A DNA stretch of 64,000 nucleotides from Qipengyuania algicida (GTDB taxonomy: Bacteria; Pseudomonadota; Alphaproteobacteria; Sphingomonadales; Sphingomonadaceae): assembly GCF_009828025.1 (NCBI RefSeq), contig NZ_WTYA01000003.1, positions 62,001-126,000 of the forward strand, written 5' to 3'. The notes beneath the pieces are model-generated. The model ran no database searches. It saw nothing but the letters and a program-made list of their open reading frames with translations, and was not told the origin of the DNA. Each line of letters starts with the position of its first letter. The stretch's first letter is position 1. A program made the position numbers and the translations under genes. Shown here in pieces: positions 1-64,000 of the stretch.

Positions 1-1
1 A

Positions 2-727
2 AGCTATGGTCTCGCTGAATCGACTCTGGCGGTAACCGTTATGCCGCCCGGAGAAGGCATTCGCGTCGAGCTGGTCGAAGAAGAGCGCCTTTCGGGCCAG
101 CCGCGTTCGCTCGACCGACCCGCACGCTATCGCGCGATCGTCAATTGCGGCAAGCCGCTTCCGGGTATGGAAGTGGAAATTCGCGGCGAGGCCGGACAAA
201 TCAAGGGCGATCACCAGATCGGCAAGGTCTGGTGCCGCGGCAAGAGCGTGATGCATTCCTACTTCCGCAATCAAGAAGCAACCGACGATTGTCTGGTCGA
301 TGGCTGGCTCGATACCGGCGATATGGGCTATATGGCCAAAGGCTATCTGTTCATCGTCGGGCGGGCGAAGGACATGATCATCATCAACGGCAAAAATCAC
401 TGGCCGCAGGATATCGAATGGGCGGTCGAGCAGCTGCCCGGCTTCAACCACGGCGACATCGCCGCTTTCGCAGTCGAAACCGAAACCGGTGAGGAAGCAC
501 CGGCGGTGCTGGTGCATTGCCGCGTCTCCGATCCCGAGGAGCGCATTCGCCTGCGTGACGAGATCGCTGACAAGGTGCGCTCGGTCACAGGCATGGCCTG
601 CGTGGTCGAGTTGGTGCCACCCCGCACCTTGCCGCGCACGAGTTCGGGCAAGCTAAGCCGGGCCAAAGCCAAACGCCTGTATCTCGCTGGCGAGATCGAG
701 CCGATCAAGCTGCCTGTCGCCGCCTGA
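2..727 (+). CDS. Fatty acyl-AMP ligase (FAAL), C-terminal part
   Basis: The reading frame is already open at base 2 and runs off the left edge, so only about 241 C-terminal residues are seen. The visible part starts inside the adenylation motif (SYGLAEST), followed by DTGDMGY, then GRAKDMIIINGKNHWPQDIE, and ends with PRTSSGKLSRAK carrying the C-terminal lysine. The GRxKDxIIINGxNHWPQDIE block is characteristic of fatty acyl-AMP ligases, which activate fatty acids as acyl-adenylates and usually hand them to an acyl carrier protein or polyketide synthase rather than to CoA. The partner genes would be to the left, outside the window. A plain acyl-CoA ligase is the alternative; the signature makes it less likely. 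Confidence 0.85.
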   Translation, partial: SYGLAESTLAVTVMPPGEGIRVELVEEERLSGQPRSLDRPARYRAIVNCGKPLPGMEVEIRGEAGQIKGDHQIGKVWCRGKSVMHSYFRNQEATDDCLVDGWLDTGDMGYMAKGYLFIVGRAKDMIIINGKNHWPQDIEWAVEQLPGFNHGDIAAFAVETETGEEAPAVLVHCRVSDPEERIRLRDEIADKVRSVTGMACVVELVPPRTLPRTSSGKLSRAKAKRLYLAGEIEPIKLPVAA

Positions 728-804
728 GATCTGTTCTATCGTTTCAGCGGGAACCATCACGGCTTATATCAATTGTTAAAGCCAGGTGGATTATAAGGCA
801 GGGC

Positions 805-1176
805 ATGACGGAAGCAGTAAACCTGTCAGGCAAGCGAATATTGATCGTCGAGGATAACGCTCTGCTGGCGTTCGAAATCGAATCGATTGTCGAGCAATGG
901 GGAGCGATTCCGGTCGGCCCGGCGCTCGACCTCGCGACAGGCTTTGCATTGTTGGAAAGTGCCAGCATCGACGGAGCGTTGCTGGATATCAATCTGGGCG
1001 ATGAACAGGTCTGGCCGCTCGCCCAGTCCCTGAATGCGCGCGGCATTCCGATCGTGTTCGTCAGCGCCAATTGCAGCGATGTGGATTTTCCCGAACATTT
1101 GAGCGTCTGCGCGAAGCTCGACAAGCCCGCCCAGAGCAGGGCTATCGTCGATACTCTCTCCTGCGCAATAGCCTGA
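805..1176 (+). CDS. Single-domain response regulator (receiver only)
   Basis: A 123-residue protein that is one CheY-like receiver domain with no output domain. The acidic pair is E16/D17 (LIVEDN), the phosphoacceptor is D61 (LLDINLG), and the switch lysine is K107 (KLDKP). The wording resembles receivers paired with HWE/HisKA2 kinases and also the receiver at the C-terminus of the bacteriophytochrome 4 kb away, so cross-talk with that kinase is possible but not shown. It stands alone: 77 bases after the acyl-AMP ligase and 130 bases before telA. The ATG at 805 is preceded by a purine-rich stretch (aaggcaggg). Confidence 0.85.
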   Translation: MTEAVNLSGKRILIVEDNALLAFEIESIVEQWGAIPVGPALDLATGFALLESASIDGALLDINLGDEQVWPLAQSLNARGIPIVFVSANCSDVDFPEHLSVCAKLDKPAQSRAIVDTLSCAIA

Positions 1177-1229
1177 CTTGCTAGTCCGCTGCGGCCCGGC
1201 AAATCATGTCGGCAAACTCACGCAAACCC

Positions 1230-1258
1230 TTGAAGCCTGTGTCTTAGATATCTAATAC
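1230..1258 (+). promoter_or_regulatory. Candidate sigma-70 type promoter for the telA operon
   Basis: TTGAAG (1230-1235) and TAATAC (1253-1258) are separated by 17 bases and lie about 50 bases upstream of the telA start. The boxes match the housekeeping consensus at 4 of 6 and 5 of 6 positions. Prediction from sequence only. Confidence 0.4.
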
Positions 1259-1306
1259 AGGGTAATGTGAGGGGCTTCGGCCCGCAACGGGAGTGCGAGC
1301 GTCCAC

Positions 1307-2515
1307 ATGAGCGAAACCAAAACCACCACCGCCACCGCGACGGACCTCGAGCTGACGCCGCCCGATCCTGTGCCACAGGTCGCCCCGGAAAAGGCGTCAG
1401 GACTGGTTCCGGTGTCTGACGAGGTCAAGACCAAGCTCCAGACCAAGGTCGATGCCTTCGTCAACGAACTAGTGGCGCAGGACGCGAATTCGCCCGAATT
1501 CGGCAAGAAGGTCGACCAGCTGACCAATATGGGTCGCAAGGAAATTGCCAATGCCGCGGGTCAGTCGAACCGCTTTCTCGACCGACCGGTACGCGCGATG
1601 GACAAGGATGAAGGCGTCGGCGCCAATCTCGCCGAGCTGCGCCGCGTGGTCGAAGATCTCGATCCGGGCAAGCGGGGCAAGCTGTCGGGCACTCGCAAGA
1701 TCCTTGGCATCATCCCTTTCGGCAACAAACTCACCAATTATTTCCGCAGCTACCAGAGCGCGCAAACGCATATTCAGGATATCCTGACCCACCTTGCCAG
1801 CGGCAAGGACGAACTGCTGATGGACAACGCCGCGATCGACGTCGAGCGGCAGAAGTTGTGGGAAGCGATGGGCAATCTCGAACAGATGGTCCATATTTCC
1901 AAGGCGCTGGACGAGAAGCTCGAGGAGAAGGCCGAGGATCTCGACGCGACCGATCCGGCCAAGGCCAAGGCGATCCGCGAAACCGCACTGTTCTACGTCC
2001 GTCAGCGCACGCAGGACCTGCTCACACAAATGGCGGTCAGCGTACAGGGTTATCTCGCGCTGGATCTGGTCAAGAAGAACAACGTCGAACTGGTGAAGGG
2101 GGTCGATCGCGCCAGCACCACCACCGTCGCTGCGCTGCGCACCGCAGTGACCGTGGCCGAGGCGATGACCAACCAGCGGCTGGTGCTTGGGCAGATCACC
2201 GCGCTGAACGAAACCACTGCTGGCATCATCGATTCTACCTCAACCATGCTGCGCGACCAGACCGGCAAGATCCATCAGCAGGCCGCCGCCAGCACGATCC
2301 CGCTCGAAACGCTCCAGCGCGCCTTCCAAAACATCTATGACACGATGGACGAGGTCGATGCGTTCAAGCTGAAGGCGCTCGATTCGATGAAGCAGACGGT
2401 CAACACGCTGTCCAACGAGGTCGAAAAATCGCGTGGCTACATCGCACGCGCCGAGGGCCAGTCGCAGGCACAAAGCCAGGTCAGCGAATCCAACCTGCTG
2501 ACTGCGGAGAGCTGA
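1307..2515 (+). CDS. telA: Toxic anion resistance protein, TelA/KlaA family
   Basis: A 402-residue, mostly helical, charged protein without signal peptide or membrane segment, of the usual TelA length. Family features visible are the block FLDRPVRAMDKDE, the segment KRGKLSGTRKILGIIPFGNKL, a long coiled-coil middle, and the TTTVAALRTAVTVAEA / TTAGIIDSTSTMLRDQ helices near the C-terminus. TelA proteins are linked to tellurite and colicin resistance and to envelope stress; the biochemical role is unknown. It is the first gene of a three-gene run: one base separates its stop from the next ATG, and that gene overlaps the third. The TelA/XpaC pairing is common across bacteria. Confidence 0.85.
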   Translation: MSETKTTTATATDLELTPPDPVPQVAPEKASGLVPVSDEVKTKLQTKVDAFVNELVAQDANSPEFGKKVDQLTNMGRKEIANAAGQSNRFLDRPVRAMDKDEGVGANLAELRRVVEDLDPGKRGKLSGTRKILGIIPFGNKLTNYFRSYQSAQTHIQDILTHLASGKDELLMDNAAIDVERQKLWEAMGNLEQMVHISKALDEKLEEKAEDLDATDPAKAKAIRETALFYVRQRTQDLLTQMAVSVQGYLALDLVKKNNVELVKGVDRASTTTVAALRTAVTVAEAMTNQRLVLGQITALNETTAGIIDSTSTMLRDQTGKIHQQAAASTIPLETLQRAFQNIYDTMDEVDAFKLKALDSMKQTVNTLSNEVEKSRGYIARAEGQSQAQSQVSESNLLTAES

Positions 2516-2516
2516 A

Positions 2517-3278
2517 ATGCCTGACCTGACCCGCGAGAGCGATCGCCTGCTCGAGCAAGGTCGGGCATTGGTCCGCGACAACCGCGAAGGCGGCCGACAT
2601 CGGCGTGCCCCGTCGATCGGCAAGGGATCGGCGCAACTCAAGCGCAACAACCTTATCGCCCGCCTGCGCAACGTCATTCTGGCGATTTTCGCCATTTGGG
2701 TGGCAGGCGGCGTGCTCGGCGCAATCCTTAACGGCATCGGTATCCTCGGTGTCCTCGCCCTGATTGTCGCCACGATCGTCGCGGTCGGGATTTTCGGCAA
2801 TTTTCCGCGGCTCAAGACACCGAAGCGGGCTGACATTACGCGCGGAGACGACGTGCAGAAGCTCGTCGGTCGGACCGAGCTGTGGCTCGAGGCGCAACGC
2901 CCCGCCCTGCCACCGCCGGCCGCCAAGCTGGTCGACACGATCGGGGTTCAGCTCGATGGTCTGGGGCTACAGCTCGAAGGGCTCGACCAGCGGCATCCCA
3001 AGGCGCGGGAGATCCGCAGCCTCGTGGGCGAACAACTGCCCGAAATGATCGACAGCTATCGCCGCATTCCCGCCAATCTGCGACGTGAGGAGCGCGGCGG
3101 GTCGACCCCCGACGATCAACTGACCCAGAGCCTTGGCACGATCAGCCATGAAATCGATTCGATCACCCGCCAACTCGCCGAGGGTTCGCTCGACGATCTG
3201 GCGATCAAGCACCGTTATCTTGATTACAAGTTCGGCACCGCCGACGACGGCGCACCCGTACTGGAGGACAAGAGCTGA
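2517..3278 (+). CDS. XpaC-like membrane protein (partner of TelA)
   Basis: A 253-residue protein with a basic N-terminal tail, a hydrophobic hairpin at about residues 48-92 (two membrane segments, roughly RNVILAIFAIWVAGGVLGAIL and IGILGVLALIVATIVAVGIF) and a soluble helical C-terminal half. It matches the family labelled XpaC or '5-bromo-4-chloroindolyl phosphate hydrolysis protein', which normally neighbours telA. That name comes from an old plate phenotype in Bacillus; no phosphatase motif is visible, so the enzymatic label should not be trusted. The start follows the telA stop after one base and the stop overlaps the next start (TGATG), so translational coupling is likely. Confidence 0.7.
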   Translation: MPDLTRESDRLLEQGRALVRDNREGGRHRRAPSIGKGSAQLKRNNLIARLRNVILAIFAIWVAGGVLGAILNGIGILGVLALIVATIVAVGIFGNFPRLKTPKRADITRGDDVQKLVGRTELWLEAQRPALPPPAAKLVDTIGVQLDGLGLQLEGLDQRHPKAREIRSLVGEQLPEMIDSYRRIPANLRREERGGSTPDDQLTQSLGTISHEIDSITRQLAEGSLDDLAIKHRYLDYKFGTADDGAPVLEDKS

Positions 3279-3580
3279 TGCGCGTGCCCATCGCCCACCA
3301 ATTGCCGCGCGAAGAAGTGCGTCGCCGCTTGCATTCGCGCAGCCATGAAATCAGCAATTTCATTCCTGGCGGGATGGCACAGGTTGATACCGCGTGGCCC
3401 GATGAAGATACGATGACGCTGGCAGTCAAAGCCATGGGCCAAGGCATTACCGGACGTGTACTGATCGAGGAACACCAGGTGGTTTTCGAGGTGGATTTGC
3501 CTGCCGCTCTGTCCTTCGTTGAACCTATGGTTGCCGGCGCGATCCGCGAAAAGGGGCAGAAACTGCTCGAAAAGAAATAG
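3278..3580 (+). CDS. Polyhydroxyalkanoic acid system family protein
   Basis: A 100-residue protein resembling the small family annotated as polyhydroxyalkanoate granule-region or system protein: an N-terminal helix with basic residues (REEVRRRLHSRSHEI), a beta-rich centre (TMTLAVKAMGQGITGRVLIEEHQV) and a C-terminal Lys-rich helix ending GQKLLEKK. Its function is unproven; association with PHA granules is inferred from other genomes, and no PHA synthase or phasin gene is in this window. It is translationally coupled to the XpaC-like gene (TGATG overlap) and ends the telA operon. Confidence 0.65.
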   Translation: MRVPIAHQLPREEVRRRLHSRSHEISNFIPGGMAQVDTAWPDEDTMTLAVKAMGQGITGRVLIEEHQVVFEVDLPAALSFVEPMVAGAIREKGQKLLEKK

Positions 3581-3637
3581 AATTTTTCCGGACGGGCGCT
3601 CTCACGCCGTCGATCGCAATCACAAGCTCATGGAAAG

Positions 3638-3653
3638 CCCGGTATTTACCGGG
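3638..3653. repeat. Short inverted repeat CCCGGTA-tt-TACCGGG
   Basis: Perfect 7-bp arms (3638-3644 and 3647-3653) around a 2-base spacer. It abuts a second, larger dyad (3654-3676) in the 217-base gap between the PHA-system gene and bphO. There is no T-run, so it is more likely a protein-binding site than a terminator, though it could end the telA operon transcript. Confidence 0.45.
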
Positions 3654-3676
3654 AACTGCTCAGTAACTGGGCAGTT
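3652..3676 (+). promoter_or_regulatory. Candidate sigma EcfG promoter embedded in a 23-bp dyad, upstream of bphO
   Basis: GGAAC (3652-3656) and GTT (3674-3676) are 17 bases apart, matching the general-stress sigma factor EcfG pattern of alphaproteobacteria (GGAAC-N16-CGTT) except that the base before GTT is A. The same bases form a dyad (3654-3676): AACTGCtCAGT-A-ACTGgGCAGTT, 11-base arms with a single mismatched pair. It would give a leader of about 115 bases before bphO. A stress-regulated phytochrome operon is an inference. Confidence 0.4.
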
Positions 3677-3738
3677 GTCGCTACAGCAATCATTCGAACT
3701 CTTCCACATCGCCCCGGTATGTGGTGCAAAGTCGAAAT

Positions 3739-3767
3739 TTGCCGCAAAAAAGGGGTGGGCCTTATTT
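3739..3767 (+). promoter_or_regulatory. Alternative sigma-70 type promoter for bphO-bphP
   Basis: TTGCCG (3739-3744) and TTATTT (3762-3767) with a 17-base spacer, 30 bases before the bphO start. A weak match; listed because it competes with the EcfG-like site further upstream. Confidence 0.25.
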
Positions 3768-3797
3768 GGACAGGCCAAAGGGAGGGAATTACATTCC

Positions 3798-4355
3798 ATG
3801 ACGCAGGCTCGAGCCGAAACGCTAAGGCATCATTTAAAGCTGCACACAAGAGATTTGCATGACCGGCTCGACAGGTCGCTTGCGCCGCTCGCTCTCGGTG
3901 ATGACGCCGAATATGCGGATTTTCTGAAAATCCAATTTTCCGTGAGATGCGCCATCGAGGACTGGGCGGCTGGCAATCTGTCCGATGGATTGCAAATCCC
4001 CAGCGCCTTGGCAAATTTGTCCAGCGATCTGGCCGATCTCGGTGTGCCGCTCCCGGCGTGCGCAAATCTGCTTATGCCTGAGCGTATTGATCCGCTCGGC
4101 GTCGCGTGGGCGATCGGCGGATCGTCGCTGGGAAATCGTACCATGGTGACACGCCGTCGCCGGGCTGGCCTGATGAAAGCCAATCGCTTTCTTACAGACC
4201 CGGCACAGGCAGAGTATTTCTCGCGCGTGATTCCATCGCTCAATCGCGAAGTGACGGCCGCCGAGGCCCGGCCAGCCATCAAGGCCGCCAAAGCGGTTTT
4301 CAATTGCTATCTCACCGCCTTTACCGATGGACCGCTTTTGCTGGAGGCTGCGTGA
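3798..4355 (+). CDS. bphO: Biliverdin-producing heme oxygenase BphO
   Basis: A 185-residue heme oxygenase. It would cleave heme to biliverdin, the chromophore of the bacteriophytochrome encoded immediately downstream. The N-terminal helix carries the proximal heme-ligand context (HTRDLHDRLD, ligand probably H21) and the distal helix has the flexible glycine motif (IGGSSLG). The frame is open upstream to 3519, but the ATG at 3798 is chosen because a strong GGAGGGAA ribosome site sits at 3781-3788 and homology begins there. Its TGA overlaps the GTG of bphP (GTGA), so chromophore enzyme and photoreceptor are translationally coupled. Confidence 0.9.
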   Translation: MTQARAETLRHHLKLHTRDLHDRLDRSLAPLALGDDAEYADFLKIQFSVRCAIEDWAAGNLSDGLQIPSALANLSSDLADLGVPLPACANLLMPERIDPLGVAWAIGGSSLGNRTMVTRRRRAGLMKANRFLTDPAQAEYFSRVIPSLNREVTAAEARPAIKAAKAVFNCYLTAFTDGPLLLEAA

Positions 4356-6922
4356 GCGAATACGATCCCAAAGCGGTCGACCTTACCAATTGCGACCGTG
4401 AACCTATCCATCAGTTGGGCGCAATTCAGGATTTCGGCGGCCTGATAACGGTCAACAACGACTGGATTGTCGCGCAGCGATCGGTCAACGCGTCCGCTAT
4501 CCTTGGGATATCGAGCGACGTTACCCCAGGTCATCGCCTTGGCGATTTCTTCACCATTGAGGCGACGACAGCGATCAAGCTCGCCACCGCCAGCCTCGAT
4601 GAGAGGAGCAACGTCGAACGAATTTTCGCGCTTGAGCTAGTCGGCGATAAGCGCTTATTTGATTGTGCCATCCACATCTCCGACCACCTCGTAGTGATCG
4701 AGTTCGAGCCGAGCAGCGGCGAAGGCTTCGACCGCCAGCTACGCTTGTTGCAGCCCTTGATTCGCCAGCTTGAGGGGATCGATGATCTCCGTGAAATTTG
4801 CCAGGGCGCAGCGGATCGGCTCAAGGCCATGCTCGGCTTTGATCGCGTGATGGTCTACCGTTTCCACGGAGACGGGAGCGGCGACGTCATTGCCGAAGCA
4901 CGAGAAGATCAGCTGGAGGCATTTCTTGGCCTGCGCTATCCGCATACAGATATTCCGCAGCAGGCGCGCGCGCTATACCTTCGCAACCGTTTCCGGATCA
5001 TAAGCGATATAAATTCCGAACCGGTCCCGATCGAACCGGCAACTCTCATCGACGGCTCGCCGCTGGACCTCAGCATGAGCACGTTGCGAGCCGTATCTCC
5101 TATTCATATCGAGTATCTCAAGAATATGGGGGTCGGGGCATCGCTTTCGATCTCGATCATCGTGCAGGGAAAACTGTGGGGGCTATTCGCTTGCCATCAC
5201 TACAGTGCGAAGGTGCTGCCTTGCGCGCTGCGGACCGGTGCAGAGCTATTTTCGGAACTCTTTTCGCTGATAATCGAAAGCTATCAGGGTCGAGAAAAAG
5301 TCGAATTCCAGGAAACCGGACGAGAATTGCATGATCGGCTGATGCGAGCGTTGGCCGGTGGGCACTCCCTGCTCGAAAGCCTCCCGAACCTGCGCCCCAT
5401 CATCCGCAAGGCGTTACCGCATGATGGCGTAAGTGTCTTTATCGATGGCAAATATGAAGTCCATGGGGCTGCGCCGACCCAAGAGCAGTTCATGGCGCTC
5501 ATACCGACAATGAATGCTACTGCCACAAGTCGGGTGCTCGCCACGAACCGATTGCTCGACATGATACCTGCAGCCGAAGCTTTTGCCGAAAACGTGGTGG
5601 GGGCATTGGTGATTCCGGTTTCTCGCAGCCCGCGGGATTATTTTGTCCTGTGGCGCAAGGAACTGCGGCAAATCGTCACTTGGGCGGGCGAACCGGTGAA
5701 GTCTGTAGAAACCGGCCCTCATGGTGAAAGACTGACGCCTCGCAAGAGCTTTGAAGCTTGGCAGGAATCGGTGCGCGGCCGATCGAGCGAATGGACGGCA
5801 ACGGAAAGACAAATTGCCGAAAGCCTTCGGATCACGCTGCTCGAGGTTATCCTGCGCCTCACCGACGAAGCCGTTCAGGAACGGGCGAAAGCGCAGCAAC
5901 AACAGGAACTGTTGATTGCCGAGCTCAATCACCGGGTCCGCAATATCCTCAACCTGATAAGCGGGCTGATCAAGCAGTCGCGCCATGAGGTCATCGGTAT
6001 CGAGCACTATGCACAGGTCATCGGCGGACGGATCAATGCGCTAGCGATCGCGCACGACAATATCACACGGCAGAACTGGTCGCCCGCTTCGCTTGGAGAA
6101 TTGGTCGAATCGGAGTCCGAAGCGTATCTTTCCGGCAAGCTAGATCGTGTAAATATTAGCGGTGACGACGCGTTGATCGCGCCCGAAGCCTACACAGTGT
6201 TGGCCTTGGTGATCCACGAGATGATCACGAATTCGGCCAAATATGGCTCGCTGTGCGATCGCAGCGGACAGCTTTCGATCAATGTCGAATGTGATCCATC
6301 AGGCATGACAATTAGGTGGAAAGAACGCGGCGGACCACCTGTGAAACCCCCCGAACGACGCGGATTTGGCACGACTATCATCGAAAAATCGATCCCGTTC
6401 GAGCTGAATGGCAGAGCCACTCTCCAATACAAACTCGCCGGGGTTGAAGCGGAATTCTGGATCCCCGGACGTTTCGTGACATGTGTGCCAGCCAAAGCCT
6501 TGCCGGATGCGAGGGTCCAGCGCAAAGCCGGGATGGGGAACAAGACCATGAATCACAACGCAAAATCGGTGCTGTTGATCGAAGACAGCATGATCATTGC
6601 GCTCGACACCGAAGAATGCCTGCACGATCTGGGAGTAGAGCATGTTGCGACTCAAAGTTCGGTCGCAGCCGGACTCAAGGAGTTGGAGCAGCGCAGTTTC
6701 GATCTGGCGGTGCTGGATTACAATCTCGGCATGGAATCCAGCGAACGACTTGCAAGCGAACTGGTTAAGAGAGATATCCCGTTCTGGCTGGCCACGGGTT
6801 ATGGCGAAATGGTCGATCGGCTCGATGAAATCGGTGCACGCGGCTTGCTCGTCAAACCTTATGGGCGAGCGGAGCTTGCCCGTCTGCTTGCATCCTATGC
6901 GGAAATGTCGGCTGTGGAGTGA
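4352..6922 (+). CDS. bphP: Bacteriophytochrome: PAS-GAF-PHY, HWE histidine kinase, C-terminal receiver
   Basis: An 856-residue red/far-red photoreceptor kinase starting at GTG 4352, overlapping the bphO stop. Order: PAS (about 10-110) with biliverdin-binding cysteine C14 (TNCDREPIH), GAF (about 140-310) with the DIP motif (D200) and conserved H252 and CHHY (281-284), PHY (about 325-500) with the tongue segment SPRDYFVLWRKE, an HWE kinase with phosphoacceptor H527 (LNHRVRN) and the diagnostic W657-x-E659 (RWKERGG), and a receiver (about 737-852) with phosphoacceptor D789 (VLDYNLG) and K835. Light should switch autophosphorylation, with relay to D789 or to a separate regulator. Departures from the usual sequence are PHTDIP for PASDIP and tyrosine where the tongue PRxSF has serine. 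No output regulator is adjacent. Confidence 0.92.
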   Translation: MSEYDPKAVDLTNCDREPIHQLGAIQDFGGLITVNNDWIVAQRSVNASAILGISSDVTPGHRLGDFFTIEATTAIKLATASLDERSNVERIFALELVGDKRLFDCAIHISDHLVVIEFEPSSGEGFDRQLRLLQPLIRQLEGIDDLREICQGAADRLKAMLGFDRVMVYRFHGDGSGDVIAEAREDQLEAFLGLRYPHTDIPQQARALYLRNRFRIISDINSEPVPIEPATLIDGSPLDLSMSTLRAVSPIHIEYLKNMGVGASLSISIIVQGKLWGLFACHHYSAKVLPCALRTGAELFSELFSLIIESYQGREKVEFQETGRELHDRLMRALAGGHSLLESLPNLRPIIRKALPHDGVSVFIDGKYEVHGAAPTQEQFMALIPTMNATATSRVLATNRLLDMIPAAEAFAENVVGALVIPVSRSPRDYFVLWRKELRQIVTWAGEPVKSVETGPHGERLTPRKSFEAWQESVRGRSSEWTATERQIAESLRITLLEVILRLTDEAVQERAKAQQQQELLIAELNHRVRNILNLISGLIKQSRHEVIGIEHYAQVIGGRINALAIAHDNITRQNWSPASLGELVESESEAYLSGKLDRVNISGDDALIAPEAYTVLALVIHEMITNSAKYGSLCDRSGQLSINVECDPSGMTIRWKERGGPPVKPPERRGFGTTIIEKSIPFELNGRATLQYKLAGVEAEFWIPGRFVTCVPAKALPDARVQRKAGMGNKTMNHNAKSVLLIEDSMIIALDTEECLHDLGVEHVATQSSVAAGLKELEQRSFDLAVLDYNLGMESSERLASELVKRDIPFWLATGYGEMVDRLDEIGARGLLVKPYGRAELARLLASYAEMSAVE

Positions 6923-6931
6923 CGACGGGCG

Positions 6932-7723
6932 CTATAGCTGGGACACCAGCAATGTGCGGCCCGTATCGCTGAATACGACATCGTCAATTCGATCCGCCAG
7001 GCCGCATTCTCCCGCAGCCAAAGCCTGACCAGCAACGGCAACGTCGCTATCCAGCGGAAGCACCAGCAACGGTCCACCATGGGCGTCACGTTGCGATGGG
7101 TCGGGTGACCCGCTGCAATGTGTGAAGCGAAAAAAAGGCCCATCGACCAGTGTGACGCTGTCGGTCAGCCCGACATGCCGCTTCAATGCGTCGGGATAGG
7201 GTTGACCACGCGCAACTGCCAAACCTTCATCGAGGTGTAGTTCGCGCGGGCGGCCGTAGTCGTAGAGACGATAGGTAATATCGCTGTTCTGCTGGATCTC
7301 AACGATCGTCAGCCCTCCGCCGATGGCATGAACGGTACCCGCGGGAAGATAGAAGAAATCTCCTCGCTTTACCGGATGCCAGCTCAGCAAATTCTCGATC
7401 GAACCGTCCAGAGCGGCATCGCGCATCGCCTGTTCATCGAGCACTTCGTCGAAACCAATGGCTAGCCGGGCACCAGGTTCAGCATCCAGCACCAGCCAGC
7501 ATTCCTCTTTGCCCGCCCCACCCGCATCGGCCTGCGCATCGGACGGGTGGACTTGAACCGACAAGTTCTCGCTCGTGAAGAGATATTTGACCAGCACCCG
7601 ATCGAGTTCAGCTGGCGGGTCGAACCATATCTCCCCGATCCGCTTGTTACCGTCATTGTGGAATGGCGCAGGTATGTTTCGCTTGCCCCAAACCTTTTCG
7701 ACGGTGATCGTTTCGAGCTTCAT
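6932..7723 (-). CDS. manA: Class I mannose-6-phosphate isomerase
   Basis: A 263-residue cupin-fold isomerase converting fructose-6-phosphate to mannose-6-phosphate, the entry to GDP-mannose synthesis. The zinc and active-site segments are visible: NLSVQVHPSDAQA (about residues 52-64), KEECWLVLDAEPG, and FFYLPAGTVHAIGGG followed by EIQQNSDITYRLYDYGR. The length suits the short class I form. The start overlaps the end of manC by 4 bases, so both genes are cotranscribed on the minus strand. Its 3' end faces bphP with only 9 bases between. Confidence 0.9.
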   Translation of the reverse strand: MKLETITVEKVWGKRNIPAPFHNDGNKRIGEIWFDPPAELDRVLVKYLFTSENLSVQVHPSDAQADAGGAGKEECWLVLDAEPGARLAIGFDEVLDEQAMRDAALDGSIENLLSWHPVKRGDFFYLPAGTVHAIGGGLTIVEIQQNSDITYRLYDYGRPRELHLDEGLAVARGQPYPDALKRHVGLTDSVTLVDGPFFRFTHCSGSPDPSQRDAHGGPLLVLPLDSDVAVAGQALAAGECGLADRIDDVVFSDTGRTLLVSQL

Positions 7724-8754
7724 TGTTGCGCCGCTCCCGGCAGCTTGCCGACCGATTGCGCGCCGGCGCGCGAGGTCACCAGCACCTCGTCTCCATCGAC
7801 CACGACTATGACGTCCTCAAGGCCAACAACCGAAACACGCACACCGTCGGTGTCGACCATTACATTGCGACATCCCGAAAAGTCTGCGGAGCCCAACGCA
7901 TGGTTGCCGTCCTTGTCGCACCCGCGCGCGTCCATCAGCGCCTCCCAATTGCCGATATCCGACCAACCCATATCGGCGGCCACCACCGCGGCGCGGTCTG
8001 TATGTTCCATCACCGCATAATCAACAGATTCCCCTGCGATACCGGCGAAGGGATTTGCTGCCGGATGAATCTGCCATCCACGCCGCTCTGCTTCGCCGAA
8101 AGATTGCAAAACAAGCTCGGCCATCTCAGGGCGATGCGCCGCAAGCTCTGCCAAGAAGGCACCCGCACGGAAAGCAAAAATACCGCCGTTCCACACGAAA
8201 TCGCCACTAGCCAGAAAGCCTCTTGCGGTCTCCTCGTCCGGCTTTTCGACAAAGCGATCAACACGAAAGCCCGGCCCAAGCTGCGCCCCCTTGCGGATAT
8301 AGCCGTAACCTGTGTCCGGTCTCGTCGGCTCTATGCCGAAAGCGACCATGAAATCCTGATCCGCCAGTTCGGATGCCTTTTCAACTCCGGCCAGAAAAGC
8401 GGCTTCATCAGCAATATAGTGGTCGCTTGGGCAAACCAGCATGATGGCATCAGGTGGCAATGCGTGGGCAGCCAACGCGATGGCAGGCGCGGTATTCTTG
8501 GCTGCAGGCTCAACGATCAACCGCGCATCGCCAGAGGATTGCGCCTGCTCTTCGACGAGCGCGATATGCGCTTTCCCGGCGACTATGGTTGGCGTGGCGA
8601 ACAGATTGGGATCGGCCACCCGGTCGAGGCTCTGCTGAAACAGCGTGCGCGGGCCAATCAGGGGGAGGAAGGGTTTGGGTCGCGCCTTGCGGCTCCGCGG
8701 CCACAAGCGCGTGCCACTCCCACCGCACAGGACAACTGGATAGATTCTCGCCAT
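7720..8754 (-). CDS. manC: Mannose-1-phosphate guanylyltransferase
   Basis: A 344-residue GDP-mannose pyrophosphorylase. The N-terminal nucleotide-binding signature is LCGGSGTRLWPRSRKARPKPF (about residues 9-29). Further family motifs are VCPSDHYI, FVEKPDEE, FVWNGGIFAFRA and VDYAVMEHTDRAAVVAADMGWSDIGNW. It lacks the C-terminal cupin isomerase domain found in bifunctional enzymes; the separate, overlapping manA supplies that function. Together they would provide GDP-mannose for exopolysaccharide or sphingan-like polymers. Confidence 0.92.
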   Translation of the reverse strand: MARIYPVVLCGGSGTRLWPRSRKARPKPFLPLIGPRTLFQQSLDRVADPNLFATPTIVAGKAHIALVEEQAQSSGDARLIVEPAAKNTAPAIALAAHALPPDAIMLVCPSDHYIADEAAFLAGVEKASELADQDFMVAFGIEPTRPDTGYGYIRKGAQLGPGFRVDRFVEKPDEETARGFLASGDFVWNGGIFAFRAGAFLAELAAHRPEMAELVLQSFGEAERRGWQIHPAANPFAGIAGESVDYAVMEHTDRAAVVAADMGWSDIGNWEALMDARGCDKDGNHALGSADFSGCRNVMVDTDGVRVSVVGLEDVIVVVDGDEVLVTSRAGAQSVGKLPGAAQQ

Positions 8755-8793
8755 AGGCGCACCCTAATCATGGAAGCCGATGTGTTTCCAGAC

Positions 8794-9528
8794 TTATCGC
8801 GCGAACCATTCCTGCCTCCAGCCATATATGGCCGGGACCGGTTCACCTTGCGCATTTCTGGCCGGACGAAATCGGAAGCGTTGTTCGGCGAGCTGGCACA
8901 CGATCGCATCCGCTTGAGGATCGGGGCTTGGCCGCACTACCCGGCAATCACGCGCACGCCCATCGACACCGACGGTCATATAGACGGTGACCGAAGTACC
9001 AAATCGCGTTTGGCGGCCGCCCGGAGGAACCGGAAAATCGGCCGCGGAGTTGATCTCGCCAGCGATCTTTACAGGCCGTGTGACGACCGCGCCGCCTTGC
9101 CCAATGCCGCCATTGCCGCCGCCCGTTCCTGAACCGGCAGCAGCGTCGCCCGTTCCCTCTCCCGCCTCGCGGTTGCCCGACGTGACCTGGTTACCGCTGG
9201 AGGCGGCTTTCGGAACGGGCGCGGAGGGGCTGCGCGCCACTTTCGGAATAGGCGCGGAAATTGGACGGGGCACTGCCTTCTTGCCTGCTTTGCCCGAGCC
9301 ACCTTCCGGGACGGCTTGCCTCACGGTTGCCGTAGGGCTGGGAGAGGGGGTTGGGCTGACAGTAAAGGCAGACACGACCGCTTGTTCGACTGTGCGCACT
9401 GTATCCGGCGTGAAGGCGCGCAGAAGTGCGTAAAACAGTGCGAGATGAAGGAGCAACACGCCGATGATCACCGGCACGTTCGGCCGCCTCCTGGTCGAGC
9501 CATAGTCTTTCGAGGGGTTTTTCGCCAT
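8794..9528 (-). CDS. TonB-family energy transducer
   Basis: A 244-residue protein with a short cytoplasmic N-terminus, one membrane anchor (about residues 18-38, PVIIGVLLLHLALFYALLRAF), a Pro/Ala/Gly/Ser-rich periplasmic spacer, and a C-terminal TonB-like domain (about 155-244) including TVYMTVGVDGRARDCRVVRP. It would couple inner-membrane energy to TonB-dependent receptors, such as the two in this window. It lies 39 bases upstream of manC on the same strand, so may share its transcript. No exbB/exbD is nearby. The family is certain; which receptor it serves is not. Confidence 0.8.
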   Translation of the reverse strand: MAKNPSKDYGSTRRRPNVPVIIGVLLLHLALFYALLRAFTPDTVRTVEQAVVSAFTVSPTPSPSPTATVRQAVPEGGSGKAGKKAVPRPISAPIPKVARSPSAPVPKAASSGNQVTSGNREAGEGTGDAAAGSGTGGGNGGIGQGGAVVTRPVKIAGEINSAADFPVPPGGRQTRFGTSVTVYMTVGVDGRARDCRVVRPSPDPQADAIVCQLAEQRFRFRPARNAQGEPVPAIYGWRQEWFAR

Positions 9529-9597
9529 TGCCTTACGAATAAACCCCTAGCGCGCCGGTTCCACAAGCTTTGCCAACTGTGGCGCATGAGATGTCGC

Positions 9598-10083
9598 ATG
9601 AAAACACGCGATACCGAACGGCGTGCGCATCGCCGCGAACTCGCCGCGCTGAAATCGACGCGCCCGCGCATCCTGCTGGCCGACGACCAGCACGACCAGC
9701 GCCTAGCGCTCGCCGATCTGCTGATCCGCTGCGGCATGGCAGTGGATCTGGCAGCCGGTGGCGAAGCAGCGATCGGGCGAGTACTCGATGCCGAGGAGCG
9801 CGGCTCCGCCTACGATCTTGCGCTGATCGACTGCAATATGCCGCATTGCGACGGCTTCGAAGCGACCCGCGCGATCCGCATCGCCGGATATCCACCCACC
9901 GTCCTGCCAATCATCGGTATTCTGGATCAGCCCGACCATCGGGAAAAGCTGCTCGTGTTCTCTGCAGAAATGCAAGGCGCACTGATCCGCCCGGTTACAC
10001 TCGAAGCGCTGGTGCCGCTACTCAATCGCTGGTTGCCGCACCGCATCCTGGCGCAAGACGACCCCCAGCCCGTCGCAAGCTGA
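9598..10083 (+). CDS. Degenerate receiver-domain protein
   Basis: About 161 residues: a basic N-terminal tail followed by a receiver fold. Acidic residues (LLADDQHDQ) and a phosphoacceptor-like aspartate (LALIDCNMPHCDGFEATRAIR) are present. The beta-4 Thr/Ser position reads IIGILDQ, and the invariant lysine is replaced by arginine (LIRPVTLEAL). The switch machinery is therefore incomplete, so it may work without phosphorylation or be a detached receiver of a former hybrid kinase. ATG 9598 or ATG 9586, four codons earlier, are both possible; neither has a good ribosome site. A strong terminator follows. Confidence 0.65.
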   Translation: MKTRDTERRAHRRELAALKSTRPRILLADDQHDQRLALADLLIRCGMAVDLAAGGEAAIGRVLDAEERGSAYDLALIDCNMPHCDGFEATRAIRIAGYPPTVLPIIGILDQPDHREKLLVFSAEMQGALIRPVTLEALVPLLNRWLPHRILAQDDPQPVAS

Positions 10084-10095
10084 CTGACCAAAGAA

Positions 10096-10124
10096 AAACG
10101 GCGGCCCCATCGGAGCCGCCGTTT
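10096..10124. terminator. Bidirectional rho-independent terminator
   Basis: A perfect 10-bp stem AAACGGCGGC / GCCGCCGTTT with a 9-base loop, with A-rich bases on the left and T-rich bases on the right. It lies between the receiver gene (ends 10083) and the stop of the convergent TonB receptor (10154), so it can serve both strands. Confidence 0.85.
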
Positions 10125-10153
10125 CAATTTATACGCCTAGTGAGTGGTAAACA

Positions 10154-13100
10154 TCAGAACTGATAGCTGACGCCGAGCTTGATGCGCCAAACCGAAGCGA
10201 TCGTGTCGATGTTGCGGGTGTCATTGACGCTCGTACCATCGTTGTTTGTCAGGTACTTGGTGATGATGTAGCGTCCCTGACTGTCAACACCGCTGCTGTC
10301 ACCAATCGACAACGAACCATAGGAAGTGTTGCGGTAAAGAGTGTTCCAGCTGTTATCGAGCAGATTCAGGAAGTTGTCGACCATGGCGTAAACCTTGATC
10401 TTGTCATTCTTGCCTAACAGGTGCCCCGGCCCAGGCAGTTCTTGCGACAAGACGAGGTCCATGTCGAAGTACCATGGGTTGGTGCAGGTGTTCTTCACGA
10501 TCGACTGACCGACATAATCCTTCAGGCACTTTGTGCTGTTCGCATAGTCGGCCAACTGCTGTACCGCCGCCATGTTGGACGAAGGCGAGATGTTGGGATC
10601 GCTCGGCCCCGTCGGGAGATAGATCAGCGCGTCGTCGTAGCCATAGGCGATAGCGAACAGATTGCGGCTGCTGAAAGTCGCGCTGTAAGGATTACCCGAA
10701 GTTGCAGTGAAGGTGACGCCGAGCTTGGTCTTGTTGTCGCCAAAGAACTTCTCGGTGAAGTTGAGGTTCATCGAGATGTTGTCCTCTTGCGAGAACTGAC
10801 TGCGACCGGCCGCTGGGTTCTGGATATCGAAAGTCGGCGGATACTTGAAGTTCGACGTTGCCTGCGAGCTGGTGAAAGCACGCCGATCCTGAGCGTCGGT
10901 ATAGGCATAACCGATTGTAAAATCGACCGATCCTCCGCTGGTAAACACGCCACGATTGAAGTGCTTAGCAAGGAAGATTGAAGCCACCTGGCTGTGATAG
11001 CCATCGGAATTGGTCAGATCGATCGCCCCATTCCGACCAGTAGCAAAACACGCCGGAGTTACGTTACTGTAGGTAGGTGTTGGGCTTGAGCTTTGTAGCT
11101 TCGCATCACACCCGGCAAGAAGCGGATCGATCGAACGATAGATCGGACGACCATCGATCGCGTAGCCATTAAGGCCTTGGCTCGGATCGACCACCTGCGT
11201 GAGGTCGGCAACCGCAAACGGGTTGTTGTACTTGCTGTAGATGTAGTCGAGTTTAAGTTTCCAGTCGCTGAAGAAGCCGCTGGGTGCCAAATCCAGATTG
11301 CTCTCAAACCCGAAGTTCGCACGCAGCACAGTCGGCATCTTGATGTTTGGGTCGATCGACTGGACTGGCGAAGCACCGTTTGCAGCGACGGCACCGGCAG
11401 CCGCCACGACGCAGCTGGGGAATCCGCTGAAAGTGCCACCGCTTAGAACATTAGTCGGCGCGGTCGTACAGTCGCGCGAGTCAGCCGAAGCGGACGCGAA
11501 ACCATTATTGGCGAAAGCGTTCGAGAACCACACCAGCGGATCGCCGCCGGTGAACATGCCGACACCGACACGAACTTTGTTCCGTGTGAACGGACCGAAA
11601 TCACCAGCGTCGTAGGTGAATGCGACGCGCGGCAAAACTTGAATCGGCAGGTGGCTGAAACCAATCGCATTGGTCCGGTCATAACGCTGCATGAACAGCG
11701 GATTGTACTTAGGTGAATCGCCATCGTACCAATTTGCACGGACACCAGCGACAACATTGAGCGTGTCGGTCATTTGCCAGTCGTCCTGCAGGAACGCCGA
11801 ATAGATTTCGCGCTTGAATATTGCTGCGGCATCATCCGGATTGCCGGTCGCCGAGAAAGTTCCGAACGCGCCAACGTATCCGTTCGAAACTAGTGTGCCC
11901 GGCGTCAGACGAGATCCACCACCACTGGTGCCGCTCGAAAGCACGCCATTGGCGAAATCGGTCGCGTTGTCGAACACCAGCGTGCCCGTGCCGTTGGGGA
12001 TGAACAGATTGTAGATTTTCGCTTGGTTCAGCTGCGCGCCGAACTTGAGCTTGTGATCGCCCAGAGTGAGCTTCGCGATTGCGGAAGCCTGCTGGATCGA
12101 GGTGTTTAGCTGGTTTGCCGAACGATAATACCCCGGGCCGATGATCACCGAAGCATCGTTACCCGTGGCGTTATCCACGCCAACGACGATACGTGGGATC
12201 GGGTTGGCATCGGTCGCCTCGCCGCCACCGACCGGCCCCTGAATGTCATCAACCTTCGAATAGGAATAGCGCAGCTCGGTCGAGAAATTGTCCGACCAGT
12301 TCGAAAGCAGGCGTCCAGAGTAGTAATTGGAGTCGGTGCCGTATTGTGAATAGCTGTTCAGGCCGGTGATCCCGACATTGGGCGAAAACGTGTTGTTGTC
12401 GTCCGCACTGATCGATACTTCCTTGAGGTGCTGATAGGTCGCTTCAAGGCGATGCTTGTCGTTGATCTGCCAGTCGAGCCGCGCGAAGTAGCGGTCGTTC
12501 TTGTAAGGCAGATTGGTGACCAGTGGCCCCGGATCGATCCCGTACACATTACGGGCTATATCGGCGATATCGTTGAACTGCGTTGCGGTGATGTCTGAAG
12601 TCTCGTTGGGATAACCCCCGCCAGTTGGCCCGTAATCCTGAGCTTTGGCAGTCGAGATATGCGAATAGGCACCATAGAAAAACAGGTGATCGGGAATGAT
12701 CGGCCCGCCGAGCGAAACGCCCCAGCGCCTTTCGGGATCTATCGGAGCGACCGGGCCTGTCGGTAGATTCTTCCCACGCAGGCCATTGTCGGCGTACTCG
12801 TAAAAGCCAGAGCCATGAAACTTGTTGCTACCAGATTTGGTAATCGCGTTGACCTGGCAGCCAGTGAAGCCGTCATATTCAACGTCATACGGAGCAAACT
12901 GAACCTGGATTTCACTGATCGCATCATACGGAATTGGCGCGCTCGTACGCGAAGCATAGGCCGTGCCGTTGAGGCCGAAGACGTCGCCCTGCTGAATGCC
13001 GTCAACAGTGAAGCCGTTCGAACGGTTGTTGCCACCAAGGCACGAATAGGTGACCTGGCCATTGCTGTTGCTGAGCGTGATACGCGGGTCATAGCGGATG

Positions 13101-13576
13101 ACGTCCTGGATATCGCGGCCATAAGTCGGCGCGCTCTCGATGGCCTGAGTGCCGAAGGACGTGCCGGGACCAACAGCAAGCTGCGTCACTGCAACGCGCG
13201 AACCGGTCACAACGATTACGCCAGTACCACTGCTAAGCGTGAAGCCCAGGTTCGTCGGACCCTGAAGATTGGTGTAAATATCGTTGATCGTCTGCCCTTC
13301 GAGGCCAGGAGCACTGGCCGAAACCGAATATGGGCCGCCCGAAGTGAGGTTGGTGGCGTTAAAGTTGCCTTGCGCGCCCGTAACCGTGGTATTCGTCGCG
13401 CCGGTACGCGTGTCGGTCACGGCGACTGTTGCGCCGGCTACGGGCTTGCCAGCTTCGTCCGTCACGGTGCCTTGGATCGTGGAGGTGATCTGCTGAGCAG
13501 CAACCGGTGCGGCGGTCATTACGCCAGCGGCGGAAAGGCTGACGACAGACGCAGCCAGCAAATATTTCAGTTTCAT
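10154..13576 (-). CDS. TonB-dependent receptor, Oar-like, with N-terminal carboxypeptidase-regulatory domain
   Basis: A 1140-residue outer-membrane receptor. A Sec signal peptide (about 1-27, ending TAAPVAAQ) is followed by a carboxypeptidase-regulatory beta-sandwich (about 30-105: TIQGTVTDEAGKPVAGATV), a plug domain and a large beta-barrel ending in aromatic phenylalanine (GVSYQF). This architecture matches Oar-type receptors that import or export peptides, proteins or large ligands rather than siderophores. Start: the frame is open 50 codons upstream, but the ATG at 13574-13576 begins a clean signal peptide. The gene is monocistronic, with the next same-strand gene ending 242 bases upstream. 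The substrate is unknown. Confidence 0.88.
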   Translation of the reverse strand: MKLKYLLAASVVSLSAAGVMTAAPVAAQQITSTIQGTVTDEAGKPVAGATVAVTDTRTGATNTTVTGAQGNFNATNLTSGGPYSVSASAPGLEGQTINDIYTNLQGPTNLGFTLSSGTGVIVVTGSRVAVTQLAVGPGTSFGTQAIESAPTYGRDIQDVIRYDPRITLSNSNGQVTYSCLGGNNRSNGFTVDGIQQGDVFGLNGTAYASRTSAPIPYDAISEIQVQFAPYDVEYDGFTGCQVNAITKSGSNKFHGSGFYEYADNGLRGKNLPTGPVAPIDPERRWGVSLGGPIIPDHLFFYGAYSHISTAKAQDYGPTGGGYPNETSDITATQFNDIADIARNVYGIDPGPLVTNLPYKNDRYFARLDWQINDKHRLEATYQHLKEVSISADDNNTFSPNVGITGLNSYSQYGTDSNYYSGRLLSNWSDNFSTELRYSYSKVDDIQGPVGGGEATDANPIPRIVVGVDNATGNDASVIIGPGYYRSANQLNTSIQQASAIAKLTLGDHKLKFGAQLNQAKIYNLFIPNGTGTLVFDNATDFANGVLSSGTSGGGSRLTPGTLVSNGYVGAFGTFSATGNPDDAAAIFKREIYSAFLQDDWQMTDTLNVVAGVRANWYDGDSPKYNPLFMQRYDRTNAIGFSHLPIQVLPRVAFTYDAGDFGPFTRNKVRVGVGMFTGGDPLVWFSNAFANNGFASASADSRDCTTAPTNVLSGGTFSGFPSCVVAAAGAVAANGASPVQSIDPNIKMPTVLRANFGFESNLDLAPSGFFSDWKLKLDYIYSKYNNPFAVADLTQVVDPSQGLNGYAIDGRPIYRSIDPLLAGCDAKLQSSSPTPTYSNVTPACFATGRNGAIDLTNSDGYHSQVASIFLAKHFNRGVFTSGGSVDFTIGYAYTDAQDRRAFTSSQATSNFKYPPTFDIQNPAAGRSQFSQEDNISMNLNFTEKFFGDNKTKLGVTFTATSGNPYSATFSSRNLFAIAYGYDDALIYLPTGPSDPNISPSSNMAAVQQLADYANSTKCLKDYVGQSIVKNTCTNPWYFDMDLVLSQELPGPGHLLGKNDKIKVYAMVDNFLNLLDNSWNTLYRNTSYGSLSIGDSSGVDSQGRYIITKYLTNNDGTSVNDTRNIDTIASVWRIKLGVSYQF

Positions 13577-13818
13577 CGAATGTGCCCCATTCCGTGGAAG
13601 ACAGAAGAAATGATCAGACGGCTCAAGTGCGAGTCCTGTCGACCGCCCCTCAAAGGCTTTATGTGACGCGCTTGTTACAGCGCCAGACCCGATTATCCAC
13701 AGGCCACCATACTGGGAAATAAACAACTGAATTTACGCGTTATTCAACTGTTACATAAAGGCCACACCAAGCTGAGGAATCGCGTTTTTCTTCGCAACTG
13801 CGGAAAAACCGCAACAGG

Positions 13819-14748
13819 TCAGGCGAGATTTATCTCGCGCAGCCGCTGCTGCAGGAAGTCGTGGCTGGAAATTGGCTCAGGGTGATTCTTCGGATCAGCC
13901 GGGTCGATGCACTGGGGCAGCGTTTCGATCACGTAATCGGGCCGGAAGTGTAGGAAGAAGGGCATCGAATAGCGCGCGCGATAGGCTGCCTCGCCGCGCG
14001 GGTTCACCACCCGGTGTGTGGTCGAGCGCAATCTACCGTTGGTCAGCCGCTCGAGCATGTCGCCGATATTGACCACCAGCGCACCTTCAGGAACCTCGAT
14101 CGCCTTCCACTCGCCCTGCGCGGTCAGCAATTCAAGACCGGCTTCCTCCGCACCGAGCAAAAGGGTGATGGTGTTGATGTCGCCATGCGCTGCGGCGCGG
14201 ATCGCCCCTTCGGCATCGGCGCTCGTCAATGGCGGATAGTGCAGCAGGCGCATCACCGAATTGCCATCCTCCACCGTCGCGGCAAAGAAAGATCGCGGCA
14301 GACCAAGATGCAGCGCGATCGCTTCCAGCACGCGGGCGCCCGCGGTTTCGAATGCTTCGTAGAGCGCCGCGAAAGTCTCGCGAAACCATCGCACCTCGTC
14401 GGGCCAGACATTGGGTGCCATGAATTCGGCCAGCGGATGGCCCGCGGGCAGTTCGCGTCCGACATGCCAGAATTCCTTGAGGTCGTGGACCTCGGCGTCC
14501 TTGGCGCGCTCCACTCCGAATGGCGTGTAGCCCCGCGCACCACCGCCGCCCGCAATCTTGTACGCCATCTTGGCTTCGGCTGGGAGGGCGAAAAAGGCGC
14601 GGGAGAGTTCCTCTGCGCGATCGATCAGTTCCTGCGGGATCCCGTGGTCGCGGATCACCGCAAAGCCATATTCCTCGAAACTCTTGCCCAGATCATCGGC
14701 AACCTGTTCGAGCGGGCGGGAGATGGAAACGGAAGCGATATCGGACAT
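13819..14748 (-). CDS. 2-oxoglutarate/Fe(II)-dependent oxygenase, isopenicillin N synthase-like family
   Basis: A 309-residue enzyme with the DIOX_N N-terminal region (AVIRDHGIPQELIDRAEEL) and a double-stranded beta-helix core. Metal ligands are H188-x-D190 (AAHGDINT) and H245 (STTHRVVNP), with R259-x-S261 (RARYS) binding 2-oxoglutarate, so the active site is intact. The substrate cannot be deduced. It lies 9 bases downstream of the nucleoside transporter gene on the same strand and is surely cotranscribed, which hints at a nucleoside- or base-related substrate; that is inference. Confidence 0.85.
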   Translation of the reverse strand: MSDIASVSISRPLEQVADDLGKSFEEYGFAVIRDHGIPQELIDRAEELSRAFFALPAEAKMAYKIAGGGGARGYTPFGVERAKDAEVHDLKEFWHVGRELPAGHPLAEFMAPNVWPDEVRWFRETFAALYEAFETAGARVLEAIALHLGLPRSFFAATVEDGNSVMRLLHYPPLTSADAEGAIRAAAHGDINTITLLLGAEEAGLELLTAQGEWKAIEVPEGALVVNIGDMLERLTNGRLRSTTHRVVNPRGEAAYRARYSMPFFLHFRPDYVIETLPQCIDPADPKNHPEPISSHDFLQQRLREINLA

Positions 14749-14757
14749 TGTGCGACC

Positions 14758-16065
14758 TCAGTAAGGCAGAAACAGACCGGCCAGAGCGGCGCTCATCAGA
14801 TTGGCCAGTGAACCGGCGGCCAGGGCGCGCAAGCCCAGCCTGGCGATGACCGGACGCTGGTTGGGCGCCAGCCCGCCGGTGACCGCCATTTGAATAGCAA
14901 TCGAGGAGAAATTGGCAAAGCCACACAGGGCAAAAGTGATGATCGCGCGGCTATGAAGCGACAGCACATCCGGCCCCATCTTGCCGAGTTCGATGAAAGC
15001 AACAAATTCGTTGAGCACGATCTTGGTGCCGAACAGCCCGCCAGCAGTGATCGCCTGATCCCATGGAATACCCAGCAGGAACATCACCGGCGCGAACACC
15101 CAGCCGAGCAGTTCCTGGAACGAGAGATTGGCATAACCGAACCATCCACCGACTGCGCCGAGCAGGCCGTTGGCAAGCGCAACCAGCGCCACGAAGGCCA
15201 GCACCATCGCCCCGACCGCCACCGCCAGCTTGACGCCGGTCTGCGCACCTTGGGCAGCCGCCTCGATCACATTGGCGGGCCGATGCCCTTCCTCGAATGC
15301 TTCGGCGACCTCGTCCGGCTCACCGGCCTCGACCAGAGCGGCCGGACCTTCGGCACTGATCCGCGCATCAGGCAATTTGACTTCACCCTCGGCTTCGGGC
15401 GAGGACTCGCCATCATCGGGCATGATGATCTTGGCCATCAGGATGCCGCCGGGCGCGGACATGAACGCGGCGGCCAGCAGGAATGGCAGATAACGCGGAC
15501 CGAGCAATCCGGCATAGGCAGCAAGGATGGTCCCGGCGACGCCGGCCATGCCGACGCTCATCAGCGTGAACAAGCGGCTAGGTGCGAGGCCGGCAAGATA
15601 GGGCCGAACCACCAACGGACTTTCCGATTGGCCGACGAAGATATTCGCCGCTGCGCCGAGCGACTCAACCCGCGATATGCCCGTGATCCAGCCGATCGCT
15701 CCACCGACCCAGCGCACCACTTTCTGCATGATGCCGAGGTAGTAGAGGATCGAGACCAGCGCCGCGAAGAACACGATCACCGGCAGCGCGCCGAGGGCAA
15801 AAGTGTTCTTGAGCGGATTGTCGACCCCGAACAGGAACTCGGTGCCCTTGTCGGCGTATGACAGCAGGGCAGCAACGCCGTTTGCCATGCCCTGGATCAC
15901 AGCCCGCCCGCCACTAGTGGCGAGAACCAGGAAGGCCATCAGGGCTTGCAAAGCAAAAGCCGCACCCACGACGCGTAGGCGAATGCGGCGCTTGCCGGTG
16001 GAGAGCAGGAATGCGATCGCGAGAATCGCGACGATGCCGAGAATATTGGCCAGAATTGGCGGCAT
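14758..16065 (-). CDS. Concentrative nucleoside transporter, NupC/CNT family
   Basis: A 435-residue inner-membrane protein with about 10 hydrophobic segments. It would import nucleosides with protons or sodium. The CNT core is visible: LPVIVFFAALVSILYYLGIMQ, the binding motif VGQSESPLVVRPYL, AAAFMSAPGGILMAKI, and FANFSSIAIQMAVTGGLAP near the C-terminus. An acidic cytoplasmic insertion at about residues 215-265 (GESSPEAEGEVKLPD...) separates the halves. It is the first gene of a two-gene operon with the 2OG oxygenase, divergent from the queuosine-precursor transporter gene. Confidence 0.9.
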   Translation of the reverse strand: MPPILANILGIVAILAIAFLLSTGKRRIRLRVVGAAFALQALMAFLVLATSGGRAVIQGMANGVAALLSYADKGTEFLFGVDNPLKNTFALGALPVIVFFAALVSILYYLGIMQKVVRWVGGAIGWITGISRVESLGAAANIFVGQSESPLVVRPYLAGLAPSRLFTLMSVGMAGVAGTILAAYAGLLGPRYLPFLLAAAFMSAPGGILMAKIIMPDDGESSPEAEGEVKLPDARISAEGPAALVEAGEPDEVAEAFEEGHRPANVIEAAAQGAQTGVKLAVAVGAMVLAFVALVALANGLLGAVGGWFGYANLSFQELLGWVFAPVMFLLGIPWDQAITAGGLFGTKIVLNEFVAFIELGKMGPDVLSLHSRAIITFALCGFANFSSIAIQMAVTGGLAPNQRPVIARLGLRALAAGSLANLMSAALAGLFLPY

Positions 16066-16180
16066 GAAGTCCTCTTCGCAGATCAGTCACACGTGGGTAA
16101 AAACTTTCGCTCTCTTGCCGTTTGCCCGTCACTAGTCAATTTGGGCGGCCTTCTACCCTGTTGATCGAAGGCCCGATCCC

Positions 16181-16861
16181 GTGACCAGCGAGACCCCGCA
16201 GACCGCACCAACCATGCCCGCAATGCCGCGCGCATTATTCGTTTACCTGCTGCTTTACGGCGGGATGGCAGTGCTCGCCGGTGTGCTGGCGTTCAAGCAA
16301 TTTGCCCTTGGCACGTCAGGGCTGGCGGTCGAATCGGGGATTTTGTGTTTCCTGCTGCTGGTCGCAATCTCCAGCACCATCGCCCAGCTTTATGGCGAGG
16401 GTCTTGCCAACAGGCTGGTTCTGTGGGGATTCGTCCCGCTTGCGGTGTCGATCGCGCTGATCGGGCTGGTGCTCAACCTGCCGCCCTCACCCGATATGCC
16501 CGCAGCCAATATAGCGGCATTCGGCACGGTGCTATCACAGACGCCACGGATCATGGCGGCAGGCCCAGCCGCCTATCTCGTTTCCCTGCTGCTAAACGTG
16601 TGGCTCTTCTCGCGGCTGCGCGGCAAGGGCGACAAGCAAAGCGGCGGAATGGGAATGGTCGTACGCGGCGCAATCGCCTCCGCAATGAGCCAGGCGGTCG
16701 ATTCGCTGATCTTCATCACGCTTGCATTCTACGGCGAATTCCCGATCCGCGACCTGCTGATCGGCCAGATCATCGCCAAGGTTACGCTGTCGATAGTATT
16801 GGTACCGCTGCTGATCGCCGGTTTCGTGGCACTGGCGCGCAAGCTCGACCGGGCTGCGTGA
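16181..16861 (+). CDS. Queuosine precursor transporter, VUT/YhhQ family
   Basis: A 226-residue integral membrane protein with about six hydrophobic segments. Family features are the SSTIAQLYGEGLANR segment, SQAVDSLIFITLAFYGEFP and LLIGQIIAKVTLSIVLVPLL. Members import queuosine precursors (preQ0/preQ1 or queuine) for the tRNA wobble-base modification. The start is GTG 16181; there is no strong ribosome site. It diverges from the nucleoside transporter with 115 bases between and is followed by the tRNA-Lys gene on the other strand. Confidence 0.8.
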   Translation: MTSETPQTAPTMPAMPRALFVYLLLYGGMAVLAGVLAFKQFALGTSGLAVESGILCFLLLVAISSTIAQLYGEGLANRLVLWGFVPLAVSIALIGLVLNLPPSPDMPAANIAAFGTVLSQTPRIMAAGPAAYLVSLLLNVWLFSRLRGKGDKQSGGMGMVVRGAIASAMSQAVDSLIFITLAFYGEFPIRDLLIGQIIAKVTLSIVLVPLLIAGFVALARKLDRAA

Positions 16862-16871
16862 CCGGCCAAAA

Positions 16872-16947
16872 TGGTGAGCCCTGCTGGGTTCGAACCAGCG
16901 ACCTACTGATTAAAAGTCAGTTGCTCTACCGACTGAGCTAAGGGCCC
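16872..16947 (-). tRNA. tRNA-Lys, anticodon UUU
   Basis: The minus strand reads a 76-base cloverleaf: 7-bp acceptor stem (GGGCCCT/AGGGCTC with one G-T pair), D-arm TAGCTCAGTCGGTAGAGC, anticodon stem-loop CTGACTTTTAATCAG (anticodon TTT), T-arm GCTGGTTCGAACCCAGC, and an encoded 3' CCA. No attL-like repeat or integrase is next to it. Confidence 0.97.
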
Positions 16948-16979
16948 GACCATTTTGCGGCGATGTGTCGCCGGGCGCG

Positions 16980-17486
16980 TCACCTAGGCAGGGGGCGGGG
17001 CCGGGTCAAGCGTGTGTTGATCGCTTTGATCGACAAGCCGGTGACAGGATCGCGCCAATCGGGCGCGATCGCGGCGGCGGGTTCCAGTACGAAGCGCCGG
17101 TCGCGGAAGTCGGCATGGGGGATCGTCAGCCCGGAATCGTGCCATGCTCCCCCGCTCCACAGGATGATATCGAGGTCGAGCTGGCGCGCACGCCAGCACT
17201 GGCCTTGCCGTCGGCGTCCGAATTCGGATTCGATACGCTGGAGTTGTGCCAGCAGTGCAGGCGGCGACAGCTCGGTTGCGATTATCGCTGCGCCATTGGC
17301 ATATCGCCGCAAGGATGGCCCAACCGGTGCGCTGTCGATGATCGGGGCAAAGGCTTCGATATGGAGGTCGTTCCGTTCAAGCGCTTCGCGTACTGCCAGC
17401 AACACGCTTCGCGGCGAACCGACCCCCGGCACCCGCATGTTGGATCCCAAGGCGATCAGATAGCGCTGCGTCAGATGTCTTCGCAC
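16980..17486 (-). CDS. folK: 2-amino-4-hydroxy-6-hydroxymethyldihydropteridine diphosphokinase
   Basis: A 168-residue HPPK of the folate pathway, transferring pyrophosphate from ATP to 6-hydroxymethyl-dihydropterin. The family signatures are clear: N-terminal YLIALGSN (residues 9-16), the central ELSPPALLAQLQRIESEFGRRR, the metal-binding RQLDLDIILW, and IPHADFRDRRFVLEPAAAIAPDW. Its start lies inside the end of the upstream amidase gene (16-base overlap), so it is translationally coupled. It ends 32 bases from the 5' end of the tRNA gene. Confidence 0.93.
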   Translation of the reverse strand: MRRHLTQRYLIALGSNMRVPGVGSPRSVLLAVREALERNDLHIEAFAPIIDSAPVGPSLRRYANGAAIIATELSPPALLAQLQRIESEFGRRRQGQCWRARQLDLDIILWSGGAWHDSGLTIPHADFRDRRFVLEPAAAIAPDWRDPVTGLSIKAINTRLTRPRPLPR

Positions 17487-18334
17487 AGCCGCTCGTAAAG
17501 CTGGGGCCTGCGGTCGCGGAAGAAACCCATCCCCGCCCGATGCTTGGCCGCGCGATCGAGGTCGAGCTTCGCCACCAGCACACCTTCCTCCTCAGCGCCG
17601 AATTCGGTGATCAGGTCACCCCATTCGTCGCTGATGAAGCTGTGCCCATAGAACCTTTGTGCACGATCTTCCGGTCCTTCGTGCCCAATGCGGTTGGCGG
17701 CAGCGACGGGCATACAATTGGACACGGCATGGCCGATCATCGCGCGGCGCCACATCCGGCTGGTGTCGAGATCGACGTCATAGGGCTCGGAACCGATGGC
17801 AGTCGGGTAGAGCAGCACTTCTGCGCCGTGCAAGGCCATCGCCCGCGCACACTCCGGATACCATTGATCCCAGCAAATACCGACGCCGATCCGCGCACCG
17901 AACACATCCCAGGTCTTGAACCCGTCATTGCCGGGACGGAAATAGAATTTTTCCTCATAGCCCGGACCATCGGGAATGTGGCTCTTGCGATAGGTGCCCA
18001 TGATCTTACCGTCGGCGTCGATCATCGCGAGCGTATTGTAATAATGATGTCCGTCGCGTTCGAAGAAGCTGGTCGGGATTGCCACGCCCAGTTCGCGCGC
18101 GAGCTCCTGCATTGCCAGCACACTGGGATGTTCGGCGGTAGGCCGTGCACGAGCGAACAATGCTTCGTTTTCTTCGCGGCAGAAATATTCGCCCGCAAAC
18201 AGTTCGGGCGGCAGGATCAGCTGCGCGCCCTTGCCTGCCGCCTCGCGCACCAGCGCAGAGACCGCGGCGATGTTGTCGGCTACCTCCGGTCGGGCGAGCG
18301 GTAGTTGCAGAACGGCTATCGTCAGGCTTCTCAT
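17471..18334 (-). CDS. aguB: N-carbamoylputrescine amidase
   Basis: A 287-residue nitrilase-superfamily enzyme that hydrolyses N-carbamoylputrescine to putrescine in the agmatine pathway. The catalytic triad is E44 (LPPELF), K117 (YRKSHIPDGPGYEEKFYF) and C154 (GICWDQWYPE). The HIPDGPGYEEKFYFRPGN block and WDQWYPE are typical of the plant/bacterial AguB subgroup. The frame is open 24 codons upstream, but ATG 18334 begins the conserved N-terminus and has a GAGGGGGCC ribosome site. No agmatine deiminase gene is adjacent. It overlaps folK. Confidence 0.87.
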   Translation of the reverse strand: MRSLTIAVLQLPLARPEVADNIAAVSALVREAAGKGAQLILPPELFAGEYFCREENEALFARARPTAEHPSVLAMQELARELGVAIPTSFFERDGHHYYNTLAMIDADGKIMGTYRKSHIPDGPGYEEKFYFRPGNDGFKTWDVFGARIGVGICWDQWYPECARAMALHGAEVLLYPTAIGSEPYDVDLDTSRMWRRAMIGHAVSNCMPVAAANRIGHEGPEDRAQRFYGHSFISDEWGDLITEFGAEEEGVLVAKLDLDRAAKHRAGMGFFRDRRPQLYERLCEDI

Positions 18335-18453
18335 GGCCCCCTCATAGCGGTTCGGCGCGCAGGAACCAGCGGGGTTTTCGGCAGCTTTTCCTTCACACGA
18401 TGACAATTCTGTCGGGCGTTCCTATCTAAGCGCCTCAAGGAGAGAATAGGAAA

Positions 18454-18993
18454 ATGGCTGAATCTCAAACCGCGATCCTTGCCGGGGGATGCTTCTGGTG
18501 CACCGAAGCGGTGATGAACGATGTGGTCGGCGTCGAATCGGTCGAAAGCGGCTACATCGGCGGCTCCAAAGCCAATCCGACCTACAAGGAGGTGTGCTCG
18601 GGAGAAACCGGCCACGCCGAAGCGGTTCGGGTGTCCTTCGACCCGGAAGCGATCAGTTATGCCGATCTGCTCGATGTGTTCATGGGCACGCATGACCCGA
18701 CCCAGCTCAATCGACAGGGCAATGACGTGGGCACGCAATATCGGTCGGCGATCTTCCTGGTCGATGAAAGCCAGCGCGCGGATGCCGAAGCTGCAATCGC
18801 TCGATGGAATCACGAACACTCCGGCCAGACCGCCGTCACCACGATCGAAGGGCCAGCCGAATGGTATTCGGCCGAGGACTACCACCAGGAATATTGGGAC
18901 GGCGAAGGGCAGCGCAATCCCTATTGCCTCGCGACGATCCCGCCCAAGCTGATGAAGCTGCGCAAGAGCTTCCAGAACCGCGTGAAGCAATAG
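18454..18993 (+). CDS. msrA: Peptide-methionine (S)-S-oxide reductase
   Basis: A 179-residue MsrA that repairs S-methionine sulfoxide in proteins. The catalytic motif GCFWC is at residues 12-16 (nucleophile C13), followed by SGYIGGSKANPTYKEVCSGETGHAEAVRV and the DYHQEYWDGEGQRNPYC motif. The ATG at 18454 has AAGGAGAGAA just upstream. It diverges from the amidase gene and ends at a strong terminator hairpin. No msrB is adjacent. Confidence 0.95.
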   Translation: MAESQTAILAGGCFWCTEAVMNDVVGVESVESGYIGGSKANPTYKEVCSGETGHAEAVRVSFDPEAISYADLLDVFMGTHDPTQLNRQGNDVGTQYRSAIFLVDESQRADAEAAIARWNHEHSGQTAVTTIEGPAEWYSAEDYHQEYWDGEGQRNPYCLATIPPKLMKLRKSFQNRVKQ

Positions 18994-18999
18994 CTGCGC

Positions 19000-19031
19000 G
19001 GGGTGCCGATCGAAAAATTCGTCGGCACCCC
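19000..19031. terminator. Terminator hairpin after msrA
   Basis: GGGGTGCCGA / TCGGCACCCC is a perfect 10-bp stem, and the 12-base loop can add CGAA/TTCG pairs. It sits between msrA (ends 18993) and the stop of the convergent gene at 19049, so it probably serves both. Confidence 0.8.
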
Positions 19032-19048
19032 GATGCTTATATTTTGGG

Positions 19049-19645
19049 TTACGCCCTCGCTTGTGCGGGAGCGCTGACCGAACGCGGCCCGTCAGGATTG
19101 TCGGGAGCAGCCGTTTCGTTCACCAGCTCGTCGAACAGCGTCTCGTAGTGCCGCATCGCCTGACGCAGATCCTCGGTCGAGGCTTCACCGCGTGTCGAGC
19201 GGTCGGCAATCTCGTGCCCGGCGAGATAGTGCCTTGCGACCTCGCCATGATCGACCGTCAGATTGGCATGACGCGCTTCGAAATCCGCCATCGGATATCC
19301 GCGCGTCTTCATCACGGTGGTCAGCAGCCGGTCGGCGCGGATGACCGCCTCGATCGGACTGTCGACAAACAGCGCCTTGGTCGAAACCCACTCTTCGCTG
19401 AATTCCTCACGCTCTGCCGGGCCGAGCGGACGGATATCGAAGCTCTTCACTCGCTTTTCGCGCTCGAGTAATTCGGCTTCGGCCGCGGAGCGTCCGCCAC
19501 GCGTTTCCACCGTGCGATCGTATTCGTCGCCGAAATGCTCGCGCAGCGTATCGGTCCGGCGCTTGCGCATCGCCAGCCAGCCGAACACGAGCAACAGCAC
19601 GACGACGGCTACAACGATCACTATGGTCAAATTCTGGCCTTGCAT
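19049..19645 (-). CDS. Hypothetical membrane-anchored protein
   Basis: A 198-residue protein with an N-terminal membrane segment (about residues 5-25, NLTIVIVVAVVVLLLVFGWLA), a basic stretch (MRKRRTD) and a soluble helical domain with conserved-looking REHFGDEYDRTVETRGGRSAAEAELLERE and RADRLLTTVMKTRGYP. I recognise it only as a type widespread in actinobacteria and alphaproteobacteria with no assigned function. ATG 19645 is preferred over upstream starts because GAGGATATTGTC precedes it and the membrane segment begins there. Downstream of it is the shared terminator; upstream is the carboxyltransferase gene on the same strand. Confidence 0.7.
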   Translation of the reverse strand: MQGQNLTIVIVVAVVVLLLVFGWLAMRKRRTDTLREHFGDEYDRTVETRGGRSAAEAELLEREKRVKSFDIRPLGPAEREEFSEEWVSTKALFVDSPIEAVIRADRLLTTVMKTRGYPMADFEARHANLTVDHGEVARHYLAGHEIADRSTRGEASTEDLRQAMRHYETLFDELVNETAAPDNPDGPRSVSAPAQARA

Positions 19646-19724
19646 GACAATATCCTCAGATACCGTCCAAGCCCCCGCTGCCTGTCCAATCGCCAGAACG
19701 CCAGACCGTTCCGGAACACCCCGG

Positions 19725-21332
19725 CTACATCCTGAATACGCCGAAGGCTGGGCGCTCTGCAATTGGGGCTTCCAGCGCGGCGGCGAGGCTGAGGCCGAGG
19801 ACATCGCGGGTCTGTGCTGGGTCGATCACGCCATCGTCCCACAGGCGCGCGGTGGCGTAATACGGGTTGCCCTCGTCCTCGTATTTCTGGCGGATCGGGG
19901 CCTTGAATTCTTCCGCCTGTTCAGCCGTCCAGCTGTCCGCGTCGCGGTGGACGGTGGCGAGCACGCTGGCGGCCTGTTCGCCGCCCATCACGCTGATGCG
20001 CGCATTGGGCCAGGTGAACAGGAAGCGCGGCGAATAGGCACGCCCGCACATGCCGTAATTGCCCGCACCGAAGCTGCCGCCGATGACCACGGTGATCTTA
20101 GGTACGGTTGCCGTGGCCACAGCGGTCACCAGCTTGGCGCCATGCTTGGCGATGCCTTCCGCCTCGTACTTGCCGCCGACCATGAAGCCCGATATGTTCT
20201 GCAGGAACAGCAACGGTATCCGACGCTGACACGCCAGTTCGATGAAGTGCGCGCCCTTCTGCGCGCTTTCGGAGAACAGCACGCCATTGTTGGCGAGGAT
20301 TGCCACCGGCATCCCCCAGATATGCGCAAAGCCGCAGACGAGGGTGGAGCCATAGTTGGCCTTGAACTCGTGGAACTCACTGCCATCGACCAGCCGCGCG
20401 ATCACCTCGTGAACGTCATAGGGTGCGCGAACGTCTTCGGGGATCAGCGCATAGAGGTCTTCCGCATCGAACTTGGGCGCACGCGGGTCGCGCAGCTCGA
20501 CATCCTTTGCCGCGCCGGTGTTGGCGCCCAGATGGCTGACGATATCGCGCACGATGGTCAGCGCGTGTTCGTCATTCTCGGCAAGGTGATCGACCACGCC
20601 GCTCTTCTTTGCATGAAGATCGCCGCCTCCCAGATCCTCGGCGCTGATCTCCTCGCCGGTCGCTGCCTTCACCAGCGGGGGCCCGGCGAGGAAGATGGTG
20701 CCCTGGTTGCGCACGATCACCGTCTCGTCGGACATAGCCGGGACATAGGCCCCGCCGGCCGTGCAGCTGCCCATCACACAGGCGATCTGCGGAATGCCGA
20801 GCGCGGACATATTCGCCTGATTGAAGAAGATGCGCCCGAAGTGCTCGCGGTCGGGGAACACCTCGGCCTGATAGGGCAGGTTCGCCCCGCCGCTGTCGAC
20901 CAGATAGACGCAAGGGAGCCGGTTTTCCTGCGCGATCTCCTGCGCGCGCAGGTGCTTCTTGACCGTCATCGGGTAATAGCTGCCGCCCTTCACGGTCGGA
21001 TCGTTGCAGGCGATCATCACCTGCCGTCCCGACACGCGCCCGATCCCGGCGATCATCGAGGCGCCGTTGACGTCGCCCTCATACATCCCGTTCGCCGCGA
21101 GCTGGCCGATCTCGAGGAAGGGGCTGCCCGGATCGAGCAACCGCTCCACCCGCTCACGCGGGAGCAACTTTCCACGCGCAACGTGCCGCTCGCGGTGGCG
21201 TTCGCTGCCGCCAAGCGCCGCTTCTGCGACCTTGGCGCGCAGATCATCGGCGAGGCCTTTGTTATGCTTGAAGCGCGCCTTCGCGTCCGGCGCTTCGCGG
21301 TCGAGCTTCGTAGTCAGTGTTGGTGCACTCAT
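19725..21332 (-). CDS. Acyl-CoA carboxylase carboxyltransferase subunit, probably methylcrotonoyl-CoA carboxylase beta
   Basis: A 535-residue carboxyltransferase, the length of MCC beta subunits. Features include [73 protein letters not shown], the oxyanion segment [17 protein letters not shown], and [20 protein letters not shown]. It would carboxylate methylcrotonoyl-CoA in leucine degradation with a biotin subunit (mccA) that is not in the window. The isovaleryl-CoA dehydrogenase gene 2.3 kb upstream on the same strand supports the pathway. The frame is open 74 codons upstream; ATG 21332 is chosen from homology. Propionyl- or geranyl-CoA carboxylase is less likely. Confidence 0.88.
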
Positions 21333-21462
21333 GCCGGCGGGGCCTAACCATGCGGCGCAAAAATGCAATGTGCGCTGCAACGCAATGTGCCGCTGGCAAG
21401 GGAGCTTTGTGCCGATCCGCGCATTGAAGGGACGGAGGGGCCGGTCAGTCAAAGGAAGATCC

Positions 21463-22227
21463 ATGCCACGCACAGTCATCGTCACGGGCGCAGAGTCCGG
21501 CATTGGAGCTGCCTGTGCAGCCGCCTTCGGCGCGCTCGGGGACAGGGTCGCCATCTGCTATTTTTCTGAGGAAGCCGCGGCGAAGGAAACCGCAAGCGCA
21601 GTCGAGAAAGGCGGCGGCAAGGCCATGACCGTGCAGTGCAATGTCGCAGACGAAGCCTCGGTCGATGCCGCTTTCACTACAGTCGAAAAGCAGTGGGGCA
21701 TTGCCGAGGTTCTGGTGAATTCCGCCGGGCTTAATATGAGCGGCGTGAAGGTCCGCGACATGACGCTCAAGCAATGGCAGCGGTTGATCGATACCGACCT
21801 CACCGGTGCTTTCCTCACCTCGCGGCGCTTCGTTACCGCGCGCGGAGACGCCACCAGTGACGCGGCGATCATCCAGATCAGTTCGATCCACGCCTATGCG
21901 GTGCGCGATGGCGGGGCGGATTATTGCGCCGCCAAGGGCGGGCAGACCAATCTGGTGGAAACGCTGGCGATCGAGGAGGCAGCCAAGGGCCTGCGGGTGA
22001 ATGCTATCGACCCCGGCATGATCCTCACCCCAATGAACGAACGCGCAGTGGAGGACGGCGCGTATCGCGCCTCGCTGGTCAAAAATATTCCGATGGGCCG
22101 TGCGGGCGAACCATCGGAAGTGGCCGATCTTGCGGTGTTTCTAGCGTCGGACAAGGCCCGTTATATCACCGGGGCGCATATGGTGATCGACGGAGGACTG
22201 TCGCTGATGCAAGCGGTGGGGGCATAA
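21463..22227 (+). CDS. Short-chain dehydrogenase/reductase
   Basis: A 254-residue classical SDR. The cofactor motif TGAESGIG is at residues 8-15, NSAG follows, and the catalytic tetrad includes Y154-x3-K158 (YCAAK) with the serine in ISSIHAYA. The C-terminal [14 protein letters not shown] is typical of sugar/alcohol dehydrogenases often named glucose 1-dehydrogenase. The substrate cannot be assigned. ATG 21463 has a good AAAGGAAGATCC ribosome site. It diverges from the carboxyltransferase gene, with 130 bases between. Confidence 0.85.
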
Positions 22228-22243
22228 CCCGCCGCCATTGCTT

Positions 22244-22260
22244 GCCAGCCTGAAGCTGGC
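22244..22260. terminator. Weak hairpin after the SDR gene
   Basis: GCCAGC-ctgaa-GCTGGC, a 6-bp perfect stem 16 bases after the SDR stop. No T-run follows, so termination is only possible. Confidence 0.3.
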
Positions 22261-22296
22261 TTGCCTCTGGCCCGCAAGCTGCGACAACACAGCGTA

Positions 22297-23367
22297 ATGG
22301 GTGGATTTTTTCTGAAGATAGGTCTGGCGCTGCTGGGAATGGCGGGGGCACAACCGGCATTCGCGCAGGATGTCGCCACAAGTGCGCAGCAAGAAGTAGT
22401 CCACCTGCCCACATTCCCACCGCCATGCCGCCGGGTGGGCGACGTGCCGACGCTCACCATCGATCCGGCGATCGCCGCCGATCTGGCCGAAATCGGACTC
22501 GACCGCGCGGGCGTGTTCGAGCGGATGAAGGAAACCTCGATCCCAGAGACGATGGGCTGCTGGGCGATGCCGGTTGGCGATTTCGACGGGCAGCTGATCT
22601 CGGTCGGCATGGCGCAATGGAATTTCGGCACCGGCAGCCTGCAACCGGTGCTGGCCGAGTGGCGCGATTCCTTTCACTCGCACCGCAAGGCGAAACGCGC
22701 GCTCAAGGAACTTGCCCCGGTCTACGGCAAGCTGCTGTTTTCGAAAGGCTGTCTCTCCGATCCGGTGACCGACAAATGCCGCAATGGCATCCTCGCCGCG
22801 CATGGCCCGGACGGGAAGCTCAACCCCGAAATGATCAGCGAGCTGACTGCGCTGTTCGAAAGCGACCGGATGTTAGAGGTCCAGCTCAACCATTACCTCG
22901 CCGTTCTGGAGAAGGTGCGCGGCGATCTCCAGCGCGTCTTTCCCGATGGCCCGATCACCATGCGCAAGGTCCGCTGGGCGATCGACATGCGCGTGCAGCA
23001 GGGCGGATTGCCGCCGAGCGACGACATCGCGCGCCTGCGCCGCAAGATCGCCGCCATGACACCGGCGGCGCGCTGGACCCGGCTCGATGCGATCTTTGCC
23101 TGGTACGAGGCTATTTCCCAGTCGCTCGATCAGGACGGGGTGAGCCGCGACTATGCCTGGAACGTCGGCCAGTGGCGCTGCCTGATGCGCAGCGGCCAGA
23201 TCGACGACGAGCAGTACGAACTGCTCGCGATCACCTTCCTGCGCAGCCGCTCGGCGACCGGCAATTCGGGCCGCTGGCAGGCGCTGACCTTCTCCCGCCG
23301 TGCCAAGATCGTGCTCGGTGTCGGCAGTGTCAGCGGGGTACAGAACGGGAGTTGCGCCGGAGCTTAA
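22297..23367 (+). CDS. Secreted protein of unknown function, possibly lysozyme/chitosanase-like
   Basis: A 356-residue protein with a Sec signal peptide (cleavage likely after A23, QPAFA|QD). The mature part has several cysteines (PPPC, MGCW, SKGC, DKC, QWRC, NGSC) that could form disulfides. The stretch DGQLISVGMAQWNFGTGSLQPVL recalls the glycine/glutamine-rich substrate loop of lysozyme-superfamily and some peptidoglycan-degrading proteins; a nearby glutamate (KETSIPET) could be catalytic. This is a guess from motif shape; I do not recognise the family. ATG 22297 starts the signal peptide. Its TAA overlaps the stop of the convergent PhnA-like gene within TTAA. Confidence 0.6.
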   Translation: MGGFFLKIGLALLGMAGAQPAFAQDVATSAQQEVVHLPTFPPPCRRVGDVPTLTIDPAIAADLAEIGLDRAGVFERMKETSIPETMGCWAMPVGDFDGQLISVGMAQWNFGTGSLQPVLAEWRDSFHSHRKAKRALKELAPVYGKLLFSKGCLSDPVTDKCRNGILAAHGPDGKLNPEMISELTALFESDRMLEVQLNHYLAVLEKVRGDLQRVFPDGPITMRKVRWAIDMRVQQGGLPPSDDIARLRRKIAAMTPAARWTRLDAIFAWYEAISQSLDQDGVSRDYAWNVGQWRCLMRSGQIDDEQYELLAITFLRSRSATGNSGRWQALTFSRRAKIVLGVGSVSGVQNGSCAGA

Positions 23368-23666
23368 CGCTTGCGAACGAACTCCGCGCGCAGAACCAGC
23401 CCCTTGATGCCGGGATATTTGCAGTCGATCTCCTGCGGGTCGCCGGTCAGGCGGATCGACTTGATCAGCGTGCCCTGTTTCAGCGTCTGACCGGCCCCTT
23501 TGACCTCCAGATCCTTGATCAGCGTGACCTGGTCTCCATCGGAGAGTAAGTTGCCTACCGCATCGCGCACTTCGACCTTATCGGCTGCCGCCTGTTTCGC
23601 CGCGAGTTCGGACGCGGGCATCCATTCGCCCGATTCTTCGTCATAGACGTAATCTTCGTCGCTCAT
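23364..23666 (-). CDS. PhnA/YjdM-like domain protein without zinc ribbon
   Basis: A 100-residue acidic protein whose C-terminal part (about 32-100) matches the PhnA C-terminal domain: [41 protein letters not shown] and [13 protein letters not shown]. The usual N-terminal four-cysteine zinc ribbon is missing and replaced by a short Tyr/Glu-rich leader ([17 protein letters not shown]). Despite the name, a role in phosphonate use is not established. The ATG overlaps the isovaleryl-CoA dehydrogenase stop (ATGA), so the two are coupled. The frame continues upstream but the longer reading is antisense-like sequence inside the neighbour. Confidence 0.75.
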
Positions 23667-24829
23667 CCTGCTGCTCCGATCAGTTCGCGTCCGATGAGCA
23701 TGCGGCGGATTTCGTTGGTGCCTGCGCCGATGTCGAGCAGCTTGGCATCGCGCAGATAGCGTTCGACCGGCCAGTCCTTGGTATAGCCCGCTCCGCCCAG
23801 CGCCTGCACCGCCTCGGCGGCGACCTTGAAGGCGTTCTCGCTCGCCAGCAGGATCGTGCCTGCCGCATCGAAGCGCGTCGTCTGGCCCGCGTCGCAGGCC
23901 CTGGCCACCGCATAGGTGTAGGCGCGCGCCGATTGCAGCGCGACATACATATCCGCGACTTTGGCCTGCATCAGCTGGAAACTGCCGATCGGCTTGCCGA
24001 ACTGCTTGCGCTCGCGCAGGTACGGGATGACGCAGTCGAGGCACGCCTGCATGATGCCCAGCTGTAGCCCGGCGAGCACCACGCGCTCGTAATCGAGCCC
24101 GCTCATCAGCACGCCTACCCCGCCATGGAGCGGCCCCATCACGTTTTCTTCGGGCACTTCGCAATCGTCGAACACCAGCTCGGCCGTCGGGCTGCCACGC
24201 ATCCCCATCTTGTCGATCTTCTGGCCGATACTGAAACCCGGCATGTCCTTTTCGATCAGGAAGGCGGTGATCCCGCGGCTGCCGCCATCAGGATTGGTCT
24301 TGGCATAGACCACCAGCGTATCGGCATAGGTAGCATTGGTGATCCAGAACTTGGTGCCGTTGAGCACATAACCGCCCTCGACCGCATCGGCCTTCAGCTT
24401 CATCGAGACCACGTCAGACCCGGCCTGAGCCTCGCTCATGGCGAGCGATCCGACATGCTCGCCGCTGATCAGCTTGGGCAGATATTTCGCTTTCTGCTCC
24501 TCATTGCCCCAGCGGCGGATCTGGTTGACGCACAGGTTCGAGTGCGCCCCATAGCTGAGCCCCACCGAAGCGCTCGCCCGGCTGACTTCCTCGACCGCGA
24601 TGACGTGTTCGAGATAGCCCAGACCCAGCCCGCCATCGGCCTCGTCCACGGTAATTCCGTGCAGTCCCAGCGCGCCCATCTGCGGCCACAGCTCTATCGG
24701 AAACCAGTCCTCGCGGTCGGCCTTCTCTGCCAACGGGGCGATCTGCTCATCGGCAAAGCGCGCCGTGGTTTCACGGATCATCTGCGCCGTATCGCCCAGC
24801 TGAAAATCAAAATCGGGGGTCGCGCGCAT
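23663..24829 (-). CDS. ivd: Isovaleryl-CoA dehydrogenase
   Basis: A 388-residue acyl-CoA dehydrogenase that oxidises isovaleryl-CoA to 3-methylcrotonyl-CoA in leucine breakdown. Family motifs are [13 protein letters not shown] (FAD region), [11 protein letters not shown], and [27 protein letters not shown] at the C-terminus. The glutamate of [11 protein letters not shown] (E248) lies at the unusual catalytic position used by isovaleryl-CoA dehydrogenases, which separates them from short/medium-chain enzymes. ATG 24829 has AAGGAGAGACG directly upstream. It probably works with the carboxyltransferase at 19725-21332; enoyl-CoA hydratase and lyase genes are not visible here. Confidence 0.9.
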
Positions 24830-24951
24830 CGTCTCTCCTTGCGTGAGCTTCAAAGTTCATTGCTGGTCGCGCGATAGCGGCAGAATGGCCAGCGGGCAAA
24901 CCGCTGCCATCGGGGGTCGCGCTTGCGCCAGCTTTTGCTATGGAGGGGGTC

Positions 24952-25464
24952 ATGCTGTCTCGAACAAGCCGCCATAGCGTGCCCTTTCGCACCACCCTTT
25001 TTGTGACATGCCTCGCGTTCGCGCTGACGGCATGTTCCAATTCGAAAGATTCCGCTGCGAGCGATAGCGACGCACCTAAAGACGCATCCGCTTCGGCCAC
25101 CAACAGCACGTCCGGCACGCCCTTACCGAGCGACTTCACCGGAACCGCGTGGCGCGTGGATGGCACGGACGGGGCACGCTACACCACCTACCTCGATCCT
25201 GAAGGCCGTTATCGCGACTGGCGCGATGGCCAGCCGTGGGCCACCGGGACATGGGAAAACGGCGACGATGGATCGCTGTGCTTCACGCCCGATGGCGACA
25301 ATGTGCTGCGCCGTTGCTGGCAACCCAATTCGATGACTGCGGATGGGACGATGACCGCAACCGCCGAAGACGGTCACCAGATCGAACTGACCCAGGTCGA
25401 TTACAGTCCGCCACTCCCATCGGCTTCGGGCACGGCGAGCAATTCGTCGCAGAAGAAAACGTGA
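24952..25464 (+). CDS. Putative lipoprotein
   Basis: A 170-residue protein with a lipoprotein signal (residues 1-28, lipobox LTAC, acylated cysteine C28), a Ser/Ala/Asp-rich linker and a small domain with TGTAWRVDGTDGARYTTYLDPEGRYRDW, GTWENGDDGSLCFTPDGDNVLRRCW, and a Ser-rich tail. ATG 24952 is preferred to ATG 24940 because GGAGGGGG at 24942-24949 is correctly spaced. Its TGA overlaps the GTG of the ABC ATPase (GTGA), making it part of that operon; its contribution to transport is unknown. Confidence 0.75.
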   Translation: MLSRTSRHSVPFRTTLFVTCLAFALTACSNSKDSAASDSDAPKDASASATNSTSGTPLPSDFTGTAWRVDGTDGARYTTYLDPEGRYRDWRDGQPWATGTWENGDDGSLCFTPDGDNVLRRCWQPNSMTADGTMTATAEDGHQIELTQVDYSPPLPSASGTASNSSQKKT

Positions 25465-26228
25465 GAGAGACTATTTCACCAGAGTTGGAATTCCAGTCGG
25501 TCAAAAAGCGTTTCGGGGCAACGACAGCGGTCGCGGAGGTGACCAAGACGATCGCACGCGGCGAGTTCGTAGCGCTGGTCGGCACATCGGGCTCGGGCAA
25601 ATCTACCCTGCTCAAAATGATCAATCGGCTGGTCGAGCCGAGCTCGGGCGATATCCTGTTCGAGGGTGAAAATGTCACTCAATTGCCGCTCGCCCAACTG
25701 CGTCGCCGGATCGGTTACGTGTTCCAGGGGATCGGCCTGTTCCCGCATATGACCATCGGCGAGAATATCGCACTCGGCCCTCGCCTCGCTGGCGAGAGCA
25801 TGGGCGAAGACAAGATCGGCGAAATGCTCGAACTGGTCGACCTGTCGCCCGATATGCGCAAACGAATGCCGCCGGAGCTTTCAGGCGGCCAGCGCCAGCG
25901 CGTCGGGGTGGCACGCGCGCTCGCCACCAATCCGCAGTTGTTGCTGATGGACGAGCCCTTCGGCGCGCTCGACCCGATCACCCGCGATGCGCTGGGCGAT
26001 CGCGTCAGGAGCCTGCATGACGAGCTGGGGATCACCACCATCATGGTCACCCATGATATGGCCGAAGCGCTGTTGCTGGCCGACCGGGTGCTGGTAATGC
26101 AGGCTGGCCGGATCGAAGCCGACTGCGCGCCGCGCGAGCTGTTGCATGGCGCGGGCGGGGATTTCGCGCAGGAGCTTGTCGCCGTCCCGCGCGCGCAGAG
26201 CGAACGGCTAGCGGAACTGAAGCAATGA
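25461..26228 (+). CDS. ABC transporter ATP-binding protein, glycine betaine/choline (ProV/OpuCA) type
   Basis: A 255-residue ATPase. Walker A is GTSGSGKST (residues 41-49), the signature is LSGGQRQRVGVARALA, Walker B is LLLMDEPFGALD, and the H-loop is MVTHDM. IGYVFQGIGLFPHMTIGENI is typical of the osmoprotectant group. It ends right after the nucleotide-binding domain, without the CBS domains that ProV/OpuCA use for ionic-strength sensing. The GTG start overlaps the lipoprotein stop and its TGA overlaps the next ATG, so lipoprotein, ATPase and permease form one tightly coupled operon. Confidence 0.88.
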   Translation: MRETISPELEFQSVKKRFGATTAVAEVTKTIARGEFVALVGTSGSGKSTLLKMINRLVEPSSGDILFEGENVTQLPLAQLRRRIGYVFQGIGLFPHMTIGENIALGPRLAGESMGEDKIGEMLELVDLSPDMRKRMPPELSGGQRQRVGVARALATNPQLLLMDEPFGALDPITRDALGDRVRSLHDELGITTIMVTHDMAEALLLADRVLVMQAGRIEADCAPRELLHGAGGDFAQELVAVPRAQSERLAELKQ

Positions 26229-27772
26229 GCGCCTTTTTCACCGCGCTCGGCGGCCTCGGCGATGAACTCGCCGCCCACGTCCTGCTGTCAGCCTCAGCGA
26301 TTGGGCTGGGTCTCGCCATCGCCCTGCCGCTGGCGATCTGGGCGAGCCGGTCCGAGCATGTCGCCCGCCTGACGCTTGGCTTTGCCAGCCTCGTCCAGAC
26401 CATTCCCGCGCTGGCCCTGCTCGCTTTGTTCTTCCCGGTCCTGCTCAGCCTGCGCGCAGTGTTCGGCCCGGGCCTTCCCACGCTCGGTTTCCTGCCTGCA
26501 TTGCTGGCGCTGACACTCTATGCGCTGCTGCCGATCCTCAGGAATGCGGTGACCGCCCAGACCAATCTCGATCCCGGCGTGCTCGAAGCGGCCGACGGCA
26601 TGGGCATGAGCGGCTGGCAGAAACTGCGGCTGGTCGAGATTCCGCTGACTGCGCCTTACGTCATGGCCGGGTTGCGCACCGCATCGGTATGGACCATCGG
26701 TGCGGCGACCCTATCGACAACGATCGGTCAGAAAAGCCTCGGCGATCCGATTTTCGCCGGATTACAGACCCAGAACTGGGTGCTGGTGCTCGCCGGATGT
26801 TTCGGCTCTGCGGCGCTTGCGCTCGTGGCCGATGGCTTGCTCGCCCTGATCGAGCGCGGCTTCGACCGACGCAACCGGGTTATGTGGCTCGGCGGGATGG
26901 CCGCCGTTCTGCTGGGTGTCGCCGCCGCGGTGGTGGCGCATTTCGGCATCGGACTGGGTCATAACGACGAAAAGCGCGTGGTCATCGGGGCCAAGAGCTA
27001 TTCGGAACAATACATCCTCGCACGGTTGATGGGCCAGCAGCTCGAAAAGGCCGGGTTCAAGGTCAGCTATCGCGAGGGGCTCGGCTCGGCCGTGGTGCAC
27101 AGCGCGGTGACCACGAATGCGATTGACGTATATGTTGATTACACCGGCACGCTTTGGACCAACCAGCTCAAACGCAAGCGCAATCCCGGCAGGGATGCGA
27201 TGTACCGCCAGATCGTGAACTGGGAGCATGATACGACCGGAACCGAGGTTCTGGGCAAGCTCGGCTTCGAAAACGCCTATGCCTTCGCCATGCGAACCGA
27301 TCAGGCAAAGCGGATGGGTGTGCGCTCGCTGGCAGACCTGACACGTGTTGCACCGCGCCTGACGCTGGGCGCCGATATCGAATTCTTCGAACGCCCCGAA
27401 TGGTTTGCGGTCAGGAACGCCTATGATCTGCGTTTTGCCCGCAAGCGCAGTTTCACTACCACTTTCATGTATGACGCGCTCCAGTCGGTCGAAGCAAACG
27501 TCATTGCCGCCTATACCTCGGACGGGCGCATCGCGGCGGACCATTTGCGGGTCCTGAGCGACCCCAAGAACGCATTCCCCAGCTACGATGCGATCATCCT
27601 GCTGAGCCCCAAGGCAAGCCGCAATGCCAAGATCGTGGCCGCGCTCAAGCCGCTGCTGGGCAAGATCGACGTCGAGAAGATGCGCAAGGCCAATTATTCC
27701 GTCGATCGCGAGACCGACAAGCGTACGCCGGCGCAAGCCGCCAAGACGCTGGCGAAGGAGATTGGCCTCTAG
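26225..27772 (+). CDS. Fused ABC permease and substrate-binding protein, glycine betaine/choline type
   Basis: A 515-residue two-part protein. Residues about 1-220 form a permease with 5-6 membrane segments and the EAA-type loop (GVLEAADGMGMSGWQKLRLVEIPLTAPYVMAG). After one further membrane segment (about 222-243) comes an OpuAC-like periplasmic binding domain (about 255-515): VIGAKSYSEQYILARLMGQQL, YVDYTGTLW, and TYTSDGRI-like text (AAYTSDGRIAADHL). Such fusions occur in OpuA/OpuC-like and choline systems, tethering the binding protein to the pore. Substrate: a quaternary amine or related osmolyte by family. The final TAG shares CTAG with the stop of the convergent methyltransferase gene. 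Confidence 0.88.
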   Translation: MSAFFTALGGLGDELAAHVLLSASAIGLGLAIALPLAIWASRSEHVARLTLGFASLVQTIPALALLALFFPVLLSLRAVFGPGLPTLGFLPALLALTLYALLPILRNAVTAQTNLDPGVLEAADGMGMSGWQKLRLVEIPLTAPYVMAGLRTASVWTIGAATLSTTIGQKSLGDPIFAGLQTQNWVLVLAGCFGSAALALVADGLLALIERGFDRRNRVMWLGGMAAVLLGVAAAVVAHFGIGLGHNDEKRVVIGAKSYSEQYILARLMGQQLEKAGFKVSYREGLGSAVVHSAVTTNAIDVYVDYTGTLWTNQLKRKRNPGRDAMYRQIVNWEHDTTGTEVLGKLGFENAYAFAMRTDQAKRMGVRSLADLTRVAPRLTLGADIEFFERPEWFAVRNAYDLRFARKRSFTTTFMYDALQSVEANVIAAYTSDGRIAADHLRVLSDPKNAFPSYDAIILLSPKASRNAKIVAALKPLLGKIDVEKMRKANYSVDRETDKRTPAQAAKTLAKEIGL

Positions 27773-28854
27773 GCGTCGGCTGGCTGGCCTTCGTCGGTAA
27801 AACCGGCGCCTTCGGGCCAACCGGTGCCGGTGAGGGCCATGACCTTGAACAGCTCACCCATTTCTTCGGGATCGGTCAGCCGATGGCGCGCCGCTTCGAC
27901 CTCCTCCGCCTTGTCGGGTGCCGACGCCTTGAGCTTTTCGGCACGGATATTGAGCCCCAGCCGTACGAGCCATTCGCCCTGCGTGGTGGTCTGGACCTTG
28001 GTGCCCTCACCCCGCGCGATCAGCACGAGGCTGGCAAAGTCGACGTGGGCGGTCAGATCGGCCTCGCCGGGCATCGCCAGCGCATCGACCTTCTGATGCG
28101 CACGGACTGCCTGCATGGTCGATCCGGTACGCGGTTTCAGATGGCCGTAATCGATCCACAGCCCCGCCCCGCCCTTGTCCGCCAGGTGCTGCGCCACATC
28201 GCGCAGGATCGCCGCTGCGGCGGGTGAGGTTTCGATCACCGTCCCCGGCGGATCGCGCCCGAAGACATCGGGCACGACCGCATCGAGCGGCTGCGGTCCG
28301 GCAATGAATGCGAATTCCTCGCCATCGAGCGCGACCATCCGTTCGCGCCAGCCGCTCACCGTCTTGACCAGTTGGTGGATCGGCAAGGCATCGAGGAATT
28401 CATTGGCGACCAGCAGCCACGGCGCATCGCGCGGTACGGTATCGAGACTGTCGTGGAATTGCGCCCCCGGAACGGTCGAGGACTGGATGTCGCGCAATGC
28501 AGGCGATCCCTCGACCAGATGGACCTGCGGCTCCAACCCGAAACGCTTCACGGTGCGCAATATGTCTCGAGCCAATGTCCCGCGGCCTGGCCCCAGCTCG
28601 ACATAGATCGGCTCGACCGGCGGACTGGCGCGCGACCACACATCGACCAGCCACAACCCGACGAATTCGCCGAACATCTGGCTGATTTCGGGTGCGGTGA
28701 CGAAATCGCCCCCGCTCCCCAGCGGATCGCGCGTGGCGTAATAATGCGCATTGCTCTCGCCCATATAGCGCGTAACCGGCAGAGGGCCGTGGTTGCGGAT
28801 CAGGCGACGGAAACGCGCCGCCAGATCGCCGGATTGCTCGTTATCCTGCTGCAT
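27769..28854 (-). CDS. SAM-dependent methyltransferase, NDUFAF7/MidA family
   Basis: A 361-residue protein of the family whose mitochondrial member methylates an arginine of a complex I subunit during assembly. Motifs are RDPLGSGGDFVTAPEISQMFGE, the SAM motif YVELGPGRGTLARDIL, LVANEFLDALPIHQLV, and LWIDYGHLKPRTGSTMQAVRAH. The bacterial role is less well established. It lies 16 bases downstream of lgt on the same strand, an arrangement seen in many alphaproteobacteria, so they are cotranscribed. Confidence 0.85.
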   Translation of the reverse strand: MQQDNEQSGDLAARFRRLIRNHGPLPVTRYMGESNAHYYATRDPLGSGGDFVTAPEISQMFGEFVGLWLVDVWSRASPPVEPIYVELGPGRGTLARDILRTVKRFGLEPQVHLVEGSPALRDIQSSTVPGAQFHDSLDTVPRDAPWLLVANEFLDALPIHQLVKTVSGWRERMVALDGEEFAFIAGPQPLDAVVPDVFGRDPPGTVIETSPAAAAILRDVAQHLADKGGAGLWIDYGHLKPRTGSTMQAVRAHQKVDALAMPGEADLTAHVDFASLVLIARGEGTKVQTTTQGEWLVRLGLNIRAEKLKASAPDKAEEVEAARHRLTDPEEMGELFKVMALTGTGWPEGAGFTDEGQPADA

Positions 28855-28870
28855 AGCCGCCTGCGCGCGT

Positions 28871-29782
28871 TCACTCGGGCTTGGGTTCTTCCTTCACCAC
28901 AACCTCGGTCTTGCGGGTAAGGCTGTAGGCGATCACCGCCAGACCGATGGCGATCATCGGCAAGGTCAGCCATTGTCCGCGCGATAGGCCGGTGTCCTTG
29001 AGCACCCATTCGAGATAGGAATCGGGCTCACGGAAGAATTCATTGATGAAGCGCGCACAGGCGATGCCGACGGTGAACGCGCCGACCATCAGCCCCGGCC
29101 GATAGCGCGCCCGCGTCTTCCAGAACAGGAGCAGCATGATAACGCCCATCGCCAGACCTTCGAGGCCTGCCTCGTAGAGCTGCGAGGGATGGCGCGGGAT
29201 AAACGAGCTGATGCAGGTGTTGGCGGTGTGCTCGATATCGCAGAAGGTCATCGCCCATGGAACGTCGGTTGCACGACCCCACAGCTCTCCATTGATGAAA
29301 TTGGCGATCCGGCCGAAAAACATGCCGAAAGGGACGTTGACTGCGATGTAATCGCAGATCCTGAGCCAGTTGAGCTTGTTGCGCCAGGCGACCCAGGTAA
29401 TCGCGATCAGCACGCCGATAACACCGCCGTGGAAACTCATCCCGCCGTCCCACAGGCGCACCAGCCCCCAGCTGATCGGCCCCGGGTGGTTGAAGTCGGT
29501 AAACAGCATCGGCTTGTAGAACAATGCAAAGCCCAGCCGCCCGCCGAGGATGATGCCGAGGGTGCAGTAGAAGAACAGGTCGTCGGCATGGCGCTGCGCC
29601 ATCGGCGCGCCGGGCACCTTGAGCATCTTGGACAGGTGCCAATAGCCCAGCAGGATGCCCGAGAGATACGCCAGCGAATACCAGCGCAGGGTGAAAAAGC
29701 CGAGATCGATACCTGGCTTCAGGCCCAGGCTGCTCCATGCAAGGTAATGCCCGCTGCCCGAAGCAGCCAATAGTGACAGCAA
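28871..29782 (-). CDS. lgt: Prolipoprotein diacylglyceryl transferase
   Basis: A 303-residue inner-membrane enzyme with about seven membrane segments, transferring diacylglyceryl to the lipobox cysteine of prolipoproteins. The signature GRIANFINGELWGRATDVPWA, the conserved MSFHGGVIG, and GGRLGFALFY are present. The start is a TTG (29780-29782) directed by AGAGGATAAGACT; no ATG or GTG fits between the ribosome site and the conserved N-terminus (GHYLAWSSLGLKPG). It is the first gene of the lgt-methyltransferase pair, divergent from the acyl-CoA ligase. Confidence 0.93.
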   Translation of the reverse strand: MLSLLAASGSGHYLAWSSLGLKPGIDLGFFTLRWYSLAYLSGILLGYWHLSKMLKVPGAPMAQRHADDLFFYCTLGIILGGRLGFALFYKPMLFTDFNHPGPISWGLVRLWDGGMSFHGGVIGVLIAITWVAWRNKLNWLRICDYIAVNVPFGMFFGRIANFINGELWGRATDVPWAMTFCDIEHTANTCISSFIPRHPSQLYEAGLEGLAMGVIMLLLFWKTRARYRPGLMVGAFTVGIACARFINEFFREPDSYLEWVLKDTGLSRGQWLTLPMIAIGLAVIAYSLTRKTEVVVKEEPKPE

Positions 29783-29952
29783 AGTCTTATCCTCTTAGCG
29801 TGACGCGGACCGCGACAGCGACCGTCCGGCGCGGCTTTTGGCATAGCAATGCGATCTGGGCAATCCGAACGGGAAAAGCCCACGTTGCATGGAATCGCGC
29901 AGTGTGTGTAAACCGGTTGCGCATAAAAACCTTGAGAGGACTATCCCCCCAC

Positions 29953-31646
<1,694 letters not shown>

Positions 31647-31650
<4 letters not shown>

Positions 31651-34406
31651 ACGGTCTTCGCGTTCCCGCCCAGCGTGCGATCATCGACCGGCGCGCCCTC
31701 GCCGGTCGTATCGACGAGTTACACCGCGAGCACGGCGAGAAGGCGCGACCCAAGCTCGTGGCCTTGCTCAAACAGGCATTGAGCGACGGTCGCAAGGAAC
31801 TCTCGCATCGGCTGGAGGAGAAGCCCTCCTCCGGGCACGAGATCACGGCTGGCTATGCGTTTCTGATGGATCAGCTGCTGCGAGTCATCTTCGATTATGC
31901 GACGCAGTCACTGTATCCTGCGCATAACCCCAGCTCTGCCGAACGCATCACGATCGTGGCGGTCGGCGGATTTGGTCGTGCGGAAATGGCACCGCATTCG
32001 GACGTCGATATCGCTTTCCTCACACCCCAGCGCGGGACGCCGTGGTGCGAGCAGGTCATCGAGACGATGCTCTATCTGCTCTGGGACCTGGGTTTGAAGA
32101 TCGGCCACTCGAGCCGCACTATCGAGGACACCATTCGCCTTTCCAAGAGCGACCTGACGATCCGCACGGCCAATCTCGAAGGGCGCTATGTCTGGGGCGA
32201 CGAGGCGCTTTACGATGAGGTTTCGCAGCGCTTCTGGGCCGACGTGGTACGCGGGACCGAGCGGCAATTCGTGGTCGAGAAGCTGGAAGAACGCAACGCC
32301 CGCCACAAACGCATGGGCGACAGCCGCTATGTCGTCGAACCGAATATCAAGGAGGGCAAGGGCGGTTTGCGCGACCTCCAGACGCTCTACTGGATCGGCA
32401 AATATATCCATAAGGTGAGGAGCGCCGCGGATCTGGTGGATGTGGGCCTGTTCACACCTACCGAATATCGCAGCTTTCGCCGCGCGGAGAGCTTCCTGCT
32501 GGCGGTGCGCTGCCACCTCCACGCGCTGACCGGACGGGCCGAGGACCGGCTGACCTTCGATTACCAGCGCCAGATCGCCGAAAGGATGAACTTCGCCGAG
32601 CGACCGGCCAAGAGCGCGGTCGAGCGGTTCATGCAGTTCTATTTCCTGCAGGCCAAGCATGTCGGTTCGCTGACCGGCATTTTCCTCGCCCATATCGACG
32701 AGGAATTCGCGCAGAAGAACCGCCAGCGGGGCTTTTTCGCCGGCTTTCGCAGCCGACCTCGCAACCTCAAGGGCTATGTGGTGCAAGGTGGACGTATCGC
32801 GGCACCATCGGACGACTGGTTCCACAAGGACCCGGTACGACTGATCGAGATCTTCCAGCTCGCCGAGGCGGAAAGCCTTGAAGTGCATCCGGAGACCATG
32901 CGGCAGGCCAATCGCGACAGCGGCCTGATCGACCGGGACTTGCGAGAAAATCCCAGGGCCAATGCGCTGTTCCTCGAAGTGCTGACCGGGCGCAACGATC
33001 CCGAAGCGGTGCTGCGCTGGATGAACGAGGCCAATGTCTTCGGCCGGTTCGTGCCTGATTTCGGGCGGGTCAATGCGCAGATGCAGTTCGACATGTATCA
33101 TCACTATACGGTCGACGAGCACACGATCCGTGCGATCGGCCTGCTTGCGCAGATCGAGAAGGGCGAGCTGGAAGCCGATCACCCTCGCGCCACCCGGCTC
33201 ATCCAGAAGGTCGGCAGCCGGCGTGTGGCCTATGTCGCCGCGCTGCTGCACGATATCGCGAAGGGGCGCGGCGGGGATCACTCGATTCTCGGCGCGGAAG
33301 TGGCCGAGAAGCTGTGCCCGCGGTTCGGCCTCACCGAAGCGGAAACCGAGATGGTCGCATGGCTCGTGCGCGAACACCTGCTGATGAGCGCGACCGCCTT
33401 CAAGCGCGATCTCACCGATCCGAAGACGATCGACGATTTCGTTGCCCGCGTGCAGAGCGCCGAACGCCTGCGCCACCTCGCGATCCTGACCTCGGTCGAC
33501 ATCCGCGCGGTCGGACCGGGCACATGGAACAGCTGGAAGGGCCAGTTGCTCGGCGAGCTATACGATACCGCGCAGGAGCAATTGCGGCTCGGCCACATGC
33601 GCAGAGGGCGCAAGGAAAGGGTGGCGGCGAGCCAGCAGCAAGTCGCAGATCTGCTGGGCGATGATGCCGGACTGGTCGAGCGCTATGGCAAGACCATGGG
33701 CGATGCCTACTGGATCGCCGAACCGCAAGACATCGCCGCGCGCAACTTGCGGCATTATGCTGCGGCGCGCGATCTGGACGACCAGCTTTCGATCCACTGC
33801 GCCTTCTACGAAGCGCGCGGAGCGACGCTGGTAACGGTCATCGCCGCCGATCACCCCGGCCTGTTCTATCGTATCGCAGGCGGCATCCATCTTGCGGGCG
33901 GCAATATCATCGACGCGCGCATCCATACCACGCGCGAAGGCTGGGCGCTGGACAATTTCCTCGTGCAGGATCCGCACGGCCGCCCCTTTCGCGAGCCCGC
34001 CCAGCTCGAGCGGTTGAAAAAATCCATCGCCGACGCGCTCGCCAACCGCATCCCGCTGGTGCCCAAGCTCGCCCAGCGTCCGCTGCCGCATGGCCGCTCG
34101 AAAGCGTTCGACGTGCGTCCACGAGTGATCTTCGACAACAAGGCCTCAGGGCGCTTCACCGTGATCGAGGTCAACGCCCGCGACCGCCCGGCGCTGCTCA
34201 ACCGCCTTGCGCGGGCTTTGTTCGAAGAGGGGCTGGTGGTTCATTCCGCCCATGTCACCGCCTATGGCGAGCGCGCAGCGGACACTTTCTACGTGACCGA
34301 CGTCACCGGGGGCAAATGTACGCTGGAAGAACGGCTCGACCGGCTCGAGGCGGCGCTGCTGGAAGCGGCAAGCGACGAGACTCAGGCGAAGCTGGAAGAC
34401 GCCTGA
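31647..34406 (+). CDS. glnD: [Protein-PII] uridylyltransferase / uridylyl-removing enzyme
   Basis: A 919-residue bifunctional sensor of nitrogen status. The nucleotidyltransferase motif VGGFGRAEMAPHSDVDIAF is at about residues 106-124, the HD (uridylyl-removing) domain is around 500-620 (YVAALLHDIAKGRGGDHS), and two C-terminal ACT domains bind glutamine (TVIAADHPGLFYRIAGGIHLAGGNI and IEVNARDRPALLNRLARALFEEG). It modifies PII proteins encoded elsewhere. The start is GTG 31647, overlapping the ligase stop as GTGA. Confidence 0.95.
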
Positions 34407-34413
34407 CCAGCTC

Positions 34414-35073
34414 CTAACGCTCGCCGAACAGCGCCGTGCCGACCCGTACATGGGTCGCGCCCAGCTGAATCGCGGTCTCGAAATCGCCGCTCATTCCCAT
34501 GCTGCGCCCATCCAATCCATGGTCACGCGCCAGCTTGTCGAGCAGTGCAAAGAACGGTGCGGGCTCGATATCGGCGGGTGGCACGCACATCAATCCGGCG
34601 AGCGGGACGTCCGCATCGCGCGCCTGCTCCAGCAAGGCGGGCAAATCCGCAATCGCGCAGCCGCCCTTCTGGTCCTCGGTGCCGATATTGACCTGCACGA
34701 AACACGGGATGCGCCTGCCGGTCTTGTCGAATGCCTTGGCCAGCGCCTTGAGCAGGCTAGGCCGATCGAGCGAATGTATGCAGTCGAACAGCTGCACGGC
34801 ATCTTCGGCCTTGTTCGACTGAAGCTGGCCGACGCAATGCAGACGCAGCTCGGGAAACTGCTCGCGCAGCGTAGGCCACTTATCCTGCGCTTCCTGTACA
34901 CGGTTCTCGCCGAAGTGGATCTGGCCCTGCTCCAGCAACGGCATGATCGCCTCGACCGGCTTTGTCTTGCTGATCGCGATCAGGGTCACATCCTCTGTCT
35001 TGCGGCGCGCGATGCGGCAGGCACGGGCGATGGATTCGCGGATGTGTTCGAGCGGGGTGGCTGACTTTTCCAT
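34414..35073 (-). CDS. YggS/PLPBP family pyridoxal-phosphate-binding protein
   Basis: A 219-residue PLP homeostasis protein. The cofactor lysine lies in LIAISKTKPVEAIMPLLEQG; also visible are IHFGENRVQEAQDKW, LHCVGQLQSNKAEDAVQLFD, FVQVNIGTEDQKGGC, and the C-terminal phosphate-binding SMGMSGDFETAIQLGATHVRVG. It buffers free PLP and affects amino-acid metabolism; no catalytic reaction is known. It is convergent with glnD (7 bases between) and divergent from the ThiE-like gene. Confidence 0.92.
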   Translation of the reverse strand: MEKSATPLEHIRESIARACRIARRKTEDVTLIAISKTKPVEAIMPLLEQGQIHFGENRVQEAQDKWPTLREQFPELRLHCVGQLQSNKAEDAVQLFDCIHSLDRPSLLKALAKAFDKTGRRIPCFVQVNIGTEDQKGGCAIADLPALLEQARDADVPLAGLMCVPPADIEPAPFFALLDKLARDHGLDGRSMGMSGDFETAIQLGATHVRVGTALFGER

Positions 35074-35096
35074 TGGCCACGCGCTATAGTCCCTGT

Positions 35097-35657
35097 GTGA
35101 GCGAGCGCCAGACCCCCTCCCGCAATCTGCCGTTCCTGTGGCTGCTGTCCGACGCGCGCAACGATGCGGGGCTCGAGGACGCGCTGACGGCTCTCCCTCC
35201 AGGCTCGGGCTTCGTCTTCCGTCACTATCACCTCGATCCCAAACAGCGCAGGCGCCGGTTTGACCATCTGGTGGAGATTGCCGGGAAGAACGACCACCTC
35301 GTTATTCTCGCGCGGGCAAGTTGGGCCGAAGTTGCCGCGTGGGGCGCCGACGGCACTTATGCCGCGCCCGGATGCGAGCTCGGCCAAAGGCTCGCGACAG
35401 GGTGGCTCCTCACCACCGCGCATGACGAGCAGGAGCTTGCCGCCGCTGCTACCTGCGGAGCAGATGGCATATTTCTCTCACCCGTATTTCCAACCCGCTC
35501 GCACCCTGACGGCGAGGCACTCGGTCCCGAACGATTCCTCGCGCTCGCCAATGCATCGACCACTCCGGTGATTGCGCTGGGGGGCATGACGCGGGAGCGC
35601 GCCAAAGCACTGCCCTGGCTCCGCTGGAGCGCGATCGATGGGCTCTCTTCGCGATAA
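35097..35657 (+). CDS. Thiamine phosphate synthase-like (ThiE/TenI fold) protein
   Basis: A 186-residue TIM-barrel protein resembling ThiE/TenI in its second half: LTTAHDEQELAAAATCGADG, IFLSPVFPTRSHPDGEALG, and VIALGGMTRERA. The N-terminal phosphate and metal residues of real ThiE are poorly kept (LWLLSDARND in place of lvtDr), so it may be a diverged paralogue with another role. The GTG start at 35097 is inferred from similarity; a TTG at 35073 is possible. It follows the divergent YggS-family gene and precedes ftsK by 78 bases. Confidence 0.65.
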   Translation: MSERQTPSRNLPFLWLLSDARNDAGLEDALTALPPGSGFVFRHYHLDPKQRRRRFDHLVEIAGKNDHLVILARASWAEVAAWGADGTYAAPGCELGQRLATGWLLTTAHDEQELAAAATCGADGIFLSPVFPTRSHPDGEALGPERFLALANASTTPVIALGGMTRERAKALPWLRWSAIDGLSSR

Positions 35658-35735
35658 CGAACCGGCGCAGGGCGCTTGACGCGCGAGTCCCCGAGTACTC
35701 ATAAAGGGCTTTGGGACACAAATCTGGACGATCAC

Positions 35736-38069
35736 ATGGCAACCCGCGCCCTTACCCCGCCCGACTGGAAGGCAGCATTCCGCCGCTCGCTGCGCCGCGC
35801 GCTCGAGATCAGCGGCGCCGGGTTACTGACGCTGTTCACCCTATTCCTCGCGCTCGCGATCATCAGCTATACCCGCACCGATCCGAGCGCCTCCACCGCC
35901 GCATCGGGGGCGGACATCCGCAACTGGATGGGTGCGCCAGGGGCTTGGGTGAGCGATCAGGCGCTCGGGTGGTTCGGCTTCCCCGCTGTGCTGCTGCTGC
36001 CCTTGCTTTATGTCGCCGCACGAAGGCTGTGGCGCGATATCGAGGTCGACGGAGATGGTCCGACGGGGCGGTGGTGGCGGCCACTCGGCCTGCTCGCCAT
36101 AGCTATGGCACTGCTCGGCGCCGTGCTTGCATTGGTGTTCGATCCGGGCAGCGGAAGTCTCCCGGCCGGCCCCGGCGGGCTGATCGGCCAAGTGATAGCT
36201 TTGGGAATCGGGGGAATAGCGGCGCGCTTCGGTGAGGCGGCGTCGGGCTGGATCGTGCTCGTGCTGGCGCTCGCATGCCTTGCGGGCGGGCTGGCGCTGG
36301 CGACGCGCGTGTTCGCGATCGATTGGAGGCAATTCCTGACCTTGCCCGACTTCCTTCATCGCCATCGCAGCACCGATGAGTCCGATCCGGAGGCGTTCAC
36401 CCGCCGCAAGCCTGAAAAGCGTGTGCGGGCCGAACCGGAGGTCGAGCCGATCGAAGACACCACGCCGCCGCGCCGTGCACCCGATATTCCCGATCCGGCC
36501 GCTGCGCCGCGCCGCGCGAGCGTTCCGACCAAGGCCAAGCAGCGCGACATGTTCGCGCAATACGACCTGCCCTCGCTCGACCTGCTGGCCGAGATCCCAC
36601 CGGAAAAAGGCGTCAAGCTCGACAAGCTGGCGCTGGAACGCAACGCACGCCTGCTCGAAAACGTGCTCGACGATTTCAAGATCAATGGCGAGATCACCGC
36701 GGTTCGCGCAGGTCCGGTCGTCACCATGTACGAGCTCGAACCGGCGCCCGGCATCAAGGCCAGCCGGATCATCGGCCTTGCCGAGGACATCGCGCGCAAC
36801 ATGAGCGCAGTGTCCGCCCGCGTCAGCCCGATCCCTGGTAAGACGGTGATGGGCATCGAATTGCCCAATGCCGACCGCCAGATGGTCAGCTATCGCGAAC
36901 TGGCCGAAAGCGCTGCCTTCGCCGACAGCAAGGGCGCGTTGCCGATGATCCTGGGCAAGGATATCGCCGGCGAGCCGATCATCGCCGATCTTGCCGCCAT
37001 GCCCCACCTGCTGGTTGCGGGCACCACCGGTTCGGGTAAGTCGGTCGGGCTCAATGCGATCCTGCTGAGCCTGCTGTATCGCTTCACTCCCACCGAGTGC
37101 CGCCTGATCCTGATCGATCCCAAGGTGCTCGAACTCAAGACTTACGACGACATTCCGCATCTCCTCAGCCCCGTGGTGACCGAACCGGCCAAATCGGTGC
37201 GCGCGCTCAAATGGGCGGTCGAGGAGATGGAGAAGCGCTATCGCATGATGTCGAGCGTCAACTCGCGCAATATCGCCAGCTTCAACGAGAAGGTAAAGGC
37301 GGCGATCGCCAAGGGCGCGCCCCTCGGGCGGCGGGTGCAGACCGGCTTCGACCCGGAAACGGGCGAGGAACTCTACGAGGAAGAACAGCTCGATTACGAA
37401 GTGCTGCCGCAGATCGTGCTGATCGTCGACGAGCTGGCCGACCTGATGGTCACCGTCGGCAAGGAGATCGAAGTGCTGATCCAGCGCCTCAGCCAGAAGA
37501 GCCGCGCGGCGGGCATCCACCTGATCATGGCGACCCAGCGCCCCTCGGTCGATGTCATCACCGGCGTCATCAAGGCAAACCTGCCAACCCGGATCAGCTT
37601 CAAGGTCACCAGCCGGATCGACAGCCGCACGATCCTGGGCGAACAGGGCGCCGAGCAACTGCTGGGCAAGGGCGACATGCTCTACAAACCCAACACCGGC
37701 GCGATGATCCGCGTCCACGGGCCGTTCGTGTCGGACGAAGAGGTCGAACGCGTGGCCGATCACTGGCGTGCGCAGGGCAGTCCCGACTATGTCGATGCCG
37801 TCACCGAGGAACCGGAAGACGGTGGCTTCTCCTTCGAGGACGAATTCACCGCCTCCGACAACCCCGAAGAACGCAAATACCGGCAGGCCTGCCAGATCGT
37901 GATCGAGAACCAGAAAGCGTCCGGTTCCTGGCTCCAGCGGCAGATGGGCGTGGGCTATAACACCGCCGCCAAATGGATCGAGCGGATGGAGAGCGAAGGA
38001 TTGGTCGGCCCGGCCAATCATGTCGGCAGGCGCGAGATTTTCCGCGACCAGGATGGCAATCCGCTTTAG
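35736..38069 (+). CDS. ftsK: DNA translocase FtsK
   Basis: A 777-residue division-site translocase. The N-terminus has four or so membrane segments (residues about 25-200), followed by a short Pro/Arg-rich linker, the alpha domain (VRAGPVVTMYELEPAPGIKASRI), the RecA-like motor with Walker A AGTTGSGKS (about 428-436) and Walker B IVLIVDELADLM, and a C-terminal gamma winged-helix (MGVGYNTAAKWIERMESEGLVGP) that reads the KOPS polarity sequences. ATG 35736 begins the first natural segment. The linker is short compared with E. coli FtsK, as is usual in alphaproteobacteria. Confidence 0.95.
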   Translation: MATRALTPPDWKAAFRRSLRRALEISGAGLLTLFTLFLALAIISYTRTDPSASTAASGADIRNWMGAPGAWVSDQALGWFGFPAVLLLPLLYVAARRLWRDIEVDGDGPTGRWWRPLGLLAIAMALLGAVLALVFDPGSGSLPAGPGGLIGQVIALGIGGIAARFGEAASGWIVLVLALACLAGGLALATRVFAIDWRQFLTLPDFLHRHRSTDESDPEAFTRRKPEKRVRAEPEVEPIEDTTPPRRAPDIPDPAAAPRRASVPTKAKQRDMFAQYDLPSLDLLAEIPPEKGVKLDKLALERNARLLENVLDDFKINGEITAVRAGPVVTMYELEPAPGIKASRIIGLAEDIARNMSAVSARVSPIPGKTVMGIELPNADRQMVSYRELAESAAFADSKGALPMILGKDIAGEPIIADLAAMPHLLVAGTTGSGKSVGLNAILLSLLYRFTPTECRLILIDPKVLELKTYDDIPHLLSPVVTEPAKSVRALKWAVEEMEKRYRMMSSVNSRNIASFNEKVKAAIAKGAPLGRRVQTGFDPETGEELYEEEQLDYEVLPQIVLIVDELADLMVTVGKEIEVLIQRLSQKSRAAGIHLIMATQRPSVDVITGVIKANLPTRISFKVTSRIDSRTILGEQGAEQLLGKGDMLYKPNTGAMIRVHGPFVSDEEVERVADHWRAQGSPDYVDAVTEEPEDGGFSFEDEFTASDNPEERKYRQACQIVIENQKASGSWLQRQMGVGYNTAAKWIERMESEGLVGPANHVGRREIFRDQDGNPL

Positions 38070-38078
38070 GGCGCCGCC

Positions 38079-39638
38079 ATGACTGCCGTAACCGACGACC
38101 ATCTGCCGCGACGCAAAAGCTGGGTGTATGGCCCGGCAGGGCGAACGATCGCGCCATGGCGATACTGGTGGCGGCACAAGGTCATCAAGGACATCGACCG
38201 GACCGCCGTGATCGCCAAGATCGCGGGCGAGAGCGTACTCACCCCGCGCTACATCTTCATGGTGATGATGTCGGCGGGTATCGCGATCCTCGGCCTGCTG
38301 CTGTCCTCGCCGGCGGTGGTGATCGGCGCGATGCTGCTCTCGCCTCTGATGAGCCCGATCCTTGGTGCGGGCTTTGCATTGGCAACCGGCAAGGCCAAGT
38401 GGCTGCGGCTATGCGCCGAAGCCTTGGGACTGGGGACGATCTTCGCGGTGCTGTTCTGCGCGCTGATCGTCGTCTTCTCCCCCTTGCAAACGGTGACGCC
38501 CGAAATCGCAGCGCGCACGCGGCCCAATCTGTTCGACCTCATGGTGGCACTGTTTTCCTCGCTCGCAGGTAGCTATGCGATGATCCGCGGGCGCGAGGGC
38601 ACCATTGTCGGGGTTGCCATCGCCACCGCGCTGATGCCGCCGCTGGCGGTCATCGGTTTCGGCCTCGCCACCGCCAACTGGACGGTATTTTTCGGCGCGC
38701 TCGGCCTCTACATAACCAACTTCCTGACCATCGCGCTTACCGCGACGATGATGGCACGCCTCTATGGCTTCCGCACCTCGCTATCGAGCAAGCAGGGGCG
38801 GTTCCAGAACATCGGCATATTCGTAGTCTTCGTGGGGCTTGCGATTCCGTTAGGTCTCTCGCTCAGGAACATCGCGTGGGAGGCGCGCGCCCAGCGCATG
38901 GTCGGCAATGCACTACAGGCCGAATTCGGCGACCGCGCCCGCATCAGCCAGCAGGATATCGACTGGAGCACCAATCCGCTCGAAATATCGGCCACCGTGC
39001 TGACGCCAAGCTTCGTCAAGAACGCCGAACAAGGCGTCGAAGCTCGGCTGGACAATTCGCTGGGACGTAAGGTGCATGTCGCGCTCGAACAATTCCGTGT
39101 GGGTACCGAAGCAGGCGCAGCGGAACAGGCGCAGATCACTCAGGCGCGCGATGCGGCGCAGAAGGCCGCCGAGGATGCCGCGGTCGCCAACGTCGCGCGG
39201 CGGCTGGCGCTGATCGCTGGCATACCCAGCAGCGACGTGACGCTCGATCGGGATGGCCAGCGCGCAATGGCAGTTGCACGCCCGCTGCCCGGACTCACCC
39301 TGCAAGGCTACCGCGATCTGGAACAACGCGTTGCAGCCGATGCACCCGACTGGACGATCGCCTTGCGTCCACCCTTGCTGGCGCTTCCGGATATCCCGCT
39401 GACCGATGGCAAGCCGGGCGATACCGCCCAACAGCCGATCGCACTGATCAGATGGGCGGCAACGAGGACCGGTGTCCCGGTTACCCTGACGGGTACCAAG
39501 GATGCACTCGATGCGGTGATGCCGATGTTGCAAGGTCCGGGGATCACGCTGATCCGCAACGAGGTAAAGCGAGCCGACGCCATTACCACGAAATGGACTG
39601 CCAGCGCACCGCCCACGGACGACGGCCAAACGAACTAG
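38079..39638 (+). CDS. DUF389 family membrane protein
   Basis: A 519-residue protein of the DUF389 family: a cytoplasmic leader, then about six membrane segments (residues about 65-275) with the conserved SPAVVIGAMLLSPLMSPILGAGFALATG, GREGTIVGVAIATALMPPLAVIGFGLA and YITNFLTIALTATMMA, and a C-terminal soluble half of about 230 residues. Function is unknown; transport of a hydrophobic or ionic compound has been suggested from topology. It starts 9 bases after the ftsK stop and could be cotranscribed. Confidence 0.8.
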   Translation: MTAVTDDHLPRRKSWVYGPAGRTIAPWRYWWRHKVIKDIDRTAVIAKIAGESVLTPRYIFMVMMSAGIAILGLLLSSPAVVIGAMLLSPLMSPILGAGFALATGKAKWLRLCAEALGLGTIFAVLFCALIVVFSPLQTVTPEIAARTRPNLFDLMVALFSSLAGSYAMIRGREGTIVGVAIATALMPPLAVIGFGLATANWTVFFGALGLYITNFLTIALTATMMARLYGFRTSLSSKQGRFQNIGIFVVFVGLAIPLGLSLRNIAWEARAQRMVGNALQAEFGDRARISQQDIDWSTNPLEISATVLTPSFVKNAEQGVEARLDNSLGRKVHVALEQFRVGTEAGAAEQAQITQARDAAQKAAEDAAVANVARRLALIAGIPSSDVTLDRDGQRAMAVARPLPGLTLQGYRDLEQRVAADAPDWTIALRPPLLALPDIPLTDGKPGDTAQQPIALIRWAATRTGVPVTLTGTKDALDAVMPMLQGPGITLIRNEVKRADAITTKWTASAPPTDDGQTN

Positions 39639-39641
39639 GGT

Positions 39642-40103
39642 TCACCCCCGCGCGATGGGATAGCCGCGCCATTGCTTGATGTTGCGGATCGAAAAGCTCG
39701 AACGCATCGAGGACACACCGGGCAATCTCGCGAGGCATTCTCGATGGATCGTATCGAACTGTTCAAGGTCCGCCGCGGCTACTCGCAGCAGGTAATCGGC
39801 ATTGCCGGACATCAGGTTGCAATCGAGGATGTCATCGAAATCGCGCACAGCCTTTTCGAACCGGTCCATCGCTTCGTGGCTCTGACTGGTGAGCGTGATT
39901 TCGACGAACACCACGAGGCTCAGTCCCAACCTCTTGGGATCGAGCCGCGCGCCATAACCGGAAATGATGCCCGATTGCTCGAGCGCGCGAATGCGCCGAT
40001 GGCACGCCGAGGTCGATAACGCGGCGCTTTCCGCAAGTTCGGCGATCGATTGGGTGGAATCGCGCTGCAACGCTTCAAGTAGATGGATATCGGCACGATC
40101 CAT
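39642..40103 (-). CDS. Lrp/AsnC family transcriptional regulator
   Basis: A 153-residue regulator with an AsnC-type helix-turn-helix (about 3-60: DIHLLEALQRDSTQSIAELAESAALSTSACHRRIRALEQSGII) and a C-terminal RAM/ACT-like ligand domain (about 70-140). It is divergent from alanine dehydrogenase across 129 bases, the classic arrangement of an alanine-responsive activator (AldR type) and its target. ATG 40103 is chosen because the HTH begins immediately after it; the frame extends 19 codons further upstream into the palindrome. Confidence 0.88.
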   Translation of the reverse strand: MDRADIHLLEALQRDSTQSIAELAESAALSTSACHRRIRALEQSGIISGYGARLDPKRLGLSLVVFVEITLTSQSHEAMDRFEKAVRDFDDILDCNLMSGNADYLLRVAAADLEQFDTIHRECLARLPGVSSMRSSFSIRNIKQWRGYPIARG

Positions 40104-40110
40104 GACATTT

Positions 40111-40140
40111 TTTCCCGTTAATGCATAACAATTCGGGAAA
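40111..40140. promoter_or_regulatory. Palindromic operator candidate for the Lrp/AsnC regulator
   Basis: TTTCCCG (40111-40117) and CGGGAAA (40134-40140) are perfect 7-bp inverted arms around 16 AT-rich bases. The site lies between the divergent regulator and ald genes, 7 bases upstream of the regulator start, which is expected for autoregulation and ald control. Confidence 0.45.
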
Positions 40141-40232
40141 TATACCCGATGAGCGCACATGCAAAGGCCAATTCAGGCAAAACATTCCACTTCAAACGGC
40201 TTATCATGGCACGAAATAGAAGGAGTCCTGTC

Positions 40233-41354
40233 ATGCGCGTCGGTAGCCCCAAGGAAATCAAGAACCACGAATATCGCGTCGGCCTGACGCCCGAGAGTGC
40301 GGGCGAACTGGTCCATCAAGGTCATGAAGTATGGATCGAAACCGGCGCAGGCAACGGCATCGGCGCCTATGATGATCAATATGTCGCCGCTGGCGCAAAG
40401 ATCGTTGACGGCCCAGACCCGATATTCGCCGAATGCGAGATGGTGGTGAAGGTCAAGGAACCGCAGGCCGTGGAGCGCGCCAAGCTGCGCGAAGGCCAGA
40501 TCCTTTACACCTATTTGCACCTCGCGCCCGATCCCGAGCAGACCGCCGACCTCGTCAAGTCGGGTGTCACCGCCATCGCCTATGAAACCGTAACCGGTCC
40601 TGGCAATTCGCTTCCGCTATTGAAGCCGATGAGCCAGGTCGCAGGCCGCATGAGCATACAGGCGGGCGCGACCGCGTTGGAGAAGGCGCATGGCGGGCGC
40701 GGTGTGCTGCTCGGCGGCGTCCCGGGCGTGCTGCCGGGCAAAGTCACCGTGATCGGCGGCGGCGTGGTCGGCTTCAACGCCGCGCAGATGGCCGTCGGCC
40801 TGGGCGCAGACGTCACCATTCTCGACCGCGATCCCGAGGTGCTCGAACGCCTCGGCATCCATTTCGAAAGTCGCGCCAAGACCCGCTTTTCCAACAAGGC
40901 CAACCTCGAGGACGAAGTGTGCAACGCCGATCTGGTGATCGGGGCGGTGCTTATCCCCGGCGCGGCGGCCCCCAAGCTGGTGAGCCGCGAGCTGCTCAAG
41001 AAGATGCAGCCGGGCAGTGTTCTGGTCGACGTCGCGATCGATCAGGGCGGCTGCTTCGAAACCAGCAAACCGACCACCCATGCCGACCCGACCTATATCG
41101 TCGACGATGTCGTCCATTATTGCGTTGCAAACATGCCCGGTGCCGTCGCGCGCACCAGCACCTATGCGCTCAACAACGTAACCCTCCCCCACGCGCTGCA
41201 AATCGCCAAGCTGGGCTGGCGCGATGCGCTGGCGGCCAATCCCTATCTGGCCGAAGGGCTCAACGTCCACCGCGGCCAGGTGACCTATGAAGCCGTCGCG
41301 CGTGAGCTAGGATACGATTACGTGCCGGTCGAGAAGGTGCTCAAGAACGGCTAA
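40233..41354 (+). CDS. ald: Alanine dehydrogenase
   Basis: A 373-residue NAD-dependent enzyme interconverting L-alanine and pyruvate plus ammonia. Features are the N-terminal [20 protein letters not shown], the substrate lysine/histidine region [11 protein letters not shown] and [10 protein letters not shown], the nucleotide-binding [24 protein letters not shown], and [22 protein letters not shown] 40233 has AAGGAGTCCTGTC upstream; further in-frame starts upstream lack support. It is probably controlled by the divergent Lrp/AsnC regulator and ends at a strong terminator. Confidence 0.96.
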
Positions 41355-41360
41355 GAAAAT

Positions 41361-41403
41361 GGGCGCGCTGGCCGGAATATGCCGGATGGCGCGGCCCTTT
41401 TTT
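41361..41403 (+). terminator. Rho-independent terminator of ald
   Basis: A GC-rich imperfect hairpin (GGGCGCGC...GCGCGGCCC with inner CCGG/CCGG pairing) followed by six T (41398-41403), starting 6 bases after the ald stop. The T-run ends at the stop codon of the convergent Crp/Fnr gene. Confidence 0.8.
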
Positions 41404-42110
41404 CATGCAAGTTGCAGGTAGCGTCCCTCGAACTGCGCGATTTCACGCAAACGGTCGATATCGAGGATCGTCAACCGCTTGCCCGACAGTTCGATCAACT
41501 CATCACGCCGCAATTGTTGGAGCGTCCGGTTGACGTGGACAGCCGAAAGGCCGGTGGCAGCGGCCAGATCGGATTGCACCAGCGGAAAATCACAGGTTGC
41601 CCGGTCGGTCAGTCCGACTGCATGCAACCTCAAATGCAATTCCACCAGTAAATGGGCCATGCGCTCATCGGCCCGGCGTTGCCCCAGGCTCAACAGCCAC
41701 TCTCGTTGGATCGCGGCGGTGATTTGCTCCTGAGCCAGAAGTGCCTCGACGAAGCCAGGAACACTGGCAGCGAGTGCGTCGGTCTGCTCGGGGTTTACCA
41801 GCATGTAGCGCACCTGTGTGATCGACTGGATCGCATGATCCATCGCCCCCGCCAGCTGTTTGCCTAGATTGCTCACGTCACCGGGCAGGACAAACCCGAC
41901 AATCTGGCGTCGCCCGTCGGGCAAATCCTTGTAGCGACAGGCCCACCCTTCCAGCAGGACAAGCGCCGAAGGTGTCGGATCTCCTTCGCGAATCAAATCG
42001 ACCCGTGCCGCGCCGCTGAACGCCACCGCTGCTCCGGCCCGCTCGATGGCCAAACAGTCGACCGGAGACAGCCGGACCGGAAGGGTGGATTGCAAGGACA
42101 AACAGATCAC
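41403..42110 (-). CDS. Crp/Fnr family transcriptional regulator
   Basis: A 235-residue regulator with a cyclic-nucleotide-binding-like domain (about 15-130: REGDPTPSALVLLEGWACRYKDLPDGRRQIVGFVLPGDVSNLG) and a C-terminal Crp-type winged helix (about 150-225: SDLAAATGLSAVHVNRTLQQLRRDELIEL). No cysteine cluster for an Fnr iron-sulphur centre is visible, so an FNR-type oxygen sensor is unlikely; it resembles the many sphingomonad Crp/Fnr paralogues whose signals are unknown. The start is a GTG at 42108-42110 with a weak ribosome site. It is the last intact gene before the gene-poor junction and the polysaccharide locus. Confidence 0.87.
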   Translation of the reverse strand: MICLSLQSTLPVRLSPVDCLAIERAGAAVAFSGAARVDLIREGDPTPSALVLLEGWACRYKDLPDGRRQIVGFVLPGDVSNLGKQLAGAMDHAIQSITQVRYMLVNPEQTDALAASVPGFVEALLAQEQITAAIQREWLLSLGQRRADERMAHLLVELHLRLHAVGLTDRATCDFPLVQSDLAAATGLSAVHVNRTLQQLRRDELIELSGKRLTILDIDRLREIAQFEGRYLQLA

Positions 42111-42397
42111 CAGTTGAGGATTAAAGGTGACGAAGGCCTTTAGCTTCCCGACAGGTTTCGGCTTTTAAATAAGTTAATCGAGCAAGATAATTCCACGATT
42201 CGCCAATATTGCGGGCAAGGCGAATATTTTGATGGAACCATGGCAGCCGCCTGCAAACAACCGCAGCGCTCAGCTCGATTTCTTTGCGATTGGGCTGAAA
42301 ATGGCGGAGACAAAGTCCACCCCGGAAACGCCCCATTGGGTTCGAAAAATTCCGATTTAACCATGCGTTAGCATTAGGTTTGGCGGCCTTATGTCCC

Positions 42398-42540
42398 ATG
42401 GAGTCCGATGCGGCCCGCGCCGAAGCATTGCGCCGCATCGGCTTCAAGGATTGTGCCGCTAGTGCCATCGCAATGAAGACCGAAAGCCTGAAGAACCCGA
42501 AGCACGTTGCACAATGGACTTCGACGCTGGAAATTAAAAC
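42398..42540 (+). pseudogene. Fragment of a P4-type tyrosine integrase
   Basis: The frame reads ESDAARAEALRRIGFKDCAASAIAM, then KNPKHVAQWTSTLE. This strongly resembles the segment of P4-like integrases between the arm-binding and catalytic domains (consensus roughly GF..CA..yi..h...wKN.KH..QW..TLe.Y). Only about 45 codons remain; both the N-terminus and the whole catalytic domain with the R-H-R-Y residues are absent. The frame then enters unrelated sequence. Confidence 0.6.
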
Positions 42541-42549
42541 CCTGTCCGG

Positions 42550-42843
42550 ATGTCCGGTGACACCTCAGCCGAGCAGGTGGCCAAGGATATCCGACGTAAG
42601 TCCCGCCGACACTTCTCCGCCGAGGACAAGATCCGGATCGTGCCGCGACCACTGACGAGGTGAAGGAGCTGCGCCGCGAGGCGCGCGATCGGAAGTCCTC
42701 CTCGCTTGGCCGATGCTGCAGGCCTCATCCGTCTCGTCGCCGTGGCCGATCTCACCCTGGAAAACCGTCTGCTCAAAAAAGCATGACCGGGCTTGGGGGA
42801 GACGACGTATGAGATATCCCGCATCCGATAAGCTCGATATCTC
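42550..42843 (+). pseudogene. Remnant of an IS3-family transposase (OrfA and start of OrfB)
   Basis: ATG 42550 opens an OrfA-like N-terminus (SAEQVAKDIRRKSRRHFSAEDKIRIV). About 45 codons are then missing, and homology resumes in another frame at 42645 (ATTDEVKELRREARD). It shifts again and ends with VADLTLENRLLKKA and a stop at 42784-42786. ATG 42809 then gives MRYPASDKLDI, the usual beginning of the OrfB reading frame, after which similarity is lost. The element is therefore dead, with at least one internal deletion and two frameshifts. Confidence 0.65.
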
Positions 42844-43217
42844 CTTAGGGTCAGAAATCGATCTGGGGGATCAATTTCCCGAAGGGGCGGATCGTCGAGA
42901 TCGCGCTGGAGTAGACTGTTCAACCGTGCATAGCCGAACGGAAAACGGCTTCTAGACCCTCTCATGCTCACCGCTGGAGGTCTGTCCCGACCCTTGCCGG
43001 ACCGATGCGCGCGGACGAAGATTCCTTATTGGGAGAAATCCCCAAGAAAGGCCGTTTGGAAGCTCAGCTCCGGATACTCCTGTGCCGGCAGTTCCAGCAA
43101 TTAGGGCGTGAAATCCTGCGCAGGTCGAATTCACATCTGACCAAACTTGACCGAACTCATTTGTTAGACATATGAAGCAGACTCGGTCATACTTGCGGAA
43201 AGACAGGAGGGTATGTC

Positions 43218-44171
43218 GTGGCCTTAAGACGCTCAGTGAAATCATTGTCCGGACAAACCAAGGCGGTTTGGATTTGCCTCGCCTTGGCATTGTCCTCGCC
43301 AGCGGGCGCTCAGAGCGACAAGATGACGCCGATTGCCATTCCGGCGCAACCGAATGCGATCACGCTCGATACCGGCAAACTGCCTGGCGCAACTGCGCCT
43401 GAGTCCTGGCACTCGCAATACGGCAGCAAATTCGCACGAAACGTGACCGTTGCAACACTCACCCCATTCCTGCCCGATCCAGCCAAGGCAAACGGCACTG
43501 CGGTCATCGTCGCACCGGGCGGAGGGTTCATGACCCTGTCGATGGAAAACGAAGGCTGGGATGTCGCGAAAGCGCTCGCCGCGCACGGCGTTGCAGCATT
43601 TGTGCTCAAATATCGCCTCAACCAGACACCGGCAGACATGGCCGGCTTTGAAAAATCCATGCGCGACATGTTCTCCGGAACTGCGAAACGGCCTCCCCAG
43701 CCGGAAGATGCTTCAACACGGCTCGCGCCTCAGCTTGCCGATGCGCGCGCGGCGTTCGCCCTTGTTCGCAGCCATGCGAAGCAATGGCATGTCGACCCGA
43801 ACCGCGTAGGGATGGTCGGATTCTCCGCTGGTGCGATGCTGACCCTCTCCACCGAGCTTGCCGAAAATGGCGCCAATCCGGCATTCTTGGGCATCATCTA
43901 CGGACCGCTCGCCTCGGTGACCGTCCCAGCCAACGCCCCGCCGCTGTTCGTCGCCCTTGCCGCCGATGACCCATTTTTCGGCAACGGAGGGTTTGGCCTA
44001 ATCGACAGCTGGCGCAAGGCCAAGAAGCCGGTCGAATTCCACCTGTTCGAACAGGGCGGTCATGGCTTCGGGATGTACCAGAAAGACACCACCAGCACGG
44101 GTTGGTTCAACGAATTCCTGCTGTGGATGAAAATGCACGGTTGGCTGAGGCCAGCTCAACCAACGCATTGA
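43218..44171 (+). CDS. Secreted alpha/beta-hydrolase, acetylxylan-esterase-like
   Basis: A 317-residue hydrolase with a signal peptide (about 1-31, ending SSPAGA|QS). The oxyanion region is VIVAPGGGFMTLSMENEGWDVA, the nucleophile elbow is GFSAG, and the acid and histidine lie in ALAADDPFF and GGHGFGMY. This pattern fits the BD-FAE/acetylxylan-esterase type esterases found in hemicellulose loci, which remove acetyl or feruloyl groups. The start is GTG 43218 with AGGAGG 8 bases upstream. It is the first gene of the polysaccharide locus and is followed by a terminator hairpin facing GH9. Confidence 0.8.
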   Translation: MALRRSVKSLSGQTKAVWICLALALSSPAGAQSDKMTPIAIPAQPNAITLDTGKLPGATAPESWHSQYGSKFARNVTVATLTPFLPDPAKANGTAVIVAPGGGFMTLSMENEGWDVAKALAAHGVAAFVLKYRLNQTPADMAGFEKSMRDMFSGTAKRPPQPEDASTRLAPQLADARAAFALVRSHAKQWHVDPNRVGMVGFSAGAMLTLSTELAENGANPAFLGIIYGPLASVTVPANAPPLFVALAADDPFFGNGGFGLIDSWRKAKKPVEFHLFEQGGHGFGMYQKDTTSTGWFNEFLLWMKMHGWLRPAQPTH

Positions 44172-44196
44172 ACCGGGAAGGCGCGGTAATCAGTGG

Positions 44197-44222
44197 GCGG
44201 GGGCAGGCCATCCTGTCCCCGC
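44197..44222. terminator. Hairpin between the esterase and GH9 genes
   Basis: GCGGGGGCAGG-ccat-CCTGTCCCCGC forms an 11-bp stem with a single G-T pair and a 4-base loop, between convergent stops at 44171 and 44247. No long T-run is present; the strength of the stem still supports termination on both strands. Confidence 0.65.
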
Positions 44223-44246
44223 ATCGATCGCTGCGCCCCCTCACCC

Positions 44247-46730
44247 TTATTGCCTTGTCGCTGCGATCGCGGCATTGGCCGCCAGAATATACGCTGAGGT
44301 CGTGCTGACAGTGTATTCGTTCTCGAACCACAGGAACGGCCAGTCGGTTTTCAATTCGGGGAAATCGGGCTTGATGATCAGAACACCGGGCACGAGCCCT
44401 CCGGCAACAAAGCTGTAGTCTGCGCGATTGTGGCCATAGCCGATCAGTTTCGATTGTGTACCGACAGTCGAAACCAGCGAAAGATTGTTCGCCGGGTGGC
44501 GGCCCAGCAAGTAATCAATCGCATCAAGCGTGTAATGCGTGTCGACCAGCTTCGGGAAAGCGCGGTGCAGCATGTACATGTTGAAGCCGAACATTGCGAC
44601 CTGATGTGACCCGGCCCAGGATCCATCCGCGATCGGAACGCCGAACGGATTTTTGGTGGCCTGCTCATCCGCCTTCTGCTTGAGCGCTTCGACCAGTGGC
44701 ACCAGCTGCTGCTTATAGGCAGGCCCCATGAAAGGAATCGCGCGTACAGCCGGGCCACTGATCCATTCGAAGTGCTGGCCGATCTGTGCCATCAGTTTCT
44801 CGAGCCGCGCTTTGTAAACTGCATTGCCATCGGTTGCGATCAGCAGCTCGATCGTGGCACTCGCATCGGCCAACTCCAAGGGCTCACGGCTGCCACGCCC
44901 ATCGCTGGAGTCAGCATTAGGGCCAAACTTGTCGCGCTGGGCCTGCCAAAGGTCCTTGGCTGCCGACAAGGCTTCTGACGCCATTTGGGGATCAGTTGCC
45001 TTCAGCGCGCGGCTCGCGCTGGCCAGTGCGCCGACCATCGCCAAATCGTTGGCGGGATAATCAGTGGTAAAGGCCCAACGATCATCCGGCTTACCTGAAT
45101 AATCGCCCTTGGTTTCGTTCTTTCCGAGCTTGGGATCGTAAATCCGGCCATCCGTTTGCGACGCGGCATCGCCAAGGTGCGTATATTGCTTCAGCGTCGG
45201 AGACACAATTCCAACGATCGCGTGGCCGAAGACCTTGTATTGCGCCAGCAGCTGCAGCGTGCCGTGCCGGATCTGCTGAATTGAGTCCTGAACGCCATCC
45301 GGCTTCCTGATTTGCACATGCCGCGCCGCTTCGTCCACGCTTGTCTCGTCCCAGTCGAGCCCGAACAATTCCTTGCCCCAGACGAGATCGCGCACGACTG
45401 CCGAATTACTCGGAGTCTGAATGTCGTAGTCCCCCGCATCCTGCCATCCACCGACATCGAGGCCGGGGATGTGCTCGCCGGGCTTGAACGGCGAATCGAG
45501 TTCGCTGCCCATGTGATAACCGTCAAAGTGGGTGATATTGGGCGGGGCTTGGCGTGCATCGTCGAGGTGCGAGGTGCCTTGCCAGATCCGGTACTGCTCG
45601 CGCACCCGCATGTGATCCATCTGCTCTGCGAGATAGGTGTCGAGCGAGGCTTGCCAGATATGATCATAGGCGTCGGGCGAAATGCGGAACGGCGCGGTCG
45701 TCTGGCCGCCATATGATATCTCGTACAAACCCGGATCGCGAACCGACGAAAAATCGAAGGTGGCATAGCGATAGCGCAGCCATTTGCCCCACGGATTGGT
45801 TGAGGCGGTCAACACTGGTTTGGGCTGTCCGCCAGGTGTCAGCTTCAGCAAGGTAGCTTCGCCTGGTGCCTGAAAATTCGGATCCATCTCGATCACGGCC
45901 ACCTTGCTTCGGCCCGGCGTATATCCGGCCTGATTGTACGAGACGACCGGCTTGCGCACCCAATTGGCGATGATGTTCGGACGCACATGCCACACTACCG
46001 CGTCCTTGCTGGCGCCAGCGGCGATCAGAGACCGGACGACGAACCAGCCGTTCTGCGCCCGGTTTCGGGCATCGTAGAGCGCGAGCGGCCCCTTGTCCGA
46101 AGTGATCGTGATCCGCGTGTCGGGATCTTCGGGCGAAAGGGTGATGGCATGGCCGCCCGAAGCCAGCGGCTGGGGATCACCCGAACCGTCGCGCTGCATC
46201 GGTCCGTCGGCATCGCGCGGGAACAGACCCGGTGCATTGTCGAGGTAGAAGGTCTTGCCGAAATAGGCAGTGGGAATGAAATCAAGATTGAACCCCGCCT
46301 TTCCCGCAAGTGCGGAGGGCAGTGGCTTGTCAAGATCGACGGCAATGCGAAATCCATCCCCCTCGGGCGTAACGCGAATGTGATAGCTGAGGTCGACTGC
46401 CTTGTAATCGGCACGAACGACGATCTGGTTGGCAGTCTTATCGATCGTGCGATCGATGAAATTGGGCACCGGGTCCCACTGCTCAGGCGTAGGATTGAGC
46501 CGAACATCGCCATCGGCGGCGATCCGCTGGTCGTGCAGGACGATCTGGATTCCGCCATTCTTCTCGTCGAAGAAGATCGGGCTCCAGGGATTCTGATCCA
46601 CGACGACGCTGACCCCGCGGCCTTCCAGCGTGCCTGCTGGAGAAATGGAAAGATCCGATCCGTTGGCGGCATGGACCGCAGCAATTGGGCTCGTCGCCAC
46701 CAGCAAAGCCGCGCTGACCTTCTTCAACAT
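44247..46730 (-). CDS. Secreted glycoside hydrolase family 9 enzyme
   Basis: An 827-residue protein with a signal peptide (about 1-21), an N-terminal region of about 250 residues not seen in minimal cellulases, a cellulase Ig-like domain starting at VSYNQAGYTPGRSKVAVIE, and an (alpha/alpha)6 GH9 domain. Catalytic residues are expected in GGWQDAGDYDIQTPSNSAVV (base aspartates) and FENEYTVSTTSAYIL (acid glutamate); YLLGRHPANNLSLVSTVG is also conserved. GH9 enzymes are endo-beta-1,4-glucanases, xyloglucanases or exo-glucosidases; context suggests hemicellulose backbone cleavage. A promoter with a LacI-type operator lies immediately upstream. Confidence 0.9.
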   Translation of the reverse strand: MLKKVSAALLVATSPIAAVHAANGSDLSISPAGTLEGRGVSVVVDQNPWSPIFFDEKNGGIQIVLHDQRIAADGDVRLNPTPEQWDPVPNFIDRTIDKTANQIVVRADYKAVDLSYHIRVTPEGDGFRIAVDLDKPLPSALAGKAGFNLDFIPTAYFGKTFYLDNAPGLFPRDADGPMQRDGSGDPQPLASGGHAITLSPEDPDTRITITSDKGPLALYDARNRAQNGWFVVRSLIAAGASKDAVVWHVRPNIIANWVRKPVVSYNQAGYTPGRSKVAVIEMDPNFQAPGEATLLKLTPGGQPKPVLTASTNPWGKWLRYRYATFDFSSVRDPGLYEISYGGQTTAPFRISPDAYDHIWQASLDTYLAEQMDHMRVREQYRIWQGTSHLDDARQAPPNITHFDGYHMGSELDSPFKPGEHIPGLDVGGWQDAGDYDIQTPSNSAVVRDLVWGKELFGLDWDETSVDEAARHVQIRKPDGVQDSIQQIRHGTLQLLAQYKVFGHAIVGIVSPTLKQYTHLGDAASQTDGRIYDPKLGKNETKGDYSGKPDDRWAFTTDYPANDLAMVGALASASRALKATDPQMASEALSAAKDLWQAQRDKFGPNADSSDGRGSREPLELADASATIELLIATDGNAVYKARLEKLMAQIGQHFEWISGPAVRAIPFMGPAYKQQLVPLVEALKQKADEQATKNPFGVPIADGSWAGSHQVAMFGFNMYMLHRAFPKLVDTHYTLDAIDYLLGRHPANNLSLVSTVGTQSKLIGYGHNRADYSFVAGGLVPGVLIIKPDFPELKTDWPFLWFENEYTVSTTSAYILAANAAIAATRQ

Positions 46731-46755
46731 CCCTATCTCCCGTCCTAGTTATTTT

Positions 46756-46769
46756 TGGTAGCGCTATCA
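46756..46769 (-). promoter_or_regulatory. LacI-type operator TGGTAGCGCTATCA at the GH9 promoter
   Basis: A 14-bp near-perfect palindrome with central CG, 26 bases upstream of the GH9 start. It overlaps a candidate minus-strand promoter: TTGCAA (46789-46794) and CATGAT (46766-46771) with a 17-base spacer. The operator would thus cover the -10 box and transcription start, suited to repression. The same 14 bases recur at 55564-55577. Confidence 0.65.
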
Positions 46770-46884
46770 TGACTCCATTCGGAAGCTCTTGCAATAGTCA
46801 GACTAATGGGTTGGAATGCGCCGATGGCGTGAAGAGATTTAACCTGCGCCAACGAATTGCGACGGGCAGAGGGAGTGACGACAG

Positions 46885-47976
46885 ATGACAATATTGGGCC
46901 GCAAATATGGACGCCGCTCGGTTGCGCTCGGCCTGGGGCTGGGCGCGGGTGCATTCGGACTACTTGGCGGCGTTCCGGCTGTCGCAGGGAGCATCGGAAA
47001 GGCGGACAGCGACGAGGCGCTGCTGGCACCAGTCAATCCAGAACTGCGCAAATACGCCAGGCCGATGCTCGCGTGGCGCAAGGGGCCTCCCCTCTCACAA
47101 ACCTACCAAGCGATCCGCGAGCAGACGCAAAGCGCGATGCCTGCGCCTCTTCCCGATATCCCGGTATCGACCCAGGTTATCGAGGTGCAGGGCGGGCTTC
47201 CCGCAGTCACAGCCTATGTCATCAACGCCGGCGGCAAAAATCGTCCAGCCATTCTGCACACGCATGGCGGCGGGTTCGTGCTGGGAAGCGCAAAGTCGGA
47301 AATTCCGGCCAAACAGGCGATGGCCAGGGATTTAGACTGTGTCATCGTCACAGTGGACTACAGCCTCGCCCCCGAAGCGACCTATGCAGTCTCGGCCGAG
47401 CAGAACTACGCGGCGCTCAAATGGCTTTATCATCAAGCATCCGAACTCGGTGTCGATCCGCAGCGGATCGCAGTCATGGGAGAGAGCGCAGGCGGTGGGC
47501 ACGCCGCACTGCTGGCGATCACCGCCCGCGATCGCGGGGAGGTGCCGGTCGCGTTCCAATGCCTCATCTATCCCATGCTCGACGACCGCACCGGCAGCAC
47601 CCGAATTCCGCCCAAGCCGATCGGCGAATTGTCCTGGGATGCGCCTTCCAACCGTTTCGGTTGGCGGTCGTTTCTTGGCCAGGCTCCAGGCGGGGCGTCG
47701 GTGCCGGTTTGCGCCGTTCCCGCGCGGACCAGAAGTTTGGCGGGCCTGCCGCCAGCATTCATCGGTGTGGGATCGATCGATCTGTTCGTTGACGAGGATG
47801 TCACCTATGCTAGGCGGCTCATCGATTCAGGGATAGAAACCGGGCTGCATGTGGTGCCCGGCGCATTTCATGGATTCGACGGAGCCGCGCCGGAAACGTC
47901 GGTAGCCAAGCAATTCACCGCAGCAAAATTGAACGCGCTGCGGCGCGCGTTTGCCGCGCCGATTGCGTCCGATTGA
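46885..47976 (+). CDS. Exported alpha/beta-hydrolase (HSL-type esterase)
   Basis: A 363-residue esterase of the hormone-sensitive-lipase family. The oxyanion motif HGGGF, the nucleophile elbow GESAGGGHAALLA, DLFVDEDVTYARRL and the catalytic histidine in GAFHGFDG are present. The N-terminus has a twin arginine followed by a glycine-rich hydrophobic stretch (YGRRSVALGLGLGAGAFGLLGGVPAVAG), suggesting Tat rather than Sec export. ATG 46885 follows GAGGGAGTGACGACAG. It diverges from GH9; the 154-base gap contains the LacI-type operator, which could affect both. Its substrate may be acyl groups on the glycan, but that is inference. Confidence 0.82.
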   Translation: MTILGRKYGRRSVALGLGLGAGAFGLLGGVPAVAGSIGKADSDEALLAPVNPELRKYARPMLAWRKGPPLSQTYQAIREQTQSAMPAPLPDIPVSTQVIEVQGGLPAVTAYVINAGGKNRPAILHTHGGGFVLGSAKSEIPAKQAMARDLDCVIVTVDYSLAPEATYAVSAEQNYAALKWLYHQASELGVDPQRIAVMGESAGGGHAALLAITARDRGEVPVAFQCLIYPMLDDRTGSTRIPPKPIGELSWDAPSNRFGWRSFLGQAPGGASVPVCAVPARTRSLAGLPPAFIGVGSIDLFVDEDVTYARRLIDSGIETGLHVVPGAFHGFDGAAPETSVAKQFTAAKLNALRRAFAAPIASD

Positions 47977-48003
47977 TCGGTCTACACAGCTTCGCGCGGT
48001 ATT

Positions 48004-48029
48004 ACCGCCTCGCCAAGTGCAGAGGCGGT
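48004..48029. terminator. Hairpin between esterase and GH3 genes
   Basis: ACCGCCTC / GAGGCGGT, a perfect 8-bp stem with a 10-base loop, between the convergent stops at 47976 and 48031. There is no T-run, so termination is plausible rather than certain. Confidence 0.45.
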
Positions 48030-48030
48030 C

Positions 48031-50760
48031 CTATTCCGGCAGACGGAACACCTCGCTGGTCGCGAAGCTGGACGTCTGGACCGGAACATCGGTTCCCGGC
48101 TGCCCCGAACCGACACTGACCTCGTACCGCCCGGCCATTACTTCGCGCTGTCCATCAGGGGTGACCGCGCTCAGATCGCGCGGGCTCAGGGAAAAGCTGA
48201 TCCGCTTCGCTTCACCCGGTTGCAAATGTACCCGCTGGAACCCGCGCAGGGCAATGTTCGGTGCGCCCGGCTGATTGGGAAAGCGCAGATAAAGCTGGGC
48301 CACTTCATCACCTGCACGCTGCCCAGTGTTGCGCAGTTGCGTCGTCACCCGAAGGCCATGTTCCGCCCCACCTGCGGCTGGTTCGATCGACAGCGGACCA
48401 TAGGAAAAACTCGTGTAGCTGAGGCCGTAGCCAAACGGATAGACCGGTTTGCCGGTAAAATAGCGATATGTCCGGCCCTTCATGCGGTAATCGTCGAACG
48501 GCGGCAGATCGGCCACGCTGCGATAGAATGTCAGCGGCAGGCGACCGGCCGGATTGACCTTGCCCGACAGGACATGCGCGACTGCCAGACCGCCCGACTG
48601 CCCCGGATACCACGCTTCCAGAATGGCCGAGGCATTCTGCTTGGCCCAGGAAAGGTCCAGCGGACTTCCGTTCATCGTCACCACGATCAGCGGTTTGCCG
48701 GTCGCCTTCGCCGCCTCCAGCAAAGTCTGCTGATCGGCGGGTATATCGAGATTGGTCTTATCCCCGCCCTTGAAGCCCGGAACCTGAACAGGCGATTCCT
48801 CGGCCTCCAGATCGGACGTCAGCCCCACCACGGCGATTATTACATCCGCGTTCGCAGCGGCTTGCCGCATCGTGGCAACCGGATCGCTCGACACGCGCTT
48901 CCACGCCAGGCCGACACCGGCATCGCCCGTTTGGGCAACGCCGGTAATCTCGATCTTATATCGGTGCCCCTTCTCAAGCCTGATAGTCTTCATGGTCGGC
49001 AGGCTACCCCAGGGCGCGTTCGCCAGATCGACGAAAGGCTTGCCTTCAAAATGCATCGATCCACTCATGAAGCCCGACAGGCCCAGCCGGAATAGCCCGC
49101 TTTCCGGAGGCACCAGATAGCCGCTCCACACCACCCGATGATGGTCGGAGACTTGTGCAAGGTCGAGACTATGCCCCCCAACGCTTTCTTCGCGCCGGGT
49201 TACGACCGGGTCGTTGGCATAGGCCAAAGTCTTCTCGTAAGCGGCGCGCTGATCCGGAGTGAACGTAGCAGGCGCAGTGCCAATTGCGTTGTAATAGCGT
49301 GCGGTCAGGCCCGGCTTGCCGTCGGCTGTGCGCAACGCCGTCGCGGGTACAGGATCGCCATCCGTTACCGATTCGCCAAACGGGGCATAGCTGACCGAAA
49401 CCGATGGCAAGGCGTGGCGCAAGCCGTCGACCACCGAGATTGGCGGAGCTGAATATGGCGATGAATAATTGCCGCGCAGGACGCGGGTTGCATCGCCCAG
49501 GGGACCGATAACCGCAATGCGTTTGACCGATTTGGCCAGCGGAAGAATGCCGTTGTTCTTGAGCAGGACAAGACTCTCTTCTGCAGCCTTCAAAGCCAGT
49601 TCGCCGTGAGCAGCGGTGCCGACGTCGGCAATCGATGAGGAGGCCGTGCTGAGGGGACGCACACCCGGCAAGTCGCCATTGCGCAATCTTGCCGAAAACA
49701 GCCGTACCAGCGCACGGTCGACATCACCCACCGTGATCAGACCGCGATCAAGCGCTTCGCGATAGCGATCATCCAGACCAGCCGTATCGGACAGCGTCGC
49801 TGTGTTGCATTCGTTGTCGACACCATGACGAATAGCTGCGGTGACGGCGGTGGCCTGATCGGGCGCGTATTTGTGCGTGTCCGCAATGTCCTTGACCGCA
49901 TCGCAGTCGGATACGACGTAGCCTTGGAACCCCCATGCTCCGCGTAAATGATCGTCGAGCAGTTCGTTGCTGGCGCAAGCAGGCTGTCCGTCGATCCGGT
50001 TATAGGCGCACATGATCGAGCCCGCCTTTGCCTCGACGATCGCGGCACGGAATGCGGGCATGAAGGTGTCTTCCAGATCGTGCCGCGATACGAAGATATT
50101 GGCCTTGTGACGGGTTCCTTCCGGACCGCTATGCACGGCGAAATGCTTGGGTGTGGCAATCACATTGGGCAGGTCCGGATCGGGACCTTGAATCCCTTCG
50201 ATGAAGGCGACCCCCATGCGTGAGGTCAGAAATGGGTCCTCACCATAGGTTTCCTGTCCCCGTCCCCAGCGCGGATCGCGAAAGATGTTGATGTTGGGGG
50301 ACCAAGTGTCGAGCCCGGTCCCGATCCGTCCCATCCGCCCGGTCTTGCGGGCAAGCGCGTGGAGCCCACGCAGTTCGATGCTGATGTCGCCCGCCACCGA
50401 CTTGACCAGCGGCGCATCGAAGCTGGCACCCAGACCGATCGGTTCGGGAAAATTGGTCGTCGGCACCGTACCAAGTGCGCCGTGCAGGGATTCGGTCCAC
50501 CAATTGTAGGCCGGAATGCCAAGGCGCGGAATTGCCGGAGCCGTATTCAACAGTTGCTTCAGCTTCTCATCCAGCGTCATTTTCGCGACCAGCTGGGCGG
50601 CGAGTTGATCAGCGTGCGCGCGCACCGGCGCGACTGCCGCCGTGTTGTCGCTATCCCCGGGGGCCGTTGCCGACAGCGTATGCATCGGCCATGCCAGCGC
50701 CGATGCGACGACGAATGCTGAAGCCAGCAATTGTGTTCGCTGAAACCGGATTTTCTGCAC
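48031..50760 (-). CDS. Secreted GH3 glycosidase, beta-xylosidase/arabinofuranosidase type, with PA14-like insert
   Basis: A 909-residue enzyme with a signal-like N-terminus, a GH3 N-terminal barrel containing YNWWTESLHGAL and nucleophile D285 (VVSDCDAV), a PA14-like insert (about 460-600: GYLVPPESGLFRLGLSGF), the second GH3 domain, and a C-terminal fibronectin III-like domain. NWWTESLHG and SDCDAV are typical of the plant/Trichoderma beta-xylosidase group rather than plain beta-glucosidases. GTG 50760 is chosen because GAGAGGGTACGCA precedes it; the frame extends to TTG 50838 but would overlap the halogenase. It is the third gene of the receptor-halogenase-GH3 operon. Confidence 0.87.
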   Translation of the reverse strand: MQKIRFQRTQLLASAFVVASALAWPMHTLSATAPGDSDNTAAVAPVRAHADQLAAQLVAKMTLDEKLKQLLNTAPAIPRLGIPAYNWWTESLHGALGTVPTTNFPEPIGLGASFDAPLVKSVAGDISIELRGLHALARKTGRMGRIGTGLDTWSPNINIFRDPRWGRGQETYGEDPFLTSRMGVAFIEGIQGPDPDLPNVIATPKHFAVHSGPEGTRHKANIFVSRHDLEDTFMPAFRAAIVEAKAGSIMCAYNRIDGQPACASNELLDDHLRGAWGFQGYVVSDCDAVKDIADTHKYAPDQATAVTAAIRHGVDNECNTATLSDTAGLDDRYREALDRGLITVGDVDRALVRLFSARLRNGDLPGVRPLSTASSSIADVGTAAHGELALKAAEESLVLLKNNGILPLAKSVKRIAVIGPLGDATRVLRGNYSSPYSAPPISVVDGLRHALPSVSVSYAPFGESVTDGDPVPATALRTADGKPGLTARYYNAIGTAPATFTPDQRAAYEKTLAYANDPVVTRREESVGGHSLDLAQVSDHHRVVWSGYLVPPESGLFRLGLSGFMSGSMHFEGKPFVDLANAPWGSLPTMKTIRLEKGHRYKIEITGVAQTGDAGVGLAWKRVSSDPVATMRQAAANADVIIAVVGLTSDLEAEESPVQVPGFKGGDKTNLDIPADQQTLLEAAKATGKPLIVVTMNGSPLDLSWAKQNASAILEAWYPGQSGGLAVAHVLSGKVNPAGRLPLTFYRSVADLPPFDDYRMKGRTYRYFTGKPVYPFGYGLSYTSFSYGPLSIEPAAGGAEHGLRVTTQLRNTGQRAGDEVAQLYLRFPNQPGAPNIALRGFQRVHLQPGEAKRISFSLSPRDLSAVTPDGQREVMAGRYEVSVGSGQPGTDVPVQTSSFATSEVFRLPE

Positions 50761-50834
50761 TGCGTACCCTCTCGATCGTTCTGGCTTGCGCGCCAGACTT
50801 GCGCGGCCCTTGCCGACTGATGTGTGTGTTCGCG

Positions 50835-52376
50835 TCAAACCGGCTGAAGGCCGAAATCGACGATCTTTCGAATCAAATCCCTGTGGCGTGGCAATCCCGC
50901 TCGTAGCCGTTCTGTCTGAACCGCATTCTGCCGCAACTCGCTGTGCGCCTGACGTGTTTCGCCCGCCAGCATCGCAGGATCCACCCGGGTGCGAAATCCC
51001 ATGCCATAGAGCACGTATTGATAGCTGGCCGGCGGGAAGACCTCTTCCACCCGATCGAATTCGTCATGGAACCAGGGCGCCTGATATTCCCACAGCAGCA
51101 TCAGTTCCTGCAACCGGTCTGGGATCGATCCGGGACGAACATTGTCGCACCAGAAATCGCTGTCACGGCGCTGTGTGAGGACATAGTGCAGCTTCAGAAA
51201 GTCGATGATCCGGCCCCAACGGTAATCCGTGGTTGCGTTGAAGCGCTTGGAGATGACATCCATCACTTCGCGGCAGGCAGGCATCTGCTCTGCGATGAGC
51301 TTTGCCGAAAGCTCGATTAACACGATTGCCGACGCCTCGAGCGGTTCGAGAAAACCGGCGGCGAGCCCGATAGCGACGCAATTGCGCTTCCAGAAAGTCT
51401 CGCGCCTCCCGGCACGAATGGGGATTTTGCGGAACGATAGTTGGTCGCCCGACGGGCCGAGGTATGTCCGCAGCTCGCGCTCGGCATCATCGTCATCAAT
51501 GTGCCCGCTGGAATAGACATAGCCGATGCCGCGGCGGCTAGGCAGACCGATATCCCAGATCCAACCTGCTGATTGTGCAGTCGATATCGTCTGTGACGCT
51601 ATCGGCGAATCTTCGCTCTCATAAGGCATCTGAACCGCCAGAGCGGTATCGCAGAACAGGACGTCGTCGCATCCCTTGAACGGGACTCCCAGCGCTTCAC
51701 CGATAAGCAGGGCCTTGAAGCCGGTGCAGTCGACGAACAAGTCGCCTTCGATCTCACCTGCCTGTTCAGTCATGACCGAATGGATGTCGCCGTCCTCGGT
51801 CATCGCGACCTTCTGGACATCGGCAAGGACATGTCGAACGCCGAGCTTTTCAGTGCAATGACGCTGGAGGAAGGGAGCGAACTTGCCCGCATCGAGATGG
51901 TAGGCGTAATTGGCAAGCGCCTCGAACTCGGGCGTCGTCAGCGTCTTGGGCGCAAGCCCATCGTCGCAAATGCGCCCTTGGGGGCAGACCGCATCGCAGA
52001 AGCTGGTGCCATTGCCGCCCTCCAGCCAGTGCGGCACCAGATTGAGGCGGGAAAATCCCTGCGGCAGCATCAGCGGATGATAATAGGCATCGTCCGGGGC
52101 ACCGGTCGTCCAGCCCGCAAATTTCGCGCCCTGCTTGAAGGCCGCATCGCATTCACGGAAGAAATCGGTTTCCGATACGCCAATACGCGCAAGCGTTGTC
52201 CTCAGCGTAGGCCAGGTCCCCTCCCCCACGCCGATAATAGGAGTGTTCGGCGATTCGACAAGCGTCACGGAAAAACCGTGCGGCATCCGGCCCTTGTGCT
52301 TTGCCGCGATAATTCCGGCGGTCAGCCAACCGGCCGTCCCGCCGCCCACGATAACGATGCGCTTAACTGGTTTCAT
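50835..52376 (-). CDS. Flavin-dependent (tryptophan 7-halogenase family) halogenase
   Basis: A 513-residue FAD-dependent halogenase. The dinucleotide motif GGGTAGW is at residues 11-17, VGEGTWP at 50-56, the catalytic-lysine region FKQGAKFAGW at 80-89 (K81), and the WxWxIP region reads WIWDIG (272-277). NLVPHWLEGGNG, LFVDCTGF and FLEPLEASAI also fit. The family chlorinates or brominates tryptophan, indole or related aromatics using FADH2 from a separate reductase. Here the gene sits between a TonB receptor (65-base gap) and a GH3 gene (74-base gap) and has a weak ribosome site. Its role in glycan use is unknown. Confidence 0.85.
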   Translation of the reverse strand: MKPVKRIVIVGGGTAGWLTAGIIAAKHKGRMPHGFSVTLVESPNTPIIGVGEGTWPTLRTTLARIGVSETDFFRECDAAFKQGAKFAGWTTGAPDDAYYHPLMLPQGFSRLNLVPHWLEGGNGTSFCDAVCPQGRICDDGLAPKTLTTPEFEALANYAYHLDAGKFAPFLQRHCTEKLGVRHVLADVQKVAMTEDGDIHSVMTEQAGEIEGDLFVDCTGFKALLIGEALGVPFKGCDDVLFCDTALAVQMPYESEDSPIASQTISTAQSAGWIWDIGLPSRRGIGYVYSSGHIDDDDAERELRTYLGPSGDQLSFRKIPIRAGRRETFWKRNCVAIGLAAGFLEPLEASAIVLIELSAKLIAEQMPACREVMDVISKRFNATTDYRWGRIIDFLKLHYVLTQRRDSDFWCDNVRPGSIPDRLQELMLLWEYQAPWFHDEFDRVEEVFPPASYQYVLYGMGFRTRVDPAMLAGETRQAHSELRQNAVQTERLRAGLPRHRDLIRKIVDFGLQPV

Positions 52377-52395
52377 ACGAAATACCGGTCAGGTT

Positions 52396-52431
52396 GATGG
52401 GAGGATGCAGGATAGCCCACGTCCTCCCATC
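52396..52431 (-). terminator. Intercistronic hairpin between TonB receptor and halogenase genes
   Basis: GATGGGAGGA (52396-52405) pairs perfectly with TCCTCCCATC (52422-52431), starting 10 bases after the receptor stop. No T-run follows on the minus strand, so it more likely protects the receptor message or partly terminates transcription than ends it fully. Confidence 0.45.
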
Positions 52432-52441
52432 CTTCCACTTT

Positions 52442-55405
52442 CTAGAACCGGTACCGAACTCCGGCGGTAATCCGGCGTCCATAACCGTAGACGTCGAGCA
52501 GCTGGTTCGAAAACCGGCCATGCGTGCTCTGCGTCTCGTTAGTCAGATTGGTGACTTCCCCGAACACATTGATCGCAGGCGTAATCTGATAGCTTGTGCT
52601 GAGATCGATCTGCGTGCTCGCATTGACGAAGGTTGGTTCTGTCCCGAACTGGCTGGTGTTCTGCACCTGATTGAACTGGAGCAGATATTCGTCACGCCAG
52701 TTGACCGCGGCCCGGAACTCGAAACCATATTTGTCGAAGAAGCCGACGAAGTTGGCCGAATTGGCAAGCCCCGTAACGGCAAAACCGCTCTGCGATATGT
52801 CGTTTGGATCATAGGGCTTATTCGTATCGACGAATGTGGCGTTGGCGATGAAGCCGAAGCCACTGTCGCCGAAGGTGTGCTGCAAGGCAAGTTCGACACC
52901 ACGTACCGTCGCGTCGGGGCCGTTGACCTGTTGTGTCACGGCGAAGACAGCTGGCTGCCCGGTCGACGGATCGATCACTCCGTTAATCGTCTGCCTCGTA
53001 GTGCCGCCAATGATGAAATTGGAGACGTTCTTGAGGAAGAAGTCGACCGACAGATACGAGTTGCGCTGATAATACCATTCCGCCGCAAGGTCGAAGTTAT
53101 CCGACAGATACGGCATCAGATTGGGATTGCCCCCATTGGCCGTCAGCGCGTTGAGTCGCTGACCGGTCCCCACGTTCAACACCGGCGTCAGCAAGTTTAG
53201 CGTTGGCCGGGTGAGCGTCCGTGAAGCATCGAAGCGCAGGATCAAATTGTCGGTCAAACCCAGCTTCGCGTCCAGCGCAGGAAGCAAATAACTGTAGTTG
53301 TTCTTGTTGGTCACCATCGATTGCGGACCGAAGTTGACGGTTAGAAGAGTCGGATCGGTGTCGCTGGGAGTTATCGAAATCGGCAGCTGGCCGAGCCCAG
53401 TTGACGTGAGGTGAGTGTTCTCTTCCCTCACACCGGCGTTGAGCGTAAATGGCATATTGCCAATGTCAGCCGTAAAGCGTGCCTTGAAATAAAGCGCCCA
53501 GGTCTTCTCGTTGATATTCCGGAAGCTCCCGACGTCATTGGCAACATCGAATGTGCCGGTAAATGCAGTGCCGCAGCAGCTGTAGTTATAGCCAGGAATA
53601 TTGGTCGTTTGCGGATTGCCGAGGCTTGTCAGGTAAGCTTGATAAGCCGGACCGGAAAAATTGATCAAGGTTGGCGGCAACATCCCGCTGAAACCTGGAA
53701 TGAAGTTGTCGGTGCTTACCATACCTTGATAAAGGCTGGTCGGGATCGATACGCCACCGGAAGTACCCGAAGCCGGACCGTAGCCCGAATAGGCCTGCCA
53801 GAAGTTGTTGGCGAAGGTGTTTGCACTGCGGAACTCGAACGTGTCGTCGAGATATGAGCCGCCAATCCACAACGTGAGATTGTCACTACTCCACTTCGCC
53901 CCGAGTCGGCCCTGCTTCAGCACATCAGTGTTCTTATTGGCAATGTTGACTGTAACGTGTGAGCCAATAGCGGACGTGTCAGCCCAGCGGCTCGGGTCGC
54001 TGTTAACGCCGAAATTAGACAACGACGGGAAGCTGTTCTTGCTGTCTCCGTTGATCGAATATTCGAGGTCCGGCCCGATCCCGAAACCGTAGCCGATGTC
54101 GGCGTCCCGCTCGTTGACGCGCCCATCCGGGTTCAGCCAGCTCTTGGAATAGGAGCCGTCGGCCTCGATTTCGAGATTGTCGTTGACGTTCCATTTGATG
54201 TTGAGGCCGGTCTGGTTTGTCCGGCGCACGTTGCTCTGCGATCCGGCCGTAAAGTCGGTCTGCGAATTTGCCTGAGTGAAGTCGAGCGGCACACCGTTTT
54301 CGTCGAGCTTCACATTACGAAGCGAGCCCTGATTGAACCAGAAGCCAAAGCCGAAAGTGTCGGTGTTTACCCGTTGGTCGGAGAAATTGTCATCCAAGGT
54401 AACCAGAAGATTGTCCGACGGCTTCCATTGCAACGCGATTCGCGCATCTACGCGCTCGTCCTTCGTATAGGACTGCTGCGCGCCATATTGCTGCGGGAAG
54501 AAGCCGACCACATTTTGGCGGTTATTGGGATCTGCCCAGGCAGTCGAAGTTGAATCGCTAGTCGGCGAACATGTCGCTGCACTGGCATTCCCCGCCAATT
54601 GACAAGGCGCGTAATAGCCACCCGGGAAACCGTGGTTATAGACGTTGTTCGTCCGCGTATCATGGCGCGTGTAGATGACATCGGCCAAGATACCGAAAGT
54701 GTCGTCGGCAAAGGTATCGCTGAACAGCAGCCCGCCGGCAGGCACGATCTTCTTCGCGTAGTTCTGAGTCGACCCAGATGCAGTGGCGGCGATATGCAGT
54801 CCCGGCCGATCGAAAGGCTTGGGATAAGCGATATTGACTGTTGCCCCGATCGAATTGGAGCTCACTGCAACATCTGGAGTCTTGTAGACCTGCAAGGCAC
54901 CAATGAAGTCCGAACCGACCGTACTGAAGTCGATCGAACGTCCACCTGTTGCTGTCGAGAGCTTACGTCCATCGACCAAGGTCTCGTTGAAGTCTCCGCC
55001 AAAACCACGCACGGAAATACCATTGGCGTCGCCACGAACACCGTCGCGCTGGATCGAAATACCAGGAAGGCGCTGAAGCGATGCCGCCACGTTGGAATCG
55101 GGAAACTTGCCGATATCCTCGGACGAAATGACATCGATAATGCCCGACGCATTGCGCTTTTCATCGAGGTTCCGCTGTAGCGAACCACGGATGCCCGTAA
55201 CAATGATAACATTGTTTGGATCCGCTGTTGCAGTCGACGAGTCTGTCGTCGAAGTCGCCGCAGTTGAATTGTCCTGCGACGTCGACGCATCTTGGGCAAA
55301 TGCAGGCGAGGAGCCAACTAATGCCAGTGCGCTTGAAACGGTTAGAGCCAAAACGCTCTTTCGACGGCGCCAAGCCAACGACGAATGCCGATTAAAGCCA
55401 GTCAT
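52442..55405 (-). CDS. TonB-dependent receptor of the polysaccharide locus
   Basis: A 987-residue outer-membrane receptor with a Sec signal peptide (cleavage likely after A37, SPAFA|QD), a Ser/Thr/Asp-rich linker, a TonB-box-like NNVIIVTGIRGSL, a plug domain (about 85-210: IGKFPDSNVAASLQRLPGISIQRDG, ISVRGFG, GAT/VNIAYPKPFDRPG) and a beta-barrel ending in aromatic phenylalanine (GVRYRF). It belongs to the carbohydrate-type receptors of Caulobacter/Xanthomonas/sphingomonads and presumably imports oligosaccharides released by the neighbouring enzymes. ATG 55405 has GGGAGGATAG upstream. It is the first gene of the receptor-halogenase-GH3 operon, with a long leader of about 130 bases. Confidence 0.92.
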   Translation of the reverse strand: MTGFNRHSSLAWRRRKSVLALTVSSALALVGSSPAFAQDASTSQDNSTAATSTTDSSTATADPNNVIIVTGIRGSLQRNLDEKRNASGIIDVISSEDIGKFPDSNVAASLQRLPGISIQRDGVRGDANGISVRGFGGDFNETLVDGRKLSTATGGRSIDFSTVGSDFIGALQVYKTPDVAVSSNSIGATVNIAYPKPFDRPGLHIAATASGSTQNYAKKIVPAGGLLFSDTFADDTFGILADVIYTRHDTRTNNVYNHGFPGGYYAPCQLAGNASAATCSPTSDSTSTAWADPNNRQNVVGFFPQQYGAQQSYTKDERVDARIALQWKPSDNLLVTLDDNFSDQRVNTDTFGFGFWFNQGSLRNVKLDENGVPLDFTQANSQTDFTAGSQSNVRRTNQTGLNIKWNVNDNLEIEADGSYSKSWLNPDGRVNERDADIGYGFGIGPDLEYSINGDSKNSFPSLSNFGVNSDPSRWADTSAIGSHVTVNIANKNTDVLKQGRLGAKWSSDNLTLWIGGSYLDDTFEFRSANTFANNFWQAYSGYGPASGTSGGVSIPTSLYQGMVSTDNFIPGFSGMLPPTLINFSGPAYQAYLTSLGNPQTTNIPGYNYSCCGTAFTGTFDVANDVGSFRNINEKTWALYFKARFTADIGNMPFTLNAGVREENTHLTSTGLGQLPISITPSDTDPTLLTVNFGPQSMVTNKNNYSYLLPALDAKLGLTDNLILRFDASRTLTRPTLNLLTPVLNVGTGQRLNALTANGGNPNLMPYLSDNFDLAAEWYYQRNSYLSVDFFLKNVSNFIIGGTTRQTINGVIDPSTGQPAVFAVTQQVNGPDATVRGVELALQHTFGDSGFGFIANATFVDTNKPYDPNDISQSGFAVTGLANSANFVGFFDKYGFEFRAAVNWRDEYLLQFNQVQNTSQFGTEPTFVNASTQIDLSTSYQITPAINVFGEVTNLTNETQSTHGRFSNQLLDVYGYGRRITAGVRYRF

Positions 55406-55549
55406 TCTATCCTCCCATATTCACCGACCGATTTGATTCGGTTCGGTTGTCGTTTTCAGTTCGACTCATTCCGCGTCAGGGCAGTTGGTCAGCCGGACAC
55501 ACCAACAATTTGGCGACTGGCACCTGATCCTTGGACACGTTATAGTCGG

Positions 55550-55578
55550 ACAATAACATTGCATGGTAGCGCTATCAA
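55550..55578 (-). promoter_or_regulatory. Candidate promoter of the TonB receptor operon
   Basis: On the minus strand TTGATA (55573-55578) and TATTGT (55550-55555) are 17 bases apart. The -35 box lies within the LacI-type operator at 55564-55577, so repressor binding would exclude polymerase. Transcription would start about 55540. Confidence 0.4.
55564..55577. promoter_or_regulatory. LacI-type operator TGGTAGCGCTATCA between receptor and SapC genes
   Basis: Identical in all 14 bases, including its one asymmetric position, to the site at 46756-46769. It sits in the 293-base gap between the divergent receptor and SapC-family genes, 159 bases from the former start and 122 from the latter. Confidence 0.65.
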
Positions 55579-55698
55579 TAGGGATTTATCATCCTGGCTG
55601 AATAATGCCGCAACTTGGCCTGCATTCAGTCATCGGATAATCATCAAGCAGACGCTCGGCACCGGTCGTACGTGTTGCAGAAGCAACGGGAGTTAAAA

Positions 55699-56385
55699 GT
55701 GAAACTGGAAGCATTAGATTGCGAAACGCATGCAGAGCTGCGCCTGAGTCGCCGCGTGCCGGATATTCCTCATTTCGTGGAAATTGTTGCCAGCGAGTTC
55801 GTGTCCGCCGCCACATGTTGCCCGATTTTCTTCACCAAGAGTCCAGAAACCGGTGCGTTTTATGTCGGTGCCCTGTTTGGCTTCAAACCAGGCGAAAATC
55901 TAGTCGCCGCCGGCAACAGTGGACCTCCGGCATTTATCCCACTGGATCGACAGCGCGCCGGATTCTTCGTGTCGGGCGATCACATTGCCGTCGACCTTGA
56001 CGACCCGCGCCTATCCAGTTCGGAACAGTCTGCGGAACAGCTTTTCGATAGCGATGGACAGCCTGCCCCCGCCTTGAGACAGATTCAGCGTCAGCTGACA
56101 GCATTGGTCGAAGGTAAGCACGAAACTGATATATTTATCAATGATTTACTTAAACTTAAGCTGATCGAGCCAATCGACGTTTCGCTCCGTTTCGACGATG
56201 GAGAGCAGATGACGTTGGAGGGGCTTTATACCGTCAGCCTGGATGGGCTGGCAGAGATCGACGATGCCGACGCTCTGCGACTGTTCCGCAATGGTCATCT
56301 GCAACTGGCTTACGCGATCAACGCCTCTCTCAAGCAGGTCGCGGTGCTGGCCGAGAGGCGAAATCGACTTCTCGCCGAGATATGA
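55699..56385 (+). CDS. SapC-family protein
   Basis: A 228-residue cytoplasmic-looking protein of the family named SapC after a Campylobacter S-layer-associated protein. Conserved features are ASEFVSAATCCPIFFTKSPETGAFYVGALFGFKPGENL, the proline-rich PPAFIPLDRQRAGFFV, LFDSDGQPAPALRQIQRQL, and the EPIDVSLRFDDGEQMTLEGLYTVS module. No catalytic motif is visible. In sphingomonads, caulobacters and xanthomonads such genes accompany TonB receptors, cupin-8 proteins and halogenases; the function is unknown. The GTG start at 55699 follows GGGAGTTAAAA. The ATGA overlap couples it to the next gene. Confidence 0.8.
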   Translation: MKLEALDCETHAELRLSRRVPDIPHFVEIVASEFVSAATCCPIFFTKSPETGAFYVGALFGFKPGENLVAAGNSGPPAFIPLDRQRAGFFVSGDHIAVDLDDPRLSSSEQSAEQLFDSDGQPAPALRQIQRQLTALVEGKHETDIFINDLLKLKLIEPIDVSLRFDDGEQMTLEGLYTVSLDGLAEIDDADALRLFRNGHLQLAYAINASLKQVAVLAERRNRLLAEI

Positions 56386-57410
56386 GGAACACAGCCAAAT
56401 CCGACGTCCAGGCCTGGAATGGGCCGTTGGCGAACGACTGGGAAACTTTCCGGGGCGATGTCGCTGTAAATTGCGTGCCTGTCGTTTTCCGGCAAGCGCT
56501 CAACGACTGGCCTGTCATACAAACAGCCCGTCGTTCACGGAATGATTTGACTGACTATTTGCGAGCACATGCGACCGGCAATAGGGTACAGCTATTCTGC
56601 GGTGCACCGGACATCACGGGGCGCTATTACTACGACGATAATCTCGACGGGTTCAATTTCGATCGCAAGATTGCAACGATCGCCAATTCGCTCGATTACA
56701 TCATGGCCTGTGTCGCCGATACCAAGCTTGGGACTGCCTATCTCGGCTCCTTACCGGCAGACAGCAACTTTCCCGGATTTTCCGATGAGAACACGGTAGC
56801 CTTCCTGCCTGAAGGGGTCGAGCCGCGAATCTGGATAGGCAACGCGTCCAGCGTGGCGTGCCATTACGACACCTTCGACAACCTTGCCTGCGTCGTGGCG
56901 GGGCGCCGGACCTTCACTCTCTATCCGCCGGAAGCAATCGGCGATCTCTATGTCGGCCCGATCGACCATACTATGGCAGGGCAGCCGGTAGGGCTTGCGG
57001 TCCAGGCTCCATCTGGTGACCCACGTTATCCGCGCTTTGAGAGTATCCGCGAGCACGCCCTCGAGGTTACGCTTGAACCGGGCGACGCCCTCTATCTGCC
57101 AAAACTGTGGTGGCATCAGGTGGAAGCGAGCGAACCGCTCAATATGCTGGTCAATTACTGGTGGGATGGATTTAGCGCAGGGCCGGATGCACCTTTGACA
57201 ACACTTATGCTCGCAATGATTGCCATTGCCGAACGACCAGAGCGCGAGAGAGCGGCGTGGCACACGTTTTTTGATCACTATGTTTTTCGACCCGAACGCC
57301 ATCCGCTGGAGCATCTGCCCCCGGACAAGCACGGAATTCTGGGGCCGTTGTCTGAAGGCAATTACCGCAAGGTTCGCGCAGCTGTAATGCAGATGCTGCG
57401 CGGCGTTTAG
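56382..57410 (+). CDS. Cupin-8 / JmjC-like Fe(II) oxygenase domain protein
   Basis: A 342-residue protein with the cupin-8 fold of factor-inhibiting-HIF-like hydroxylases. Metal ligands appear intact: H161-x-D163 (VACHYDTFDN) and H245 (LPKLWWHQVEA), within RRTFTLYPPE and EPGDALYLP. The family hydroxylates amino-acid side chains in proteins or small molecules using 2-oxoglutarate. The gene overlaps the SapC gene by ATGA, and the pair diverges from the receptor-halogenase operon. A target such as the receptor or a glycan-linked aromatic is speculation. Confidence 0.82.
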   Translation: MRNTAKSDVQAWNGPLANDWETFRGDVAVNCVPVVFRQALNDWPVIQTARRSRNDLTDYLRAHATGNRVQLFCGAPDITGRYYYDDNLDGFNFDRKIATIANSLDYIMACVADTKLGTAYLGSLPADSNFPGFSDENTVAFLPEGVEPRIWIGNASSVACHYDTFDNLACVVAGRRTFTLYPPEAIGDLYVGPIDHTMAGQPVGLAVQAPSGDPRYPRFESIREHALEVTLEPGDALYLPKLWWHQVEASEPLNMLVNYWWDGFSAGPDAPLTTLMLAMIAIAERPERERAAWHTFFDHYVFRPERHPLEHLPPDKHGILGPLSEGNYRKVRAAVMQMLRGV

Positions 57411-57443
57411 CGAATCGAAGCCGTAATGCGGTCGCGGAAAAGT

Positions 57444-57471
57444 GGCGGACACGCCATCTGACGTGTCCGCC
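57444..57471. terminator. Terminator between cupin-8 and GH51 genes
   Basis: GGCGGACACG-ccatctga-CGTGTCCGCC, a perfect 10-bp stem. On the minus strand the hairpin is followed by ACTTTTCC, so it terminates GH51 best; the plus-strand side lacks a T-run. Confidence 0.7.
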
Positions 57472-57501
57472 CAGTCATTCATCCCGAGGGAAGGAAGTTT
57501 C

Positions 57502-59589
57502 CTAGGATGAGCTCGAAAACTCGAATATCGCAACGGAAGTAGGCGGCACCTCCAGCGCGTTGTCGAAGGCCTGAACCTGCTGCTTCTGGATGGTCACGCC
57601 CGACGTCTCTCCAACCTTGTTCGCCGCATCAATGGATGTTCCAGTGAGCAGCCAGCGCAAGCCCTTGCCATGCAACGATATACCGGAGAGCTGAACGGAA
57701 ACCCGACGCTTTTCATAGGTTGGATTGACGACCGCGATTTTCAGTGTCCTGCCATCACCAGAAAGCCCGGCGATCATGTCGAGCGGATAGGTGGCGCTGC
57801 CCGCTTTCACCTGCGGGTGGTCATAACCGACCGAGTATTTGGGATCGGGCTGCGGCGAATTGCCGGTGACAGCCAGCGGCACCGTGCCTGCCCCGAAATG
57901 CTCTCCATAAAGTTTGAACACGAGGCCGGTCGTGTTGAGCACAGCGCCTGTCGGCGTGATATCCATGGTCGATGCGCCGGTGGTGAATGCGCTCATCTTC
58001 AGGAAATCGGTGTGGCGGAGCATTTCCTGCATGACCATCGAATAGGCGAGCGCCGATTTGAGCGTGGCTGGCCCGAAATAGGCATATTCATCTATCGACA
58101 GGAAGATGTGATCGGTATCGATCTTGGGAAAGCGCTCGCGATAGATCTGCCACTCGTCCGCCTTCATACGCACTTGGTTCGACGGCGACCGCGCATATTC
58201 GATCAGTTCCAGGTCGGGCGGTGCATTGGGACGCTCCTCAGCCCGATCGTACCAGTGTTCGCTGACACCGGAGAAATTTCCCCAGGCTTTCTCGAACAGC
58301 CCCCCAGTCCAGTCCTGTTCGGTGCCGAACTTGTGCTGAATGCTGGCGAGCGAAGGATTTTCCTTGGCGTCGCGGGGCTTAAGCTGATCCGGCATTGCGC
58401 CGGAACCGATCAACACGATCGACGGATCTTGCGCCCGCATGGCCGCTGCAAAGCGGTTGTGCTTAATCATGAAATAATCGAGCGAAGTCTTGCCAATCTG
58501 CCACCAGCCATAAGGTTCGTTGCCGATGTTCCAGAACTTGACGCCATAGGGCTGCGGATGACCATTGGCTGCGCGCTTGGCACCCCATTCGCTCGACGGC
58601 GAACCGTTGAGATACTGGACTTCTTCGGCCGCGGAATTGGCATCGCCGAGGCCCGCGTTCACGGTAACATACGGCTGCACGCCAAGGATGCGCGTCAACT
58701 CCATCCACTCGTCCATGCCGAGGTCGTTGGGCTGCATGGCGCTCCAAGCGTGATCGAACATCGGAGCGCGCCTGTCACGCGGACCGATTGCCTCGTGCCA
58801 ATCCCAATCGGACAGGAAATTGCCGCCCGGCAGGCGCCAGAACCCCGAATTGAGAGAGCGCGCAATCGCAGTGGTATCAGCACGCCAGCCGTCGATATTG
58901 TCGCTCGGCATCAGTGAAATCGCGTCGATACGGAAATGCCCTGTGCCAGTCCCGGTGATTTCGATCCGGGCTTCACTGTCGCTCGCTGTCGGTTCGAACG
59001 AAAAATCGGCGCGGCGCCAATCCGCATCGGGCGTTGGCAGCGAAACCGTCTGTCGATCCCTTACGCCGGGCCCCCAGACCAGCGAAACCTGCACCTTGGC
59101 CCCGGGATCCCCGCTGAACCAGAGGTGGCCCAAATAGGTCTTCCCCGCCGCAACGCCGATACCCGACTGGCGCAACCCGCGGGGCGTTGATCCATCGAGC
59201 ATAACGCTGGGCGACTGCGCGCCTACGAAGGCGTGATTACGGTCCATGACCACCACGCCATCTTCGCCGATAGGCCGCCACTTGCGATAGGTGACACCTG
59301 GCCGCCCTTCCGCATTGGGCGGAGGCGGCTTGTCCTGGGCAGCAGAGACGACCGGAAAGTAGAATTTCCGATCATCGAGCATCTCGGCCCACAAGGTGCG
59401 TGCAACCAGGGAACCGATTGGTTCGATGAACATGCCATAGGCGTATGGGGTGACCGGTGCGGCGCGTTTGCCGGCGTCGATCGTCGCCGTAACCTTGCCC
59501 GGCAGATCAGCCGATGCCGGGCTGGCGTTTGCGACCATGAGGGAGGACAGAAACGCCGCCACGATCCATTTTGAATGCCTTGCCGCCAT
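57502..59589 (-). CDS. Secreted GH51 alpha-L-arabinofuranosidase (with CBM4-like insert)
   Basis: A 695-residue enzyme with a signal peptide (about 1-27, ending SPASA|D). A beta-sandwich resembling CBM4/9 at about residues 140-235 (KTYLGHLWFSGDPGAKVQVSL, FRIDAISLMP) precedes the TIM barrel. The acid/base is E358 (WNIGNEPYG) and the nucleophile E501 (SIDEYAYF). This arrangement is that of the eukaryote-like, secreted GH51 subgroup acting on arabinoxylan or arabinan side chains. It is convergent with the cupin-8 gene and divergent from the esterase-GH27 operon. Confidence 0.9.
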   Translation of the reverse strand: MAARHSKWIVAAFLSSLMVANASPASADLPGKVTATIDAGKRAAPVTPYAYGMFIEPIGSLVARTLWAEMLDDRKFYFPVVSAAQDKPPPPNAEGRPGVTYRKWRPIGEDGVVVMDRNHAFVGAQSPSVMLDGSTPRGLRQSGIGVAAGKTYLGHLWFSGDPGAKVQVSLVWGPGVRDRQTVSLPTPDADWRRADFSFEPTASDSEARIEITGTGTGHFRIDAISLMPSDNIDGWRADTTAIARSLNSGFWRLPGGNFLSDWDWHEAIGPRDRRAPMFDHAWSAMQPNDLGMDEWMELTRILGVQPYVTVNAGLGDANSAAEEVQYLNGSPSSEWGAKRAANGHPQPYGVKFWNIGNEPYGWWQIGKTSLDYFMIKHNRFAAAMRAQDPSIVLIGSGAMPDQLKPRDAKENPSLASIQHKFGTEQDWTGGLFEKAWGNFSGVSEHWYDRAEERPNAPPDLELIEYARSPSNQVRMKADEWQIYRERFPKIDTDHIFLSIDEYAYFGPATLKSALAYSMVMQEMLRHTDFLKMSAFTTGASTMDITPTGAVLNTTGLVFKLYGEHFGAGTVPLAVTGNSPQPDPKYSVGYDHPQVKAGSATYPLDMIAGLSGDGRTLKIAVVNPTYEKRRVSVQLSGISLHGKGLRWLLTGTSIDAANKVGETSGVTIQKQQVQAFDNALEVPPTSVAIFEFSSSS

Positions 59590-59616
59590 AACACCCTCCC
59601 TATTAGTCTGATAAAT

Positions 59617-59630
59617 AGATAGCGCGGAAA
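59617..59630. promoter_or_regulatory. Degenerate LacI-type operator half-site before GH51
   Basis: AGATAGCGCGGAAA keeps the core GATAGCGC of the 14-bp operator (minus-strand form TGATAGCGCTACCA) but loses the second arm. It lies 27 bases upstream of the GH51 start, nearly the same distance as the full operator from GH9 (26 bases), which is why it is listed. Confidence 0.3.
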
Positions 59631-59837
59631 AGGAAGATCCGCCAGATACAAATCGCTTCGCGTTATTTTTTGAGGGCCTAATTTTCGTCTTATTTGCTGT
59701 TTTTAAACAGATCTATCACGGAGCAATTGGCCTTGTAGCTCGCTATTTTTTGCGAAGTTTGGTGTGTCGATGATTGACACTCCCGCACATTACCCAGACA
59801 AATAAGAGGATGCTTGGGAATCGCAGAGGGGCACATC

Positions 59838-60971
59838 ATGGGTAACGCGTCAGGCCACGATATCAGCGCAACCGTTCGTCACAGTGTTGGATGGCAACGC
59901 GTCCATCTCCGGATCGGCAGGCTGGTGCTCTTGATGGTCACCGCGTTGTTTTTCGTACCCGCTTGCGCGCAAGTGGGAACGCACGTCCCCCCGCCAATCA
60001 GCAGTGCGCCGCAAGTGACGGTCCAGCGGATCACTGTCCACTCCCCTGCGATCGAGGGGAATCTGGAAGGCGAAAGCCCCGACCGGCACGTGATCGTGAT
60101 CCTTCCGCCGGGTTACGCCAGCCATCCCCACGCCCGCTATCCGGTGGTTTACGCGCTGCACGGATATTCGATCGGCGCTGAGCAATGGATCAAGGAAATC
60201 CACGTCCCCCAGACGATCGAGGGCGCCTATGCCAAGGGAGCGCGCGAATTCATCGTCGTGCTGCCCGACAGCAAAACGATCCACAACGGCTCTATGTATT
60301 CAAGCTCGATCACCACGGGTAATTTCGAACGCTTCATCGCACATGATCTGGTGCGCTATATCGACGCGCATTACCGCACCGTTCCACGACGCGAGAGCCG
60401 CGGACTGGTCGGCCATTCGATGGGCGGATATGGCGCCACCCGCATCGGGATGAAGCATTCCGACGTATTCGGCGCGCTCTATATCATGAGCCCATGCTGT
60501 CTCTCACCACGCGATCCGGCACAGTTCGATCCGGCGGTCATGGCGAAGCTTGCGGCAGTGCCCTCACTGGAGGCGGCGACCAAGCTGAACTGGGGTGAAC
60601 GCGCCATACTCGCGAGCGCGGCGGCCTGGTCGCCCGACCCGAAAAATCCTCCGCTATATCTCGATCTGCCGATGAAGGACGGGAAGGTCCAAACAGGCGT
60701 GATCGCCCGCTGGACGGCCAATGCTCCGCTGGCGTTTATCGATCAGTATATCGACGGCCTGAAACGCTATCGCGCCATTGCGATAGACGTCGGCGACAAG
60801 GATGGCCTGCGGTTCGATGCAACGAAGCTGCACGACATCCTCGACAATTATGGGATTGCCAACGGTTTTGAGATTTATCCCGGTACACACACCAGCGATG
60901 TCGCATTCCGGTTTCAGAATCATGTGATGCCGTTTTTCAGCAAATATCTTGAATTTGAGGGTAGGCACTGA
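59838..60971 (+). CDS. Exported esterase of the feruloyl/CE1-like alpha/beta-hydrolase group
   Basis: A 377-residue hydrolase with an N-terminal hydrophobic signal (about 30-48, LVLLMVTALFFVPAC) that could be a lipoprotein signal (VPAC) or a Sec signal. Core features are YPVVYALHGYSIGAEQWI, the nucleophile elbow GHSMGGYGA, the acid in VGDKDGLRFD, and the histidine in YPGTHTSDVAF. It resembles tributyrin esterase/esterase D and CE1 feruloyl esterases. ATG 59838 has GAGGGGCAC upstream; a TTG 8 codons earlier is less likely. It is 3 bases from the GH27 gene, so they share a transcript, and it may remove acyl or feruloyl decorations. Confidence 0.8.
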   Translation: MGNASGHDISATVRHSVGWQRVHLRIGRLVLLMVTALFFVPACAQVGTHVPPPISSAPQVTVQRITVHSPAIEGNLEGESPDRHVIVILPPGYASHPHARYPVVYALHGYSIGAEQWIKEIHVPQTIEGAYAKGAREFIVVLPDSKTIHNGSMYSSSITTGNFERFIAHDLVRYIDAHYRTVPRRESRGLVGHSMGGYGATRIGMKHSDVFGALYIMSPCCLSPRDPAQFDPAVMAKLAAVPSLEAATKLNWGERAILASAAAWSPDPKNPPLYLDLPMKDGKVQTGVIARWTANAPLAFIDQYIDGLKRYRAIAIDVGDKDGLRFDATKLHDILDNYGIANGFEIYPGTHTSDVAFRFQNHVMPFFSKYLEFEGRH

Positions 60972-60974
60972 ACG

Positions 60975-62885
60975 ATGCAGCGTAAACATTGGAAATGGGC
61001 GGGCGCTGCGGCAATCGCGCTGACGCTGGGGGCATCGGCAATTGCCGGAACCGGAGCGACCGACCCACTTGCACCCAGCGGTCGATGGAGCGCCAATGTC
61101 AGCGGCAATGCGCCTTTGCCGCCGATGGGATGGAACAGCTGGAATGCCTTCGGCAGCGCGATCGACGAACGCAAGTTGCTCGCGTCTGCGAATATCATTC
61201 GTGAGAGCGGACTGCAGGCAAAAGGATATCGGTATATCGACCTTGACGATGGCTGGTGGCTGAAGCGCCGCCAGTCCAACGGAAAGATCGTGATCCGCAG
61301 CAGCGAATTTCCCTCAGCCTTGATGCCCGATGGATCGACGAGCTTCCGCCCGCTGACCGACACATTGCACGCGATGGGATTCAAGGCAGGCATCTATTCT
61401 GACATCGGCCGTAACAGCTGCGCACAATTGTACAGCACCGATGGGGTCAACCAGCCGGTCGGAACGCTTGCCGAGCGTGAGGTGGGTCTGTTCGGCCATG
61501 TCGACCAGGACATCAGGCTCTATTTCGCTGATTGGGGGTTTGACCTCATCAAGGTCGATGCTTGCGGCATCAGGGCGCTCACCCCGGAGAGCAAATGGGT
61601 GAAGTCCGGCCAATTTCGCGCCATGCCGCCACTGGTCGACAGTGGCTCTTTGGGGCGGACGGATATTCCGGCCGTGCGCGCGCTCTATCAATCAGTCGCA
61701 ACCGCGCTGGCGAAATACAATCCCGATGGCGATTACGTCTATTCCCTGTGCCTGTGGGGCGCAGCCGACGTCCGCGCCTGGGCGAAGGATGTCGGCAACA
61801 TGTCACGCACCAGTGACGATATCGCACCGACCTGGGGGCGGATGCTGCACAGCCTCGATACCGCTGTGCGCAGGCCATTGTATGCGCATCCCGGCTCGTG
61901 GAACGATCCGGACATGCTGTATATCGGCACCGGGGATTTCGATGCCGAGCATCTGACCGCCGCAAGATCGCATTTTGCGCTGTGGGCCATGCTCGATGCT
62001 CCGCTGATGATCGGCTATGACCTGCGCAAGGCGGACAAGCCGCTGCTCGATATTTTCGGCAATACCGCGATCATCGCGGTGGATCAGGACCGCGCCGGCA
62101 ATCAGGCGGTGCTTGCCTTCGATTCCGACGATGTCCAGATCTTGGTCAAGACACTGGCGAGCGGAAAGAAGGCGGTCGCGATCTTCAACCGTACTGCGGC
62201 ACCGCTCGAGGCGAGCCTGACCGCCTCGCAGCTCAAGTTTCGTCCCGATGCCGATGTTTCGCTTACCGATCTGTGGACGGGGGAAAAGCGGACATTCCAG
62301 GACGAGACGAATTTCAAGCTCACCCCGCGCCAGACCCTTATCTTCACCGCAAGCGGGACACGCCGCCTTGCCGACGGTATCTATCTTTCCGAGGAGCCCG
62401 GCAGTGTGAATCCCGCCGCCGATGGCGTCGTCGTGCCCCAAGCATCGCCGATGATCTATCGCCCGATCTTCTGGGCAGGCACTCACGGGACCGGCGAACA
62501 TCCGCGGTATGGCGGCTGGGGCGGGGCCCAGGCCGATCAGACACCCTTTGGGGAGGAGATTGCGCTAGGTGGCAAGCCGTTCGATACCGGAATCGGGATT
62601 CTTGCTAACTCCCGCCTCGAAGTTCGCAACGCGGGATATCGCCACTTCAGCGCGATGGTTGGCGTAGATGACAGCGCGCGCAACCGCAGCCAACCAGTCA
62701 CCTTCCTTGTTTATGGCGATGGCAGGCTGCTCGCCCGGTCGCAACCACAACGCTTTGGCCAGGCGCCAACCCGGTTGACCGCCAATGTGACGGGCATCAA
62801 GATCATCGAACTTGTCGCGCGCACGCCTAAGGCCGAACGGTTCCCCGACCCCGTCGCATGGGGTGATGCAGCCCTGACGCGCTGA
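60975..62885 (+). CDS. Secreted GH27 alpha-galactosidase with C-terminal NPCBM-like domain
   Basis: A 636-residue enzyme with a signal peptide (about 1-24, ASAIA|GT). The GH27 signature PPMGWNSWNAFG, the GYRYIDLDDGWW motif, nucleophile D195 (LIKVDACG) and acid/base D281/D282 (SRTSDDIAPTW) are intact, followed by a beta-sandwich (about 390-460) and an NPCBM-like domain (about 480-636: GGKPFDTGIGILANSRLEV, FSAMVGVDDSARN). The family includes alpha-galactosidases and beta-L-arabinopyranosidases; the latter would fit this arabinose-oriented locus. It is cotranscribed with the upstream esterase. Confidence 0.9.
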   Translation: MQRKHWKWAGAAAIALTLGASAIAGTGATDPLAPSGRWSANVSGNAPLPPMGWNSWNAFGSAIDERKLLASANIIRESGLQAKGYRYIDLDDGWWLKRRQSNGKIVIRSSEFPSALMPDGSTSFRPLTDTLHAMGFKAGIYSDIGRNSCAQLYSTDGVNQPVGTLAEREVGLFGHVDQDIRLYFADWGFDLIKVDACGIRALTPESKWVKSGQFRAMPPLVDSGSLGRTDIPAVRALYQSVATALAKYNPDGDYVYSLCLWGAADVRAWAKDVGNMSRTSDDIAPTWGRMLHSLDTAVRRPLYAHPGSWNDPDMLYIGTGDFDAEHLTAARSHFALWAMLDAPLMIGYDLRKADKPLLDIFGNTAIIAVDQDRAGNQAVLAFDSDDVQILVKTLASGKKAVAIFNRTAAPLEASLTASQLKFRPDADVSLTDLWTGEKRTFQDETNFKLTPRQTLIFTASGTRRLADGIYLSEEPGSVNPAADGVVVPQASPMIYRPIFWAGTHGTGEHPRYGGWGGAQADQTPFGEEIALGGKPFDTGIGILANSRLEVRNAGYRHFSAMVGVDDSARNRSQPVTFLVYGDGRLLARSQPQRFGQAPTRLTANVTGIKIIELVARTPKAERFPDPVAWGDAALTR

Positions 62886-62897
62886 GCCAGCCGGACG

Positions 62898-64000
62898 TCA
62901 GTCGAGCCGGACCACCGCAACCGACTTTGCCGGAAGGTCGAGCGTGACACGCGATCCATCGACCTTGCCCGTAATCGCGCGCGGCACGACCGTGTTTGGC
63001 GCATCGAAGCTGTTGACCGAATTGACATTCGGCGCGGTCAGGACCTGGCCCTTGACCGATCGGGCCGAGGCGCCTTCGATCGTCGCGGCGATCGACGCTG
63101 TCCGGTTGGGATCGACATTGGTGACCGCCAGCCACAAATGGCCCGCTTTATCGCGCGCGGCAATCCCGTCGACGCGCGGCAGATCGATGTCTCCCTGCCG
63201 ATACGATCCGGCATCGAACTGGACTGGGACGAAGGTCGCATCCTGAAACGGCACATACATCTTGAAGATGTAATAGGTCGGAGTGAGGACCATCTTGGGG
63301 CCATCAGTCAGGATCATCGATTGCAGCACGTTCACCATCTGGGCGATGTTGGTCATGCGCACGCGGTCTGCATGGCGGGCAAAGATGTTGATGTTGAGCG
63401 CGGCGATGATCGCATCGCGCATGGAGTTCTGCTGGATCAGGAAGCCGGGATTGGTACCGGGCGTGGGGGCGAGCCACACACCCCATTCGTCAACCACGAG
63501 CGGGACCTGCTTCTTCGGATCATATTTGTCCATCACGGCCGAATTGTCCGAAATGAGCTTATCCATGCCCAGCGTTTCCTTTACCAGCCGGGCGTAGGCG
63601 TTCTGGTCGAAACCGGTGCTGGCATAAGACGGCGGCCACCCTCCCGTGGTGTAGGAGTGGAGCGAGAGGCCTTCGATGCTCCACGCCCAATCGTGCTTGC
63701 TCCAGCTTTTCATCACCTGATCGGTGTAATCGGCTGTTTCCGGGCCGCCCGGGCCGACCGCGATCCTTTGCATGGCGTTCTTGCCATCGGGTGCCTGGGC
63801 CGGATTGTAATTGTTCACGAACCGCGCAAACCGCTTCATCCGATCGGTATAGTAGGTCGCCGTCATGGCGCCTCCGCAAGACCAGCTCTCGTTTCCAAGT
63901 CCCACATATTTCACTGTGTAGGGCTGTGGATGGCCATTTGCGGCGCGCTCCTTGCCAGCAGTGGTGGTGGCCGGCGCAGTCATATAAGCGAGCCAGTCGG
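62898..64000 (-). CDS. GH51 alpha-L-arabinofuranosidase, C-terminal part
   Basis: About 367 residues are seen; the frame is open through the right edge (DWLAYMTAPATTTAGKERA...), so the N-terminus is missing and no start codon should be assigned inside the window. The acid/base lies in VKYVGLGNESWSCGG and the nucleophile in VPLVVDEWGVWL, with DRVRMTNIAQMVNVLQSMIL and a C-terminal beta-sandwich ending in LPAKSVAVVRLD. The VGLGNESW type is the classical bacterial GH51, different from the eukaryote-like paralogue at 57502-59589. It converges on the GH27 gene with 12 bases between. Confidence 0.9.
   Translation of the reverse strand, partial: DWLAYMTAPATTTAGKERAANGHPQPYTVKYVGLGNESWSCGGAMTATYYTDRMKRFARFVNNYNPAQAPDGKNAMQRIAVGPGGPETADYTDQVMKSWSKHDWAWSIEGLSLHSYTTGGWPPSYASTGFDQNAYARLVKETLGMDKLISDNSAVMDKYDPKKQVPLVVDEWGVWLAPTPGTNPGFLIQQNSMRDAIIAALNINIFARHADRVRMTNIAQMVNVLQSMILTDGPKMVLTPTYYIFKMYVPFQDATFVPVQFDAGSYRQGDIDLPRVDGIAARDKAGHLWLAVTNVDPNRTASIAATIEGASARSVKGQVLTAPNVNSVNSFDAPNTVVPRAITGKVDGSRVTLDLPAKSVAVVRLD

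Follow-up and report, generated by a model that had tools for sequence, protein, structure and literature searches.

Why are a flavin-dependent halogenase (FDH), a SapC-family protein and a JmjC-type oxygenase encoded beside a TonB-dependent receptor in the middle of a hemicellulose locus? We addressed this question in a window of 64,000 nucleotides from Qipengyuania algicida, which is the whole stretch of DNA analysed here, and in loci related to it.

Gene content of the locus

Gene families in the window were assigned by Pfam and NCBIfam profiles with curated cut-offs. The receptor (52442..55405, − strand) exceeds the cut-off of TIGR01782 (575 bits, cut-off 310) and is thus a member of the TonB-Xanth-Caul family. 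The FDH, of type I, lies at 50835..52376 (−; Trp_halogenase PF04820, 406 bits, cut-off 21). Divergent from these are genes for a SapC-family protein of 228 aa (55699..56385, +), placed in the family by a PF07277 score of 162.5 bits (cut-off 28.9), and for a Cupin_8 (JmjC-type) 2OG oxygenase (56382..57410, +; PF13621, 199 bits, cut-off 27.4). A GH3 glycosidase gene (48031..50760, −; PF00933/PF01915) is found 3' of the FDH; its reading frame spans 48031-50838 (−), the ATG at 50760 being the likelier start. The profile matches thus put the receptor, FDH, GH3, SapC and Cupin_8 genes where a preliminary description of this DNA had placed them. The GH3 gene is locus-specific cargo and not part of the core, as are genes for an alpha-L-arabinofuranosidase (57502..59589, −; PF06964) and a GH9 glycosidase (44247..46730, −; PF00759). 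Esterase-type genes were found by profile search at 59838-60971 and 46885-47976. Based on PHROGs profiles, the FDH returned a family name only and Cupin_8 a weak unnamed match.

The most likely SapC start is the GTG at 55699, which has GGGAG ahead of it, and a TTG at 55615 was set aside. The ATGA overlap between SapC and Cupin_8 at 56382-56385 is genuine, so the coupling described earlier holds. The receptor and the FDH share a strand and are separated by 65 bp, and their cotranscription, previously given as a fact, is likely on the basis of this arrangement. Promoter- or terminator-like sites showed no excess over shuffled sequences.

The divergent receptor/SapC region contains what is probably a LacI-type palindromic operator, GGTAGCGCTATCA (55565..55577, +), and a second exact copy lies between the divergent GH9 and alpha/beta-hydrolase genes (46757..46769, +). 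All exact copies fall inside one 58 kb hemicellulose region. Allowing at most one mismatch, 26 of the 35 homologous divergent regions, which come from all relatives, contain the operator, versus 2 of 700 mononucleotide shuffles. With up to two mismatches, its count in the window (5 versus 3.6 expected) is not above chance; the case for the operator comes from the exact copies and their conservation. A LacI-type regulator, for which the protein encoded at C15:144847-146016 is the candidate, would bind this site, and the FDH probably shares one regulon with the GH genes.

Within the window the hemicellulose region includes GH9, GH3, arabinofuranosidase, esterase and GH27-type genes, and beyond it GH31, GH5, GH67, GH10, GH95 and GH43 genes, in agreement with the hemicellulose setting initially proposed. 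The TonB carbohydrate-utilisation (CUT) loci of Xanthomonas and Caulobacter reportedly combine a receptor with CAZymes, a sugar transporter and a LacI-type regulator. The same set occurs here together with the common operator, one frame reading as the sugar transporter, and we classify the region as such a locus. Unlike CUT loci, however, it adds a conserved FDH/SapC/2OG oxygenase set, and the word 'halogenase' is absent from a text on CUT loci (PMC1790865).

A conserved block around the halogenase

We scanned for related loci using the FDH sequence alone, kept the best 80, and scored SapC, receptor and oxygenase in each. SapC is present in 77/80 and a receptor in 78/80; the loci missing either are contigs cut near the FDH. 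Since the loci were found by FDH sequence alone, we conclude that the linkage exceeds chance. In each of the 75 loci measured, the window included, the receptor nearest to the FDH lies upstream of it and on its strand, with a median gap of 68 bp (three gaps exceed 300 bp). SapC is downstream in 36/71 loci (median gap 23 bp) and divergent across the receptor in 35/71. The same gene set and order are present in two classes. These results show that receptor, FDH, SapC and usually a 2OG oxygenase form a conserved block, and they bear out the earlier remark that halogenases and SapC/cupin proteins recur beside TonB receptors. Distances within the block are correlated (0.84-0.91, 43 loci), which reflects joint inheritance and not contact. 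Only 3 of the 10 FDHs in the genome of the window are in loci with SapC, so FDH linkage does not depend on SapC.

The oxygenase is Cupin_8 in 55 of the best 80 loci and DUF6445 in 11, never both, while a separate survey gave two loci that combine them. These are unrelated 2OG oxygenase subfamilies filling one slot. Neither is found in 14/80 loci, 11 of which have no missing core gene, and hydroxylation is thus not obligatory.

The glycan genes change from locus to locus around the constant core. Only some sphingomonad loci have GH3 3' of the FDH, and sister loci have agarase/GH16 or alpha-galactosidase genes (L112, L116). In locus L158 a FecR gene precedes the receptor and no CAZyme of the types sought was detected. 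Because the glycan genes vary and the core stays, we assign the block to the receptor and not to any single polysaccharide.

Among the open-access full-text matches listed, no description of the receptor/FDH/SapC/oxygenase association was found. Three candidate papers were rejected: 'SapC' in PMC4911050 is the clay SapCa, a tryptophan halogenase appears in PMC11340318 only as one transposon hit, and PMC11337851 reports FDH expression and receptor expression apart.

The two oxidizing enzymes

The window FDH has the motifs GGGTAGW and WIWDIGLP and the catalytic residues Lys81 and Glu344 of a PF04820 halogenase. Its closest solved relative is PDB 2pyx (558 bits), followed at a distance by 6frl (281 bits) and 6y1w (238 bits), all as sequence relationships alone. 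The latter two are BrvH and Xcc4156 (PMC7336383). They share the Pfam family and the catalytic residues with the window FDH, although it is nearer to 2pyx than to 6frl. According to two papers (PMC5945002, PMC7336383), BrvH and Xcc4156 have open sites and do not halogenate free tryptophan, the authors propose peptide substrates for them, and the native substrate of BrvH-like FDHs is stated to be unknown. The word 'tonb' is absent from both texts and 'sapc' from the BrvH text. Halogenases of free tryptophan (RebH/PyrH type) are marked by a long loop closing on that substrate; in a comparison with 6nsd, the window FDH lacks an equivalent of residues 155-171, a segment near where PMC7336383 places the loop of Th-Hal.

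The FDH looks cytoplasmic, given the FAD motif at its N-terminus. A crude hydrophobicity test passed 78% of FDHs, 52% of receptors, 6% of SapC and 2% of Cupin_8 proteins and failed as a test for signal peptides; the sole Cupin_8 passing was that of the window, which has a hydrophobic stretch near residue 27. Judging from the absence of a signal-like start, SapC and the oxygenase are probably cytoplasmic as well.

The window Cupin_8 has the HxD...H iron ligands in its sequence. Across the alignment His161 and Asp163 are present in 49/49 rows, the window included, and His245 in 48 with one gap, so that the ligands are indeed intact as first reported. Its closest solved relatives are JMJD7, FIH and JMJD5, which act on proteins. 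They too keep the metal ligands, although similarity is low (49 bits at best) and the window protein is bacterial and receptor-linked.

DUF6445 carries invariant His112, Asp114, His204 and Arg222 (in 15 sequences), the residues of a 2OG-Fe(II) oxygenase. Its predicted structure (pLDDT 94.6) gave 18 Foldseek matches at E<=0.001 (probability 0.98-1.00, TM-score 0.35-0.52). One is an uncharacterised protein and the others we take to be 2OG-type enzymes; DUF6445 thus models as a 2OG oxygenase. Sequence profiles of DUF6445 and SapC against the PDB gave nothing beyond one chance-level match (E 0.27).

SapC

The SapC model is of high confidence (pLDDT 96.2, pTM 0.90), and in the PDB it has no Foldseek match at E<=0.001 and no VIA match with Z>=2. 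SapC genes mostly stand alone (75/87), and 12 are in FDH-holding stretches. The setting differs in one of the 12, L048, where SapC and a methyltransferase accompany an FDH of 793 aa. An export component (SecA-like, HlyD, M50/HlyD, TolC or GspD) occurs in 13 of the 75 stand-alone loci and a PpiC-type isomerase in 8. The same export and isomerase seeds were found in 0/80 FDH loci and 0/18 receptor controls, a control that favours the result because the seeds were drawn from the stand-alone SapC loci themselves; the genomes with SapC and export genes include close relatives. Four fusions place a SapC domain ahead of one membrane span.

We take the SapC of Campylobacter fetus to be the name-giving member of the family. 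Its gene reportedly accompanies those for type I secretion of the S-layer protein, in agreement with the export genes near stand-alone SapC, and we know of no FDH or receptor there. No function in the present block can be read from the family name.

Receptors with and without a halogenase

The window receptor belongs to a clade in which FDH-linked receptors abound. On the receptor tree the FDH-free label requires 3 changes versus 13.7 after shuffling (0/500 shuffles), a figure to be read with the fact that many rows were found through their FDH, which favours clustering. Receptors of the family without an FDH make up 5/10 in G024 and 6/6 of those testable outside the sphingomonad family.

We searched the receptors for aromatic residues marking FDH-linked members. 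The sole invariant Trp of SapC-clade receptors corresponds to window W356 (38/38); it is found in 2/7 other FDH-linked and 4/14 FDH-free receptors. As it is also kept in 7/8 second receptors of ambiguous FDH partner, we treat it as a lead, and it may be a structural or clade mark.

A possible role in receptor modification

We consider the block most plausibly a cassette serving the receptor, by cytoplasmic oxidative modification of the receptor precursor or of another exported polypeptide, at a probability of about 0.38. The FDH and the oxygenase would act in the cytoplasm and would halogenate or hydroxylate a polypeptide destined for the envelope. The likeliest such polypeptide, we infer, is the precursor of the receptor, modified before its export or in the course of it. 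SapC would be a cytoplasmic, export-linked factor that holds or presents this polypeptide. The modification would tune receptor assembly, partner binding or gating, and not glycan chemistry. The stricter version, in which Proteobacteria have a dedicated system where SapC presents the sugar-receptor precursor to the FDH and a 2OG hydroxylase before export and these enzymes oxidise defined residues on which the receptor depends, is tentative.

The anatomy of the block narrows the substrate of BrvH-like FDHs to a few testable polypeptides, and provides first hypotheses for SapC and DUF6445, two families without known function. If receptor modification is correct, it would supply the orphan BrvH-like halogenases with their native substrate and assign functions to SapC and DUF6445. 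To our knowledge, a halogenated or hydroxylated transporter would then represent a type of bacterial protein modification not described before. The preliminary description had offered an aromatic group on the glycan, the receptor or a signal as the target; of these the receptor has gained weight and glycan chemistry has lost it.

Alternative explanations

The gene linkage alone also fits a small-molecule product. The FDH and oxygenase could make or break a small aromatic or indole-type molecule, either a glycan signal or receptor cargo, with SapC as an additional enzyme or as a carrier. Free indole is a halogenation substrate in vitro for BrvH and Xcc-type enzymes (PMC5945002, PMC7336383), but the BrvH activity is low and its authors doubt that indole is the natural substrate (PMC5945002). 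The LacI-type or FecR-linked regulatory settings of the block are consistent with a signal, and the best fold matches of DUF6445 include small-molecule 2OG oxygenases. However, the block retains the receptor despite changing glycan context, and no further recurring biosynthetic gene was seen among the assigned neighbours in the loci read, where only part of the neighbours were assigned. We consider such a product rather unlikely.

An FDH, a 2OG oxygenase and a receptor also resemble peptide tailoring, in which a precursor peptide encoded elsewhere would be modified, and the receptor would be its importer or sensor. FDHs that brominate or chlorinate Trp within peptides exist, namely SrpI (PMC10858898) and MibH (PMC10286304). 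These enzymes sit with their precursor peptides, whereas the median core gaps of 68 and 23 bp leave little room for one, so that the block core does not qualify as a ribosomal peptide (RiPP) cluster, in which a precursor gene neighbours the tailoring enzymes. A peptide natural product thus seems improbable.

The FDH might instead be a redox or halide sensor or a scaffold and not act on a substrate. A paralogue in L017 (13909-15369) stays among four FDHs although its FAD motif and both catalytic residues are gone. Its retention is in line with a sensor or scaffold, to which we assign a low probability, as catalytic Lys81 and Glu344 are kept in 78/78 type I rows, the window included.

A glycan-borne aromatic group such as ferulate, proposed for arabinoxylan in the preliminary description, is a quite improbable substrate. 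The locus does have the esterase-type genes, one of which weakly matches a xylanase/feruloyl-esterase model. The block nevertheless accompanies agarase/GH16 and alpha-galactosidase genes and is present in L158, and the FDH appears to be cytoplasmic, whereas the glycan is extracellular.

That unrelated genes merely hitch-hike in a regulated region, as a probable shared regulon of GH genes and FDH would allow, is very improbable, given that gene set and order agree between two classes and that two oxygenase types fill one slot.

Composition and conservation of the block

The preliminary description set a receptor, halogenase and GH3 arm against a divergent SapC–Cupin_8 arm coupled through ATGA, and all of these genes are present, far above their family cut-offs. 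The minus strand carries the TonB-Xanth-Caul receptor (TIGR01782; 52442-55405), the flavin-dependent halogenase (FDH, PF04820; 50835-52376) and GH3 (48031-50760, alternative start 50838). SapC (PF07277; 55699-56385) and the JmjC-type Cupin_8 gene (PF13621; 56382-57410) lie on the plus strand, with the end of SapC and the start of Cupin_8 overlapping in ATGA. The longest SapC frame, from 55615, probably starts too early; 55699 is preferred because the GTG there stands behind GGGAG. Just past the window, a second Cupin_8 gene (L023:7865-8917, plus strand) overlaps the end of a GH3-like gene; it has no adjoining FDH and lies within the same operator-marked region as the window block.

The claimed recurrence of such genes beside TonB receptors is borne out by a neighbourhood survey. 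When type I FDHs were scanned against a genome collection, at least 595 stretches matched, of which the best 80 were kept; these are nearest relatives rather than a random sample of all FDHs. Six-frame profile searches found SapC in 77/80 and a receptor in 78/80 of them, and the misses fall in four loci (L120, L140, L159, L163), each with a contig end near the FDH. The taxa among these best 80 include sphingomonads, Caulobacter, Nitrospirillum, Rhizomicrobium, Emcibacter, Cellvibrio, Alteromonas, Pseudoalteromonas, Paraglaciecola and Microbulbifer. In all 75 loci measured, window counted, the FDH has its nearest receptor upstream and on its own strand, at a median gap of 68 bp (>300 bp in L197, L163 and L162). 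SapC follows the FDH on the same strand in 36 of 71 loci (median 23 bp) and is divergent across the receptor in 35, the form to which the window belongs. The window layout looks like a rearranged version of an operon receptor-FDH-SapC-Cupin_8. The row closest to the window FDH in a small FDH tree comes from outside its class (L091, 59% identity); the larger scan includes sphingomonad relatives at 81%.

In L190, L192 and L194 (about 7000-16250), one FDH/SapC/DUF6445 set sits between two receptors, the second convergent, and may serve both. At L048:13248-15629 (minus strand), an FDH domain is part of a 793-aa protein whose C-terminal part has no assignment; the gene adjoins an O-methyltransferase, and SapC is 3.5 kb away.

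Catalytic sites and the oxygenase slot

The window FDH carries GGGTAGW, Lys81, WIWDIGLP and Glu344, and both Lys81 and Glu344 are invariant across 78 type I rows (window counted). The metal ligands of Cupin_8, described as intact, are indeed so: His161 and Asp163 are invariant in 49 rows, window counted, and His245 occurs in 48 rows, the remaining row having a gap. The closest solved structure to the window FDH is 2pyx (558 bits); BrvH (6frl, 281 bits) and Xcc4156 (6y1w, 238 bits), both studied in print, are more distant. Residues 155-171 of 6nsd have no counterpart in the aligned window FDH; their absence would agree with the short loops that PMC7336383 reports for BrvH and Xcc4156. The same paper gives FADH2, oxygen and halide as FDH requirements.

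Among the best 80 of at least 595 FDH loci, the oxygenase is Cupin_8 in 55 and DUF6445 in 11; none has both and 14 have neither, three of these being contig-cut loci without the full core. The two families occur together in two loci of the SapC survey, L071 and L073. DUF6445 has invariant His112, Asp114, His204 and Arg222 (L071 numbering). Its predicted model (pLDDT 94.6) resembles 2-oxoglutarate (2OG)-type enzymes, with 18 structural matches at E<=0.001 (probability 0.98-1.00, TM-score 0.35-0.52); its sequence profile found no relative in the PDB. In a family search, DUF6445 was found in 2/60 genomes, each time beside an FDH. Two unrelated 2OG oxygenase subfamilies occupy the slot, which suggests selection for this chemistry there, although not in every locus.

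Paralogues and receptor lineage

The genome to which the window (C15:62001-126000) belongs measures 3.2 Mb over 21 contigs and is that of a sphingomonad, judging by its nearest named relatives. It encodes 10 FDHs, 3 SapC, 4 Cupin_8 and 7 TonB-Xanth-Caul receptors over the cut-off. All 10 FDHs have a TonB-type outer-membrane protein in their locus, 5/7 receptors have an FDH within the stretch read, and only 3/10 FDHs have SapC in their locus (the window and L016). L016 consists of consecutive genes for a receptor, FDH, SapC, Cupin_8, a second FDH and, by our own reading, a LacI-like protein. The FDHs are of two types: type I (the window FDH and one of L016, 48% identical) and type II. A paralogue at L017:13909-15369 (minus strand) has lost the FAD motif and the catalytic Lys and Glu, and is retained among four FDHs beside a receptor. 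L020:9520-15093 combines an FDH, an Oar-like outer-membrane barrel (OMP_b-brl_4) and DUF6445, with no SapC in the stretch read, so that an FDH/2OG pair adjoins another receptor type too.

In G024, a genome of the same family, an FDH lies in the stretch read for 5/10 over-cut-off receptors. In other families, the count is 0/6 testable receptors (three in G159, one in G171, two in G152), leaving out L215, where a contig end cuts the locus. In a receptor tree of 68 rows, 3 changes account for the FDH-free label against 13.7 when shuffled (as low in 0/500); this is a FastTree with weak deepest forks, and many of its FDH-linked rows came in through their FDH. Since so few changes are needed, FDH linkage looks like an old trait of one receptor lineage.

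Glycan context and operator

The survey of CAZymes around SapC/FDH clusters proposed in the preliminary description gave different gene sets in different loci. For the window type we took ten loci (nine sphingomonad, one Caulobacter) with 70 neighbours of >=250 aa; the 25 families listed of 45 are led by GH3 (7), GH43 (5), GH27-type (5), esterase (5), arabinofuranosidase C-terminal domain (4), SASA (4), GH95 (3) and GH9 (3). For 16 gammaproteobacterial loci, with 95 of 126 listed neighbours scanned, the 25 listed of 121 are led by MFS (5), GH16 (5), FecR (5) and agarase CBM (3). Alpha-galactosidase genes adjoin the SapC-linked sets L112 and L116, and alpha-glucuronidase genes adjoin L093 and L101. 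In L158 the seed search showed none of the CAZyme types looked for; a FecR gene and, by our reading, a probable sigma gene lie upstream of its receptor. The glycan genes differ between loci, and therefore the block goes with the receptor, not with any single polysaccharide.

Between the divergent receptor and SapC arms lies the palindrome GGTAGCGCTANCA (55565-55577), probably a LacI-type operator, which we take to resemble the xylose operator of Caulobacter. A second copy (46757-46769) stands between GH9 and an alpha/beta hydrolase. Matches with <=2 mismatches in the window are not above chance (5 seen, 3.6 expected). Within one mismatch, the palindrome occurs in 26/35 homologous divergent regions, which are related, versus 2/700 shuffled. 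Every exact copy in the genome (7 hits, 6 sites) falls inside C15:108757-166408; matches with <=1 mismatch are not enriched genome-wide (19 hits versus 87 for a reversed control pattern). This region contains a LacI gene (C15:144847-146016), GH67, GH10, GH31, GH5, two receptors and genes resembling oxidative pentose breakdown (aldehyde dehydrogenase, short-chain dehydrogenase, SMP-30, IlvD/Edd), with GH9, GH95 and GH43 at its ends or just outside.

Possible function

The block is conserved, with intact catalytic sites, a shared operator and two oxygenase types. FIH and JMJD7, for example, are JmjC enzymes that hydroxylate proteins. We infer, with a probability of slightly under 0.4, that FDH and oxygenase would act in the cytoplasm on an envelope-bound polypeptide, most likely the receptor precursor, which SapC would present to them. 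W356 is invariant in 38/38 SapC-clade receptors; its conservation may be structural, and as a candidate it may be the first receptor site to inspect for modification. The available text on BrvH and Xcc4156 states their native substrate to be unknown or doubtful, and its authors suggest peptides (PMC5945002, PMC7336383). The main rival is a small aromatic signal, which we consider somewhat less likely. A further, speculative idea is protection of the receptor: phages also use TonB receptors as their own receptors, and FDHs occur in phages.

No description of the receptor/FDH/SapC/2OG oxygenase block was found among the literature matches listed, and 'tonb', 'receptor' and 'sapc' are absent from the available text of an mSystems survey of FDHs (PMC8269204). 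The block is real and conserved, and makes an uncharacterised addition to TonB loci for sugar uptake.

SapC outside the block

SapC was found in 54/150 genomes of the phylum. An FDH is present in 12/95 stretches fetched; a SapC gene was called in 87, and 75 of these have no FDH. SapC genes thus mostly stand alone. The SapC model is confident (pLDDT 96.2, pTM 0.90, 72 sequences). In neither the PDB (best E 0.44) nor BFVD did Foldseek reach E<=0.001, VIA gave no Z>=2 among 996 chains, and the sequence had no PDB match at E<=1; this does not prove that the fold is new.

SapC tends to accompany exported proteins. In the 75 stand-alone loci, M50/HlyD and SecA-like genes occur together in 8, with a further HlyD in 7 of them; a SecA-like gene occurs in one more, TolC in 4 and GspD in 1. 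Any export component is present in 13 loci, and a PpiC-type isomerase in 8. The same seeds found none in the 80 FDH loci or in 18 receptor controls. The association is suggestive only, as the stand-alone loci themselves supplied the seeds and several of the genomes are closely related.

Four SapC fusions from three genomes (L110:8992-10890, L114:7966-9705, L115:8032-9696, L109:8980-10416) have one membrane span, a Pro/Ser/Thr-rich spacer and a C-terminal stretch, a layout like TonB's. By our reading of the positive-inside rule, their SapC part would be cytoplasmic. The C-terminal stretches of L114 and L115 are 62% identical over 92 residues. A GspD secretin gene lies 2.7 kb away from the L110 fusion, and TolC-like genes are near both L110 and L114.

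At L026:6734-11790, the neighbours of a stand-alone SapC include a short SecA-like ATPase and an M50/HlyD protein; L032, L034, L039, L040, L041, L050 and L067 have similar sets. This neighbourhood is possibly an undescribed export system. In 6/75 loci (L033, L036, L037, L038, L043, L072), stand-alone SapC lies near NeuB-type nonulosonic acid synthesis genes.
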